Below are positions 1 through 64,000 of a stretch of 64,000 nt of DNA, one piece after another. Numbering within the stretch: position 1 is the first letter of the stretch; each line of letters begins with the position of its first letter. Location of the stretch: positions 1,550,001-1,614,000 of the forward strand of contig BCGN01000002.1 of the NCBI GenBank assembly GCA_001599295.1. Direction: 5' to 3'. Under the pieces are notes generated by a model. It searched no databases. It saw only the letters and a list, made by a program, of their open reading frames with translations, and was not told the DNA's origin. A program made the translations under genes and the position numbers. Source of the DNA: Sporopachydermia quercuum (taxonomy: Eukaryota; Ascomycota; Sporopachydermiomycetes; Sporopachydermiales; Sporopachydermiaceae).

Positions 1-1
1 T

Positions 2-691
2 TTGGTCGTTGCTGGTATTACCTTATATGAAACCGAAAGTGCTTATGACGCTGATTTATACACAATATATGACTTATTGCAACAATACGTTAGTCCTGCA
101 GTTGGAACTATTTTTATGGTTGCTCTTCTATTTTCTGGCCAGTCTGCTGGTATTGTTTGCACTATTGCTGGACAAATGGTCTCTGAAGGGTTTTTGAATT
201 GGACCATTACCCCATGGCTAAGAAGAATCATCACAAGATTGATTGCTATTGTTCCTTGCTTAGGAATTGCTCTTGGTTTGGGTAGAAATGGTCTAGGTGA
301 TGCATTGACGGCCTCACAAGTATGCTTATCCGTTTTATTACCATTTATTTCTGCACCATTGATTTTCTTCACAGCTAAGAAAAGCATTATGGAAGTCAAG
401 AATGGTCGAACAACAGATTCTAGGAGAGTGAACCATGGAGATAACAATAATAATAGCAATAATGAAAGTACTGACGGTAATATTTCTATTACTAATAGAT
501 CTGAGAATCAAGAGGAAGACGTTGCATCAAGAGAAGAGAATCAAGATGAAGAGCAAGCTTCATCCACAGAAGAAGGATACCATAATTATACCAATACTGT
601 TTTTACGTCAATTGTTGCATTTTGCATTTGGATGTTCATTTCTGGTTTGAATATTTATATGATTGTTGAACTTGGGTTAGGTAATGGCTAA
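2..691 (+). CDS. Nramp family divalent metal transporter, C-terminal part
   Basis: This is the 3' portion of a gene that begins before the window. The readable 229 residues start in frame at base 2 and end at TAA 689-691. The segment GQSAGIVCTIAGQMVSEGF is the hallmark of Nramp (Smf1/Smf2/Smf3) proton-coupled Mn/Fe transporters, lying in a transmembrane helix and followed by the usual cytosolic stretch and further hydrophobic helices. Before the last membrane segment (about residues 205-229 of the fragment) there is an Asn- and Glu-rich hydrophilic loop of about 60 residues, which looks like a lineage-specific insertion. The family moves manganese or iron across the plasma, vesicle or vacuole membrane. 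Which Smf paralogue this is cannot be told from the C-terminus. It converges on HRP1, whose stop is about 200 bases away. The family call is firm; the paralogue is open. Confidence 0.93.
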   Translation: MVVAGITLYETESAYDADLYTIYDLLQQYVSPAVGTIFMVALLFSGQSAGIVCTIAGQMVSEGFLNWTITPWLRRIITRLIAIVPCLGIALGLGRNGLGDALTASQVCLSVLLPFISAPLIFFTAKKSIMEVKNGRTTDSRRVNHGDNNNNSNNESTDGNISITNRSENQEEDVASREENQDEEQASSTEEGYHNYTNTVFTSIVAFCIWMFISGLNIYMIVELGLGNG

Positions 692-897
692 TAGAGCATC
701 ATATAGAAGATATTACTTTCATTTTATATTTATTTCACTCCAATTTTATTTTCGTTTACGAAACACATAAATCACAACTATTACCAATCATTGGAGGCTC
801 TTTAAGGTAAGAAGCTATCATTCTAATGTTCTGGAAAACTAACGAACAATAAACCCTTCGGATACATAATGTAGATCCATAGTCAATCATCTGCTGT

Positions 898-2628
898 CTA
901 CCTTCGGTACGGATGATAATTCTTCTTTCTATAACCTCTACGTTTCCCGTTGTTATTTCTAGGACCTGTTGGAGCATTCCTTGGCGGAGAACGAGATCTT
1001 GACCTTGATTCTGAACCCGATCTTGAACGACGATAATCACGGTCTCGGTCCCATTCTCTTTCCTTGTATGAGCCTCTTTGCCTATGTTCATTGTAGTTAT
1101 CACCATCATCGTCATCATCTCTATTTCTATCGTCATAATCGTCAGATCGGTTTTTACCGTCATCTTCTCCTCCATAATTGGGGGTATGATCTTGATTACC
1201 AGGTTGATTATTTCCAGGTGCACCGTTGAAATTATTCATTGGATTGAAAGGAGGCATAGGGAAATTAGCATTTGGCATAGGAGGTAAAGATCCTGCACCA
1301 AGGACACCAGGACCCCCGGGACCACCAGGTGGACCATTACCCTCATTTTGACGCATTTTCAACATTCCTTGCATCATACGCATTTGATTTAAATACATTT
1401 GCCACATCTCAGGATTCACCATTGGCATACCAGGCGCACCAGGTTGTGGTGGTAAACCTGGCATACCAGGTAAAGGAGGACCAACACCAGGTTGTGGTGG
1501 AACGAAAGGAAATCCCATAGGACCTCTGTTATGTTGATTATGTCCGCGATTATTGTTATCTTGATCGCCTCGATTTCTCTTATCTTTTCCTCTTGGTTCT
1601 GCCCTTCTAATCTCAATATATTTCCCGTGTAATTCTAAATACTTATTAGCAGTCACAGCGTCTACAGCAGCTTCTGAATCATATGTCACAAATCCAAATC
1701 CGCGGGATCTACCGGAATCTTTGTCCATCATCAGTTGTGCATCAATCACAGTTCCAAACTTTTCAAACAAATCAGAGAACTCTTTTTCAGTAACGTCAGG
1801 TGGGATGCCACCAACGAAGATTTTACCTGTCTTGTCTTGCTCTTCTCTTGGGATTGCACGTTTAGGATCGATGATTTTACCATCTAAAACGTGTTCTTCC
1901 GCCATAACAGCGTTTACAGCATCATTAGTAGCAAATGTCAAAAACCCGAATCCTCTTGATTTCCCGGTTCCATCTTTCATAACAGCACAATCAACTACTT
2001 CGCCAAATTTAGAAAAATAGTTACGAAGTTTCTCATCTGAAGTTTCCCAATTCAATCCTCCAATGAACATCTTACCTTCATCTTTCATAATGGCTCGAGC
2101 AGGCGGTCCTGTAAGCTCAGATGACGAGCCAGTGTTCTCATTACCGCCGACAGGTCCATGGCCACTATTGCTACCGATGTTTATACTCGAACTTGAAGCG
2201 GCATCATAGCTGTCTGTACTTTGGGTAATCCCTGTGTCGTTAGCTGTTTCAGGAGCAGATAGAGCATTGGTTGAATCATTAGTAGAACCGGCTGAAGTAG
2301 CACCAGTTTCATTGGACTCTGAAGCCTTAGGTTCAGGAGCTGTTTGTTGCTGAGGTTCATCATCACCACTAGAATAATTAGTATACAGGTTCGAAGAAAT
2401 AAAATAAAGATATAAAGAAAAAAAAGAAAAAAAAGACAAAATGAAAAATTTGTTCTGGGTTAAACGATCGAAACTCGTTCATTTATCTATCCATATGAGA
2501 ATCAAGTGATTACTAGTATTAACACCATCATCTCTTTATGATGACTTTTTCTCTTTCATAAATGGTAGATTAAAACATAAAAAGTTTCCTTGTACATACT
2601 AAATATCACCGAAATCGTCGTCATCCAT
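898..2628 (-). CDS. HRP1: Nuclear polyadenylated RNA-binding protein Hrp1 (two exons)
   Basis: Hrp1/Nab4 is the cleavage factor IB subunit that binds AU-rich polyadenylation enhancers and shuttles with mRNA. Two tandem RRMs are clear: RNP2/RNP1 as KMFIGGLNW...SRGFGFLTF and KIFVGGIPP...SRGFGFVTY, joined by the Hrp1 linker VIDPKRAIPR. The C-terminus has Pro/Gly/Met-rich tracts, RS/RG stretches and the diagnostic ending NYHPYRR. The coding sequence is complement(join(898..2368, 2600..2628)), 499 aa. Exon 1 encodes only MDDDDFGDI plus two bases. The 231-nt intron starts GTATGT (2599 downward) and ends after a TACTAAT branch site at TAG (2369). Splicing gives the start MDDDDFGDIYGDDEP, which mirrors the S. 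cerevisiae N-terminus (NDIYGDDKP). A continuous reading through the intron would add a Phe/Ser/Tyr-rich N-terminus unlike the family, so the spliced start is preferred. Confidence 0.95.
2369..2599 (-). other. Long 5' intron of HRP1
   Basis: This is the longest intron placed in the window (231 nt). The donor is GTATGT; the branch site TACTAAT lies eight bases before the TAG acceptor, an unusually short branch-to-acceptor spacing. The intron splits codon TAT of the conserved N-terminal motif GDIYGDDEP. 5'-biased long introns are typical of regulated RNA-binding-protein genes in yeasts; a regulatory role here is inference. Confidence 0.88.
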
Positions 2629-4634
2629 TTTGAAAAGCTATAAGAATCAACAACAATGTATTTTGCTTATGTGAGCTTGCTATCTGATGTAAATCCTATT
2701 ACCGTTATATATTATCTTATTGTCTTTAACTAAGTACTTGATATACAATCGTATTAACCATATGATATACAGTTGTAAGCTATGGTCTGATTCAACTATA
2801 TTATCAATTAGCTCTTGGGTTTGGAAATAGTTTGTTATACCTTTAGAATCCTGATATCTTCCCAGTTATTTATGTCAAGCGCTGTTGTATTGAACCAATG
2901 AACAGAGAACAGTAAAACGCTTCACGACGTTGTTGGGATCCACAAGAAGCACTAATATTTGCGCTTATAAACTAGTTCTGAAAAACAACCAAATTAAACA
3001 ATCTAATCACAAATTGAGCATACAGTAGATGATATATTGACAATAGTAGATGGTTAATTGATACTATTAAGAGAAGAAACAAAAAGACGACACATATTAA
3101 TATGAAATAATAAGAGAAGTTAAAGAGTGTAAAGTGGTTTGAGGGTGTGATAGTTGAAAGTTTTTTGTTACCAACGGGAAAGATGGGTGTGCCTGAAGAT
3201 AAATTTGAATAATGAAGTTACTTAAATAATGATTACGTGATTGTTAATTTTGCCGATGAATGCGAAAGAAGGAGAGAAGGGAAGAAGTATTTGATAAGAG
3301 CCCAAGGATACAACACCAGTGTTCAATTGAGAAAGCTCTTTATTTCCTTGTAGTTATCAAGGATCTAGCTTCTTGAAGTTTTCCTTTTCTTGAATTTAGA
3401 AGCTTCTAATTATTCCCTTCTCCCTAATCACATATTCTCCCAATTAGCTAGGAGCAAGCAATGTTACGACAGAGATGTACTAGACATACTCATTTTAGAG
3501 CAAAAACAGCGGAACAAATACATGACATGTTTCCTTTGAGTGTACCTCCAATTCAATCGTGAAAACACAATGGATACTATGCTACAACAGACAAGATCTT
3601 GTGCAATAGATATAGTAACTAAGGATCATATTATGTCAGTTTTCCGCACTGCTAACCCGAGCCTAAAGAACACAAGCTATGATTTAGTTATAACTCAACA
3701 GTTACCATCTCAACATCATCCTCTGAAATCATTTCCTTTTCCATACTCACAAGTCTTACGCATCTTCAGTCTAGCAACTAACTACTCCTATCCACTATTC
3801 CTCTATATCTTTGGACTTAATCAGGAACAAAATCTAATATCTTGAAATCAGGTACCAAACCTTATTCTCTTCTTCATACACCCGAATCCTTTATGTGGGG
3901 TCTCTAGAGTACTTTTAGTATTTATATATGACATAATCATGAATTGTCTTATTTCACTCTATCATGTCCTATAATGAAATGTTAGGAGTCTTACATAAAC
4001 TCTTAATCTATCATCAACTCCTTCTTTTAATTTATTGCCAAAGTCAAACAATTTCCGAAAACGCGTCAATTCAATCATTCAATACATCTAAATTCTATCT
4101 TTCTTCTCTCTCTTCAATGTGTTCTTTCTTCCTTGTATGACTTTTCATCTCTTATCAGCCAAATGTCCTACTTGTCGACTTATCGTGTGTCTCATTTCAC
4201 CTCCGATTTCGGTGAAAAAGAAAGTTCAAGTAAAAAAAAAAATGTACAGAATCCTGTCAGCCTCTCTGTCGGTTATTGAATTAATTTTCATGAAATCGAT
4301 CGATCAAAACACTAATAATTGACTTTAGAAGCCCATAAACAATAATTGAACCAAGTAGCTAGTAAGCTAAAGTTTTGTAAATAGTCTTTCAGGAGTATGT
4401 TATAACTCCTATTTACTCTCTATCCAACACAAGACCTCAAGCGCTTGTTCTTCTACCCGTTTGTCATAAGTATCGATTGATTAAGCATTAGCGAATCTCC
4501 AATAATTGATATTGTCTCCGTTTATTTCATTGATACCAAAACGATAAAAACTCATATGAAAGTATAACTGGCCGAATTTCGGCTTCACTTTCCCTATTTT
4601 CATTTAAATTCACACAATTCTGTTCGTCATTGGG
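2629..4634. other. 2.0 kb intergenic region between divergent HRP1 and SKY1
   Basis: This region holds no convincing gene. The longest open frame (about 3540-3845, +) has no recognisable motif and a Ser/Thr/Leu-rich composition typical of random AT-rich sequence. It must contain the promoters of both flanking genes. I see A- and T-rich tracts but no tRNA box, repeat or assignable ncRNA. Confidence 0.5.
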
Positions 4635-6683
4635 ATGCCTGAATCACATTTGTCTTCAATTTTTAAGGTGCCCCCTGCAGCGCCAGTTACCGCTACATCA
4701 TGTGCAACAGCTCAAGCAACAGGAATCAACAACGACCAAGCTGAAGAAAACGAGAATCAACCTGCAGTTCCTCAATCTATTGCTTCAGTTTCAGCTTTCA
4801 AACATGTTCCAAGTCGGACAAAGGATGCTGCTTTAACTCTATCAACACATTTCCCATCCTCAGTAAAAGTATCTCAAGTTAACGTCGCTGGCCACTTAAC
4901 CGGAACTTTACCAGCTCAATCGTTTCGAACAGCAGATTCTCTAGCTGATAGACCATATGGACTTCCCGATCCTGAAAGCTATTCCGATTCTGGCTCGGAA
5001 ACCGATTCTGATGATGAGCCTATTCGTTTTGAACATGAAGAAGAAGCAAAAGACTACAAACAAGGTGGTTATCATCCTGTTCATGTTGGAGATACATTCA
5101 AAGATGGACGATACGAAGTTGTTCGTAAATTAGGATGGGGTCACTTTTCAACTGTTTGGTTAGCCAAAGATAGAGATTGCTCTCGTCACGTTGCGTTGAA
5201 AATTGTTCGCTCTGCTCAACATTATACAGAGACTGCTTTGGATGAAATCGCAATTTTAAGAAGAATAGCAAACCCAAAAACTTCAGATGCGAAAATCATA
5301 GATGGCCATCCAGGAAGATCTCATGTGCTTGGTTTATGGGATGATTTCACTCATAAGGGACCAAATGGAACCCACATTTGTATGGTGTTTGAAGTCTTAG
5401 GGGAAAATATGTTAAATCTTATACGTAAATATGATCATAAAGGCATTCCAATTGTTTTGGTTAAACAAATTACTAAACAAGTGTTATTGGCATTGGATTA
5501 TTTACACCGGTATTGCGGAATCATTCATACAGATTTAAAACCAGAGAACATTCTCATTGAATTTGGAGAAGATAACGTTGAAACAGTTGTTGAAATATTA
5601 GAAAAGGAAGAAATGGAAAGGAAACAACTGAAAAGATTATCCCGGCAAAATTCAATGAAGTCTTTGTCTGATGAACACGGAATGCCAATTCCCTCGAAAC
5701 CTAGAAGATCACGTCGTTCGCGCGCTCATACTCCAATCACAGGATCAAAACCTTTACCATCACCACTCAAATCAAGACTGTCCAACCTACCAGACTTTGC
5801 AATGTCTCCTATTACTAGAACAACTAATACATCACCAACCCCTGAACCTATTAGCAATTCCGATGAACCAATGGCTTCCAGTCTTTCTGCTTTATCATTA
5901 AATGATCGATTGTCTGTTCTGAAAACGTCTTTGGATGATAATCTCATTTCTATCAAAATTGCTGATTTCGGTAATGCCTGTTATACAGATTATCATTTCA
6001 CCAATGATATTCAAACTAGACAATACAGAGCTCCAGAAGTTCTCACAGGTAATAAATGGGGAGCTTCTGCTGATTTATGGAGTACAGCATGCATTGTGTT
6101 TGAGTTGATTACTGGTGACTATTTATTCGATCCTCAAGCTGACGGTCATTACTCCCGTGATGATGATCATTTAGCTCAAATTATTGAACTATTAAGCGAA
6201 TTCCCATTAGAATTCATTCAATATGGAAGATATTCTCGTGAACTTTTTGCTGAAATCCCGGCCCAAATCGACCTTGATCCAATCCCATTATCCATTTCAT
6301 CCTCACAGAATAGAGACAAATATTTGGTTCGTACTGAAGCTAGTGCTAATTCAGATAAACCTATATATAAACTTCCTCGGTACCAATTAAAAAGAATCCC
6401 GAAGTTGAAATACTGGTCATTACAAGCTATTCTGAGAGAGAAATATAAAATGTCCATTACTGATGCTTTACAGATCACTGATTTTCTATTGCCAATGCTA
6501 GATTTGAAATCATGGGACAGATATGATGCTGGTGGCATGAGCAATCATCCTTGGTTGGAAGATACTGCCGGTATGGCTGGTCGTTGTGTAGATCGTGATT
6601 ATGGGAGTAAGGGTGATGATATACAAGGTTGGTACTATGAAACCAAAAAGAAAGAAATAGCTAATGAAGGGAAGGGCAAATAG
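4635..6683 (+). CDS. SKY1: SR-protein kinase Sky1 (SRPK family)
   Basis: SRPK kinases phosphorylate Arg-Ser dipeptides of SR-like splicing and export factors, such as Npl3 in yeast. The 682-aa protein has an acidic Ser-rich N-terminus, then the SRPK entry motif GGYHPVHVGDTFKDGRYEVVRKLGWGHFSTVW (quoted in part: YHPVHVGD, KLGWGHFSTVWL), VAIK-equivalent VALKIVRS, the catalytic loop HTDLKPENIL, a hydrophilic spacer of roughly 110 residues rich in Ser/Pro (about residues 325-430), then IADFGNACY and the APE-region RAPEVL. The split kinase domain with spacer and the DFGNACY wording are diagnostic for SRPK/Sky1/Dsk1. The C-terminal lobe ends with the usual NHPWLED. The first ATG of the frame is used; it is preceded by a stop-rich leader. 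It is divergent from HRP1. No intron is needed. Confidence 0.95.
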   Translation: MPESHLSSIFKVPPAAPVTATSCATAQATGINNDQAEENENQPAVPQSIASVSAFKHVPSRTKDAALTLSTHFPSSVKVSQVNVAGHLTGTLPAQSFRTADSLADRPYGLPDPESYSDSGSETDSDDEPIRFEHEEEAKDYKQGGYHPVHVGDTFKDGRYEVVRKLGWGHFSTVWLAKDRDCSRHVALKIVRSAQHYTETALDEIAILRRIANPKTSDAKIIDGHPGRSHVLGLWDDFTHKGPNGTHICMVFEVLGENMLNLIRKYDHKGIPIVLVKQITKQVLLALDYLHRYCGIIHTDLKPENILIEFGEDNVETVVEILEKEEMERKQLKRLSRQNSMKSLSDEHGMPIPSKPRRSRRSRAHTPITGSKPLPSPLKSRLSNLPDFAMSPITRTTNTSPTPEPISNSDEPMASSLSALSLNDRLSVLKTSLDDNLISIKIADFGNACYTDYHFTNDIQTRQYRAPEVLTGNKWGASADLWSTACIVFELITGDYLFDPQADGHYSRDDDHLAQIIELLSEFPLEFIQYGRYSRELFAEIPAQIDLDPIPLSISSSQNRDKYLVRTEASANSDKPIYKLPRYQLKRIPKLKYWSLQAILREKYKMSITDALQITDFLLPMLDLKSWDRYDAGGMSNHPWLEDTAGMAGRCVDRDYGSKGDDIQGWYYETKKKEIANEGKGK

Positions 6684-7205
6684 GAATGGAACATGTGAGA
6701 GATAATAACGATATATTTCAATCAGCAGTGAAATCAGCAATGATTAGAAAGAATAGACATTAGTAATATAAAAACAAAGAAGAAAAAAGTAAGCGAAGTA
6801 AAGGGAAATAAATGAAATGAAAGAAAAGGAAAGGAAAGACTGGAGGAACGTTGTTTAATTATATTTTGATTGTAAAGCATATGTAGGTAGGAAACATTTG
6901 AATGTTCTATCTTCAAACTCTAATATCGATGTTTGATATATAAGAAATCTTTAGGGAATTACAAGGTATATACAATGAGAAATAGGGTATAATTTATTAT
7001 GCTTGCTATCACGGCAATTTCTTTATCTTTATGAAAATAAGTCTAGTACTCAATCATACATAGTTTTTGTTAGGGCGTGAACTTGAGAAAGGAAAACAGC
7101 TCCTATTGGTACTGGATCAGAAGAACTGAATAGAAACATTTGTCTTATAGTTTCCAATGAAGATTGAATAGTTCACTATTACTATTAAGATAATATACAA
7201 ATATA
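6684..7205. other. Convergent intergenic spacer with purine-rich tract
   Basis: This is the 3' region shared by SKY1 (+) and CWC27 (-). It holds a purine-rich run (about 6770-6846) and AT-rich sequence fit for 3' end formation of both genes. I see no gene or structured RNA. Confidence 0.5.
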
Positions 7206-8543
7206 CTATTTCCTTCTGAAGATATCTTCTTTTGCCTTCCTCGCTTGTTTAACTGCTAATGGATCTTGAGTAATCAGATTATCCTCATCAGTGATCTCAT
7301 TATTGGGGTTGGCTTTGAAGTCCAACCTATGGGTTAAGAATGAGGTATCAGAGGCGAACTCCTGATCTGACTCATTAGCAGAAAGCTCTCCTTCATCATT
7401 ATTTTCTGATCCTTTTGATAATGGCACTTGATCGTTATATTGATCCTGGCTTCCCGTACTGGTTTTGCTATTAAGGGAAGATTCCGATAGTTTGCTCCTG
7501 AATTTACTCAAGATTTGTAATGTATCTGTTTCCCTGAGTTTTGCTTTCTTATAATTTGTCTTCTGTTGCTCTAAAAGAGACGGTGCTTCTGTTATTGTTG
7601 ATCTATCTATAATATTACCACGACTATGTTTTAACGACTCCTTCATTTGCTCAATTTGCGCTGATAACGAGTTTTGAGCCGTCGCTGACATTGATGTTGA
7701 AGTCTCATTTGATTTCTGAGGCTTTTGCTCGGTCGAAACCGATAAAGATTCCGTTCTAGAGTCCTCCTTAGATTTTGTTTTTATTTTCTCTTCTTTCCGC
7801 GTCTTTATTGATTTATCAAGTATCCCCGGAGCCGGCTTTATCTTGAATGCACTACCTCTGTTATTTAATAGTGATACATTTGCTTCTTCAATCTCCTCCT
7901 CATCTTCTTCGAATGACAGTTTCACTGTTTGCTTCTTCCGCTTCTTTTTATTCTTTTTATCCTTGTCAGAACTTGACTGTTTAGGTTTTTGTTCCGTTGT
8001 CTTGTCGGATTCAGCGTTTATTTTCAAATCATCGAAAAAAGGCACAATAATCTCCGTACTCTTAATTTTTACTGGAAATAACGGCCTATCATCATCTCCT
8101 AACTCAGATTCTCCAATCCGCAGAACATTAAATATCGTATCTCCAATAACTTGACCAAACAACGTTGTATTTCCTGTAAGTTCTGGTGTTTCTGCTAAAG
8201 TAATGAAAAACTGTGAGCCATTCTTACGAGGCTTCCGTTTACTTTCTTCTGAACTAGCAAATCCAACAAGGCCTCTCCTCGAGAATTTCAGCCTAGAATT
8301 TGTTTCCACTTCAAATAAGTCACCGTAAATTGACTCTCCACCTAACCCTGTATTAGTTGGATCGCCAGTTTGTATAATGAAGTCTTTCACAACTCTAAAG
8401 AATTCACATCCGTCATAGTAACCATTAGCACAATGAGTTAGAAAGTTCCTACTGGCTTTAGGAGTTTCTTTCGCCCACAGTTCTATTTCAATTGGCCCTG
8501 CTGTTGTATTCAGCACAGCTTTAGCTGTACTTCTAGGTTCCAT
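7206..8543 (-). CDS. CWC27: Spliceosome-associated cyclophilin Cwc27
   Basis: Cwc27 is a cyclophilin-type protein that joins the activated (B-act) spliceosome with Cwc22. Residues about 8-170 form the cyclophilin fold (TTAGPIEIELWAKETPKA, FFRVVKDFIIQTGDPT, GSQFFITL, LFGQVIGD). The catalytic Arg of FHRV is retained as FFRVV, but the tryptophan of active cyclophilins is absent, as in the CWC27 group. The remaining 270 residues are Lys/Glu/Ser-rich and carry the C-terminal pieces of the long Cwc27 class: a DTLQILSKFRSKL helix, then FLTHRLDFK and a basic end. At 445 aa it resembles the metazoan and fission-yeast form; the S. cerevisiae protein, about 300 aa, is much shorter. The start is the only ATG ahead of the domain. 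Confidence 0.93.
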   Translation of the reverse strand: MEPRSTAKAVLNTTAGPIEIELWAKETPKASRNFLTHCANGYYDGCEFFRVVKDFIIQTGDPTNTGLGGESIYGDLFEVETNSRLKFSRRGLVGFASSEESKRKPRKNGSQFFITLAETPELTGNTTLFGQVIGDTIFNVLRIGESELGDDDRPLFPVKIKSTEIIVPFFDDLKINAESDKTTEQKPKQSSSDKDKKNKKKRKKQTVKLSFEEDEEEIEEANVSLLNNRGSAFKIKPAPGILDKSIKTRKEEKIKTKSKEDSRTESLSVSTEQKPQKSNETSTSMSATAQNSLSAQIEQMKESLKHSRGNIIDRSTITEAPSLLEQQKTNYKKAKLRETDTLQILSKFRSKLSESSLNSKTSTGSQDQYNDQVPLSKGSENNDEGELSANESDQEFASDTSFLTHRLDFKANPNNEITDEDNLITQDPLAVKQARKAKEDIFRRK

Positions 8544-9234
8544 TTGATTCCTATGCTTGAAATATGATCTAATGGATATCTATCCTGTTCAATAGTACTT
8601 GTGCCATGGGATGATTGCCAAGTAGACCCTCTACTTTTCTCCCAAAATACAATCATCGAAACTGCCATGAACAAAGCACCAAAAAACTACTTTTTCAGCT
8701 GATAAGTTCCCACCCTTCCAACACAATAAAGATTGACGTAATTATCCGATCTATCAACTCAACAGAGTTCTTCCTCGTAGTCTAACAGTGTATGTCCTTT
8801 CCTTTGCTCACTTGCTCTCTCAGCGGTCATCAAACAAATGGTTTCCGTATTCTATGAACAACGGAGATTATATCAAATCATTCCATATCATGTCACACCA
8901 AACTCTATCTTATGAGGAGATGTCATGTCGTGTCCAGTAAATTTTTTTCTTTCTTTTGTAACTAATAAAGACTGAAATTTTTTTGTGATGAGATTTCGGA
9001 TTGATAAGCAGGAATATTTATGGTTATGCTTGCTTATATGTTTTCGATTTGATTTGCCATTAACTAGTTTACTGGTTGGGACGTAAATAATGATATTTCT
9101 CCGCTTATGCTTTTTGCAAGACTGATAATTAGGTATAGTAGTAGTAGAAAAGGGCTCAAGCTGCAGTAGACCAGAGGAGTCCTATTGAAATCAACTACTT
9201 TGAAAGAGCTCTCTGCATATCTCATTCATTGTAC
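8544..9234. other. Divergent promoter region CWC27 / RSM22
   Basis: About 690 bases between two divergent start codons. No open frame of note. T-rich runs lie around 8940-8960 and a trinucleotide (GTA)4-like run near 9140. Confidence 0.45.
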
Positions 9235-11613
9235 ATGTTGAGACAGAGTATACAACGAGGCAGCTCTGCCATGCCGTTAAGGCATTCGCAGAAGTTTGGG
9301 AATTACCAATGTCACAGCATTTTTAAAAGGTATTATAGTGGAGTTAATGAAGAATCAAATAATAGAGTGTTTAATGTGAGAACGAAGACTTTTGATGAGA
9401 TCAGTATTAAGAATGGTACAAGTGAGCCAAATGTGGATAAAAAGCTATCATTAAACGAGTCCGTTTATGTCTTACCTAATACAACGTTTGGTGAATTGGG
9501 ACCCAAACAGAAAGAATCAGACTTAAATAATGAGAGTGAAAAAAACGATGAGGATCATTCTAAGAGTAGAACTGCTGATGAACCTGCAACTGACATGGAG
9601 TACCAAGAAGAGGAGCTTAGATATTTGGAAGAGCACTATGAAGAGTATGATGAAACTTCTCCTTTGAATAAAAAAGCCAAGTTTCATCCTAATACAGTAC
9701 TAGGACGATCAAACCGGAAAGCGATTTATTTACCTCCAATTTTGGCTCAAACAATAAGTGGCATTTTACAGAAGACTACTGTTCCTCAACAAGTTCGTAT
9801 TGCTACAGCTAAGAAATATGCAGCTTTACGGGAAGGAGAACATGATCAAGAGTTGACTGAAATGGATGTTGATGCTCACTTGGCGGGTTTTTTTTTACAA
9901 AATTATGGTTCATTATACAATGTTCTTACTGATGTGAAACATCAAATGGATACTGAGCAAAGTGAACCATGGAGGCCAAAATCTGTTTTGGATGTTGGAT
10001 ATGGTCCTGCCACGGGAATGGTTGCTTTCAATGAAATAATGAAAGATGATAAAGAATGGAAACCTGAGATTAAAGACGCTGTTATTTCAGGAACGTCAGA
10101 TATGAAGCTAAGAGCAAGATTACTGCTAACTCATCAGTTTCAAGAGTCGACAGCAGCTAAGATTCAAATAGAACGAGAACCTGGATCAAAAGAGTTTGTA
10201 ACAGAAAAATTAGATAAGAATCCTGATGCTGTTGAAACTTATTTCCCAGCTGATTTGCCAACTATTAACTCAAACAAAAGATATGATCTTATAATAGCAA
10301 CTCATCAACTATTACAGCACGAAAGTAAATACTCACCTTTCCCCCATTGTGTCGATATAAGAATTAATGAGTTAGTGCCATTACTGAATCCCGGTGGCGT
10401 ACTTGTTTTCTTAGAAAGAGGAACACCTCAAGGATTTGAAAATATTGCAAGAGCCCGTCAATTGATTGTTAGACCAGAAAGACATAAGAAAGAATTAATT
10501 CAAGAACAATCAGCAGGTTTATATAAGACTCCAAGAGAATGGAATAATTCTGCTTACAAGAGTAAAAGCGAAATTGATGATACTATTTCTAAAGGAGATG
10601 AACGATTCTCAGCAAAGATAGTGGAAGAATATGGTGAACTCTCAGAAGAGGACCTGAAAAATGAAAGAAAGATTCTCGATAATTTTGATGTCGACGAAAT
10701 AACCGAAAATCGAACCGATTCTTCACTTCCTGATTTCCATGTTAAGATATTAGCCCCTTGTGCTCATCATGGTTCATGTCCTCTTCAAATGAAGTATGTT
10801 TCTCTTTATAAAGAGTTCCAGAAATCAAGATCTCATAAACAACAGGCTTCCTGGTGCCACTTCAGTAAATTAATGCACAGACCAAAATACTCTATTGAAC
10901 TGAAAAAAGGTAAATATCTTGCTACCAAATGGGAAACTCCAACATCGGCTATGGGTTTACCAGGATTCGCAACTAGTGGCAAAGGAAGAAAGTTTGGAAA
11001 AGATGTGGAATTAGCATCTTACAGTTACTTAGTCACTCAAAGAGTTCCTTCGGAGCTTGTGAATCATCCTGAAAGACAGGAAAGCAAACCGGATATTCGA
11101 GCTGGCTGGCCTAGAATCCTACAGACACCTAAAAAGAGAAAAGGTCATGTGATTATGAATATGTGCACTGCTAATAGCACATTAGAGCATTGGATTGTCA
11201 CTAAATCGTTTTCAAAAAAGGGTTATCATGATGCTCGTAAAGCATTTGCAGGTGATCTATGGGCATTAGATGCTAAAACAAAACTTGCCAAGACTCTCAT
11301 TGATAAGGAGAAACTGATCAGTGCTTTGAAATCTAAGGAAAAAGCAGCCAGAAAATTGGCTCGAAAACTTCGTAGAGCAGATGCAAAGAAACTTCAAGAA
11401 AGGAAAGAGGCTGTTGATTCTGGAACAGTTGAGTTGTGGTTAGAGAAGTATGAACCTGAGTTGTACGAGAAAGTAAAGAGTGACCCCGATGCTTTAGAGA
11501 AAGCAGTCACGAAGATTGAAATTGAAGAAGATCCATTAAAGCGTATTGAGAAAGGTGACCAAGAGATGATCAGAGATCTAATGAAAGATATCGAACTTGA
11601 TGAAGGCTTGTAA
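9235..11613 (+). CDS. RSM22: Mitochondrial small ribosomal subunit assembly protein Rsm22
   Basis: Rsm22/METTL17 is a methyltransferase-like, Fe-S-binding assembly factor of the mitochondrial small ribosomal subunit. The 792-aa product begins with a basic, Arg/Ser-rich, acid-free leader ending near RYYSG, which fits a mitochondrial presequence. Recognisable parts: YLPPILAQTISGILQKT (family N-domain), the SAM-fold motif VLDVGYGPATGM, the post-motif RYDLIIATHQLLQ, LVPLLNPGGVLVFLERGTP, and the cysteine signature APCAHHGSCPL ... ASWCHFSKL that supplies cluster ligands in this family. The ATG at 9235 is used because the frame upstream offers only a TTG. A charged C-terminal extension (Lys/Glu-rich coiled-coil-like) follows the core. 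Confidence 0.94.
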   Translation: MLRQSIQRGSSAMPLRHSQKFGNYQCHSIFKRYYSGVNEESNNRVFNVRTKTFDEISIKNGTSEPNVDKKLSLNESVYVLPNTTFGELGPKQKESDLNNESEKNDEDHSKSRTADEPATDMEYQEEELRYLEEHYEEYDETSPLNKKAKFHPNTVLGRSNRKAIYLPPILAQTISGILQKTTVPQQVRIATAKKYAALREGEHDQELTEMDVDAHLAGFFLQNYGSLYNVLTDVKHQMDTEQSEPWRPKSVLDVGYGPATGMVAFNEIMKDDKEWKPEIKDAVISGTSDMKLRARLLLTHQFQESTAAKIQIEREPGSKEFVTEKLDKNPDAVETYFPADLPTINSNKRYDLIIATHQLLQHESKYSPFPHCVDIRINELVPLLNPGGVLVFLERGTPQGFENIARARQLIVRPERHKKELIQEQSAGLYKTPREWNNSAYKSKSEIDDTISKGDERFSAKIVEEYGELSEEDLKNERKILDNFDVDEITENRTDSSLPDFHVKILAPCAHHGSCPLQMKYVSLYKEFQKSRSHKQQASWCHFSKLMHRPKYSIELKKGKYLATKWETPTSAMGLPGFATSGKGRKFGKDVELASYSYLVTQRVPSELVNHPERQESKPDIRAGWPRILQTPKKRKGHVIMNMCTANSTLEHWIVTKSFSKKGYHDARKAFAGDLWALDAKTKLAKTLIDKEKLISALKSKEKAARKLARKLRRADAKKLQERKEAVDSGTVELWLEKYEPELYEKVKSDPDALEKAVTKIEIEEDPLKRIEKGDQEMIRDLMKDIELDEGL

Positions 11614-11815
11614 ATAAATATTATAACAATAAATACGACAGAAAGAGGAAAAAGATCCAAGTAAATGGATTGTTTTCATAATACAACATTTAATAGTAGT
11701 TCCATCTACATTATATGAACATTGTAGTAACACTACCGCATCCTAATAATAGGAATAGAAAGAGGAAACTAAATAATTGAAAAATGGCAGTCACTAACCC
11801 AATATTTTGATATAT

Positions 11816-13426
11816 TTACGATGGTTGTTGAGGTCTGTGATTTTCTGAATAAATCACTGGAATACTGATATCAAACTTGAACTCCACGTCGGTACTTCTG
11901 TATTCTTCAGGAACTCGTATTCTCTTTTCCCACCAGCCTTTCCAAACACCCTCCATATCCCATCTGCCAGCGAAATGTGCCGAGAAATCACCATCACAAT
12001 AAACATGTTCTAAATCATTATCACTGATTAAAAATGGTGCAATTAACTTTTGAGAAACCAACCCCATCTTCTTTCGAACATACGGAACTCTACCCATGAG
12101 ATAACCCATCACATCTTGTTCAATTAGAATTGTGTTTAAATCAACAATTGATTGATCTTCCCAGAAACTCAAAAAATGCCTCATCCAATCAGTACGTCTG
12201 AACAATAATGCACCCGCATTTGTTTCTGTATCATCTTGTCCTATAATAATATCCATATTAGCAATATCATCATCAGTAAGAATCTCAGGTGGTTCAATTT
12301 CATTGGGTTCGATGTTAACTGATTCAATTAAACTATGGTATTCTTCCAATGATAGCACAGGGTATAATTGTTCTAGATAAGTAAATCTAGCTTGAGTAGC
12401 ATGTCTTTGTAAAGGTCTTCCATAACTTAGACGATTTTTCAAAGCCTTTGGGTGTAAGAAATGTTTCGCCAAATCAATTTCTGAATTCATGATGATAATA
12501 TCTAAATCAAGCCAAAAAACCCATTCAGCATCTGGATTATCGTCAAAAGCTTTACGCACCGCCAACATTTTTGCCCAACATCCTTTACGATCAGCAGGTA
12601 AAGGCTCTTTCATTTTAGAGAAATCATAGAAAACGTGAGTATATCCATGGTATCTACAATACTCATCACGATTTTGGATAGCCATAGCTGTCATATTAGG
12701 CACTTTTTCTCCACCACCATCTGTAGCAGTTAATAAAACAATTTTCTTACCAGCTGGCTGTATAACACCTTCACTATCATAATCATCTTCATCGAAAACA
12801 ACAGGTTTCTTGTTTCGGACAAAATCACGTAAAGAAACTTGACGATCAAGTTGCCGTAGCTTCTTCTTCAACAGATCGTCTTTCAATGAGGGCGCATCAT
12901 GAACAAATCGCGTTAGTTGACCCTGCTGTTCATAATTTAGATCCAGTTCACGGACCAATTCAGAAACAATACTATCAGTTAAACCCATAGTAGTTCCTGA
13001 AGCGAAGATTTCATTAATCTTTTGAATCTGCTCATTGGTTAATTCAGAACCATTAAGAATTCGCTGCATGTCATCCCCTAATCCACCTTCACCTAAACCA
13101 TTAGCAGGTCCTTGCTTGAAAAAAGGTTTAGGCAATGCATCAATAGAGATCTTGGAAGACATAAAACTAGGTGAGTATCTAGCACCGGTTGCGGCTGATG
13201 AAGTTATCATTGACGCGGTTGTAGATGAGAACGTAATCATGGCAACAACAATAGTGACAAGAAGGACCAATGGTAATACTTTTTTCCGAAATATGAACTG
13301 AGAAACAAGTTGGAGAGTGTCACCAACAACCTTCACAGGACTTTTACCCTCAGCAGATCCTGCTAATGGTGTATATCCTGTAAAGAAAGACTTTACAGTA
13401 CTAGAGAAAGATCTTGGTCCAGCCAT
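11816..13426 (-). CDS. GT34 family Golgi hexosyltransferase (Mnn10/Mnn11/Gma12-like)
   Basis: A type II membrane protein of 536 aa. A short cytosolic N-terminus is followed by one hydrophobic anchor (VLPLVLLVTIVVAMITF, about residues 48-65), a Ser/Thr-rich stem, and a lumenal catalytic domain beginning at KIVLLTATDGGG. The domain has the GT34 features NRDEYCRYHGY, the DxD metal site in WVFWLDLDIIIM, GALLFRRTDW, EQDVMGYLM and HFAGRWDM. GT34 includes alpha-1,6-mannosyltransferases of the M-Pol II complex (Mnn10/Mnn11) and alpha-1,2-galactosyltransferases; the exact linkage cannot be assigned by eye. The start is ATG 13426; a TTG nine codons upstream extends the frame but is not needed. It probably elongates N-glycan outer chains in the Golgi. 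Confidence 0.88.
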   Translation of the reverse strand: MAGPRSFSSTVKSFFTGYTPLAGSAEGKSPVKVVGDTLQLVSQFIFRKKVLPLVLLVTIVVAMITFSSTTASMITSSAATGARYSPSFMSSKISIDALPKPFFKQGPANGLGEGGLGDDMQRILNGSELTNEQIQKINEIFASGTTMGLTDSIVSELVRELDLNYEQQGQLTRFVHDAPSLKDDLLKKKLRQLDRQVSLRDFVRNKKPVVFDEDDYDSEGVIQPAGKKIVLLTATDGGGEKVPNMTAMAIQNRDEYCRYHGYTHVFYDFSKMKEPLPADRKGCWAKMLAVRKAFDDNPDAEWVFWLDLDIIIMNSEIDLAKHFLHPKALKNRLSYGRPLQRHATQARFTYLEQLYPVLSLEEYHSLIESVNIEPNEIEPPEILTDDDIANMDIIIGQDDTETNAGALLFRRTDWMRHFLSFWEDQSIVDLNTILIEQDVMGYLMGRVPYVRKKMGLVSQKLIAPFLISDNDLEHVYCDGDFSAHFAGRWDMEGVWKGWWEKRIRVPEEYRSTDVEFKFDISIPVIYSENHRPQQPS

Positions 13427-14280
13427 TATTACGAGTACGATACCTTCAAACAAAAGAGTGGATCCTGAGATTCTGGTGAGATTTTACGCGTTTTCAATAA
13501 TAGGTAACGTTAAACGCACCAAAATCTTTCGACCTACTGGTTTCTCTAATCCCCTGAGTATTCAGAGAACTCTTAATCAATCTAGAAAGCACGAGTCTTC
13601 TATACTTTTACCTTGAAATGCTATGCTGTCCAATGGGTAAGTTATGCAGTTTTGTTTCCCGCTCTCTCTCCTCATTTATTGATACTCGCGGGTTAGGTGG
13701 CATAAATTCCATAATGTGAATTATGCAGGAGAATGTATCCTTCTTCATCAAGATTACTTGTTTTGGAAGTATAGTTTCAATTGGGGCTAAGTGGTAACAA
13801 GACTAATTTACCTATATTCACCGCTATGTGATCATTCACAACCCAAGGGCCTCCGATTACTCTTGTAACTATCGATCATATCAATCATATTTCAGAATCA
13901 CAAAAGGTGAAGTAGAAAGAGATCTCAAACTGAATATAAGTTAGTATAGCGTTTATAGTGCTTTGTCTAGCTCTGACTTGTCCCGGGTTTGGGGGCATAG
14001 CTTGATCAAAGTAAGTGCTACAGTATTCATACATATTACGTAATCTTTAATTATTGTTTGAGTACTGAAATCAACTGTACGATTCTGCATCTTCTACGAT
14101 GATACATGAGAGTAATTATCGGCTTACCAATTGATGGACATTATGATTGACAATTGGGACAAGAAAAACGAAAGGTTGAGTTGAGGCTGCCTGGATAGAA
14201 TAGCTAACGAATTGGGCCTAAAGATCAATATTCAGAACTTGAATGAGTACTTATCTGTTTGATTTGTCTCGTAAATTTTG
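13427..14280. other. Divergent promoter region GT34 / Ap4A phosphorylase
   Basis: About 850 bases with no gene seen. Short frames here have no recognisable motif. Confidence 0.45.
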
Positions 14281-15299
14281 ATGAACAAGATGCCGTTTAC
14301 ATTACCCAAAGGATTTGGCACATTGGTTGATTCTTGCTTCAAGAAGGCAGTTGAATCTGGAGAGTTGGTTTACAGCAAATCAACCTCAAAGGTGATATCA
14401 ACCAGTAATGGACCACTAGACGTAAGGAGTTTTCTTTTGTTTATAGGTTTCGAACTAGTGTTCTGAAACCAACGATATTTTACTTGATAACTGACGTGTT
14501 GTAGTTTTTAGTCACTTCAGCACCTGCCTTAGCGCTTAAACCATCAGGCCCACCACCGCCTGAAGCATCAGGTCCTAAGGATCCTTTTGAGAATCCATCT
14601 GAAGAATTAACAATTTTGAAAACATTTGGAGACGATTATTCAATCTTACTTAATAAGTTCGCTGTTGTACCCAATCATATTTTGCTTATCACCAAAGAAT
14701 ATAGACCTCAAACAGAGCCTTTGTCACCAAGAGACCTATTTGCAACCTATACATTGCTGAAATCACTACCAAATCACTTAGCTTTCTTTAATTCAGGTTC
14801 AAAATCTGGGGCTTCTCAACCTCATAAACATGTGCAATTGTTACCTTTAGATACAAGTTTTACTCCATTCCCAGCAAAGGCTGTGTTCCCTGAGCTTGGT
14901 AAGGCAAAAGTACCGCAACCGGTCCAAACTCCTAGCATACCATTTGCCCATTTTATTGCTGAAATAAAACTTACCTCCGAAGATGAAGGTGAAATTCAAG
15001 AGGATTTAATGCAAGCTTTCACCTCTGTTATAGCCAGAGTGTTTACTACATTGAGAGAGTATAATGCACCTCTGAGTTATAATATCTTATTGACAGAAAA
15101 ATGGATTATGGCTGTACCTAGAAAAGAAAGTGTTGCTGAAGGGATTTCTGTAAATGCCACAGGAGTTTTAGGGATGCTACTTGCTAAAAATGATGAACAG
15201 ACCGAATACTTATCAGATTACGACAATTGTATAAAAGTGGTAGAAGGTGTCACATTTCCTAATACTTCCGAACTTGAAGAAAGTGAGTACCATTATTAA
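14281..15299 (+). CDS. APA1: Ap4A phosphorylase (Apa1/Apa2 type), two exons
   Basis: The enzyme cleaves diadenosine tetraphosphate with phosphate to ADP and ATP. The coding sequence is join(14281..14421, 14505..15299), 311 aa. Exon 1 (47 codons) ends ...GPLD; the 83-nt intron begins GTAAGG and ends TAG after an AACTGAC branch-like site; exon 2 resumes in phase as FLVTSAP. The fused product follows the yeast enzyme throughout: DPFENPSEEL, LLNKFAVVPNHILLITKEYRPQTEPL, the active-site triad region GASQPHKHVQLL (H-x-H-x-Q, the Apa1/2 variant of the HIT motif), SYNILLTEKWIMAVPR and the C-terminal FPNTSELEESEYHY, matching the yeast FPNTS...NEYNY ending. Length fits the family (321-325 aa in S. cerevisiae). 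Whether it is Apa1 or Apa2 is meaningless outside the duplicated yeasts. Confidence 0.93.
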
Positions 15300-15694
15300 G
15301 ATGTCACTATCACAAACGTTTTCTCCTATGTGTAAATTTGATATCTTCCTATTAAACAAAGACTACTTCCTATATACAATCATTCAGTATAGATATATTC
15401 AATTGATACTATGAATCAATACCATGACTGGCATAGTGGTCTGTCTATGCCTACCCTCTGTTTCTACACGTTCAAACTACCAATCTTGCGATAACATTTT
15501 TTACCAACTCAGAACACTAGTCAATTATATCCATCAGTTAATCATCAGATCAACAACCCAATTATCAAATCCTTCTGTTACTGTCGATCTATTTACTATT
15601 CTCGCTCTCTTCTCATACAAGATCAAACTTCAAGCCTTATTTCAAAGTCACATGACTTACTGATACTTATTTTCAGGGCCCGGCATATATAGTA

Positions 15695-15738
15695 GGACAT
15701 TCGATTATATCATGACTTCTGGGACATTCCCGGACATT
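15695..15738. repeat. Cluster of three GGACATT motifs
   Basis: GGACATTCG occurs at 15695 and the pair GGACATTCCCGGACATTG at 15722-15739, giving three copies of GGACATT in about 45 bases. The first is preceded by TATATAG and followed by an AT run. A similar AGGACATTCGA, also with TATATA before and ATAT after, sits near 63890. Function unknown; a transcription factor site is the simplest guess. Confidence 0.4.
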
Positions 15739-15765
15739 GATAAAGAATGAAAGGGTGTAAAATAA

Positions 15766-15772
15766 ACCAATC
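15766..15772 (+). promoter_or_regulatory. CCAAT box (Hap2/3/5-type) upstream of QCR7
   Basis: ACCAATC lies about 240 bases upstream of the QCR7 start. The Hap complex binds ACCAATNA-like sites in respiratory gene promoters of yeasts; QCR7 is a known kind of target. One base of the full consensus differs, so this is a suggestion only. Confidence 0.35.
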
Positions 15773-16007
15773 GTCAAATAGGAAATCAAATCTTACCACA
15801 AAGCAAGAAAATGTACTCTCTTTACTATATGATGATAATGCTAAAATGTTACTGCATAGAAACAAGGCGACACAGTGTAGCATAAGTATTCAGGAATAAT
15901 TACGATATTATTATTATCATTTACAATACAAGGGTATTTGTACATGATATATTGAATCGAGTTTACGGGNAAGAAGAACAGAAGCTCAAATCAATAAATC
16001 AGACAAG

Positions 16008-16400
16008 ATGGTTATGCAATCTTTCACTCAAATCGTGTCATGGGTTCAAGCAGCTCGCAAGTTTCCAACTATCTACAACAATGTTTTGTATCCTATAGCC
16101 AAGTTCTACAGAGAGTTATCTGGATATCGTCAATTAGGATTGAAGTACAACGACTTGATTATGGAAGAAAATGATGTCGTTGAAACTGCTTTGAAGAGAT
16201 TACCACCTAAAGTCTCATATGATAGAGTTTATCGTCTCAGAACTGCTTTCCAACTTGGCTTAACTCATCATGTTTTACCAAAGAGTCAACGACTCACGGA
16301 AGCTGAAGATGATTTTTACTTACTACCTTACATTCTTGAATCTGAAAAGGAAATTCTCGAAAAGAAGTCCCTCAACTCCATCGAACTCTCCAAGATCTAA
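16008..16400 (+). CDS. QCR7: Cytochrome bc1 complex subunit 7
   Basis: A 130-aa nuclear-encoded subunit of respiratory complex III, the 14-kDa ubiquinone-binding protein that packs against cytochrome b on the matrix side. Diagnostic segments: YNVLYPIAKFYRELSGYRQLGLKYNDLI (in part: YPIAKFYRELSGYRQLGL), a VETALKRLPPKVSYDRVYRLRTAFQ block, and LPKSQRLTEAEDDFYLLPYI. Length matches the yeast protein (127 aa). As in other yeasts there is no long cleavable presequence. The start ATG at 16008 gives MVMQSF; the ATG two codons on is an alternative. It sits alone, co-directional with APA1 and 700 bases downstream of it. Confidence 0.96.
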   Translation: MVMQSFTQIVSWVQAARKFPTIYNNVLYPIAKFYRELSGYRQLGLKYNDLIMEENDVVETALKRLPPKVSYDRVYRLRTAFQLGLTHHVLPKSQRLTEAEDDFYLLPYILESEKEILEKKSLNSIELSKI

Positions 16401-17295
16401 GGCTAGCATATATTAAAATCAACGCATTTCAGATTCATTATGATAAAGATAAAGCAGTACAGTTAGCTCGACACGTCAGCTCATTGAACTTGAAACTCAC
16501 CTAGATTTAATTCCTATTGACGATTCAGTGCGTTGAAGCTGCCAGCTTTTTGGTTTAGATTTCATTATCAGTATTTACATACATCAATCATCGTGTTTAT
16601 TTAAAATTTTGTCGAAACATTAGAAGTACAAATTGAGCCCAAGAAAACTTTTATTTTCAAGAAAAACCGATTGTTTTCTTCTTGTCGTAGCAATGGCTTA
16701 CAAAAGATTTATAGTTTTCTTTGTAGTTTTGATTATGAAATACTGCCAGAACCAAAAGCACCTTGCTTTCAGAGAAGCTCAAGCTATCTCTAGAGTTTTA
16801 CAGACAAAAGTCCAATCTTTACGAAGTATCAGAAATATGACCTATAACCAGATAATTTTAGTGTGTAAAAAAAGTATGATAAAATGTCTATATGCTAAGC
16901 GTATTGTGACAAGTATTTCATATGTAAAGAAAAAGNAGTGTACAAGTTGATAAAGGTGATACTTTTATCATTCTGACTCATAAAATAACAAGACTGTGTA
17001 TCAAAAATGTATCGATTTCCATTGGGATAGTTGACATAACTTTACCTCAATAATTCGGAGAGATAATGCTGCTCAATAAGATATTGATAATAATGGAGAA
17101 GAAGAATATTAAAATCACAAGGGAACTCTGGTAGTTCATTTTCATTCCAGCGCCCGCGATGCTAACGTGATAGCGTAAAGAAATAATATGGATAAATACA
17201 AAACATTAAAAAAAAATATATATATAAGAAAAATAAATCCCGCCCTAACCAATAAAATAAACACGAATAAGTCATAAAATTGAGAAAGTTTATCT
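16401..17295. other. Intergenic region between QCR7 and Ser-rich orphan
   Basis: About 890 bases with QCR7 3' sequence and the 3' end of the gene on the other strand. A frame at 16633-16950 starts at TTG, has no motif and includes an ambiguous base. It is not called. Confidence 0.45.
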
Positions 17296-18510
17296 TCATC
17301 TTTTGCCTTCTATAATCCACCTAAACATCCTGTGCTTGGATTTAATCTTCTTCTCACTTCTCACTTCAGGGCCAGGCTCCCCTAAAGCTAGTTCGAATGG
17401 TAGTTCATTGATGTCTGACCCTGCTTTGGTACCCTGCAAAGGTAAAGAAGTATAAGAAGAGCTATAGTTATTATAACCAGGAGCACTTGGGGGTTCATAA
17501 ACAATTGGCTTGAACGCGAATCGCGTCCTTGGTGGAGGAGGTGGCATGAAACCTTTATCATCTAAAGATTCAATGCGTTTATAATGTGCTTCGTACCTAG
17601 CCGGGAAACGAGAACGCGTAGAAATGGATAGAGATGAAGTCAAAGATGATGTTGAACATGTGGGATCATTGTGCGAATCTGTTTGAGATTCCAGGTCTGA
17701 TTCGTCTTCCTCTGCAATAATTATTGGTGCTGACTCTGCTCTTTTATGCGATCTGGGTGAGGTAATCTGACTGAAATTGTGGCTAAGGCTGTGACTATGT
17801 CCGAATCTGAAGTTCTCGTTGCTACTTTTCGTCGGGCTGATTGGCCTTGTTGAGAGAGCTAAATCTAGATCAATTAAAGGTTGAGGAGCTGTATTTAAAG
17901 GCGTTAAGGGTGATCTGAGCGACGAATATAGTGCTGAATTAAATAATGAATTTGGATAAAACTGACTGGAGTTTGTTTGTTCGGGCTCAACAATAAGTTG
18001 AACATTCTCATCAGTCTTTCGTTTGAAAATTGTAAGCAAAGAAGACATTCTAGTATGTTGTTTTGAAAAAAGNGATTTTGGTTTGGTATGAATAGTTGAT
18101 TGAGAACGTTTATGGTGGTTTTTCGGTCGCGTATTATTTCCAGAAGAAGGGGTAATAGTACCATCATTCCGTCTTGTACTTGCTGAAGAGTCAACCGTGG
18201 GACAAGACATTTTATCAGAGCGCACTGACGATACAGACTTACGAGGTGACTCTGGAATTTCAAATTCAAGTTTCGTTAATACTGGTGATTTGGCACTTTC
18301 CAAAGAAAATCTTATTTCTTGCTTCGGTTTCGTAGTATTTGTGGATAAGCTAGTTGGAGGTAAAGCAATTATAGGGAACTCTTCAGCATCAAAATCTCCA
18401 GATATGGCTTGAGACCTCCGATGTCGATGTCGTCTAATAGATGACGGAGGACTCAAAGTTGACCCCCATCCTGATATTGAAGTTGGTTCAAGTGTTGTGG
18501 TAACTGACAT
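17296..18510 (-). CDS. Ser/Pro-rich hypothetical protein with conserved-looking C-terminus
   Basis: I do not recognise this gene. The 404-aa product (ATG 18510; upstream only a TTG) is low-complexity: Ser/Thr/Pro-rich with basic patches (RRHRHRRSQA, NHHKRSQST, SHKRAESAP) that resemble basophilic kinase sites (R-x-x-S). An acidic patch AEEDESDLES and Ser runs follow. The last 100 residues are less repetitive: MPPPPPRTRFAFKPIVYEPP, LPFELALGEPGPEV and a basic end KKIKSKHRMFRWIIEGKR. No membrane segment or signal peptide. A regulatory phosphoprotein is a fair guess from composition only. One N falls inside the frame without breaking it. It is divergent from PBN1 across a 2.9 kb gene-poor region. 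Confidence 0.7.
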   Translation of the reverse strand: MSVTTTLEPTSISGWGSTLSPPSSIRRHRHRRSQAISGDFDAEEFPIIALPPTSLSTNTTKPKQEIRFSLESAKSPVLTKLEFEIPESPRKSVSSVRSDKMSCPTVDSSASTRRNDGTITPSSGNNTRPKNHHKRSQSTIHTKPKXLFSKQHTRMSSLLTIFKRKTDENVQLIVEPEQTNSSQFYPNSLFNSALYSSLRSPLTPLNTAPQPLIDLDLALSTRPISPTKSSNENFRFGHSHSLSHNFSQITSPRSHKRAESAPIIIAEEDESDLESQTDSHNDPTCSTSSLTSSLSISTRSRFPARYEAHYKRIESLDDKGFMPPPPPRTRFAFKPIVYEPPSAPGYNNYSSSYTSLPLQGTKAGSDINELPFELALGEPGPEVRSEKKIKSKHRMFRWIIEGKR

Positions 18511-21388
18511 GTTGTGAAATAACTTGATCACCGCAGACTTCAAGCCCCCAGCAAGTCGAGGAACAAACGAATGAATAGAGTAGGTGAAAGTCCCAATATT
18601 CCTAGGAAAACTTGAAGAAAATCACTACTATGCTGATGTTTCTTTTGAATTTTAATAATTTATAATTATACCGGTTTCTAGTATTCAAATTCCACTCCAT
18701 AACACGGTCTATTCTTCCGTAGTTTGATAGAAAGGAAAGAGTGTCAAATCCTTTCCTTATTGATTCTTTTCCTCCTGACCTTCCAAACCGTTCCGCTTTT
18801 TCTTTATGAAATTTACTGTTTACCTTCAGTATACGGATGAACTTTCTTCTAGGTACATTCCCTATTTGATTAGTTCAGGGAAAGTGTTGAGGTTTGAAGA
18901 ATAAAACAATGCTAGAAAATATTAACATTCATTAATAATAATCAAGAAATATAAGTTTTTATCTGAATATTGAAGTTGATACAAAAAATGATAAAAGATG
19001 TCTACTCAACAATACTTAACACTACACTTTTGATTAGCCTCCACAACTGATATTTGAAGTTTTTGTTTAGTAATACTGCTAAAACCATGAAAATTTAGTG
19101 ATACATTTCATATCACGTGGCTTCAAATGATTGAGACTAGAGGTGATTTGTACGTTACTTGTTCAATTGGGGAAAAATATGTAAAAAAGGTTAAAGTTTG
19201 TAGAAAAAGAAAGCTAAGGCTAATATCAAATAAAGTCGTAATTTCATGACGTAGATTACCTAGCTGAGATATTTGGACTTTTTCACTGTGGAGAATGAGA
19301 GAAAGAGGTTTATGGATTAACGATTGCGAGCTGGAAAGGTAACTCACATAAAGAGCAGCTCTCATTATAGTTCGAAAAAAGAAAAAAAAATTAAAATAAA
19401 AATGTAATTCAATTTACTCCATAACCAATGAAAAATTGAATTACCAAGAAGTGGGGTTGAAAATATCTCATCAACTAATTTAAACAATGACCTAACAAAC
19501 CTAGAACCTTAGCGGGAGGTTCGGGCTCATATGTAGGAATAGTCAAACTTTATCGCTCCGAACAATTTGATAATCTGCAATAAAACTGAACTAACAAAGT
19601 CCTAATTACAAACGTTCTTAGTATGAGAGTAAAAATTAGTTGAAAACTCTGGAATATTTCTTCAACTTTTAGTTAAATCTAAAAAGCAAATAGTTTAATT
19701 TTTTTCTTCCTTAGAATTAGAGAGATATTCAGACGCATAATTTGCATTACATCCTCTATGCTAAGGGTGAAATAGTAAGACCAAACGCGTTCTTCTATCA
19801 GGCGGTCCTTTTCTTTTAACAATCTTTCCTCGAATTGTTCTTATTCAGGTACCATTTTTCTGATGAATGACCAAATATGGTAGTATTTCATCCGAATAGA
19901 AAGATCTACAATGTGTTGCTTTTTTCTTTCTTTCAGGAGCCTGATTTAAATTGATTTACTTCCTAAAGAGTAAACAGGGTTTAAGAACATGCTTAAAGTT
20001 TGTCCGATTAATTAGTCCCATACAGGCTAAAAATAACCTTTCAGTTTACTGATGAGGAGCCATTATCAAGTGATTAAATCAATCAAATCAAATCAGTCAA
20101 TTAGTATGTTAGTTAAAGAATTCTTACAAGATAGGTTGAACTTTGACGAATTAAGAGGAAAATGGGGGGAAATATGGATGGAATAATGAACTAAAAAGTA
20201 AGAGAAAGAGATAGAATCAGTTTTAGGTCTCTTTGCAAGAAATAAAGTAGTCTTCGCCCGAAGTAAAAAGCAGCCCTTCAAATAATGGAGCTTACTCTGT
20301 TAAATGTTAATTATTGATAATTATTGGTTGTGCTGGCGCAGATATAAGGAGTGGCAATTATTGTGGTGGCCACTCGAAGTTAAATAATTGATTAATGCCC
20401 TTTTGATCTTCATGAAAATCTTGTCTTTGTCTTATATAACCATCCAAGTCCCAGACCACTAACAAACTGAAATTTTGTCTACTGATTGATAACCGTAAAA
20501 GTAATTGTTCCGCAGATGTGTAAACGTGCCAAATGAGTCCTATATTTTATCAACTGGAACCAGAAGTCGTGAGAAGTCTTGCTTGATTTGGATTTCATGA
20601 TTTTTCGTTCCAAATTGGTTATATTAAATTTCTAATATTCGCCTTATCGCGAGAAAGTTTTTTATATCTTTCGCATCCTGATGACATATCAGTTAAGTTA
20701 TGGAAGCCTATCTATTGTAGTATGGGCTTCTCCGAACATTAGCTCACGCCGCTATCCAAATGTGCTAATTAATTTTAGAGATGAGCTGAGAAAATAGATA
20801 TAAGATATGAGATACAACAGGACTACGTTTTATCCAAAGTGCCTCATTTGTGCTAACTAAGCTTGATTGACATATTACACTGATTATTTCATTCTTTTTA
20901 CTCTATCGAACCATTCTATAATAATTGATAATATACTCGTCACTGATATTTCTTTTAACTTTCTAAAGTATAGCGGGGATTTACATCTATTCAGTATCCT
21001 CCTGTCCCAGATTATGCAGGACTTGGACCAGCTGTTTCGTAATACTTCCTATTCTGCACTTAAAGTTTTTTCTGAATCTCATATAGTATTCTAAGCTCTT
21101 GAACTTAAATGTTAGATTTAAGAGATAAAATGATTATCTAATCTGTTTTCTGAAATACAAAAAATGTTTATTATTTCCGAAATTCAGANCTTTGCTATGT
21201 TCTCCGATATCTTCAACATTGAAATCGGTACTCAATCAGCCAAGGTGAAAAATCTAAGAGCTTAACTGTTTGTCAATGAAGAAACAATTGATCTTCGGTA
21301 CCAAAACATGGTGGAATCATTGAAATGTGTTTCAATATTTGCTCTTGGAGATCTTCCCTAGGTTTTGAGCTGTCTAGTACTTACAGAG
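18511..21388. other. 2.9 kb gene-poor region upstream of the Ser-rich orphan and PBN1
   Basis: The longest stretch in the window with no assigned gene. Frames of 60-80 codons near 19123-19365 (-), 20093-20281 (-) and 20867-21094 (+) show no motif and no helpful splice context. A TCACGTGG E-box-like site lies near 19113. I cannot exclude an ncRNA or an orphan multi-exon gene. Confidence 0.45.
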
Positions 21389-23011
21389 ATGCCTCAAATG
21401 AGAAGAAGAATTACAGTTCCTATTGGAACGAACAAAACACTAAATGATAAACTTACCCTTGANAATGGTACTGTAACTTTAAGAAATATATCAAATCCAC
21501 GACAAGATAGATACATCGTAGCACCTTCAGATTTCAGCAAACTTGTTAAATATGTTTCCGAGAATCCTCAGGATATTGGTTTGAATGATGAAAAAGAATG
21601 GAGTAATCTATTCAGGCTATTGAGATCATATAAAGCGACATTAGAGATCATATGGAGTACTGAAAGATCATCACAACTACCTGTACTTTTATTTCAACCG
21701 GAGGTTTCTGGTTTTCAGATACGAATCAACTCAAAAAATAAGAGCTTATTGTATGTTGAGATAAGAAAAGGAACTGTTGGGGCTCTGGAGTTGGCATGAA
21801 TTGATTGAATATTAATTTCTTATTAACTGAATTAAACCACAGGGATCTTTCACCGTTTAAGCATGCAATTCAGTCATTGACTGCTGAACCATTTTCAGCT
21901 TCTGTAAGTACTATTCTATTTTCCATCTTCATAAAAAAATAGAAGCAAAAAAATAATCTTAAAGAGACATATACTAATGGTATTGTAGCTCTTGATTCAG
22001 CCTACTGAAGACATCTACACTTTCTACTCAAAGGACAGACCAAGTTTTCATAAAGCATTCGGACTGAATAGTGAGTTTTCATATTCAGACAGCATATATA
22101 TACGCTTGACCGGTAACTCAGCTGAACTGGAATTATCGTGGCTTTCTATGTCTAATCTCCATGCTGATCGTCAAGTAAATGAGACTATTATATCTCCAGA
22201 TCCACGAATGAAAGCTGAATTTGGTTTATTACATGCTCATCCAACCGTTGATTATCTTTTAACTGTTTCTGGCGTGTTATATCCAATTTCTACTAACTCT
22301 GCACCTAGTAAAACACTTTTTACTGTTCCTATAGCTCACGATGTATTAGAGAGTGAAAAAGTAGATTGTCGATTGATCCAGCCAACTGGCTTACATCCTG
22401 AATTGAAGTGCAAGCTGTTTCCAGATACATTTAAAAGGCCTGATCCCAGTTGTGATCTGTATGCATTTTATACACTACCATCACCTTTCTTCTTAGACAG
22501 GTATCAATTACCTAATATGACAATAACAGGTGCATTGGATTTAGAAGCACCTGAGTATGCTACCGCATTATGGGGAGTTCAAGCTCTATCAAGTCCGTTA
22601 CCACTTGATTCCGAATGGACACTCCCTACTCATTTTCGTTATGCCGAACCTGGTGAAAGTGCTTATATTAATGTGACACTACCACAACCTCTANTATTCT
22701 TTGCATGTTTTCCTCAACCAGATGATTCCATAGATACAGAAGATCAATTGAAACTAGAGCAATCTCCATTTTATCATGAGCTGCTTGGTTTTGAACGATA
22801 CTTTCCTGATGACACAAGGTTCATTCATCTAAGATCAGAAGGCTCATTTCTACGAGCAAAACTACCAAGGGCCGAAGTTGCAATTGAATACCGAGTTGCT
22901 CTAGGCACAACGGTCACAGTGATACTATCCGTCATTTATATTCTGTGGAAACTAGTTTCTCCTTGTACTATCGGAAAAGCCAAAAAGGATTTGAAGGAAA
23001 AAACACAGTAA
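21389..23011 (+). CDS. PBN1: Pbn1, GPI mannosyltransferase I accessory subunit (three exons)
   Basis: Pbn1 (PIG-X homologue) is an ER membrane glycoprotein that stabilises Gpi14, which adds the first mannose to GPI precursors. The coding sequence is join(21389..21750, 21843..21903, 21989..23011), 481 aa. Intron 1 (92 nt) starts GTATGT and ends CAG; intron 2 (85 nt) starts GTAAGT, has TACTAAT and ends TAG. The joined frame reads through all three exons with matching phases. Family features: N-terminal MRRRITVPIGTN (yeast MVTRHRVTVLYNAP), then in exon 3 TGLHPELKCKL, CDLYAFYTLPSPFFLDRYQLP, LDLEAPEYATALWGVQAL, LPTHFRYAEPG, and a single C-terminal membrane helix (VALGTTVTVILSVIYILWKLV) with a short basic tail. 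Two Ns are in coding sequence. Continuous reading would stop after exon 1, so splicing is required. Confidence 0.92.
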
Positions 23012-23653
23012 GTAATTGCATAATTGCATAATCTAGCTTCTTAATCCGCCTTTTTTACGTGTTTGTAGGTTTTTGCAAGTTAGATCAAATGTTCTTTATG
23101 TGGAAATTCCATATCACCAGTGTACTTCCCTCCTTTCTTAACTGATGCGTAGTCAATTTAGAGATATGAGATCTAAGAAATTCTTTTTTGGTAATCTCTT
23201 CTCAGTCTCCAAATCAACTGCTGCCACTATCGTGGGATTAGCAAAGGCAGCAATACTTATCGAACTGGAGTTAGAATTGGACGCTTTTCTTCTTCAAATC
23301 AGCAAATTAAAGTTGCGGGTTGAACTTCTTATCGCCATCTTCTTCTCTTTCCTCTCTTGACATTTGAACCATCTTAATCCTAAGCACTACTGGAAATGGC
23401 AAGTATATTGTGTGCGTGCCTGTGTGCGTGCTACTAGTATCAATATAATGTTATTACATATTTTGCTTCCTAATTTATTTCTTCCTTCCTTCAAATTTAC
23501 ACTTTATGCTGTGATCTTATATTGTGATCTTATATAGTTATTAAATCGTACGACTACTTATACCCCTCGATTGTTTGGCGTCTCATTTAAATGAGAATCA
23601 GACAAACAAACAAAAAATAAAGTAAAGAAAACCACGTCCATTTATTTGATTAT
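23012..23653. other. Convergent spacer PBN1 / SPB1
   Basis: About 640 bases of 3' flanking sequence for both genes. A 71-codon frame at 23145-23360 lacks any recognised motif. A short GTGCGTGC duplication lies near 23412-23432, and a tandem repeat is listed separately. Confidence 0.45.
23510..23535. repeat. Tandem duplication of a 13-nt unit
   Basis: TGTGATCTTATAT occurs twice in direct succession. It lies in the convergent spacer between PBN1 and SPB1. Probably replication slippage. Confidence 0.8.
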
Positions 23654-26182
23654 TCATTTCCTTCCCTTCTTCTTCTTTGCAATTCTCTTCAAAGCCCTTT
23701 GTTCATTCTTCAAAACACCGTCAAGCATTTTATATTTACCTTTAACACCTCTTGGACGACCAACCAGTCGCTTATTTTGACCTTTGGCAAACACAACAGT
23801 TACCTTAGGCTTTTGCTTCTTCTTAGTCATCTTACCCATTAATTTAGAGATCTCATTAGCCTTCTCAAGTTCACTCTTATCACTATCATCATTAATAAGG
23901 TCAGACTTCTTACGAATCTTCTCTAATCTTCTAGCAGCACGTAACTTCTTTCTTGATTTAGCTTCCATCACTTTCTTAATAGGTCTAGCATTGAGTGCTT
24001 TCATTTTCGTTTGAATAGCATGGGCTGCTTCTTTAGTTATAGGCTTGATGAGCTTTGAATGTTCTGATTCTTCTTCTACAAACCATTCAGGTAAACCCTC
24101 AGTGTCACGGAATGAATAACGATTGAATCCTTCATCAGCAACAGCATGAACGGTTTTTCTTTTCAAAGCCAAGTCATGTGCTATGGTCATTGCTTGTGCA
24201 GTTACCAAGTCAACCGCAGGTCCAGCATCTATACTTCGGTAGTCAGCATCATCGTCTACTTCTGAATCGGAGTCTGCTTCTGAATCTGATGCTAATTCAA
24301 AATCATCATCATCAATGCTGGCATATTCTTCTTCTTGACCTTCGTCTCCATCGCCAGTGACTGTTTCATTACTTTTAGAGCCATTAGATNTCTTACGGGT
24401 ATCTTGTTTCCTACTACCATTAGTAGCAGCAGCTCCATTGACAGCAATCTCTACATCTTCATCACCGAATTCAGAGAAGATAGAATCGTTGAAAAACACT
24501 GCTGCTCNTCTACTGAGCCCATTTTCAGTAACTATAAGCTTTTTCTTGCTTTGATCATCGTTGGCGTCCACTTCGCCTTCTCCATCGCTATCATAAGCAA
24601 CAGCATCAGAATCATCGTCGTCATCCACAGTTCCAGTTTGTTTTTCGGTAATTCCATCCCATTCATCGTCAAACTCTTTTCCAACGGCTTCTCTTGCTTT
24701 TCTTGCTCTGAACCGTGCATCTCTTTCAGATTTACGTTCTTTATATGCCTCATACATATTATCTAATTGTGATTCTAATGTATCTAACTCATCAGCCGAG
24801 TCTTCATCATCGAAGTTCTCACCGTCGGAATTATCTCCCACGTGGATATCAACATCTTTGATTATTTCTGCTTCCGAGAAAACCATTGCTCTTTTACCCT
24901 GGGCAATACCATCTAATTGACCTGTTTGTTCAGCATGTTTCAAATTGAATAAAGTATCACGTCCTTGGTTACCAGCATCAACACCTAACTCCATTGGAGA
25001 AATCATGTGCAGTTGCATACGTTGAATCTCTTTCTGTTTCGACTCGTTTGCTCTTCTTTTTTCTCGCTTCTGTCGTTGTTGTTGTTTGTCTTTTAACATA
25101 CTTAGTTCTTTCTCGATTTGCTCTTCTTCTGATATGGGTGCTAACTCTGACTTCAAATCAGATGCCTCCTTATTCTCATCTAAACCAAGGGTTTCTCTAG
25201 CTAATATTCTCCATCTTAGGATACTTCTGAATTCTTTTCTTCCGAGAACTTTTAAATCCTTGAAACATTCAAATAATTCAGGTGTTGACTGTTTTAGCTT
25301 TTTAATTGGTTTCCATTCAGGATCCTTCTTAACTGCATCATCAACAACTAATTGAGACATTGATCCTAGAATTGAGATTGGGTCTTCTGCCTTGATAAAA
25401 TCTATAGCAGAAGTGGTATGAAATTGAGTATAATCTCCTTCTTCATAACCATCACGTTTCCTCTTTTTGACTTCAGGGTTGAACACTTTTGCTTCATAGT
25501 TCGTTGGGCCTTCTGGTAATTCTTCAAACACTTCCTTTGGATCTAAGAGACGAGGATCAAATTTTTTTGGCGCTTTGAATCCTTGACAAACAACAAAAAT
25601 TTCAGCAGAAACATTACGGGAAGAAGGAGGTTTTGTTGCTTCGACTTTATTGAAAAACTGTTGAAATACCCACATTAAATTATTATAATCTTTTGATCTG
25701 AAAACTTTAGTAACGAAAATACCATTAGGGGCCAGGAATTCAACTGCCAATTTCAAAGACATTAATACAAGTTGAGATTGTGTGAAAGCATCCTGATTCC
25801 AAGATAAACCAACGTTAGGAGCACCATCATGCATAACAACATCAGCTTTCCAAGTCTTCATATGGCCTCTTAGTTGTGATCTGCAATGTTCTGTTGTGAT
25901 ATCTGATTGAAATGTAATAACATTAGGTAACGGCTTGATTGCAACTAAATCTACACCAATAATTAGTGAATTGATGGGACATAATTGAGATGCCACTTGA
26001 CACCAAGATCCTGGCGCCGCACATAAATCAATAACCACTTTGGATTTCTCTAAAAAGTGTCCATATTTTTCATTGATTTGTATAATCTTGAAAGACGAAC
26101 GGGCTCTATAACCCTTCTCTTTAGCTAACCTGTAGTAATGATCTAAACGACCTTTACCAAACTTCTTTTGTGCTTTACCCAT
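23654..26182 (-). CDS. SPB1: 27S pre-rRNA 2'-O-methyltransferase Spb1
   Basis: Spb1 methylates the A-loop of 25S rRNA (the G of the UmGm pair) and is needed for 60S maturation in the nucleolus. The 842-aa protein opens with MGKAQKKFGKGRLDHYYRLA and an FtsJ/RrmJ domain: RSSFKIIQINEKYGHF (first catalytic Lys), SAM motif VIDLCAAPGSWCQVA, catalytic Asp in ADVVMHDGAPNVG, second Lys in FVTKVFRSKDY. The DUF3381 region, a long acidic middle with Asp/Glu runs and the C-terminal Spb1_C domain (EGFNRYSFRDTEGLPEWFVEEE, MTKKKQKPKVTVVFAKG, VGRPRGVKGKYKMLD) follow. Length matches S. cerevisiae (841 aa). Two Ns in the acidic part leave two residues unknown. No intron needed. Confidence 0.97.
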   Translation of the reverse strand: MGKAQKKFGKGRLDHYYRLAKEKGYRARSSFKIIQINEKYGHFLEKSKVVIDLCAAPGSWCQVASQLCPINSLIIGVDLVAIKPLPNVITFQSDITTEHCRSQLRGHMKTWKADVVMHDGAPNVGLSWNQDAFTQSQLVLMSLKLAVEFLAPNGIFVTKVFRSKDYNNLMWVFQQFFNKVEATKPPSSRNVSAEIFVVCQGFKAPKKFDPRLLDPKEVFEELPEGPTNYEAKVFNPEVKKRKRDGYEEGDYTQFHTTSAIDFIKAEDPISILGSMSQLVVDDAVKKDPEWKPIKKLKQSTPELFECFKDLKVLGRKEFRSILRWRILARETLGLDENKEASDLKSELAPISEEEQIEKELSMLKDKQQQRQKREKRRANESKQKEIQRMQLHMISPMELGVDAGNQGRDTLFNLKHAEQTGQLDGIAQGKRAMVFSEAEIIKDVDIHVGDNSDGENFDDEDSADELDTLESQLDNMYEAYKERKSERDARFRARKAREAVGKEFDDEWDGITEKQTGTVDDDDDSDAVAYDSDGEGEVDANDDQSKKKLIVTENGLSRXAAVFFNDSIFSEFGDEDVEIAVNGAAATNGSRKQDTRKXSNGSKSNETVTGDGDEGQEEEYASIDDDDFELASDSEADSDSEVDDDADYRSIDAGPAVDLVTAQAMTIAHDLALKRKTVHAVADEGFNRYSFRDTEGLPEWFVEEESEHSKLIKPITKEAAHAIQTKMKALNARPIKKVMEAKSRKKLRAARRLEKIRKKSDLINDDSDKSELEKANEISKLMGKMTKKKQKPKVTVVFAKGQNKRLVGRPRGVKGKYKMLDGVLKNEQRALKRIAKKKKGRK

Positions 26183-26336
26183 CTTGACCTAACAATGAGC
26201 TTTGATTCCAATTCGATAAAACTGAAATTTTCTACTTGCTAAGAAAGTTGATCTTTCATATCNCTAAAAATCAAATGATAAGATAATGAAAGGAGGACAG
26301 TTGCAAATGAATTGAATTATTTCACTTACAGAAATT

Positions 26337-26347
26337 AAAAAATTTTT
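26337..26347. promoter_or_regulatory. RRPE-like A/T element upstream of SPB1
   Basis: AAAAAATTTTT lies about 155-165 bases upstream of the SPB1 start. The RRPE element (AAAAATTTT core, bound by Stb3 in S. cerevisiae) marks ribosome biogenesis promoters; SPB1 is such a gene. In AT-rich DNA such runs also arise by chance. Confidence 0.35.
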
Positions 26348-27070
26348 AATGTAGAGAAGAAATTTGAAACGGAAATTTCGTATCATGTGATTGTATGAGC
26401 TAGGACATTGACGCGCCATTAGGATACTGAACAATATTGGATTTGAAAGACTAGACAGCTATTTGATAGGAAATAAGCTGGATAATAATTTAGCAAGAAA
26501 ATAGTAACATATATAATTTTGGGCCTTCATAATTTAATCATTGTTCGAATGAGGGTACTTTAGTTAGATGATTTTACTGTAATCTTCCGAGAGACATATG
26601 GCTGTTTGACAGACAGGACAATATATATGACAATACACTTTCTCTGACAATCTTTGTGACTTGAATCACCGTTTTAACGTCGAATGGTTAATAAAGAAAA
26701 CGATAAAGAATAGATAACAGGACTCCTGAAAATGGTTTGAGCTTTGAATCATTGAACCAAATAAAAAGGTGGGTTAATCTTTATTACTAAAACATTCAAA
26801 TAAAGCAATTCTGCTATGTTTGATTTAAAAATACCATGCGTTTCTTGGGTCTTCAGGCGTTTGGTACAACTAGTACGGGAAGCATACCAATTAGCGATAA
26901 GTTTTAAGACTTAGCCAATTGTTCCGTTTCAGCAAAAAAACTGCTCAATAATAGCAAATATATAAAATCAAATAGTAGTTATATCATTGATTACTTGAGT
27001 TTCTTCTTTTATTTGAACATGTGTATATTGATTATATGATCGAGATTCTAACCGCCAACTTACTACTAGC

Positions 27071-27079
27071 ATGAGTCAT
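27071..27079. promoter_or_regulatory. bZIP (Gcn4/AP-1-type) palindrome
   Basis: A perfect ATGAGTCAT, the classical Gcn4/AP-1 site, in the SPB1/PMT divergent region, roughly 890 bases from SPB1 and 1.4 kb from PMT. The distance makes its target unclear. Confidence 0.3.
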
Positions 27080-28511
27080 TAATTTCCTTTTTTGAACAGT
27101 CTGATTGTTCGCAAATCTCGTTCCTGAAACTTTATTTCAATCGAACAAAGAACAGTTTGATGCAATATTGTAAGAGATTGAATCAATACTGAAAATATGT
27201 TATTCGTAATTCCGGTACTGTTAAGTAGCACTTATTTTTTGTTTGAGCAGTTAACTAACGCTAAGTCTTTTCTTCAAAACTCAAACAAATATGAATCAAT
27301 CGATCTAAATTGAACGTTTACCCGAACTTTCATAATTTAGGATACGACAAGAACACTCTATCACCTGAAAACAATAAAAGAACCAAAAAATTATTCTTGA
27401 TACGATAGATCAATGTATTCCGCTACCAACGCCTCTACTATCTGCATGTGTATTCATTTGCAAATATCACCAGATTCCATTCTTGCTAAACCTCTTACCA
27501 ATGCCGCTTTCAAGCGAAAGTTCAAACTACTTCTTGGACAATCACAAACTGATTTTCAAACTTCAATTCCTAGCAGTCAGTGTATTTTGACGTATTATTA
27601 AGCAACAATGTCCCAAACTCTGTCAGCCTATATCAAAATGTATATAACCGCATCAAAATATTCCTCACCCGCTCAGTAAGCAAACCCTAATACTGAATCA
27701 TGCATGATAGTGCATTCACGTACATCAAAATACGATGACATCAACTCTATCTACCTAATAATCATTAGACAACATTTAATTGAATAACCAACTATATTGT
27801 CAATCGAATTATAAACATATTCTTAAATCCCTTCAACCCTCTGAAAGAGTCATATTTCAAAGCCCTTAACAATTAGAGTTTTTCTGCTTCACCATCGACA
27901 AGTCCTATACATTCTAAGCTGCTACCTTCATAATTATATGCATCTCACCAAAACCTTATATCTTGTTCGTGTCTTCGGTGGTCAGCTGGCATTTAATTCA
28001 ACTAACAATTCATCAAATATCTTTACACTACATAAATGAAATATGATCATAATCATCTGATACCGCTTTATTAATTACAAGCTTTATTGGAAGACTGAAG
28101 AGTGCAATTATTCGAAGGTAGTACTGAATAACTCAATAGTTTTCTTAGATTTGTTCTCGAAGGTTCATTGAACGGGCTTTCCTGAGTCAATTGTTGATCA
28201 TCTCAGGGGAAGAAACGCTGTGCTTCATTCAATCGTGACGCTCAAGGCAATTGAGGTTAACATTTGCTCATTTTCCTACATATTTGAAGTCAAGATAGGT
28301 ATATTTTAGTTAATGATTACTTATTGAATATTGATTATCTGTTAAACTATCATTCCTGTTTTTTGCGACGTGAAGGTGTGCCAACATAATTAGCAAATTG
28401 AGTATAGCACCTAACCATTCATTTCCAGCCAAACAATTGAGGTATCATTTCTTGGTTCTCAAACTATTCAAAAAACTAATCATACCATTAGCCTTTATAT
28501 CTGTATATACA

Positions 28512-31016
28512 ATGTCTGAAAAACAAGCTGTCTCGAAAATCAACCGGGAACCAAGTCAGAAATGTAAACCTGGTTTCCTGAATCCAGGGGTATACAGACC
28601 TTATTACTCTACAAAGGTCAGCCAGTCTACTCTGAACTTGACAAAAATCACAATTATTGACCGGATCCTTTTATTCGTTTTATGTCTGATTTCAGTAGTN
28701 GTCAGGTTTTATTTAATTGAACATCCTACTAATGTCGTGTTTGATGAAGTACATTTTGGAGGGTTTGCTCATAAGTATTTCATCGGACGATTCTTCCTAG
28801 ATGTTCATCCACCATTAGCAAAATTGTTATACACTTTGGTTGCTTTGGTCAGTGGATATGATGGTAAATTCAACTTTGCAGAAATTGGCTTAGATTATAA
28901 TGAAGCAGGAAATGTCCCTTATGTTGCTATGAGATGCTATCCATGTGTATTGGGAGTTATGTCAATAGTTCTGTGTTATTTGACTCTGAGAGCATCTGGT
29001 GTATTGAATTGGATCTCGTTTGCTGTTTCTTTACTACTCACTTTTGACAACGCTTTTATCACTCAATCTAGATTCATTCTGTTAGATTCTCCACTAATTT
29101 TCGCTATTGCTCTCACTGTTTATGGTATGAAGAAACTGCAACTGACCCAACAGTTCACATTGAACTGGTTCAGATTTCTATTTCTAACTTCAATTGCTAT
29201 GGGCTTTTCCGTTGGTATTAAATGGGTTGGTTTGTTCACAATTGCTTGGGTTGGCCTTTTGACAATAAAACAATTATGGTTGGTCGTTGGTGATCTATCA
29301 TTGACTAACAAAGATATTACTAAGCATTTCTTATACCGTGTCTTCTTTTTGATTATTGTTCCTGCAGTTATGTATGTTGGTTTATTTGCTCTCCATTTTA
29401 TCTGTGGATCGAACTTTGGTAAAGGCTCAACCAATTTAGGGCCCGAATTTCAAGCTACTTTAAAACATAGTTTAGACTATGATAGCATTCCATTGAACGT
29501 TGCTTATGGAAGTGAAATTACTATTCGACATTACAACTATCCACGTGCATATCTTCATTCACATAATTCTACTTATCGTGGTGGTTCTAAACTACAGCAA
29601 ATAACTATGTATGAGCATATGGATGAGAATAATGTGTGGATTATTGAAAAAGAAGAAGATATGAATATTGAAGATTTGCAATCTAAACCTCTTACATTTG
29701 TGAAGCATGGTGATAGAATAAGATTGAAACATAAAGCAACTGGTAAAAGATTACATGCTTTTGACAATATAAAGCCACCAATCTCGGAACAGGATTATCA
29801 ATTTGAAGTTTGCGGGTTTGACGATAAGGTGGACTCTGTTAAATTTCCTGTGCCTGAAAATGAAAGAAGAGAGAAAAGACGGGCAAAAACTCCCAATCTT
29901 GGAAATGATTATGACATTTTCACTGTTCTTATCAGTAAGGCTCACTCCCATACTTCAGATTCTCAATCAAAACTTCAAGCTTTAGATAGCAGATTTTTCC
30001 TCAGTCATACCGAAACAAGCTGTAAGCTCTGCAGCATCGGTCTTACTCTACCTGAGTGGGCTTTTGGTCAAGCGGAGGTTACCTGTAACAATAAAGCACC
30101 AACTGAACATTCCTTATGGAGAATTGAAGAAAATTACCATCCTTTGCAAAGAGAAGAAATAGAAAAGGCTACTGAGGAAAGTACGGAAACTGCTAAAAAA
30201 AAGGACAATACTGCTCTGGAAATGGTTCATGTGAAGAAAATGAACTTTCTTCAGAAATTTCTTAGCCTTAACACAGTGATGTGGGTTTCTAATCAAGGTC
30301 TTACGGCTTCTCATCCTTATGAATCTCGTCCGGAATCTTGGCCTTTACTGAGAAGAGGTGTTAGCTACTACGCTGCAAGAAACACTGTTGTATACTTACT
30401 TGGAAATCTTGTTGTATGGACGTCAATCGTTGGGTTTATTGCTTTTTATGTTTGTTATATTGTCGTTTATGTTGTTTGGCTTAAAGTAAAAGTTAGTACG
30501 ACTTTATACGAGATTGAAGAACATCCTGAAAAGCAGCAGGTGATAGAATCTGAGCTGGAATCTATTGATTTTGCTCAAAATACAGAAGTGAATTATTTGT
30601 CACATGGGGCTGATTATTTATTAGGATATTTACTCCATTATCTACCATGGTTTCAGATGCATCGCCAACTGTTTCTGCATCATTACTTGCCAGCAGTTTA
30701 TTTTGGTATCTTATTAGTTGGGCAAACGTTGCAGTTTCTGTATGAGAAAACCGACCCAGCAAATAAGCAAAGTTGGTTTTATGTCAATGAGAAAAAATCA
30801 AAGAATAGAAGCTTCTCTAAACAGATAAAGCAAATTATTGTTTTAGTTGCATATTCCTTGGTGATCACATTAATCGTATCTCTTCCTATATTCACAGCCT
30901 ATTTCTACTACACATATTCACCATTGATATATGGAACGCCATGGAAAAAGGAGCTCTGTGAGCTATCCAAAATAAAGCCTCAATGGGACTATGACTGTGA
31001 TCAATATACTATTTGA
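28512..31016 (+). CDS. Protein O-mannosyltransferase, PMT2 subfamily
   Basis: ER membrane enzyme that transfers mannose from dolichyl-phosphate-mannose to Ser/Thr of secretory proteins. The 834-aa product has the PMT core: first lumenal loop motif FDEVHFGGFAHKYF with the catalytic DE pair, FFLDVHPPLAKLL, a run of membrane helices, LLDSPLIF, KWVGLFTIAWVGL, then MIR repeats starting around YGSEITIRHYNYPRAYLHSH and GGSKLQQITMYEHMDENNVWI, and a C-terminal bundle of helices with LPWFQMHRQLFLHHYLPAVYF and an ending YGTPWKKELCELSK. The wording places it in the PMT2/PMT3/PMT6 subfamily, which forms heterodimers with PMT1-type partners. ATG 28512 is chosen; 38 upstream in-frame codons start only at TTG. 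The cytosolic N-terminus (about 50 aa) is basic. One N lies within the first helix. Confidence 0.93.
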   Translation: MSEKQAVSKINREPSQKCKPGFLNPGVYRPYYSTKVSQSTLNLTKITIIDRILLFVLCLISVXVRFYLIEHPTNVVFDEVHFGGFAHKYFIGRFFLDVHPPLAKLLYTLVALVSGYDGKFNFAEIGLDYNEAGNVPYVAMRCYPCVLGVMSIVLCYLTLRASGVLNWISFAVSLLLTFDNAFITQSRFILLDSPLIFAIALTVYGMKKLQLTQQFTLNWFRFLFLTSIAMGFSVGIKWVGLFTIAWVGLLTIKQLWLVVGDLSLTNKDITKHFLYRVFFLIIVPAVMYVGLFALHFICGSNFGKGSTNLGPEFQATLKHSLDYDSIPLNVAYGSEITIRHYNYPRAYLHSHNSTYRGGSKLQQITMYEHMDENNVWIIEKEEDMNIEDLQSKPLTFVKHGDRIRLKHKATGKRLHAFDNIKPPISEQDYQFEVCGFDDKVDSVKFPVPENERREKRRAKTPNLGNDYDIFTVLISKAHSHTSDSQSKLQALDSRFFLSHTETSCKLCSIGLTLPEWAFGQAEVTCNNKAPTEHSLWRIEENYHPLQREEIEKATEESTETAKKKDNTALEMVHVKKMNFLQKFLSLNTVMWVSNQGLTASHPYESRPESWPLLRRGVSYYAARNTVVYLLGNLVVWTSIVGFIAFYVCYIVVYVVWLKVKVSTTLYEIEEHPEKQQVIESELESIDFAQNTEVNYLSHGADYLLGYLLHYLPWFQMHRQLFLHHYLPAVYFGILLVGQTLQFLYEKTDPANKQSWFYVNEKKSKNRSFSKQIKQIIVLVAYSLVITLIVSLPIFTAYFYYTYSPLIYGTPWKKELCELSKIKPQWDYDCDQYTI

Positions 31017-31497
31017 TTCTAGATTTATTAAGGATTATGCATATGGGTAAATGGTATATCTTTTACCTGTTGTTACAGAAGTACTTGAATAAAAACTAAC
31101 AAAAATGATATATCATTTGTTTACTGATCATTATCTGTCAAAACAGACAATATTTAGAGTAAAAAATAAAGGTTAAATACATAAAAATCATAAGATCATA
31201 AAAGTTTAAATACCAAAAAACGTAAGCCAATATCGTAACTAATAAGAGAAGAAAAATGAGTAACAAATGATGAAATAAACAAACTATAATAATCAAAACG
31301 CCGGTCATAATAAAAAATATAAACTTGGTCGATATAATACAAACAATAAAAAGCATAACGCTTGAACCACCTGATAAACTTAGATACTGCCAGCGTTCCC
31401 TGAGCTTGATTCTTCAACATAGCCATAGTAAATGGACCATATAATTTAGAACCATCTCTTCCTTGTGAATATAAATGTTCAGTCCTCCTTTCGCCCC
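31017..31497. other. Convergent spacer PMT / MED21 with long minus-strand frames
   Basis: About 480 bases, very AT-rich. On the minus strand, just after the MED21 stop, a frame encodes a plausible-looking stretch (SKLYGPFTMAMLKNQAQG then a Tyr/Phe/Leu-rich hydrophobic run). It has no upstream ATG in the right place and I know no family for it, so it is not called as a gene. Confidence 0.4.
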
Positions 31498-31911
31498 TTA
31501 AGAGTCACTGATACCGTTAGCGACTAATAAGATAATCTCATCACACCATTTCAAAAGCTCGTTCTTCTTCTTCAAACTCTCCGTTCTTTTCTTTTCTATT
31601 GTCTTCAGATCAGATTGTAAATCAGATAATCTATGTATCTGTTGACTTGCACTAATTCCAATACCTGGAAGTGAAGATATCAAAGCCAATATTTGTCGCG
31701 TCTTGATAATCAAATCTTTCGATAGTTCGTCAATTGTTGATAGAAACTCATCCTTTGGTGCCGGTGCTATCGCTGGATCTTCAACTTGTGCTTCATTTTC
31801 ATTAACAGGAATAAATGTATGACTAGAATAAACATAATTCAATGTAGCGCAAAATTGCTCCAGTAACTGATCGTAACATATTTGCAATTGCGTAAGCTTG
31901 TCTGAACTCAT
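31498..31911 (-). CDS. MED21: Mediator subunit Med21 (Srb7)
   Basis: Med21 pairs with Med7 in the Mediator middle module and touches RNA polymerase II activators. The 137-aa protein matches Srb7 almost end to end: DKLTQLQICYDQLLEQFCATLNYV, EFLSTIDELSKDLIIKTRQI, ISSLPGIGISASQQIHRLSDLQ and a Lys-rich coiled coil KKKNELLKWCDEIILLVANGI. S. cerevisiae Srb7 is 140 aa. The start ATG is three codons before the conserved block, as in yeast (MTDRLTQLQ). No intron. Confidence 0.96.
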   Translation of the reverse strand: MSSDKLTQLQICYDQLLEQFCATLNYVYSSHTFIPVNENEAQVEDPAIAPAPKDEFLSTIDELSKDLIIKTRQILALISSLPGIGISASQQIHRLSDLQSDLKTIEKKRTESLKKKNELLKWCDEIILLVANGISDS

Positions 31912-33505
31912 CTTTGTCGATTTCTCTTCTACCGCGCACGCTTATTTACCCTTCTTTCTTCCTAATATTCTATAATCTTATTAAATGATAACGAATTTCT
32001 AACGACGCTTCTCTTATGGTTCCTTCACTAATCAGCAAAATTCAATTTATATAATCCTGACGACTAAGCTTGCTCTAAACCAAAATAATATAGCGAACGA
32101 AAGCCAATGCTGCTATACAATAAATTGAAACTGTTCTAATCTTTCTCAAAATTGTAAAAGCGAATGTACTGAACAGATATATTATCGTAACTATTATTTA
32201 AATTTGATTAAAATCCAAAAAATATTAAAAAAGAACAGATTCTCTCTCTCATCTATTACATTTATTTATCATATACTTGAAAGATGAACGTAGAACATTC
32301 AATTGGTTCTCCTCACTACAATGAGACAAATTGAAGAAACGAGCATCGATGACACCAACATACATGTCTACATTTTATTACTGCGAATCCAGGCCATTTG
32401 TTTGGTTTGTGCTCCCAAAAAGATCTTTATGCAGGCAATTAAGCTCTAACTTAGTGGAACACCAAAAATTTTGTTGGGGAGTTTAAATATCATTATTTCT
32501 GAAATTGCTTCAGAATACCCCCTTAAGCAGAAGCCGAGAAGATATATGAGTGTCTCAAGATAGGATAGAGATAATGGACGACCTACTGTGTGTGACCTAT
32601 AAAATGTATGTCCATAGAATTACCTATACATTCACTATACATAACTGTACAGCTATCGGTAAATATATGACGAACAAGAATTGGATATTTTCAAATCAAT
32701 AAGCAAATACTTAAGCCTGATTTTCGTTGGATTTGATAGTATTTTAGAGTGACTTTGATTTAAGTGTAATTGTCTCCATGATTTCTATTTTTCTGCAATG
32801 CGGACTGCACCATTCCTGCAGATTAAATGCAGGAACACTGTAGTTAAGAGGTGGCCATCATTTGTTCATACATTGCTTTTCTATCTTCATCAAAGTGCAG
32901 GCATATTCAAACTTCAAGAGCACGTAGAAAGTAAGGAACGTTTTCACATACTGAAATGGCTTACAGCAAAAGTTTGCCTTTTATCTGATACATATATATT
33001 ATCACCTTGTAGTTGCCAATCATGGAGGGTTTGCCAATTATGCACAATAATGCATGGTTTGAAGATCATAGAGGATTTGAAGAAAGGATTTTTCTTGGGA
33101 CACAACATACACATAAGAATGCCACTGAGAGTTGGGAATGCCGATAAATATTATTGATGATGACGAAGAGAAAGAAATACGTTAATGCCATTAGTTAGAT
33201 GATGTCGTATATGGAATGCTATGAATCATACCATGAATCATACGTCAATTATGGATGAAAATTTCAGTTGATTGGTTTTTTGTAGTGTATTTGTTCTAAG
33301 TAAAGACTAAGCTAGTTGATACCACTGATATTAGATGCGTAGTTGAATGAAGTTGTATAGTATGTTGGGTGAATACGAGGGTAATCCTGGTGGAATCATT
33401 GGAGCTTCTTTCCCCGTTGAGGTTCAAACGGAATTGTTTCCTTTGATTTTCAGTGTATCTGATGTCGTTGAAATCTCATTACTGAGATTAAAGATCGTGC
33501 ACGTA
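31912..33505. other. Intergenic region between MED21 and VMA22
   Basis: About 1.6 kb that is upstream of MED21 and downstream of VMA22. An ATG frame of 119 codons at 32798-33157 (+) is the longest; it has a mixed Cys/His/Trp-containing composition but no motif I know, and I do not call it. A 64-codon frame at 33347-33541 overlaps the VMA22 3' end on the other strand. Confidence 0.4.
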
Positions 33506-34057
33506 TCATATATCTTTTGTAGTATTCAACTCATTGACTAGTATCTTGATTCTATTTACCAGATTTGCCAAATCGATTGACAGATCTAAACTTTTTATAA
33601 AATCCTCTTGAGAAGATCTTAGAGGCATAGGTACCAAAACACCAAACATTCTTAAAGGATCCGGTAGCGACTTATCCTCCCTAAGTTCCCTTTTCAAGCA
33701 AAACTCGTTATTGTTATTCACGCTTCTGGATGCTTTTGTTAGTAGCCAACATAGAAGCATTTTAAGAACTATTCAGTAATAAACTTACATCGTTGCTATT
33801 GCTTTCATTCTATAATCGTAATAATCCCTTCCAAAAGGTTTTCCTGTGTTAGACCCTATATAATTAGCTCTAGCTAGATTTATGAACCCCTGTATACAGT
33901 TAGTTGTCACGAATCAAACATCAACGAATATAATGCTAATTCGCACCAAACTTCTTTTACTTACAGATGAGTACTGTTGTGATAGATTCCTAAGTTGAAT
34001 ATCATATTCGTCTAATAGATTCAACAGCTGTTGATACTTCTCATTCTCTATATCCAT
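33506..34057 (-). CDS. VMA22: V-ATPase assembly factor Vma22 / CCDC115-like (three exons)
   Basis: Vma22 is an ER-associated factor that with Vma12 and Vma21 assembles the V-ATPase Vo sector. The coding sequence is complement(join(33506..33725, 33789..33889, 33965..34057)), 137 aa. Exon 1 encodes MDIENEKYQQLLNLLDEYD; exon 2 encodes GFINLARANYIGS; exon 3 carries DPLRMFGVLVPMPLRSSQEDF and LANLVNRIKILVNEL. These correspond in order to the human CCDC115 segments GWLSLAKARYAMG and [21 protein letters not shown]. Both introns (75 and 63 nt) begin GTAAGT; branch sites are CTAAC in the first and a perfect TACTAAC in the second; acceptors are CAG. Phases match and there is no internal stop. The protein is somewhat shorter than yeast Vma22 (181 aa), mostly in the middle. 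Because all exons are short the gene is easy to miss. Confidence 0.88.
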
Positions 34058-34336
34058 TGTNAATCTTATACTACTTCTTTCTACTTCCTTTCTACTACTG
34101 GTTGACTAATTACTCGGTGGGCTCTTTCAATACATCAAATGATCACGACGTAACACTTCAGGATGCTTTCTTCAAACAATCCTAGTTATTAATCAATTCA
34201 CCCAAGCCTGTTGTTTCTATATTTTGCTTTCCACTATTAATATGAATCTATTCCATCGTAAGAAGCGCAGTTTCTTTCAGATTGTAACGCACGGGTCTAT
34301 TGAAGTGTCAAACTTAAGGTTTCTCTAACGGGTCCC

Positions 34337-34375
34337 GAATAATATGGTGTTGAAAACTTCAACACCACATTATTC
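34337..34375. repeat. Near-perfect 18-bp inverted repeat (hairpin)
   Basis: Arms GAATAATATGGTGTTGAA (34337-34354) and TTCAACACCACATTATTC (34358-34375) are complementary with one mismatch and are separated by the three bases AAC. Written as RNA this is a stable hairpin. It lies about 280 bases upstream of VMA22 and is far from any exon I can place. Role unknown. Confidence 0.85.
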
Positions 34376-34643
34376 AACAGTCAAAATACGAATGAAAATA
34401 AAAACTAGTTTTATTCTGTTAACTTCCAGTACAAATTCTCATCATGGCAAGAATACCAGAAACAATGATCGATTGGATTTTATAATATCATCCTTTTTAT
34501 TATAATTTAATATCAGAAGACGGTGTAAATCACGTATTTGTCAATTGTATTATTCCACACTGATGTGATGAGAGAAGTATGAATTGATTCACACTAGAAT
34601 TTTGTATCTTGATCAATAAAAGACAGTAGGAGAGTATTCTACC

Positions 34644-34668
34644 GAGCTGTCTATCCTTGCAGCTCGAT
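34644..34668. repeat. Short hairpin
   Basis: CGAGCTG and CAGCTCG flank a ten-base loop. It is about 300 bases from the larger hairpin. Could be chance. Confidence 0.5.
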
Positions 34669-35044
34669 TTTTACATTTATGTTCAGGAAATAAGTGATGA
34701 TAGTTGGATTTCTTTCAAACAGGCTTTAAAATTAATTTTCATTCCATAGATTTCAACAGTCTCATCTTTGCAATGAACACTGATCATGGATTGAACAGAG
34801 TAATTAAGCCACCGATTGATCGTTGGCATTTATTAATGCAAAACATATCGGCAGAAACTCTCAGATTCACGTTCCTATTTAAGTCCCGTTGTCATCTACA
34901 GTTCTCTTTTACTGGTAGGCCTACAAGATTCCTGATTCTAATGAAACCTCCATCAACCGAATTTATTGTCCAAACCAGGCGAAATGCATAATAATAGTAA
35001 TAATTTGAAAAGAAAATTAAAAAGAAAAATTAAAAGAAAACATG

Positions 35045-36148
35045 TTACATAGGGAGAGAAGGAAGCAAAATGCTAGTTCTACCCATCTCTTTTTCATCAA
35101 CAGAAATGTAAGAGTTTCGTTCATTTGATTCTTCCAAGTTCAGCTCGGAAAACTTAATCAAAGAAGCAATTGAAGCTTTATTGTTCAACTTTGGTTCTGT
35201 TAAGGTTGCAGTAGATTGAGATGTAGCCATAGATCCTAATGTGTGTTGTGAAGCAGAAGATGAAATATGATATGCATAGTTGGGTTGTCTGTGGGGAGTG
35301 CTGGTAAATACTAACTCCGAAGTATCCACACAAGTTGAATCGGGAATTATTTTGTAACCACTATTATCGTAAGAACCATGTTTGGGTATAGAATGTAGTT
35401 CACTAGTTAAACTTGCTATGCTTGCTGAGCTTGTGTGATAGTGACTTGGAGAGTCAGCTTCCATACTGAAGTAATGACTTTCAATAGACGTTGAATCAGT
35501 GGATGAGGTCACATTTGACGAAGCTGTAACAGTTGATTTCACTGATGTAATGGAAGAAATAGAGTCCATGAATTTTTTGGATTTTTTACTAGAAGATGAT
35601 CCAGAGTTACCAGAACTCAAATGGTATGATATTGTTGAACCCGCAGTGGTAGTGGGGGTGATAGATGTGTAATTTCCAGAATTACAAGCAGATTGCATTG
35701 CAAGCTGATGTTGATGTTGTTGTAGTAAAGAAACAGATCTTTGTCTGCTATGTGAAGGGCTAGATTTTAATGATGATGATGATGACGATGGTGTTAATGA
35801 CATAGGTTTGCTTGGTAACTGTGAGTTATATTTCCCAAAGTTATTATTCTCTAAAGTTGGGATATTATGATATTGGTCCATTCCAGAATCCATGTGAGAA
35901 ACATGAACAAAATTAGTTGGATTAGAAATTTGATACTTAGGAGTTGAGGTCGATTTAGAGCGAGATTTTGATTTTGTTCTTGGAGGAGAGTTTGATGAAT
36001 TGGGTGAAGAGGTCTTTAGTGCAGATGAAATGCGTGATAGTTTATTAGATAAATTCCTCGTTGGAGCATTTGCTCTAGTAGAGGTAGTTTGCTCAAAAGG
36101 AATATCCTCGTCTAGCCAGCTAGCAGATATAATACCTCGTTCAGTCAT
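35045..36148 (-). CDS. Ser-rich hypothetical protein
   Basis: I do not recognise this gene. The 367-aa product (ATG 36148, reading MTERGIISASWLDED) is dominated by Ser, Thr and Asn, with Arg/Ser and Pro/Ser patches (SPPRTKSKSRSKSTSTPKY, SHSRQRSVSLLQQHQHQ) and long Ser runs coded by mixed codons. The N-terminal 30 and C-terminal 60 residues are less repetitive (ASIASLIKFSELNLEESNERN). No signal peptide or membrane segment. It has several R-x-x-S type sites and could be a phosphorylated regulator, but that is composition only. It may own upstream exons on the same strand (see the 36-38 kb region). Coding status is supported by the 367-codon open frame in a genome where random frames rarely exceed 100. 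Confidence 0.7.
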   Translation of the reverse strand: MTERGIISASWLDEDIPFEQTTSTRANAPTRNLSNKLSRISSALKTSSPNSSNSPPRTKSKSRSKSTSTPKYQISNPTNFVHVSHMDSGMDQYHNIPTLENNNFGKYNSQLPSKPMSLTPSSSSSSLKSSPSHSRQRSVSLLQQHQHQLAMQSACNSGNYTSITPTTTAGSTISYHLSSGNSGSSSSKKSKKFMDSISSITSVKSTVTASSNVTSSTDSTSIESHYFSMEADSPSHYHTSSASIASLTSELHSIPKHGSYDNSGYKIIPDSTCVDTSELVFTSTPHRQPNYAYHISSSASQHTLGSMATSQSTATLTEPKLNNKASIASLIKFSELNLEESNERNSYISVDEKEMGRTSILLPSLPM

Positions 36149-38350
36149 CACGTTCAGTAGTCAAATTCTCTTATATATATTCAATGTGCTTATTCACAAT
36201 GATTGAATCTCCTCAATTGAACCTCTGGTCTTTGGTGATTTGCCTGTGATTCGTTCACAGCTAATAGAACGGAANAGCTTGTTAACAACGTTCAAATGCC
36301 AGAAAGAATGCTTTATGATTAGACTTATACTTTTCGACAAACAGATCAAATTCAGTCCATATGATGTAGTATTTTGTTGATGTTTGTTTATTGATCTCTC
36401 TATTACGTCTGAATATAATTCCGTCACAAGAGAATACTTAATCAGACTAACCAATACTTGTTCATTTAGCAATGATTCAGTATCAAAGAAGATAATAGAA
36501 GCATAAAAACTACAATTAAAAACAACAAAAAAGAATCTATCTGAATCAAATGAACANCAGGAGAATCCCTTTGTTTATATTCTTTTGGCTCTAATCATTG
36601 AACATAGAAACATTCATTTCCTATTAGATTCAATGAGGATAATTAGTTGGAATTATTCTAAGGGAATGAGTTTTCTTTACGTGAAGTAAATAAGTTTCAA
36701 AACAAAACTTTAATGTGGAACGCAACAGATTTATACCAAAAATGGAAAATACATGTGAACTTTATTTGATTTCTATGGGAGATTTTGAAACCACTTTGAA
36801 TTGAACTTTATTTCCATAAAGAAATGAAGAATACTACACCTACCTTTTACGTAAGCTTGAGACGGTTTTTGATGAGATAATCCGATCTGAAGGGTAAGCA
36901 TGAGGAGAGATCAAGTTGCATTGATTTTGTTCTAAATTAATGGGCTTTATTGTAGCCAATTGATGATTGATTGTTTCATGATTTAGAAAAGAAATGAAAT
37001 ATATGAACCAGTATTTCAGTTGAATAGTGGGTAAGAGGCTTTCAGAAGGAGGTATATATCATATCACTGTTGATGTGATCCGAACGTTCTTTGATTCCAT
37101 CGATTCATAAGATTTGACAGATTTTAATAATTATTCCNGTCTTTGAACAATATCGTCTCTTTCCCTATTGACAATATCGTTGATTTCTTTCTATCTCCTG
37201 CATTGCGATTACTTGAGAAAGTATAAGGACTCGATGGCTCGCTTACAAAACAGGCTAATCCAATGGAATTTTCAGGTCTTACATCCTCCATCGATGTTAT
37301 AGTCTCATGGAATCCTATTATTCCACTTACGATTGAGTTGACTCCCAAAGGTTCATTCACTCTTCGTTGAGAATAATAATTATATTACTTATTATGGTAG
37401 GTCAATTCACCTTTTGGTACTATTCCGTTAAGTGAGATTGGAATTTTCTCAATAAATTGAATAAAAGTAAACAAACATTCTAACTCTGTTTTGAGACGCG
37501 CACAGGGATTATTGCATTCAATTGCAGCAAGATGCAGGAACTTTCCCTTTATTTTTAAGTCAACCTGTCTTAAGATTAACAAGTACTGAAAAAGTATGAA
37601 AAATAAATAAATCTTATACAAAACTGGAATTCTTCTTCAACGCGATAGCTTCAACTGTATTTCTACTTCTGGTAATAAACCTCTATGTACCATATCTCTT
37701 CTTCAATTGATAGATAGAGACAGAGGATCCAAGAAACAGACTGTAGTTGATCAGACGACTTAGCTCTCATGTCTCCTATTTTGTTTAAATCGTTCTTTAG
37801 TAGATGGAACTTCTTTGCTCTTAAAAACTATTAGCCTCAATTTTTTGTAACAGGTGATTTGAAATGAGAACCAGTTCTAATTATTGATCTGACTTTTCTT
37901 GAATCTTCAATTGGTTCATTATTTCTACTATTAATAATTTAGTCATGTATTTTGTTCACATCTGAAGGAACGCCAGTTTTATAATCTGTCTAAGCTATAC
38001 TTGTAAACTCAACGCTATATCAATAAATTTTATTACATCTATTCCAACCTTTTGCATCTCAAAGTCATATCGTAGCCATATTATGCTCAACTATTTTTCC
38101 TAACAGTGAAAACTGTCACCTTCTAGAATCAGTTGATTCATTACCTCATTTATCATCACGTCTCGTCTCACAACTAAAACATTTGAAATTCCAGTTAAGT
38201 TTTAAACTCGGAAATTAAGTTCTGAATTTGTACTAAAAGAGAAGTACCTTTAGAAGATAGAACGAGGAAACGCGAATTATTTGAAGCTTTTCAAAGTCCC
38301 AATTCAACTGTCAAATTCAATTCTCACATCTGGATATTCAATTTAACGAA
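36149..38350. other. 2.2 kb gene-poor region
   Basis: Upstream of the Ser-rich orphan and downstream of the WD40 gene (both minus). Minus-strand frames at 36194-36472, 37124-37360 and 37385-37621 have protein-like composition, but I could not join them with convincing splice sites or match them to a family. Three Ns fall here. Confidence 0.4.
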
Positions 38351-41300
38351 CTAAGTAATTGTTTTCAACAGGGATAATAATTCTTTAAGTAATGATTGTT
38401 TCTCCGCGTCCTGTAAGATGATTGACTTTGTTTCGATTTCAGATGTTAGCTTAGCTAATATTTTGCAAACGCGGTCAACTTCTACTTCTTTATCGATATC
38501 ATTGTCGAGAAGTTCAGGGGGTGGTGCTTTCAAACTTATACCTGGTTTTCTTTTGCTTAATTGTCTTCTCACTAGTTTCGTAGGAGGACTCGCCGGGGAT
38601 GTAGTAGTATAGTTTGTAGCTGTTGGCGATGGTGATCTTAATGGTGATCTATGTGGTGATCTTGGAGGTGATCTTGGAGGTGATCTGGATGGTGAATTAG
38701 AACGTGAAGGTGAACTTGTTCCAGATTGGGTTGGTGATTTATTGTATTTTGGACTGGCAGATGGTGATCTTCTGCCAGGTGAGCCCATTCTTGGTCTCAG
38801 TTCAGGTTTCTCGCCCATTGCATCAATAACTTCACTGCTAGTAAGAATCTTCCTCGCTGGTCGAATAGTTGTTTTTGGTAAAGATGAAGTAGGTGTAGAA
38901 CAGCCGCTGTTAAATCCACTACTCTTTCTCGTGCTAGTATTATTATTACCCACAGTAGGGCTATTATTTTGACTATTGGTTTCATAATCGTGAACACCAT
39001 TGTCTTCTTTTTCGTTTTCAAATGTCCATCGAAAGATACAACCATCAGTACTGGTGCTGACAAAGGAAATATTATTTGATCCACTTATTTCTTCAGTATC
39101 ATTCTTAATGGGAAGAAATCCAGTAATTGATGCACTATGTCCATAACAACATGCAAGTAAACTTCCAGTTGTCATTTCATAAGCTCTGATAGCTTTATCA
39201 GATCCAACTCCAAATAGTATATTCTGGTTGAAACCTTTGCCAGATTTGAATGTCGACATCTGTACGAAGCCTAGATTTACTAATTCTAATGATGATGATC
39301 CTGGTGACAAGTTGCCACTGCTAGCAGAATTCATACTTACATTACCTCCAACTGCACCAGGGTTATCTTTCAGTACTCTAAACATATTCTTTTGTTCACC
39401 AGTATTAACATCATGGACAAAAACTTGTTTGTCCAAAGTTGGAACGATCAATTCCATAGTTTCCTCATTAACGAATATGTCTAAAGGTGCTGACTTGAAG
39501 GTCAGTGTTCTAGTTAGTAGAAATGCAACATTTGGCTTGTCAGGATTCTTTTCATCTTTAGGAAGATCAACCAATTTGTAGATGAAAATGTTTCTATCTG
39601 ATGAACCTGTGATGAGCAATCTCTCTTTATGAATATATCGAATTATTAAAACTGATGCTTTGTTATCTGCAAGTGTTTGAATCAGTTCCCATCCAGATGA
39701 TGACGATGGGATGCCATTGGTATTAGATTTTTCATCATTGCTAGTCCAATTAAGTAAAACTTGAACTGTACGATCTCTTGACGCCGAAACCATTAAATAT
39801 GTCTTTATTTGGGTATTATTTTCTTTGTTTCTATTTCGCTTATATTTTGTATCTGTCTCATCCTTAACATCATTTTCTTCATGGCGTCTAGGATGTTCCT
39901 TATCGCCTGTCTCATTATTATTATCATTAGCTTCTGTGTCCATTGGATCTTCTCCATCACTACTGTTGGTATCTTTATTTCTATTGCTATCGTCCTTTTC
40001 AGAAGCTTTTGAGGCATTCTTTGAGCATAACTCAATGATGATTACATCGTTTACTTGTGAAGAGTGTGCTTTTATACGGACTATGTTGAATAGGTCCTTT
40101 TCGTGATCCTGATCTTTTTCAGAATATTCCTCTTTTAGTAATTTTGATGGAAACACCTGTAGTAAACCAAACCTATCACCAGCAACAGAGAATTTATCAC
40201 CAATCTTCAAACAACAAACCATATTTTCTAACATATCATCTTCTTGGTCACTTAATGGAATCTTAAAAGCAGATTTTGCTTGCTGGAAACTATTGTCCCA
40301 TAGTTTTGTTTCTCCATTACCGGACCATGACAAGAAGCTGTCTTGGTTCTCAGTATTCAAAATTTGTTGTATTCCACGAATTGCTGCTTCGTGACCAGAA
40401 GTTATAGTTTCTGTTTCGAAAGTTTTAGTATCTACCAATTCAATCTCCCGTTTGTTGCTTAGCACGCAAACTTTGCCTGGAGAATAAAGAAATCCACCAA
40501 CATATCCACTTTTGAAACTAACAGCTGATCCGGGGTTATTTGCTAATCCTGGTTGTAGTTTCAACTTTGACGATGCGTCAGGTTCATTCTCCTTCTCAAG
40601 GGGGTTATAATTCTCATTAGATGCTTTTGGATCCAGTTTCTCTTGTGAGTTGCTGATGCAATAGTTGTCNTTACTAATGACCAAGCTGAGATTTATTGTT
40701 TCGATCCAGTTTTCATTATTTTTTTCTCCTATCAGAAAAAATGAATCGTTATCATAGTCACATACCACATCTCTAATTGTCATGTTTATTTTTGTTTTGA
40801 GTTGCAATTTAGGGGCGTTGCCATCTTCACTTAATAAGAATACTTCACCAGAATCCGCACATATCACGATTGTATCTTCAGGCTCGATATAACAACAACA
40901 AACAAAGTTCAAACCGCCATACTTATTGCCTAGTAGTACATTACGTCCTCCTAATACAGATACTTTAGCTCTTGTATCACTTTCCGGGCATTTCCATTCT
41001 TTCACGTGTCTTAATCCTACTGATAAAATTGACTGGCCAAACGAATAGAGCCCTTGAATTGGTACAGTACACTTATTACTTGCAATAAGAGTAGCACTAG
41101 GATTTAAGCCAAGTCGTAGATTCCAAACATGAATGAAACCATCATTGGGAAAGCCTAATGATACTAATTTGTTGCCAGATGCTGTAAATGCCAACTGAGC
41201 AATACCAAATGAGTGCTGCTGTATTATAATCAAAGGGCTGTTACTATGTGTAGTAGCAGTTGAATAGATAAGAATTCGCGGTTTGTGACCTGATTCCCCA

Positions 41301-41665
41301 ACTGCTAACATTCGTCCAGATGGTGATAGGGCTAATGTTGAGATAACTTTTACTCTTTCTTTCACTGGAGACCTTTGAGGCTCCGATGCGCCATTTTTAA
41401 TATCTCCATCATTAACTGTAGTAAAATAAAATGATTGCTCACCATCTTTATCGACAACGACTCCTGCCCCTGCCGTATAAGCCAGAATACCATTGGAATT
41501 GCCAGAAAATTCAAGTTTATTAGCCGATGTTAAGCCTATTATTTGAGAGGCCTTTAATGCTGGTTGCAAATCTGATAGTCCAGCTATCTTAGGTGAGATC
41601 TGTAGGCCATTCTTGCTAGCAAGCTCTGGTGGTATAAATTTCCTGGTAGTAGGAGTAAATGCCAT
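38351..41665 (-). CDS. WD40 protein of the WDR62/MAPKBP1 type
   Basis: A 1104-aa protein with many WD40-like repeats arranged as in metazoan MAPKBP1/WDR62. The first propeller opens with a hydrophobic GNSNGILAYTAGAGVVV, then ALSPSGRMLAVGESGHKPRILIY and LVSLGFPNDGFIHVWNL...VGLRHVKEWKC, which track the metazoan [37 protein letters not shown] and GNRHIKFW. A second propeller includes LMVSASRDRTVQVLL, LLITGSSDRNIFIYKL and FVSTSTDGCIFRWTFE. An acidic spacer separates them. The last 170 residues are basic and Ser/Pro-rich with R-S-P-x repeats, then a predicted C-terminal helix (DRVCKILAKLTSEIE). Animal members scaffold JNK signalling and spindle poles; the fungal role is not known to me and I recall no S. 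cerevisiae orthologue. ATG 41665 is chosen over a GTG four codons upstream. Confidence 0.82.
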   Translation of the reverse strand: MAFTPTTRKFIPPELASKNGLQISPKIAGLSDLQPALKASQIIGLTSANKLEFSGNSNGILAYTAGAGVVVDKDGEQSFYFTTVNDGDIKNGASEPQRSPVKERVKVISTLALSPSGRMLAVGESGHKPRILIYSTATTHSNSPLIIIQQHSFGIAQLAFTASGNKLVSLGFPNDGFIHVWNLRLGLNPSATLIASNKCTVPIQGLYSFGQSILSVGLRHVKEWKCPESDTRAKVSVLGGRNVLLGNKYGGLNFVCCCYIEPEDTIVICADSGEVFLLSEDGNAPKLQLKTKINMTIRDVVCDYDNDSFFLIGEKNNENWIETINLSLVISXDNYCISNSQEKLDPKASNENYNPLEKENEPDASSKLKLQPGLANNPGSAVSFKSGYVGGFLYSPGKVCVLSNKREIELVDTKTFETETITSGHEAAIRGIQQILNTENQDSFLSWSGNGETKLWDNSFQQAKSAFKIPLSDQEDDMLENMVCCLKIGDKFSVAGDRFGLLQVFPSKLLKEEYSEKDQDHEKDLFNIVRIKAHSSQVNDVIIIELCSKNASKASEKDDSNRNKDTNSSDGEDPMDTEANDNNNETGDKEHPRRHEENDVKDETDTKYKRNRNKENNTQIKTYLMVSASRDRTVQVLLNWTSNDEKSNTNGIPSSSSGWELIQTLADNKASVLIIRYIHKERLLITGSSDRNIFIYKLVDLPKDEKNPDKPNVAFLLTRTLTFKSAPLDIFVNEETMELIVPTLDKQVFVHDVNTGEQKNMFRVLKDNPGAVGGNVSMNSASSGNLSPGSSSLELVNLGFVQMSTFKSGKGFNQNILFGVGSDKAIRAYEMTTGSLLACCYGHSASITGFLPIKNDTEEISGSNNISFVSTSTDGCIFRWTFENEKEDNGVHDYETNSQNNSPTVGNNNTSTRKSSGFNSGCSTPTSSLPKTTIRPARKILTSSEVIDAMGEKPELRPRMGSPGRRSPSASPKYNKSPTQSGTSSPSRSNSPSRSPPRSPPRSPHRSPLRSPSPTATNYTTTSPASPPTKLVRRQLSKRKPGISLKAPPPELLDNDIDKEVEVDRVCKILAKLTSEIETKSIILQDAEKQSLLKELLSLLKTIT
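38631..38690 (-). repeat. 12-nt tandem repeat coding for R-S-P-x units
   Basis: Five 12-base units of the form GGTGATCTNNNN on the plus strand (minus-strand reading: R-S-P-x) in the tail of the WDR62-like gene. Two units are identical. In-frame expansion of a disordered SP-rich tail. Confidence 0.9.
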
Positions 41666-42653
41666 AGTAATAACCACACGATCCTCTTTCCGATACTATT
41701 GATCAATCCAAGTCAAACACAACTACAACTCCATCTAATTAAAGTCTTTTCTTCTTACTCCTTTCCTTTATATTCAATAACCCAATGCAATTGAATTCTC
41801 ACGCCAAAGAGTCAAGAGACTCCAAGAGATTTAATCATCAGCTTTTACAAAAACCACATCTTAGCCAAAGAAGTAACCAAGTTTGATTCTCCATTTGATT
41901 ATTGTAATGCTTGCCAAATCAGAAGATGTAGAATCAAAAAAAAACTTAAAGTTCAGAAGCTTATGGATTATTTGGGTAAAAAGAAAACTTTGTATTGAAG
42001 TCTGATTCTTAATAAGGAAAATGGGTGATTCAATTGTATGATTCTTTAATAACAGTGCTAATGGAAACATTAAGTAGAAAGTGTCGAAGAGACTCGAGAA
42101 AGTAAATTGTTATGCTATTTCTAATACTGGGTTATGGCTGAAGCAAGCTTTAGGGGATTAAATGCATCGATGGTTTTCTATCGTCTCATCGATGGAATGT
42201 TGATTTCACATCGATTTGAAGTTCCAAAGGTTCGAAAACAGAATAAAGTTAAACTTTATTTATAGTTTCCAGTTTAATCTCTGAACTTAATGTTAAAGTT
42301 AAAGACCAATATAAACAAAAGCTAACGAACGACTGTTAATGTCCGGTAAGATAGGGCACTCCGCAATGCAAGTTTCATGCCATTTTTGCATATCATGCAG
42401 AGTAATAAAGGAAAACAGAATTTCTCGTGCATTGTTAGAAGATGAAATTCATTATCATATGTTCTTCATATCGCTTATATCAAAATACTCGTTTCGATAG
42501 AACGAAATAGGACCTAAAAGATGACTGATCAAAAGAAAAAAACAGGTTCGCTCAATCGTACTATTAGGAAGCAAAATAACATAAAATTGAAAGAATATAA
42601 AATTTTAGTCATGATCATTATATTAATTAACTAACAACCTTCCACTTCAATCT
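41666..42653. other. Intergenic region between WD40 gene and CCC2
   Basis: About 990 bases: the promoter of the WDR62-like gene and the 3' end of CCC2. No gene is seen. Confidence 0.45.
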
Positions 42654-45452
42654 CTACAAAGGTAAATATCTATTGTCATTTTTGCTACTTCCAACCAGCT
42701 TGCCTAAAATACTTTTGACCCATTTAAATCTAGATGACTTTGATTTATCGATTCTGATTGGGCTACCAATATCAGGATATTTCCAACGTTTTAAAAGTAA
42801 ACTAGAAACAACGACAGATACCGAACTTAGAGCCATAGCTGCTCCTGCAACCACAGGATGTAATACAATTCCAAAAGGAAGTAGTATACCCATAGCGATT
42901 GGTAACATGATAGCATTGTAACCCAATGCCCAACCATAATTAGCCTTGATTTTGTCGAATGTTGCAACAGATAAATCTAATGCTGCTACTACACCATATA
43001 TGTCAGTTCTCAGCAAGATCATATCAGCAGTTGCTATTGCAACATCTGTTCCTGAGCCTACTGCAATACCAATATCAGCAGCTGCCAATGCAGGCGTATC
43101 ATTTACGCCATCACCAACAAATGCAACAACTTCTCCTTCAGCCTGTAAATCAGTCACCAAGGACACTTTATCTGCAGGTTTCATTTGAGAGTGAATTTCA
43201 CTCTTCTCTAAACCAACAAAACCACCAATCATCTCTGCAGTTTGTGCACCGTCTCCTGAAACCATTTCAGTCTTAATACCTGCTTTCTGTAATGCAGAAA
43301 TAGTTGCTTCAGCTTCAGGTTTCACTTCATCATACAAGGAAATTGTTCCCTTAAATTCTCTATCAACTGATACATATACAATAACTTTTCCCGATGGGTT
43401 ATCAACCACTTTCCAGCCCTGAACGTTATTCTCTGTCATTAGATCAGGATTTCCAATCAATACATATCTATTATCAACCTTTCCTCCTAACCCAAACCCA
43501 GGTTGATATAAAAAGTTTTCAACAGAACCAGAAAAGCGATCAGTTAAAGGCTGCATTCCCAATTTATCTTTAGCATAATCACACAACGCAGCACCAATAG
43601 GGTGTTCCGATTGTTCCTCTAATATTCCGATTAATCTCCAGTCTTCCTTCCCGAATGAACCTTCGACGTCCTCAACATTTAGTTTTCCCTTCGTTAAAGT
43701 ACCTGTTTTATCAAACAGTACAACCGTCACCTTAGTAGCTTGTTCTAAAACAGCACCGCCTTTGATTAAAAGACCATTAGAAGCTCCAATTCCTGTGCCA
43801 ACCATAACAGCAGTAGGGGTCGCCAATCCCAAAGCACAAGGACAAGCAACAACAATAACCGAAATACAGAGTTGTAAACAAACAAAGAATTTACCCTCTT
43901 TAGCGTTGAATAATGCTGGTGGACTTTTCAATAAATGCGAAAGAACCATCCATACGACAAATGTCAATATACCCAAAGAAACAATTGCTGGAACAAAGAA
44001 TGATGTGATCTTATCGCCAAATCTTTGAATAGGAGCACGTGAAGTTTGAGCTTCTGATACAAGTTCAATAATCTTTGCTAACTCAGTATTAGACCCAGTT
44101 CTTGTTAGTTTAACATGCAGAAGGCCCAATCCATTGATAGATCCTCCAATAATTGGAGCGCCTATAGTTTTCATTACTGGTTTTGATTCACCTGTTAAAA
44201 GAGATTCATCCAAGTATGACGAGCCATATACAACTACTCCATCAGCCGGTGCTTTTGATCCAGGATATAAAATTGCGATATCTCCTACTTTTGCTAATTC
44301 AGACGCAATATGTAATATATCTCCTGACTCTAAATCCGGCTCCTGATTATCTCTTGATTCTGCAGCTAGTTCAGAACCTGGTGAAAAAGTATCAAGTACG
44401 CTTCTTTCAGCTTTCTCTGCAGCTTCTGGATTAGAAAATATATAGCACATCGAAGGAGTTAGCGAAATGAGCCTTGAAAGAGCGCTTGACGTTTGTCCCT
44501 TAGCTTTATTTTCGATGTACTTTCCAAAGGTTATAAATACAATCAGCATGACTGCAGCGTCAAATAACACTTTTGGTGGAATACTAGACTGAAGTATTAT
44601 AGATACCACCATTGAAAAAATTGAAAAAATTAAAGATACTCCTGTTGAAATCATGACCAGACAATCCATAGTCCAACTGCTATGACGGAAAGCTTTGATT
44701 GCTGACTTATAATAAGGACTGGCGACAGACCCCATAATATAGCATGTGAGTAATAATGATATAAGTTGATCAATAAATAAACCCGGAAATATAGGAGCAA
44801 ATATCATACATTTTTTACCCCATCCTGTTTCGTATAACCAATGGAAGGCAATAATGGGTATCCCTAATATGAATGATAAAATGAACATTCTACGGTAACG
44901 CCGTATTTCTTGAACTTTTGCTAAAACGTCTAATTGTGCCGATGAGTTTATTGTGTCTGCAAGTACAGCATCAAATCCTCTATCTTCAACAGTTTCTATT
45001 ACATCTCTCACACCTAATTTCCCGTTGTTGAATGTAACTCGAGCTTCAGACGTTGAAAGAGAAACAACGGCCGATTCAACACCATCAAGTTCTAACAAGC
45101 CTTCTTCTATACTTTGAGAACAGTTAGAACAAGTCATTCCATAAACTTTCAATACCGTCGATTCTAAAGAGCTTCCATTAGAAACTTTACTAGATCCATT
45201 TTCGTTCTTTGATTCATCACTGTCTGTTTGCTCTTCTGATGATACTATATCAGCATCAAATCCTGTGTCTTCAATAGCTTCTTTCAAATCTTCCGGCGCT
45301 AAGCTTTTATCGTGAATGATAGTTCCTTTTTCAGTTATTAAAGAAACAGCAACTGAATCAACACCAGAAAGACTTTCCACAGTATTCGTTATCGAAGCAA
45401 CACATGCTCCGCATGTCATACCACCAATAGATATCACTGTTTTTTGCTTCAT
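42654..45452 (-). CDS. CCC2: Copper-transporting P1B-type ATPase Ccc2
   Basis: Ccc2 pumps Cu(I) into the late Golgi to load multicopper oxidases such as Fet3. The 932-aa protein has two N-terminal heavy-metal domains with CxxC (GGMTCGAC, residues 10-17; GMTCSNC, about residues 105-111), eight predicted membrane helices, the TGES actuator loop (LLTGESKP), the transmembrane CPC metal site (VACPCALGLATPTAV), the phosphorylation motif DKTGTLT, the SEHPIG nucleotide-domain motif of P1B pumps, and the hinge GDGVNDTPALAAADIGIA. Two HMA domains match S. cerevisiae Ccc2 (1004 aa). All catalytic residues are present, so it looks functional. The ATG at 45452 directly precedes the first HMA domain. Confidence 0.97.
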   Translation of the reverse strand: MKQKTVISIGGMTCGACVASITNTVESLSGVDSVAVSLITEKGTIIHDKSLAPEDLKEAIEDTGFDADIVSSEEQTDSDESKNENGSSKVSNGSSLESTVLKVYGMTCSNCSQSIEEGLLELDGVESAVVSLSTSEARVTFNNGKLGVRDVIETVEDRGFDAVLADTINSSAQLDVLAKVQEIRRYRRMFILSFILGIPIIAFHWLYETGWGKKCMIFAPIFPGLFIDQLISLLLTCYIMGSVASPYYKSAIKAFRHSSWTMDCLVMISTGVSLIFSIFSMVVSIILQSSIPPKVLFDAAVMLIVFITFGKYIENKAKGQTSSALSRLISLTPSMCYIFSNPEAAEKAERSVLDTFSPGSELAAESRDNQEPDLESGDILHIASELAKVGDIAILYPGSKAPADGVVVYGSSYLDESLLTGESKPVMKTIGAPIIGGSINGLGLLHVKLTRTGSNTELAKIIELVSEAQTSRAPIQRFGDKITSFFVPAIVSLGILTFVVWMVLSHLLKSPPALFNAKEGKFFVCLQLCISVIVVACPCALGLATPTAVMVGTGIGASNGLLIKGGAVLEQATKVTVVLFDKTGTLTKGKLNVEDVEGSFGKEDWRLIGILEEQSEHPIGAALCDYAKDKLGMQPLTDRFSGSVENFLYQPGFGLGGKVDNRYVLIGNPDLMTENNVQGWKVVDNPSGKVIVYVSVDREFKGTISLYDEVKPEAEATISALQKAGIKTEMVSGDGAQTAEMIGGFVGLEKSEIHSQMKPADKVSLVTDLQAEGEVVAFVGDGVNDTPALAAADIGIAVGSGTDVAIATADMILLRTDIYGVVAALDLSVATFDKIKANYGWALGYNAIMLPIAMGILLPFGIVLHPVVAGAAMALSSVSVVVSSLLLKRWKYPDIGSPIRIDKSKSSRFKWVKSILGKLVGSSKNDNRYLPL

Positions 45453-47356
45453 TTTTGTATTCTTATTTGTACATTAACAATTTGCCTTTTATACTAAAAT
45501 CCCAAAAACCCACCCTTTTCGTTCTATCCCTCCTTTTCCTCGCTAAATCTGAACCAAGATTTCTTCTATGATTAAAAAAAAGCTCTTTGCCTAAATTTTC
45601 TCCTGTACTTCCGAGGTTCCCTAAAACAAGGCTTCTCAAGCACGTACTATTTTTATGCAATCAAATAATACAAATTATCTTCTGGATCCGCTTTTGTTAA
45701 CACATCAACCATAATACATTACAACCCATCCGTAGCCAGTTATACACACTTGAGAAATCAGATTAGTTTTCGGCATTCACCAATGAAAAACATCAAGGTC
45801 ACTCACTGTCTTGTAATGTTTAAACTTACACTATCATGGAAGATGATAGACAACAAACATTAACTGATACAATGTAAATCTATAAAGAAAGAAGAAGAAA
45901 TTAACACTGAAAATAATTTATTTAAGAGAAATACTGTTAAGAGGAAATAGGAATTGAAGAAAAAAAAAAAAAGAAAGAATTAACCAAAAAGGATATACTT
46001 TATTCTGGCTTCCTATCCTTTTATCTCTCCTATCATTTGAACGGCAATGTGCCAGTATAAGAAGAAAAGTAAGGTTTGTTTCCATATTGAGTTGGGAAAA
46101 ATAATTAAAAAATCAAGAAGAATCTCATGTCATTCTTGGTAAAACCAACTTCACGTCTCAATNTGAACGTACAGTCAATTTGAGTTAAACAAATTGTGGT
46201 GCATTTCTAATGAANTTTTCTTTTTATCACCTAGAAATTCATGAAATGTATGAATATTTCTTGTGAAATATGATACAATTTTCATATTTAGAAATGTGAT
46301 TCAAACGAGAAGTTTTGATGATTCCAACCATTAATATGAAAAAGATCGCTAATCAAGTGAAGGAATCTAAACCATGGTTCGCAGAAAAGGAGTTAAAGCT
46401 AAGCATAATTGGATTAAGCATTTTAGCCAAACCTTAGTTATATAGGAGTTGTACGATTTTGTCAATACTTTCATTTAAGTTGAAGAGATTTCGACTAGTG
46501 GATGAAATTTGGATTAGAAGGCTATTAGACATTTTGGAGAGAAACGTTCGAGAAAGAATCAAACAGACGAATAGGAATATTCAACTAATGTTAAGAAGAC
46601 ACGAAGAAGCTTCACCTGCTTAAATCTCATTGTGATTCTCTTCTTTCTGTAAAATTAGCTTGCAGTATAATAAGGTGACAATACTTTATTACTGAAAATA
46701 GAGCTGTGAGTAGGCCGCATTAACCTTAATCCTAACTTTAGGGATTTTAAGCATTATCAAATGTTTCATTGAAACTGAAGAAACATTTCAATTTATAATC
46801 TTGGATTGAATGATACAAGATCAAGTCTTATTCAAGCAAAGAACAAGTTCAACAGAACATTCAACAAGAAAATGTTTTAATTCATGCTTAGTATAAAATA
46901 TTTGCAACTTCGTTATGATGCGGTGTAATTATATCTCCTCTTAGTGCAATCAAATAGTTGTTCAGAGTAACTTAGATCCAGTAACTGGAATTGAAATAGT
47001 TTTATCTCAACCCCCTTAATCATAATAAACGCATTAATAATTTTCATAGTCCTACACACATACTAAACATACTAAAGTGTTTCTACCCCAAATTAGCTTG
47101 TATGAAAAGTTTTAAATTAAAGAAATGAAGTAATTGAAGATTTATGTATGCATTAGTTTTTCGTTTTCAATTCAGCCTTTCAGTGATGAAAACTTTTTGC
47201 TTCATATTCCTAGGGTTCAAACAGAGCTTTAATAAACGAGATCTTCTCCATTATATACGTTTGACTTTATAAATTGACGACAAACTTGGTTACACTGAAA
47301 AACCTATCCAAGAGAGGTAAACGAGATTTAAAATTGTCACAAAAAAAAATTGCAGA
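45453..47356. other. 1.9 kb region between CCC2 and CIA1
   Basis: Both neighbours are on the minus strand, so this holds the CCC2 promoter and the CIA1 3' end. No frame above about 65 codons and no recognisable RNA gene were seen. Poly-A/T runs are frequent and two Ns occur. It is unusually long for a tandem spacer. Confidence 0.45.
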
Positions 47357-48442
47357 TCAAGATGTCAATTTCCAAATATTTGTTTTCCCATCATCCCCAC
47401 CTGTTATTAGGCACTCATCACTACCTATAGTAGCCCATTGAACACAGTTTACTTCATAAACACCATGACATCTATCAGCAGTTGCAACCACACTCCAATT
47501 TTTCTCTTCATTTTCTTCGTATACAACTAATTTTCCGTCAGCCCCAACAGTGGCAATCCTGTTACTCACTTTGCTCCAACTTACACCATATAAGCTTCTT
47601 TTACAAACTTTTGGTAGCGTTGATGAAAGTTCCCATTCTTCTTTTATTGGATCCGAGCTTCGAAATGTTGATGGCATTTTCCCTAGAAAAGCACTTGTAC
47701 CTCCTAGGCTGCTATCATTGGCATTAATATTTTGATATTTTCTATTGGAACCAACTCTTTCATAGACTTCAACATCTGCTTCATCGGTAACTGCTACCAA
47801 ACGTGCAGGCGTACTTTCATTGGAAAAATCTATCTCCCAGACAGTGCCTTTATTGATAGCAAGCTCACTGACACATACCCAATCACCTTCATCTTCATCT
47901 TCTCTGTATAGCCTAACAGTATCATCATAAGAACTACTAGCTACTAGTTCTTCAGATGGGTGCCATCTCACACATTTCACATCTTGACTATGCTCTTGTA
48001 ACACACTAATACATTCAAATTCTTCATTACTATCATCAGCTTCCCAGATCCACACACTTTTATCTCTAGAGCAACTAGCCAAAAAAAACCCATTATAACT
48101 CCAATCAACTGCTTTCACTTCATTCTCATGACCTTCAATGATAGCTAAAAGTTCCCATTCGTCATCTTCTTCACTCCAGATTGAAATAGTAGAGTCAAAA
48201 CTACCCACAGCAATAGATGGCGCTTCAGTGCCTGTTGTATCCGGTTTCCAACTCAAGCTTCTGCAACTTCGTTTATGTGCATCTTCAAGTACGGTTACCA
48301 GCTGCAGAGTATTCAAATTGTATATTCGGCAAGTCTTATCCCCTGACGCTGTAGCTAGTAATGGCTTCCTACTATGAACAGATACATCCCATACTCGATC
48401 TTTATGTCCTTCGAGACTTGTTACTAGTTTCAGTTCAATCAT
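47357..48442 (-). CDS. CIA1: Cytosolic iron-sulfur assembly protein Cia1
   Basis: Cia1 is a seven-bladed WD40 propeller in the CIA targeting complex (with Met18 and Cia2) that delivers Fe-S clusters to cytosolic and nuclear apoproteins. The 361-aa product has blade after blade of the family: [112 protein letters not shown] (quoted in part) and the closing [13 protein letters not shown]. The stretch [11 protein letters not shown]...[14 protein letters not shown] is nearly identical to yeast and human CIAO1. Length is a little longer than S. cerevisiae (330 aa), from an insertion between blades 5 and 6. It ends a three-gene run of metal/cofactor genes (CCC2, CIA1, CYC2). Confidence 0.97.
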
Positions 48443-48942
48443 TCTTTTTCCAGTTCCAAACTGCGGTACTTATTAAGCTCCTTTGATCATAAATAGTCTC
48501 ATACCAGTAGAAATCAATGAGTAATTTAATAGATTGCTGAATTTGCTTCACTCACTCAAATCTTTCTCTTATGCTGAATAATGTATCCGCAAACCGATCT
48601 TTAGATGCCCCCCATTATCCTGTTTACCATCATAAAGCAACCCACAGCTGAGAATCTTAAAGAACACACACACGTATAATTTTATTTATGTTCTCCGGTT
48701 TATGGTCTCCGTTCTCAAAAAGAAAAGCGGAAGTGTTGTGAGGGTAGTTCTAAATACCAATAGTTACCGTTGCTCGAAGTGCCTGAAGGTTTTTAGGTAT
48801 TTTCATCATTCACAAAACATGAAGTAGAAAAATTGAATCAAATAAAGTTATTGATAATCTTATTATTGTGAAATATCAGAATATAAAAGCAAAATTTTCT
48901 TGATGATAAGGAACAGCGAAGGTGGTAGGGTAGAGTAGTAAG
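48443..48942. other. Divergent promoter region CIA1 / CYC2
   Basis: 500 bases between divergent starts. No gene seen. Confidence 0.45.
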
Positions 48943-50634
48943 ATGTTTAGACATTTATCTCGACGAATTACTGCTAGGTCTAATGTTAGACTGAAAATTC
49001 AGATCCAACATGAAGGGATTCATAGCATCTCTTTAGTATTCCAGAGGAGTAAAGGAACTTCTGGGACGCCAGACGAAGAAAAAGAAAATGAGAGTTCAGG
49101 GTCTTTATCTCATTCTGTGGACAAAAGTAAGAAATCTCACGAAGAGCAAAATAAGAATGAGGGTGAGGAGCAATCATTCACTTTATCATCGTCCTTATCA
49201 ACATCTTTATTCCGGAAGCAAAGCTATGTCCCTTCAAAAGTTCATCCAAGGGTAACTTACGAACAACCACCACCACCTAAATCAATTTTCACCAAACCGA
49301 ATGTTCGTAAATGGCCTCTAAGACGGCTTATTTTACCTTTCCTAGGAATTGCAGGAGGCATTTGGACACTTTATCATATCAATTTGGCAATAGATGCATC
49401 ATCTGAAGGTAGACCGTTTCTTTCCTCAGCCAAAGAACCAAATGCTCTTGATCCTGATAAATTCATGACATATGTTATTTCTTACAAAGAGCAAATTTCA
49501 CCTGATCATTATCTCATCGAGTTGTCACCTACCATCAAAGGATATAATGCATTATCCAAATCACAGCTTTATTGGAATTCTAAAAGACTGTGGTCTATTG
49601 AAATCAAGCAACCCGAAATCCAGATAGTTAGAAGGTATACACCTTTACCATTCTCAGTTTACCAAGCACCCTCTGTGAAAGGATTTGAAGAAATCAAAAC
49701 ACCGCCTGTAATCAGGACTTATGATCCTCTTAAAGATGAAGGTCGTATGTTACTATATGTTAAAAAGTATGGCGATGGAGAATTATCTAGATGGCTTGTA
49801 TCAAGACCTGTTGGTTATAGATTGCAAGTGAGAGGAAAGTTCACGGAGTTCAAGTTCCCTTATTCTCCTTTAGATGAGCTGGAAGCGAGATCTGCTATAA
49901 CTGATGATCCATTACTACTTCCAGGGGATGCACCAGTCGATTACTTACAATATCCAAGACCTGATAATATCATATTTTTTGCTGCAGGCACAGGCATTGC
50001 CCCAGTTTTACAACTGCTTTATTCCCCAAATCCACCACGAGGCTTTACCACCGTCCATTACTCGGTTAGATCTCGTGATGAAATTCCACTTTTGAGGTAT
50101 ATGAAGATAGCTGAAGAGATTGGGAGAGCAAAGTTCATTTTTCACATTGATTCGGAAACTTCTAACCTTTCAATTAAAGATGTTCCGATTCCTGTGGCTT
50201 CTGAGTATAGAGAACGAATTTCCAAATGGGACAAAATTGTAGAAGAGGAAGAAATCATCAAACAGCAACTTAAAGAAAAATTACAAAATAAACAAAAAGA
50301 ATTATCAATGGCAGAGAAAACTGGAGTTCCAACTGATGTTTCTAAGCTTCTATTGGAAAAGAAACAACCTTTACCCAGTGAAGTGCCTTTGGGTAGCTAT
50401 ATTGACAATTTTGAAACTAACAGGAAACACGTTAAAACAACAGTCTATCGTACTGCTATTGAACAGGCACTGGCTGAAAAGAATCTACCGAAAGATCCAG
50501 CATTAGCATTAGTTTGTGGGCCTGACGGCTACATTAAATATGTTGCGGGACAAAAGGAATATGATGGTCCGGGACCTATTGGAGGTTTATTGAAAGCAAA
50601 AGGCTGGAATGAAGATAATGTTGGAAAGATGTGA
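48943..50634 (+). CDS. CYC2: Mitochondrial FAD oxidoreductase Cyc2-like
   Basis: Cyc2 is an inner-membrane flavoprotein that supplies reducing power for heme attachment to cytochromes c. The 563-aa product starts with a basic Arg/Ser leader (MFRHLSRRITARSNVRLK) typical of mitochondrial import, then a Ser/Lys/Glu-rich part, one membrane helix after KWPLRRLILPFLGIAGGIWTLY (about residues 125-150), and a ferredoxin-reductase-type domain: FAD region VRRYTPLPFSVY, LLYVKKYGDGELSRWL, the NAD-binding start IIFFAAGTGIAPVLQLLY and a terminal VCGPDGYIKYVAG. The RxY(T/S) and GxGIAP motifs support the cytochrome-b5-reductase fold. A Lys/Glu-rich insertion (about residues 425-475) interrupts the NAD domain. 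The one-to-one assignment to CYC2 rests on domain order and the membrane anchor; a generic b5-reductase-like protein is the alternative. Confidence 0.82.
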   Translation: MFRHLSRRITARSNVRLKIQIQHEGIHSISLVFQRSKGTSGTPDEEKENESSGSLSHSVDKSKKSHEEQNKNEGEEQSFTLSSSLSTSLFRKQSYVPSKVHPRVTYEQPPPPKSIFTKPNVRKWPLRRLILPFLGIAGGIWTLYHINLAIDASSEGRPFLSSAKEPNALDPDKFMTYVISYKEQISPDHYLIELSPTIKGYNALSKSQLYWNSKRLWSIEIKQPEIQIVRRYTPLPFSVYQAPSVKGFEEIKTPPVIRTYDPLKDEGRMLLYVKKYGDGELSRWLVSRPVGYRLQVRGKFTEFKFPYSPLDELEARSAITDDPLLLPGDAPVDYLQYPRPDNIIFFAAGTGIAPVLQLLYSPNPPRGFTTVHYSVRSRDEIPLLRYMKIAEEIGRAKFIFHIDSETSNLSIKDVPIPVASEYRERISKWDKIVEEEEIIKQQLKEKLQNKQKELSMAEKTGVPTDVSKLLLEKKQPLPSEVPLGSYIDNFETNRKHVKTTVYRTAIEQALAEKNLPKDPALALVCGPDGYIKYVAGQKEYDGPGPIGGLLKAKGWNEDNVGKM

Positions 50635-50871
50635 TTAGAATATCGGCAAATTAAAACAATTTTTATTCTTGAGTAGATAGGGAGAGCGAGGTATCTTGTA
50701 TATATATGTATTTGATTTTTCTATATTATTATTAATGCATCATAAATCATAAATGTATGGTTATATACATTGTGATACCAGTAATTGTAACCTTGAGTCG
50801 TTGTTAGTTGATTCATTGAATCAACCAACCCACTACGTCACATGCTGTATAGTCATTTTCTCCTGGGCATA

Positions 50872-51974
50872 TCATCTTTGTTCTTTTCTTATTGGTACTT
50901 TGATACCCTGAGAGGCGAACTTCGCACTCAATTTTGTACTTTCAATAACACCAGGAAACTTTTTGGCTGAATACACTTTGAAGACATCAGAAAATACTGA
51001 TGAAGTACAAGGAGTAGGATCATTAGGAAGTCTTTCACCAGGGCTTATAGTTACGCTTGTGGGATAAACCGATGGACTGCGTTCTGGTTTTCTACCTTTA
51101 TCAGTACCATCGAAATCATCGAAAGAATAATCACCATAGCCCTCTAATACATTGTCAGATATTGTAGAATCGATAGACTGAAGCATGTCGGAAAGATCAA
51201 AAAGATTGAATTTAAATCTAAACTCTCCATCAAATCTTATTGACAGGTCATACAGAATGAACCATATTCCTAGTTCATCTTTAAGATCATATAGTTTATA
51301 AGCTGTGGTTGCTAGTGATCCTATCAGGTTTCGTATTGGAGGAGCAACAGCTGCACCAGAATTGGCTGAGCTGCTTGACATTCTGCGACTCAAAGAAGAA
51401 GTAGACGAGGAATTGTTTGATATTACTTCATTGCTGTTTTGTAGGCGTGCTAGTTCATTATCATTTTTTGAAGTTGACTGTAAGTGATCACTAGACTCAA
51501 CTTCAAGCTCAGATTGACCCTGGACAAATCCTAGATTTTTCTTCATATCACTCGACCAAAGTTCTACCATTAGAAAATAATGGGTAGGGATGATATCGCT
51601 GTAAAGGGAAAAAANAAGAAAAAGTTTGATTGCGGTTAGTAACCTGAGCAATTCAATATCAAACTTGATTTCAGTGAAGCACGAATATTCTAACCTCAAA
51701 AGGTTATCATGAGATATGAAAAAAAAACTTACGCAGCAGGCACTTCTTGACCATTCTTATAGATTCTCAATCTTATACAAGGAGTAGGCGATACTTGCCT
51801 TCGATCTTTGTCACCTAATCCGCACATTCGGGCTCTGAGTGGTTGTTGTTCCACAGTCAGTCTATACTCAAAATCTATTTTGTGTAATCGATTAGTAATA
51901 TTCAAAAATCAGAATCCAATCCATGTTAAATTGTCAACTGTCAAACTAATGAAATTCTACATACCCCCGTTCAT
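50872..51974 (-). CDS. velB: Velvet-domain regulator, VelB-like (three exons)
   Basis: Velvet proteins are fungal DNA-binding regulators that couple development, dimorphism and secondary metabolism. The coding sequence is complement(join(50872..51598, 51733..51874, 51965..51974)), 292 aa. Exon 1 is a 10-base mini-exon (MNG plus one base). Intron 1 (90 nt) starts GTATGT with TACTAAT; intron 2 (134 nt) starts GTAAGT with TACTAAC and ends CAG. The joined protein has the N-terminal velvet half YRLTVEQQPLRARMCGLGDKDRR (in part; residues 7-29) and HYFLMVELWS, a Ser/Asn-rich insertion (about 80-140), then RNLIGSL, KLYDLKDELGIWFILYDLSIR, FRFKFNLFDL and the C-terminal VYSAKKFPGVIESTKLS ... QGIKVPIRK. 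An insertion splitting the domain, plus the NLIGSL and FPGVIEST wording, are VelB traits. An N lies in intron 2. Reading without splicing would lose the first half of the domain. Confidence 0.93.
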
Positions 51975-53582
51975 TGTAATATTCAATTTTTCTATCTCAA
52001 TAGAGCAGCTTCTCGATGCAAGCTTATCTTATCGAGAGAGCCTCAGTTTACGCTGCTAGTCAACGAATGAACAAGTAACCTATTGATACAACTGGTGATT
52101 TCAGATCTAGCAATAGTATTATCCGTAAATTCAGCTTAGCTCAATCCACTTCTGTATCATACACCATGAATCACTTTATCGCAATGGGCTTTATCAGTAT
52201 TGTCAGATGATTCAGCAAATAGTTTTTCAGTATTTCATTATTGTTCAATTCTTGGTGGCATTCAATCACATGTCCTTTGAAAAGCTTCTTTCTTCCTTTT
52301 CTGCGGATCAGCTGAAATATTTATTCATAGGGTTCTACTGAAAGAAAGAAAAAAAATGAGAAAAAAAACTACTTGTTTGTTCGAAAACAGTCTCTAATAG
52401 TGAGTATCTGTTGTCCTCAATCCTGGTCTACTTCTTAAAGAATTTAATCTGAGATTATCTCTAACCTTCAACATTGTCTCCCTTTTTATTTTTCTTCCTC
52501 GGTGCTACGTCCATGGAACCTATAAAAGTTGTCTTAAATACTAACGATGGCTAATAGTTTACAACTTCAACCAGTGCGATTAGAGTAGCGTTCAATAATC
52601 AAAGTACCTGCTAAATATGTGTTCAGCCGTATTTTTATAGCCTTATTATGGGGCTTGAATATAGTGAATCACCAAAAGAGGAAATTCCCATCAGTAAGCT
52701 AGAACAATACTATCATTTCAGAACACAACAAAGCAGTAAAGTAAAGTTCTCGAATTCAGATTCCATTTACTGCAAGGAAATAAGTTACGATAAAGATGCA
52801 GGAGCCAATAATTGTTGTATACCTAAATATGTATGAATCCTCTACAGTTAGAAATCGGTGACCAACAATTTGTTTACTGGGAATGGTTTGGAGTATGATT
52901 CCTTTTCATTACTGTTAGTTCCTTTCTTGGTAAATTAATTTCTAAGTCTTGGCTACGTTGCAATTGAAGGAGCTAAAACAATTCTGGAAAGAGCATTTTT
53001 TGCAGGTATCTATTATGATGTACATATGTTTCAAAAAAGAGGCTGACAGTTTTTAGACAAACTAGTACTGAAACTAAATTTTAGTCTCTATTACTTGCAT
53101 ACTACAGCTTATGTATTGCAGCTCGAACTAATTGATAAGGTTGCCAAGAGGAAGATTAGTGATAGAGTAAAAAAAGTATGGTTTATTTGGGTTGACAACA
53201 ACTTAAGTGTTGGTATAATTGACAGATATTTTCCTTTATACAACTAATGTAGCTGATTCGTTGCATACATATGCATATTTCGTAGATGTTAATTATTTCA
53301 TATTCTTAAGTGAGGGTCCATAAAACCACACTATCAGAGAAAACGAAAGGTATTGTTATGTCGGGTAAGATATTTGATATGATCATGTGATATATGAGCC
53401 GGGGTATTTCTGGTGATGTTTCTCAGCTAATCAGGTGCCTGAATTACTTGATTTGAAAAGAGATTCAATTGATTAGAAGTTTAAGTAGAATAAATAAATA
53501 TGGATTATTTATATTGATAAAGGACCCTAAGTAGGTTCGGATTAAGGTGATCCAAGTACGTGTGAAAATTCCACTGTCGAAG
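51975..53582. other. 1.6 kb divergent region velB-like / MSW1 with exon-like blocks
   Basis: The plus strand between about 52648 and 53248 holds several short open blocks next to splice-like signals: MGLEYSESPKEEIPISKLEQ from an ATG at 52648, ELKQFWKEHFLQ ending at a CAG/GTATCT junction near 53005, and LELIDKVAKRKISDRVKK ending in a stop near 53248. I could not join them in matching phases nor link them to a family, so no gene is called. Otherwise this is promoter sequence for both flanking genes. Confidence 0.35.
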
Positions 53583-54728
53583 ATGAAGATATCAAGATCT
53601 GGAATAAGAGAAGTATTTAGAGGGTTCAGTTGTTCATCTACGGTTCTGACTGGAGCACCCACCGTGAATAGAACCGGAATTGTTCCAGCATCAAATTCGG
53701 TGATTTTTTCAGGAATTCAGCCTACCGGAGTTTTTCATCTTGGAAACTATCTAGGTGCCGTAAATAATTGGCTCACCTTATCACAGTCTGTGGATTCAAG
53801 CTCGAAATTGATATTCATGGTGGCAGACCTTCATGCTATAACTGTTCCAAAAGATCCAAAAGAATTGAAAGAATATCGAGAAAAGGCAATTGCTTCCATA
53901 CTCTCTGTTGGATTGGATCCCAAAAACTGCATAATCTATTATCAGTCTGAAATTCCTCAACATTCTGAGCTTTCATGGATTTTGTCTTGTATCACAAGTA
54001 TGAGTTATCTTAATAGAATGACTCAATGGAAATCTAAAGCAAACCTCAAGGAAAACACTTCAATATCTGATTCAAAAACACTCAAAAATCTTAAACTTGG
54101 TCTGTTTTCATATCCCGTGCTACAAGCTGCTGATATACTTCTTTACAAGGCAACACATGTCCCAGTAGGTGAAGATCAAGCCCAACATCTAGAACTTACA
54201 AGACAAATTGCTACTACCTTCAATTCAAGATTCGGTAACTTTTTTCCCTTACCTGAGACATTGTTAACGCCCACGTCAAAAGTACTCTCTTTGAGAAATC
54301 CTGAAAAGAAAATGTCGAAATCAGATCCAAACAAAAATGCAACAGTTCTTCTTACCGATGATGAAGATACCATTGCATCTAAAATCAGGAAAGCGGTTAC
54401 TGATTCTATTCAAGGCCCTTTCTTGTATGATCCGGAAGTACGACCTGGAATTTCCTCGTTGCTATCAGTTGTTTCTGGCTTAACTAGGAAGCCCATCGCT
54501 GACATAGTAATTGATATCAATGAAAATGCCAAAGTGAAAAATCACCAACAATTCAAGGAGTACGTGACAGATGTTGTAATTGATAGCTTACGGAACCCAA
54601 GAAAAGAGTATGAGAGACTAGTTAATGATAAATCTTATTTAAAGAAGATATCTGATGAGGGAGCGGGAAGAGCCGGGGATATTGCCTCAATTGTTCTCGT
54701 TGATGTTAAGAAATTGGTGGGCTTGTAA
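53583..54728 (+). CDS. MSW1: Mitochondrial tryptophanyl-tRNA synthetase
   Basis: Class I aminoacyl-tRNA synthetase charging mitochondrial tRNA-Trp. The 381-aa protein has a short basic Ser/Arg leader (MKISRSGIREVFRGFSCSS), then the bacterial-type TrpRS core: IFSGIQPTGVFHLGNYLGA with the HIGH-equivalent HLGN, LIFMVADLHAITVP, LSWILSCITSMSYLNRMTQWK, YPVLQAADILLYKATHVPVGEDQAQHLEL (in part) and the KMSKSDPN signature. Length matches yeast Msw1 (379 aa). ATG 53583 is chosen: the frame extends 12 codons upstream only to a GTG, and the shorter form gives a good import leader. It is divergent from the velvet gene. Confidence 0.96.
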   Translation: MKISRSGIREVFRGFSCSSTVLTGAPTVNRTGIVPASNSVIFSGIQPTGVFHLGNYLGAVNNWLTLSQSVDSSSKLIFMVADLHAITVPKDPKELKEYREKAIASILSVGLDPKNCIIYYQSEIPQHSELSWILSCITSMSYLNRMTQWKSKANLKENTSISDSKTLKNLKLGLFSYPVLQAADILLYKATHVPVGEDQAQHLELTRQIATTFNSRFGNFFPLPETLLTPTSKVLSLRNPEKKMSKSDPNKNATVLLTDDEDTIASKIRKAVTDSIQGPFLYDPEVRPGISSLLSVVSGLTRKPIADIVIDINENAKVKNHQQFKEYVTDVVIDSLRNPRKEYERLVNDKSYLKKISDEGAGRAGDIASIVLVDVKKLVGL

Positions 54729-54938
54729 AAATAGGAATGCTTAGATTGACGATGAATTCAACCGTCACGATTACTCAAACAATCACCTGTACATACTTCA
54801 ATAGACCTTTTTGCTTGCAATAGACGTTTATTAATTATATAATCAGTTTTAGCCATTTCTGAAAATTGAGCGACATGAAGGGAACTGACACACTATTTTT
54901 TCTACTAAGCATAGGCTCTCGAGGGACAACATCTTGTT

Positions 54939-56663
54939 TCATACAACAGAGAAATTCTGTTTAATNCCTTGCAACTCAAGTTCTCGCTCCCTCAGATGCC
55001 TTTTCCTCTCATTGATCTCACTCTCAAGTATTCCTTCTATTTCGTTCAGCTGAGCTTGCTCCATAAACAGTTTCCGAGCCTTTGTAGAGTCAAATTGTTT
55101 CACTGAAGAACTGGGTACAGACTTTGCAATTTCTCTGTTCTGGTAGGATCGTTGATCATGAAAACCACTAAAATATTGAAATTAGAAAAGAAAAAAAGAA
55201 AGAAAAAAAGCAAGCCAGTATCAATTATGGGAATTAAGAGAATGACCATCAGTTTATTCGAGAGGTATTCGACATACAGTAATGAATCTTGAGATATCAA
55301 AGGATTCTGAATAGAGAGTCTGGACGATCTGTAACGTTCGTACAGCACATTATGAGTTATCTCCTTGAACTCGTTTAAATGAGAACCAAAAAGGACTGCT
55401 CTCAATGCCAAAAAATCGGAATGATCAGGATCATCAACTAAAGAAGTCAGTATTAACTTGTCCTGAAAACATTTAATCGTCCATTAAGTGATTGCTCCAT
55501 ACCTCTTACTTTTCCCCAGGGATAATCAATATAGTAAAACACTTTCCCATCTTTCTCAACTTTTGTGTCGCTACCAATTACTGCAAAAGGAACCAATTCT
55601 TCCAAATGAGAGTTTCCTTCAATAGAATCGCTATCACTAAGTTCATTCTCGAACGAGTAGACAGGTATGGTCAGTTTTTTGATATCATTCCGGATCAGCT
55701 CTTTGCAACGCTTCAATTCAGTTTCTGTCAAACAATCTGCTCTGCCTATAACAGGAATAATATTCACATAACCTGACAATGCTGTCATGAAGCTAATATC
55801 AAGTTCCCTCAATCTGTACCGNAAAAAAGAACATGCCCAGTTTGTCAGTATACATTTCATTGCTGAAAACACAAAATCATACGACTACTGAAAAGTCAAA
55901 CTCATACCCTCTACCAGTGGGTTGAATGAAGTATAGTGCAACGTGTACTCTGTTATCAACAAATTTAGGATTTCGATTAATTCGGCATTCTTCAGTCAAA
56001 ACGTCATTGAATTGATCTTCAATGTATGCAACAATTTTAGAGCAGCTACTTCTGTCAGCATGTTGACAAGACTTGGAAATTATTTGAGCATTGATGATGC
56101 CTATTTCAACATATTTCAGTATTGGTTCCACTGTAGGTTATATTTCATACCAGTATGTATTGTTGATATTATCACCAAATCCAGGAGTATCAACGACATT
56201 CAAGCTGATTGGGGTAGAGTTTTTTTCTACAACTTCTAGTTGAGAGCACTGGTTAGTCAATGTTATAAGTACTTGCTAGTTGGAGATCAGTAAGCCAATC
56301 GACATAGTTTCCTTGTCAACCTTACCGGCATGATATGTTTTGATTGACATTCCTGGGTCGCTGTCAGCATTCTCTGGGGAAATAGTTCCTCTATCTATTA
56401 CATTTTTATTACAAAGAGTGTTAATAAATGTCGATTTCCCTGTACCAGATCTCCCACATATTAGTATCGTAAGTTGAAGGCCTCTTTTAACCATTTTACG
56501 CCTTCTCATCTCCTCAGGAGTAATCTAAGTATTTGAACAGTTAATTTCCCAAACCTACAAACACTGTGGATAATAAACAAAGCATCTTTCCATTACAACA
56601 AGTAAAATCCTTTCAGCTTCCAGTCAATCTTACGCTTGAAAACGATTCCCATTTATGACTCAT
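54939..56663 (-). CDS. Septin GTPase (seven exons)
   Basis: Septins polymerise into filaments at the division site and hyphal septa. The coding sequence is complement(join(54939..55167, 55278..55437, 55503..55813, 55908..56045, 56151..56235, 56326..56524, 56634..56663)), 383 aa. Six introns of 65-110 nt start GTAAGA, GTAAGG, GTATGA, GTATGA, GTATGG, GTATGT; all phases agree and several branch sites (TGACTAAC, ATACTGAC) are clear. The product has the basic stretch RRRKMVKRG before the P-loop GRSGTGKST (34-42), G3 DTPGFGD (92-98), G4 as GRAD (174-177, usually AKAD), septin unique element YPWGKVRVDDPDHSDF, ALRAVLFGSHLNEFKEITHNVLYERYR (in part) and a C-terminal Glu/Arg coiled coil. The RRRK entry suggests the Cdc11/AspA-like class, but it is divergent (a Cys pair replaces the usual CW after the G3 region). 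Exon 4's acceptor has a close alternative; exon 1 is short. Confidence 0.88.
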
Positions 56664-57110
56664 ATTGTAAATGTTTAGCTGAATTCTCGTCAACAATTAG
56701 GTTGATAGTAATCAGTAACAAAATCTTTTATTCAATTTGATACCAGACTTTTTATAATGCATGTTAAATGAAAAACACCCACAAGAAATAAAGAACCACT
56801 GTTTAAACACCAATTTCTTTACCTTCTTTTTCAAATCGTCAAAGAGAAAGAAAAGAGAAAAGACAGAGGTATGTTGCAAATGTGGGATTACAAAAAAGCT
56901 GTCTCTTTCACCAACAGAAATCATAAATATGTTGGGACACTTTATCTTTAACATAATCCACAAAAGAAATTAAAAGTCCCAACCTTTCAATAATGGTAAG
57001 CTTAACGATCACATGCCTCGTTTATATAGTTGGTCAATATTTATTTAATGCATAAAAGTATAATTTATATATGTTGATATACGAACTTCTCTTCTTATTT
57101 GAGATCGCAA
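56664..57110. other. Spacer between septin and HIR genes
   Basis: About 450 bases, septin promoter and HIR 3' end. An 83-codon minus-strand frame near 56712-56963 is Phe/Lys-rich with no motif. No gene called. Confidence 0.45.
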
Positions 57111-60100
57111 TTAATATACATTATCAATAACACGAATCATCTTCGCAAAGGGTAGTAAAACGCGTTGCATTTCCCGATTTTTAGAAGTAGCTAAAAGAAC
57201 AGCTTTCAGAAGATCATGCTTACTATGACCACATAGTTTAGGATCCCAGCTAGGAGCTTCATTCTCGATTTCAGCCGATATCTGTTGTTTATTATTGGAA
57301 TCGTTCACATTGCTGTGAGTCATCTCTATATCATCTTCTTCGTCTTCAGCGTCGTCACTTATATCTTCAGGACTTTGAGTTGAAAGTAATATAGATGGGC
57401 CTAACAACTCGGTGCACAGTTCCTGTAACCTTCGTTTCATACCTTCCTCCGCTAGTCTTCTGGCGTAGGAAATCAACAGCTGCTTTAATTCTTCACCTTC
57501 TTGTAAGACAATGGTCGCGCCTAACCTATTTTCCAGATGTGCTATTGAAACTACTGATTCCAATCCTTCAAATCCTTCCCTCATTAGCATGGCTTTAGCA
57601 ACACGTTGTAGCATTTTGGCTCTTCCTTTCCTAACATACTCTTCATTAGTCTTACGTTCAATTGTTTCAACTGTACTGTCTTTAGAGCTATTGCTTCCCG
57701 ACAATGTATCCCAATAGTAAGAACCAAAGGCCCACCAAGTATCACTGACTCTTTGCCAACATTTCAAATTCCCATTAAATACATATCCTGAACCATTACT
57801 AAGAGTTATGATGGCACATCCTCTTCCAGTTACTCCACAAAGTGTGATACTATCGCCACGATAAAGTCCTGTATCTGCATAGTGTCTTGCTGCAGATTCT
57901 AATAAGGGAGCAATCGACACTGGAGAATGGATCGCTTTTCTTTTCACAATATCCCAAAGATACATTAATCCAGTACACGTGACAGCTAGCAGAAAGTTTT
58001 TGTTGTTCTCTAAAAACGATAAGGGTGCCCCTAGGACCATTGGTGGTAATATTTTACGACCCGCAGGGGAATACACATGGATAGTACCTGAATCAGTTGC
58101 TACAGACCAAAACAAGTTTTGAGTTCCTGTAGCTAAGGATACATAATGCGGAATAAAATCATGAAATACTGGTTTAGAGTTCGTCACTACTGTGATCTTT
58201 GTTGGAACTTGCTCGGACCCTGTTCCATTACGGACTTCAATGAAGCTATCATCGTGATTTCTCAAATTTTCACCCATTTTGAAATATGCTCTAATTCTAG
58301 GGGTAGCAATACGGACATTTGACGAAGCAACTGAAGGATTAATTAACGCTGACCCAATAAACTCATAAACTTCAGTTTGGTTAGCTAGAGAAGCTTTCTT
58401 TTGAGGTTGCGAGTCACCATTTATTCCTTCAATTGCTTTCCGTTTTGCAATTATTGATGTTGTGTCTTTGGTTAACGCATGTGATGCTTTTGAAAATCTC
58501 ATTTCTGTTGCCACATTACTGTTGGAAACTTTTGAAACCGAGCTTCCTGTAGATGTCAAAGTCTTTGAAGATGATCCAGAGTTTGATGGTTTAGAGCCAG
58601 TGGAGATTAAAGTAGGCTCAATTCTTTTCTTCCCTGATTTNATCTCAATACTGTTCACTTTGTTTTTCGGATCTGTCTTATCGGAACTTTTATTCTCTAC
58701 CGTTTTAGTTTTCGATCGACTTTTTTCCAATGTTGGTTTTGTATTTGTTTCTTTCGCGCCATCTTTACTNGTTGTTTCTTCAATCGGTGTAGCTCTGCCT
58801 TCGGTTATAATTTCAATCTCAGGCTCTTTCTCGTCAGTACTAAATTTTGGATCATAGTTATGTAGTTCTTCGTGCTTATGGCTCTCTAATTGTTCCTCCA
58901 AAAGTCTTGAATCGCTTATTCTTCCGATTTCCATATTATCAAGCAATAGCACTGTTAAAACACCTTCTAAAGAGGCCACAGACAGAGAACTTCCATCCGG
59001 ACTCCATACTAAGTCGGTTATTGAATTGTGACAAATATTGAGGGCTACTAATAATGGCCTGGGATTAAGAGTATTCCAAATAACCAGAGATCTATCCTGA
59101 CCAGCAGTAGCGATTACAGTGAAAGGGTTAGATACTCTATTAGAAGCATCGACGATCTCATATAAGTTGGGATTGAACGCAGCAACATCACAAGCCTTTG
59201 AATGACCAATCAAAGAAATTTCTGAGTCCCATGTACCAGTGTTCATAATAGCAACCACAGGTAATTTACCATTCGTTGAATTTGGAACTGCAATATGGTT
59301 GCCATCTGGAGACCAAGAACATCGTCGATACAAAACACTGCTTTTCTTCGTTGGTTCTAAATTTCGCTGTGATAATTCCTTTGATCCATTAATTCCTGTA
59401 TCGTCAGCTTCTGGTCTCATAAAAAAGCTTTCAACACATTTAACGTGGTCAATTGAGAGTTTTTCCCTATCTAGCCACTTGTATTTATAAATCTCTAAAG
59501 TTGGATCTGTTGATATGATTATGAATTGATTTGCTGGATCAACTAGTGTTCCTCGTATAATGGTTGGTAATGGCTTTGCTTCAATCATTAATGCTATAAT
59601 TCGTGCGAAGAAAAACATCAAAGTAGCAAAATGTTAGTTATAGTCCAATGATCAAAATGAACCCAAAGTCTGGTCCAATAAACATATGTCCAAGAATGAA
59701 ATGAAAAAAATGCAACTTACACATTGTAAAAACATTGTATATTCGAACTTTCCTTTCCAAACCCCCTGAAACAATCATTCTTGAATCGGGACTCCAAGCC
59801 AGATCCGTCACGGCTTCTTTTGACTCTTTAAATACATGTCGCAACTGTAGAAGATCATTGTTTGTTGTGCTCTTTTTGTTGTATTTCCAAATTTTGAGAG
59901 TGCAATCTTCAGAAGCAGAAGCAAACCATTTGCCTGTTGGTGAAAACCGTATGGACCTAACAGGACCATCATGAGCTTCTAATATTAAAAAAGGCTTGAT
60001 ACTTGACTTGGAACTCGGATCCTCATTAACATTCTTTATATCAGAGTCTTTGAAAATTACTACTGACCCATCTATCATTCGTTGTTAGAAACTCTTGAAT

Positions 60101-60376
60101 GAATTTATATAGTAAAGAAATAAACAAACAAATAGAAAAACAAAAAAAGGATAGTTCCGTTTGATTAGAAACTTGACATTTCGCGTGAAGTAAAACTTAC
60201 TATGGCAGCCTATCGCTACATGGAGACCATCGACAGAGTATGTTGTTGAATATATAGTTGAGTCTCCATTTGAAGCATCTATTGAAACGTTAGTGTTAAT
60301 TCACCTAGTTTGAATAACAATAGTAGACGTTGTACTTACCTTGATCCAAAAAATTGGGAATTTTTATTATCCTCAT
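57111..60376 (-). CDS. HIR1: HIRA/Hir1-type histone chaperone subunit (four exons)
   Basis: HIR proteins deposit H3-H4 outside S phase and repress histone genes. The coding sequence is complement(join(57111..59593, 59721..60071, 60201..60278, 60340..60376)), 982 aa. All three introns (127, 129, 61 nt) start GTAAGT, with CTAAC-type branch sites, and each interrupts a codon after its first base. The spliced N-terminus MRIIKIPNFLDQ...IYSTTYSVDGLHVAIG matches the first HIRA blade (MKLLKPTWVNH...IFSVDIHPDG). WD blades follow (DGPVRSIRFSPTGKWFASASEDCTLKIW, SWSPDGNHIAVPNSTNG, TAGQDRSLVIWNTL). After a Ser/Lys spacer comes the HIRA C-domain: RIATPRIRAYFKMG, NLFWSVATDSGTIHVYSPAGRKILPPMVLG, and KMLQRVAKAMLMREGFEGLE. 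The C-half also resembles Hir2 strongly. Two Ns are in the spacer. HIR1 versus HIR2 orthology needs a tree. Confidence 0.9.
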
Positions 60377-61206
60377 CGTTTTCTTCCGTCGATTTCGCTA
60401 CGTTCACGGTCTATCGGAAAATTATAGTGTATCAATATGTACATAAGCCATTGAATTCTTTATTAACTCTTCTTGAAGCAGAACTTCTCCTAGGATAATA
60501 AAAATAAATCCCTTCACGGTTTTAATATAGGTTTCCAAGAGCCAGATTGATCGGCTCCTCTTATTATTGCTATTAAGATTCGATAGATGAATGAATAATG
60601 CACTAATATAACCATTTGTTCACTGAGCATGGCCACACTGAACAGTTCTTCATCAAATTCTTCTTGATAACAATTTATTTAGATCTAGCACAATCATCAA
60701 TAAACAGTTATGATTTTATTTCTCCAGAAGAGACTAGCAAAGGATTCTTCGTGTTTTACTGAGATTGAATCAACTTGGTTATTTGCAAATCTGGTAGAGC
60801 CAGAATGATGTCTGAGAAGAGATATAGGGATTATGGATTACATAATATTTTTCTTAGTTGACCGTTAGAAAGCGGAAATTATACATCAAAGAATCATAGT
60901 TTCCGTCTCAAAACACATTTACTAACTATTTCTCCTCAGTCCCAGTTCCAATTGCAATTTCATTTCTAGTGTTTAGAGCCTTCAAATGTATCAACTTGCG
61001 ACTTTAACAGCTGGATGTCAAAAAGATCTGTAGCTTGTGACTGATTTACTATAAATATTTGATATTAGTAAAAGGTGGCATATATTTGGTTCATATCCAC
61101 GTTTGATTTTGGGGAAGCTAGTAACAATCTCATTTGTTATTTGCCTTCATAGGTTCCATAAAGTCAAGATTGTTGATGTTTCCTAACACATAATATAGTT
61201 ACAATC
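60377..61206. other. Divergent promoter region HIR1 / CK2 beta
   Basis: About 830 bases with no gene recognised. Confidence 0.45.
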
Positions 61207-62197
61207 ATGTCTAATACAACTGGAGGTGAGGTGTATTCCAGTGGTTCCAGCACTGATTTAAGCGGTATGATTGAAATTTGTTTCTTTTTTATCAATTCAA
61301 TTTTCTTATACGTTGTTTTGTTGAAACTCTGATGCTAACTATTAATTCAAGAGTATTGGATGGACTGGTTTCTAGCAGCAAAAGGGAATGAGTATTTTTG
61401 TGATATAGATATAGATTATATAACAGACAGGTTTAACCTGACTGGATTGAATGCAGAAACAGACCATCTGTCGTTAGCTATTGATGTGATTACAGATAAT
61501 CTAAGTAAGTTCGTGATGGTTACTTGAAAGATTGTTGAGAAATATTAGACTAATAAGAATACTAACCTAAGTAGCGGAGGAGTTTTCGGCAGATATAAAG
61601 GATCAGATTGATTCAACAGCAAGATACGTATACGGGTTAATTCATGCTAGATTTATTATCACATCTCGTGGCTTACAAAAGATGTTTGATAAATATCGGC
61701 ATGGGGATTTCGGATACTGTCCTAGGGTTCATTGCAGTTTACAACCTTTGCTACCTGTCGGATTGAATGACCAGCCTAATGTTTCATCGGTCAAACTATA
61801 TTGTGTGAAGTGTGAAGATCTATATAATCCCAAATCACCAAGACATCAAGCTATAGATGGCGCATTTTTTGGAAAATCATTCCCGGCAATGTTCTTTCAA
61901 GTTTATAAACATCTAGTTCCAGCACATCCTGTTGAAAGGTTCGTACCCAAGATATTTGGCTTTAAGATGCACGATTATGCAAATTTAGCTAGGTGGCAAG
62001 AGAAGAAGCGCAGGGAACTTAATAAAAAACTGACAACCGTTTATGGTTTACAAACAGAGAATACGCCTGGTGGCTATTTATTGCCGGACGTCGTGACCAG
62101 CAGTAGCAATGAAAAGAAGAAATTTAAAACTAGTGACAACAAAACAACCCCATCCAGTAGTCATAAGACGAGTGGAAGGAAGGAACCTACTAAGTAA
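61207..62197 (+). CDS. CKB2: Casein kinase 2 regulatory (beta) subunit, three exons
   Basis: CK2 beta dimerises through a zinc finger and holds two catalytic subunits. The coding sequence is join(61207..61264, 61352..61504, 61575..62197), 277 aa. Intron 1 (87 nt) starts GTATGA with CTAAC; intron 2 (70 nt) starts GTAAGT with TACTAAC. The spliced product reads EYWMDWFLAAKGNEYFCDID, DYITDRFNLTGLN, then YVYGLIHARFIITSRGLQKM, GDFGYCPRVHCSLQPLLPVG with the first zinc cysteines, VKLYCVKCEDLYNPKSPRHQAIDGAFFG (in part) with the second pair, and FVPKIFGFKMHDYA. The Ser/Lys/Thr-rich tail is variable. The acidic insertion of yeast Ckb1 is absent, so Ckb2 is the closer label, though single-beta species make the distinction moot. 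CTG at 61438-61440 encodes the conserved Leu of FNLTGL, indicating standard decoding. Confidence 0.94.
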
Positions 62198-62362
62198 TTT
62201 TATGATTTATGTACTAATTAAGATTGAGCTAGTCAATATTATAAAGATATATGAATGATTATATTAGCATCGTTCGTACTTTTTGGATCGAAATGATATT
62301 GTTCTGATAGCAAGAATATCACTTAACACTCAAATAGGTTGCCAATAATTAGCATAACAAAA

Positions 62363-63394
62363 TTACTCAAGCTTTCCCTTTTTAATAACAAATCCTTCTA
62401 AGGCAGCAATTGCAGCATACAATCTGTTTTCAGCTTCAGGGAATACTACAGATCTATCAGAGTAAAAAACTTCGTCGGCAACTTCTTCCTGATGTCTAGG
62501 TAAACAATGCATGAAAATCCAGTTTTCATTTGCTCCACCTTTTTTAGCAAGATCATTCGTAATTCTGAAACCATCGAATTCTTTGACTTTTTGTTGAGTC
62601 TCAGCCTCTTGACCCATAGATATCCAGGTGTCAGTAACTAAAATGTCAGCATTCTTAACAGCTTCCAGAGGATCGTGAGTAGTTTCAAATCTAGCATTTG
62701 TCTTTTCGCCAATTTCCTTGGCAACAATTCCAATTTCTGAGTCAAAATTGTAGGCAGGAGGTGTAGCAACACTTACATTTATACCTGATTTTACACATGC
62801 AATAGCCAAATCATTAATAACGTTATTGGCATCACCAATCCAAGCCAATTTCAATTTTCCATCAACTTGAGATTCTGGNTTTATTCCAAATGCTTCTTTT
62901 ATAGTAAGTATATCGGTGATAGCTTGAAGTGGGTGATAATTATCACACAAAGCATTAATGACAGGAACAGATGATGATTCAGCTAATTCAGCAATCTCAG
63001 CATGTTTGCCAACTCGAGCAACAATACATGATACCATTGACGAAATCACACGGGACGTATCATAAAGAGTTTCATTGACACCAAGTTGAATATCGTCCTT
63101 ACCCAAAAACATAGGCAGTCCCCCAAAATATTGAACTGCACCTTCTGTAGAGACTCTGGTTCTAGTAGATCTTTTGGAAAAAATCAAAGCAACTGTCTTA
63201 GCTGCCAAGGATACCTTTGGTGCTACTGCATCTGATTTGATCAGTGCCTTATGCTTAGCTGCCGATGAAACAAGAGCAGCTAACTCAGACGAACTAAGAT
63301 CTTGTATCGACAGAAGATGTCGAGGTTTGGTCCCAGTAGATAGAAATCGGCGACTTATTGGTAGCGTCATCTTTGAACAATATCGAAAACTCAT
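62363..63394 (-). CDS. ARG3: Ornithine carbamoyltransferase
   Basis: The enzyme makes citrulline from ornithine and carbamoyl phosphate in arginine synthesis. The 343-aa protein has an N-terminal leader MSFRYCSKMTLPISRRFLSTG with Arg/Ser and no acids, the usual look of a mitochondrial presequence (RRFLSTG fits a processing site). S. cerevisiae Arg3 is cytosolic and lacks this. Catalytic motifs: carbamoyl-phosphate site FSKRSTRTR, VSCIVARVGKHAEI, ALCDNYHPLQAITDI, ornithine-binding VTDTWISMGQE, and the cysteine motif FMHCLPRH. One N gives an unknown residue in a loop. It converges on CK2 beta, about 165 bases apart. A perfect ATGAGTCAT (Gcn4-type) lies about 430 bases upstream. Confidence 0.97.
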   Translation of the reverse strand: MSFRYCSKMTLPISRRFLSTGTKPRHLLSIQDLSSSELAALVSSAAKHKALIKSDAVAPKVSLAAKTVALIFSKRSTRTRVSTEGAVQYFGGLPMFLGKDDIQLGVNETLYDTSRVISSMVSCIVARVGKHAEIAELAESSSVPVINALCDNYHPLQAITDILTIKEAFGIXPESQVDGKLKLAWIGDANNVINDLAIACVKSGINVSVATPPAYNFDSEIGIVAKEIGEKTNARFETTHDPLEAVKNADILVTDTWISMGQEAETQQKVKEFDGFRITNDLAKKGGANENWIFMHCLPRHQEEVADEVFYSDRSVVFPEAENRLYAAIAALEGFVIKKGKLE

Positions 63395-64000
63395 TATCGA
63401 GAATGTTGGCTAGACGTAAAAAAAAGCTTCCCTGAATTACTCTGATACAAATTTCTTATATGCTACGTGATAAATAAAGTATTAGAAAGTACATACTCTT
63501 CTTAAATAATAAGAAGAATAGGGGGAGCTTTTTACAACTCGGTGCCTGAATCGCTTCCGACACCCAATTTAGTCCCCAGGCAAAGAAGATCATTATTAAC
63601 TTTCACTTTTCAATCTATCAATTGGAGAAGAGCTGTGATTGTTTCTCACATTATTGTTGTCCGGATATATGTCCTATCTGTTAGGAGTCCTTGCGTACTT
63701 CAAGTATATTTGTATACCAGTAACCAGACCGTTAGTAAGTTTCATCGTACCGGTTCATGGACAGTAGTTCGGTTTCTTGTTCGCGAAACAGCGTTACGCT
63801 TCCTCCACCTAAAGAAAGCCGATGAGTCATTATAGGAACGATAGTTTGTCGCTAATACTATAATTATTTGATTGCGGTATATATGAGAGGACATTCGACA
63901 TATCTTCCGTATTAAAGTTCCATAAATTTACTGAAATTTCAGTTACTCAAATGCTGTGAAGCTGTTGAGTTTCAAAAGCCGAAACGGAATCAGCACAATA
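63395..64000. other. Upstream region of ARG3 to the window end
   Basis: About 600 bases. A 97-codon frame at 63542-63835 has no motif and is not called. The region carries the bZIP palindrome and one AGGACATTCGA motif flanked by TATATA. Confidence 0.45.
63822..63830. promoter_or_regulatory. Gcn4-type site upstream of ARG3
   Basis: ATGAGTCAT is the ideal palindromic Gcn4/AP-1 site. ARG3 is under general amino acid control by Gcn4 in yeast. At about 430 bases from the start it is within the usual promoter range. Confidence 0.5.

Follow-up and report, generated by a model that had tools for sequence, protein, structure and literature searches.

A gene on the minus strand of the 64 kb stretch of DNA analyzed here (the window), at positions 50872-51974, is, judging from its sequence, real and spliced, encodes a protein of the VelB type, and is presumably expressed; velvet proteins bind DNA and regulate development in fungi. 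In our reading, which we consider very probable, it encodes a native budding-yeast VelB that was inherited from the ascomycete ancestor, kept in this lineage and lost in S. cerevisiae and most of its relatives. Removal of two introns would give a 292-residue protein consisting almost only of the velvet domain. By homology, this protein would bind DNA through a loop encoded by exon 2 (K26, R28, R29, and R19) and would form homo- or heterodimers through surfaces that include G144 and L274; its partner would most likely be a second velvet protein encoded in the same genome, with VeA as the best candidate. The expected output would be a developmental program, such as hyphal growth, sporulation, spore survival, or the choice between asexual and sexual development.

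Structure of a spliced velvet gene

The gene is composed of three exons (10 + 142 + 727 = 879 nt) with matching phases, which encode 292 amino acids and a stop codon, and of two introns:

51974-51965, minus strand: exon 1, 10 nt; codons 1-3 and the first base of codon 4
51964-51875, minus strand: intron 1, 90 nt; GTATGT...TACTAAT...TAG, with the branch-point-like site beginning 23 nt before the 3' end
51874-51733, minus strand: exon 2, 142 nt; first half of the velvet domain and DNA-binding loop, with R19, R28, and R29
51732-51599, minus strand: intron 2, 134 nt; GTAAGT...TACTAAC...CAG, with the corresponding site starting 43 nt before the 3' end
51598-50872, minus strand: exon 3, 727 nt including the stop codon; remaining velvet domain, with an insert (residues 78-138), a second long stretch (residues 187-249), G144, and L274

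The initial annotation had proposed three exons with matching phases and a 10-base first exon, and its coordinates proved correct to the base; the two motifs that it quoted, RARMCGLGDKDRR and FPGVIESTKLS, are both present in the protein. The ATG of exon 1 is the only one that follows the preceding stop codon in its frame. Read-through of intron 1 from this ATG gives MNGGM followed by a stop, and no ATG follows the last in-frame stop of intron 1 until Met20, which lies inside the DNA-binding loop; therefore, exon 1 or another upstream exon is required for the full domain. The second junction is located inside the stretch that aligns with VelB, and the alignment is gapless at this point, while the first junction lies just N-terminal to the domain and is based on the splice signals and the MNGGM read-through stop. 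The only ambiguous base (N) of the gene, at 51615, falls in intron 2, leaving the exons free of Ns. Very short first exons are ordinary in budding yeasts, and ACT1 of S. cerevisiae has one of 10 bases.

Both strands of the 64 kb were searched with a strict short-intron pattern (GTATGT or GTAAGT, TACTAA[CT], and YAG; Ns counted as A). This search identified five candidates in the window, compared with a mean of 0.75 and a maximum of 3 in 60 first-order Markov sequences. Two of the five correspond to the velvet introns, two others end at the opening of an ORF (21904-21988 at the second PBN1-like ORF and 61505-61574 at the CK2-beta-like ORF), and the last (33788-33726) lies in a region without an assigned gene. 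Both velvet introns carry yeast-type signals, as is the case at two other genes of the window. It should be noted that the DNA-binding half of the protein is easily missed in annotation because of the 10-base first exon and the two introns, and that a gene caller that ignores introns would miss it.

Assignment to the velvet family and relationship to VelB

The spliced protein matched the Pfam Velvet profile (PF11754) with 226.5 bits (cut-off 25; E-value 6.2e-67) in one stretch covering profile positions 1-236 of 237. With the same profile, the open frame around exon 3 without splicing (50872-51756) reached 154 bits. The profile match is decisive, and chance ORFs were rejected as an explanation.

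Searches against solved structures gave E-values of 3.6e-43 (151.2 bits) for VelB, 1.5e-21 (80.3 bits) for VosA and 1.2e-14 (57.7 bits) for VeA, the references being A. nidulans VelB (4n6r chain B), and VosA and VeA (4n6q and 9i2s); the fourth and last match up to an E-value of 1 was at chance level and involved only the Ser-rich insert. Identity to A. nidulans VelB amounts to 88 of 171 residues in three aligned blocks (51.5%). By these scores and by the insert, rather than by a tree, since one VelB, one VosA, and one VeA were compared and VelC was not among them, the protein is nearer to VelB than to VosA or VeA. A VelB-like velvet protein with a Ser/Asn-rich insertion splitting the domain as in VelB had been suggested at the outset, together with a search against the Pfam Velvet profile, and this description is borne out by the profile match, by the VelB-best scores, and by the position of the insert, found at residues 78-138.

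The likeness to A. nidulans VelB includes a near-identical DNA-binding loop, the C-terminal AKKFPGVIEST block, equivalents of R71, R80, R81, G240, and L331, and an insert at the equal place in the domain. The two proteins differ in the length of the insert (103 residues in the alignment with VelB, 99 in the papers, vs. 61 here), in the sequence before the aligned start (59 residues vs. 7 here), in the residues at the insert boundaries, which are changed here, and in the stretch before the last conserved block (24 residues vs. 63 here). VosA and VeA of A. nidulans share the domain family and the loop, but they gave lower scores, and VosA has five residues at the place of the insert.

No second velvet match was found in a Pfam scan of 27 of the 38 window ORFs of at least 120 amino acids (among the 11 ORFs outside the scan, nine overlap a larger ORF, and 32759-33157 and 36194-36574 overlap none). 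Similarly, tblastn of the velvet protein against the window revealed no convincing second locus (next best E-value 1.0). Scans of viral and prokaryote contigs (two each) gave 5, 53, 36, and 197 pattern matches, none of which was confirmed as a velvet relative; this null result says little because the patterns were derived from the velvet protein alone. The absence of viral and prokaryote relatives is as expected.

Residues linked to DNA binding and dimerization

According to the available text of an alanine scan of A. nidulans VelB, residues R71, R80, and R81 are indispensable (PMC13389560); in the alignment to VelB they correspond to R19, R28, and R29 of the protein described here. In the same alignment, G144 and L274 correspond to G240 and L331, described in the accessible part of another study as needed to form dimers, with L331 playing just a small part in the dimer with VosA (PMC12077163). 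Since R19, R28, R29, G144, and L274 are all present, these known requirements of a DNA-binding, dimerizing velvet factor are retained. Three of the four positions given by VosA K37, K39, R41, and K42 are basic (K26, R28, and R29), and the K37 position is occupied by G24, with Gly in VelB too. The protein would, by homology, bind DNA and act on target genes of its own.

A VelB-type insert and a second long stretch

VelB is reported to be the only A. nidulans velvet protein with a long insert within the domain (PMC12614781, available text), comprising residues 132-231 (PMC3876986, available text). At this position, where the insert of VelB is disordered, the protein described here has 61 low-complexity residues (78-138), including 18 Ser and 7 Asn, while VosA has 5 residues (its chain residue 78 is aligned, then 84). 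The same account of the insert, in its available part, describes a conserved start in fungal VelB proteins (mostly a basic residue followed by His) and, for ascomycetes, a central Thr at the end of the insert and a 15-residue Ser-rich motif at its start; the boundaries are worded there as usual features ("mostly," "in most cases") and not as a condition of membership (PMC12614781). Here, the insert starts with V-Q and then G, the basic-His boundary being absent, and I139 takes the place of VelB T235, probably the Thr of that description. Residues 78-92 read GQSELEVESSDHLQS, with Ser at 4 of the 15 positions.

A second long stretch, absent from the initial annotation, comprises residues 187-249, between RFKFNLFDL and SSVFSDVF, before the last conserved block. 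Counted from the alignments, it measures 63 residues vs. 24 in VelB, 8 in VosA, and 32 in VeA; it thus exceeds its counterpart in A. nidulans VelB by 39 residues and that in VeA by 31. This stretch is rich in Ser, Asp, Gly, and Pro. Both the altered boundaries of the insert and the 187-249 stretch are possibly new, but they could also be general features of the Sac-Tap-VelB clade (Chen et al., 2024; PMC10845976), which, in the available text, shares both subphylum and sub-family with this protein. From the descriptions of that clade, it would be the expected home of the velvet protein.

Genomic neighborhood

The velvet gene is embedded among the following features:

47357..48469, minus strand: CIA1-like WD40 protein; best solved relative Ydr267cp (2hes_X, E-value 3.4e-85)
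48934..50634, plus strand: CYC2-like, 566 amino acids; neighbor on the 3' side, with a weak NAD-binding Pfam match (E-value 3.8e-4, 21.5 bits, cut-off 22)
51975..53582, no strand: intergenic region of approximately 1.6 kb, divergent, common to the velvet and MSW1-like genes
53535..54728, plus strand: MSW1-like, tryptophanyl/tyrosyl-tRNA synthetase family; neighbor on the 5' side (tRNA-synt_1b, E-value 6.5e-72)

Gene names in the neighborhood are given from Pfam domains, position, and comparison with known yeast genes: 48934..50634 is probably CYC2, from the weak domain match and its position, and 53535..54728 is presumably MSW1. The gene order is CCC2-like (-), CIA1 (-), CYC2-like (+), velvet (-), MSW1-like (+), septin (-), HIR2 (-), CK2-beta (+), and ARG3-like (-).

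By its best matches, the window carries a budding-yeast (Saccharomycotina) gene set, in agreement with the initial annotation, and Spb1, Med21, Cia1, HIR2, Pmt1, and Qcr7 types are among these matches. The Spb1-like protein scored 1037 bits with 6elz, the S. cerevisiae sequence, vs. 871 and 796 for the next two full-length fungal sequences. The Med21-like protein scored 127 bits with its best match vs. 61 and 58 for the next, and the Qcr7-like protein 112 to 104 bits with its top chains, presumably budding-yeast ones, vs. 88 for the next. The PMT protein of the window is nearest to Pmt1, and the HIRA-type protein scored higher with HIR2 (298 bits) than with HIR1 (193 bits). The CK2-beta-like part matched only named entries, none clearly from yeast, and for this reason CKB1 and CKB2 are not told apart.

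On S. cerevisiae chromosome IV, CIA1, MSW1, and CCC2 lie together (YDR267C, YDR268W, and YDR270W), as do CYC2, HIR2, and CKB2 on chromosome XV (YOR037W, YOR038C, and YOR039W); these regions are presumably sisters of the whole-genome duplication. Gene order in the window resembles an interleaved, unduplicated version of the two, and the velvet gene is part of it. The SMF1-HRP1, APA2-QCR7, and PBN1-SPB1 neighborhoods of S. cerevisiae would fit the same picture, the domains in the window having been assigned by Pfam. A literature search on this synteny returned nothing; the sequence matches directly back Ydr267cp and HIR2 (vs. HIR1), and the other correspondences are probable.

The region 51975..53582 is likely a promoter region. 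It contains no VosA-type 11-mer within two mismatches, and in the entire window CTGGCCAAGGC was matched 4 times with up to two mismatches vs. 4.87 matches expected. Binding of the velvet protein to its own promoter through the VosA 11-mer was rejected, since the matches are not above chance and none lies upstream of the gene.

Composition and genetic code

The GC content of the velvet gene is 0.389 (0.355-0.421 in the other genes of the window) and its GC3 is 0.276 (0.247-0.349 in the others). Its codon usage fits that of the pooled window genes worse than random draws do (2 of 1000 draws were as low; z = -3.2), and 3 of 18 other genes deviate more, namely CIA1 (-4.2), CWC27 (-3.6), and the CK2-beta part (-3.3). 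Composition shows no clear signature of foreign origin or contamination.

All four CTG codons of the velvet gene align with Leu in VelB, which makes the usual code consistent and a CTG-Ser lineage unlikely; the lineage of Saccharomycopsis fibuligera reads CTG as Ser. In the aligned parts of five genes, 6 of 8 CTG codons align with Leu, the others with Met and Thr, and none with Ser or Ala; these counts are small, the QCR7 and CIA1 blocks used contain no CTG, and SPB1 and CIA1 are represented by part of the alignment only. A reading of CTG as Ser or Ala was rejected, as CTG aligns mostly with Leu and never with Ser or Ala.

Alternative explanations

The atypical codon usage and the absence of the basic-His and Thr boundaries speak against a native VelB. 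The former, together with the patchy presence of velvet genes in Saccharomycotina, could indicate that the yeast lineage first lost the velvet genes it had and later gained this one by horizontal transfer from a filamentous fungus. We consider such a transfer very improbable, as the intron signals are of the yeast type common to the neighbors, GC and GC3 match the other genes, and three housekeeping genes exceed the codon deviation of the velvet gene. In addition, the insert boundaries and the 187-249 stretch are unlike VelB, and 51.5% identity over the aligned parts gives no hint of recent transfer from the A. nidulans lineage. This evidence may be compatible with an old transfer. A chimeric or contaminated assembly, in which the velvet gene would be foreign to the yeast, hardly deserves credence: single ambiguous bases, 23 in all, are scattered through the window, yet no run of Ns surrounds the velvet gene, yeast-type genes flank it at distances of less than 0.25 kb and approximately 1.6 kb, and intron signals and GC are the same as elsewhere in the window.

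The missing boundaries also bear on the question whether a VelB acquired by descent has been rewired, having lost the dimer with VosA and working only with VeA or as a homodimer. In the available text on A. nidulans and Verticillium dahliae, the VelB insert favors pairing with VosA and is dispensable for pairing with VeA (PMC12614781), and, in Saccharomycotina, the VosA clade does not belong to the dominant ones (Chen et al., 2024; PMC10845976, available text). Both fit the loss of the basic-His boundary and of the Thr, as does the long stretch between the last two conserved blocks, far longer than in VelB and VosA. However, this is one sequence only, an insert with its Ser and Asn residues is still in place, G144 and L274 are retained, and the same stretch reaches 32 residues in VeA, its length varying in the family anyway. 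We regard such rewiring as rather unlikely. That the changed insert boundaries, together with an acidic, Ser/Gly/Pro-containing stretch that lengthens a loop, have given the VelB of this lineage a different pairing rule is a speculative proposal that we likewise judge improbable. If it were true, the CYC2-MSW1 address would let the loss of velvet control be traced gene by gene through budding yeasts.

For the native VelB that we favor, a mode of action mainly with VeA is a reasonable guess from this one sequence, because the insert is dispensable for VeA pairing and because VeA and VelB are dominant in Saccharomycotina.

Velvet genes in budding yeasts

Published statements on velvet in budding yeasts, as far as their available text goes, conflict. 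A 2017 paper (PMC5309816) and a 2026 review (PMC13006574) state that velvet is absent from budding yeasts. In contrast, velvet genes are described in part of the Saccharomycotina genomes, with VeA, VelB, VelC, and VosA clades, of which VeA and VelB dominate, and ancestral presence followed by later losses has been inferred (Chen et al., 2024; PMC10845976). Saccharomycopsis fibuligera offers a precedent for velvet-domain genes in a budding yeast that has been in print since 2016; unlike the locus described here, it represents a velvet expansion, with 12 genes (PMC5106798, available text). The view that budding yeasts lack velvet, still in print, is the reason why the gene had appeared surprising and novel in the initial annotation, a claim preceded by both Chen et al. 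(2024) and the S. fibuligera report. The gene adds a further member to a known family in Saccharomycotina and, as such, is no surprise. No velvet deletion in a budding yeast was found among the titles of the literature matches listed, and the word "velvet" gave no match in the main text of a study of 1154 yeast genomes (PMC12322030).

A VelB that looks native, at a compact yeast locus, lends support to the view that some budding yeasts keep velvet. The locus is also a tractable place to study which processes velvet governs in a yeast and what took over in lineages that lost it. The syntenic address for following velvet loss is possibly new.

Other features of the window

The septin gene (approximately 55100-56600, minus strand) appears as three or more pieces that differ in frame, the P-loop part included, suggesting either several introns or a broken gene; its best matches, within approximately 1.5 bits of each other, are a chain named only Septin, Cdc11, and Shs1. 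The single ambiguous bases of the window form no runs, and some lie within coding frames, such as those at 24390 and 24508 of the SPB1-like gene. Scans of the window for tRNAs (ARAGORN with the bacterial code) and Rfam families returned nothing.

The ORF at 38351-41695 (minus strand) encodes a 1114-residue WD40 protein whose best Pfam matches, well below the curated cut-offs, are two MABP1/WDR62 propellers; S. cerevisiae is not known to have a protein of the MABP1/WDR62 type. Finally, a 441-residue ORF without a Pfam match (17296-18621, minus strand) is located between the APA/QCR7-like genes and the PBN1-like gene, a position at which S. cerevisiae presumably has LRE1.
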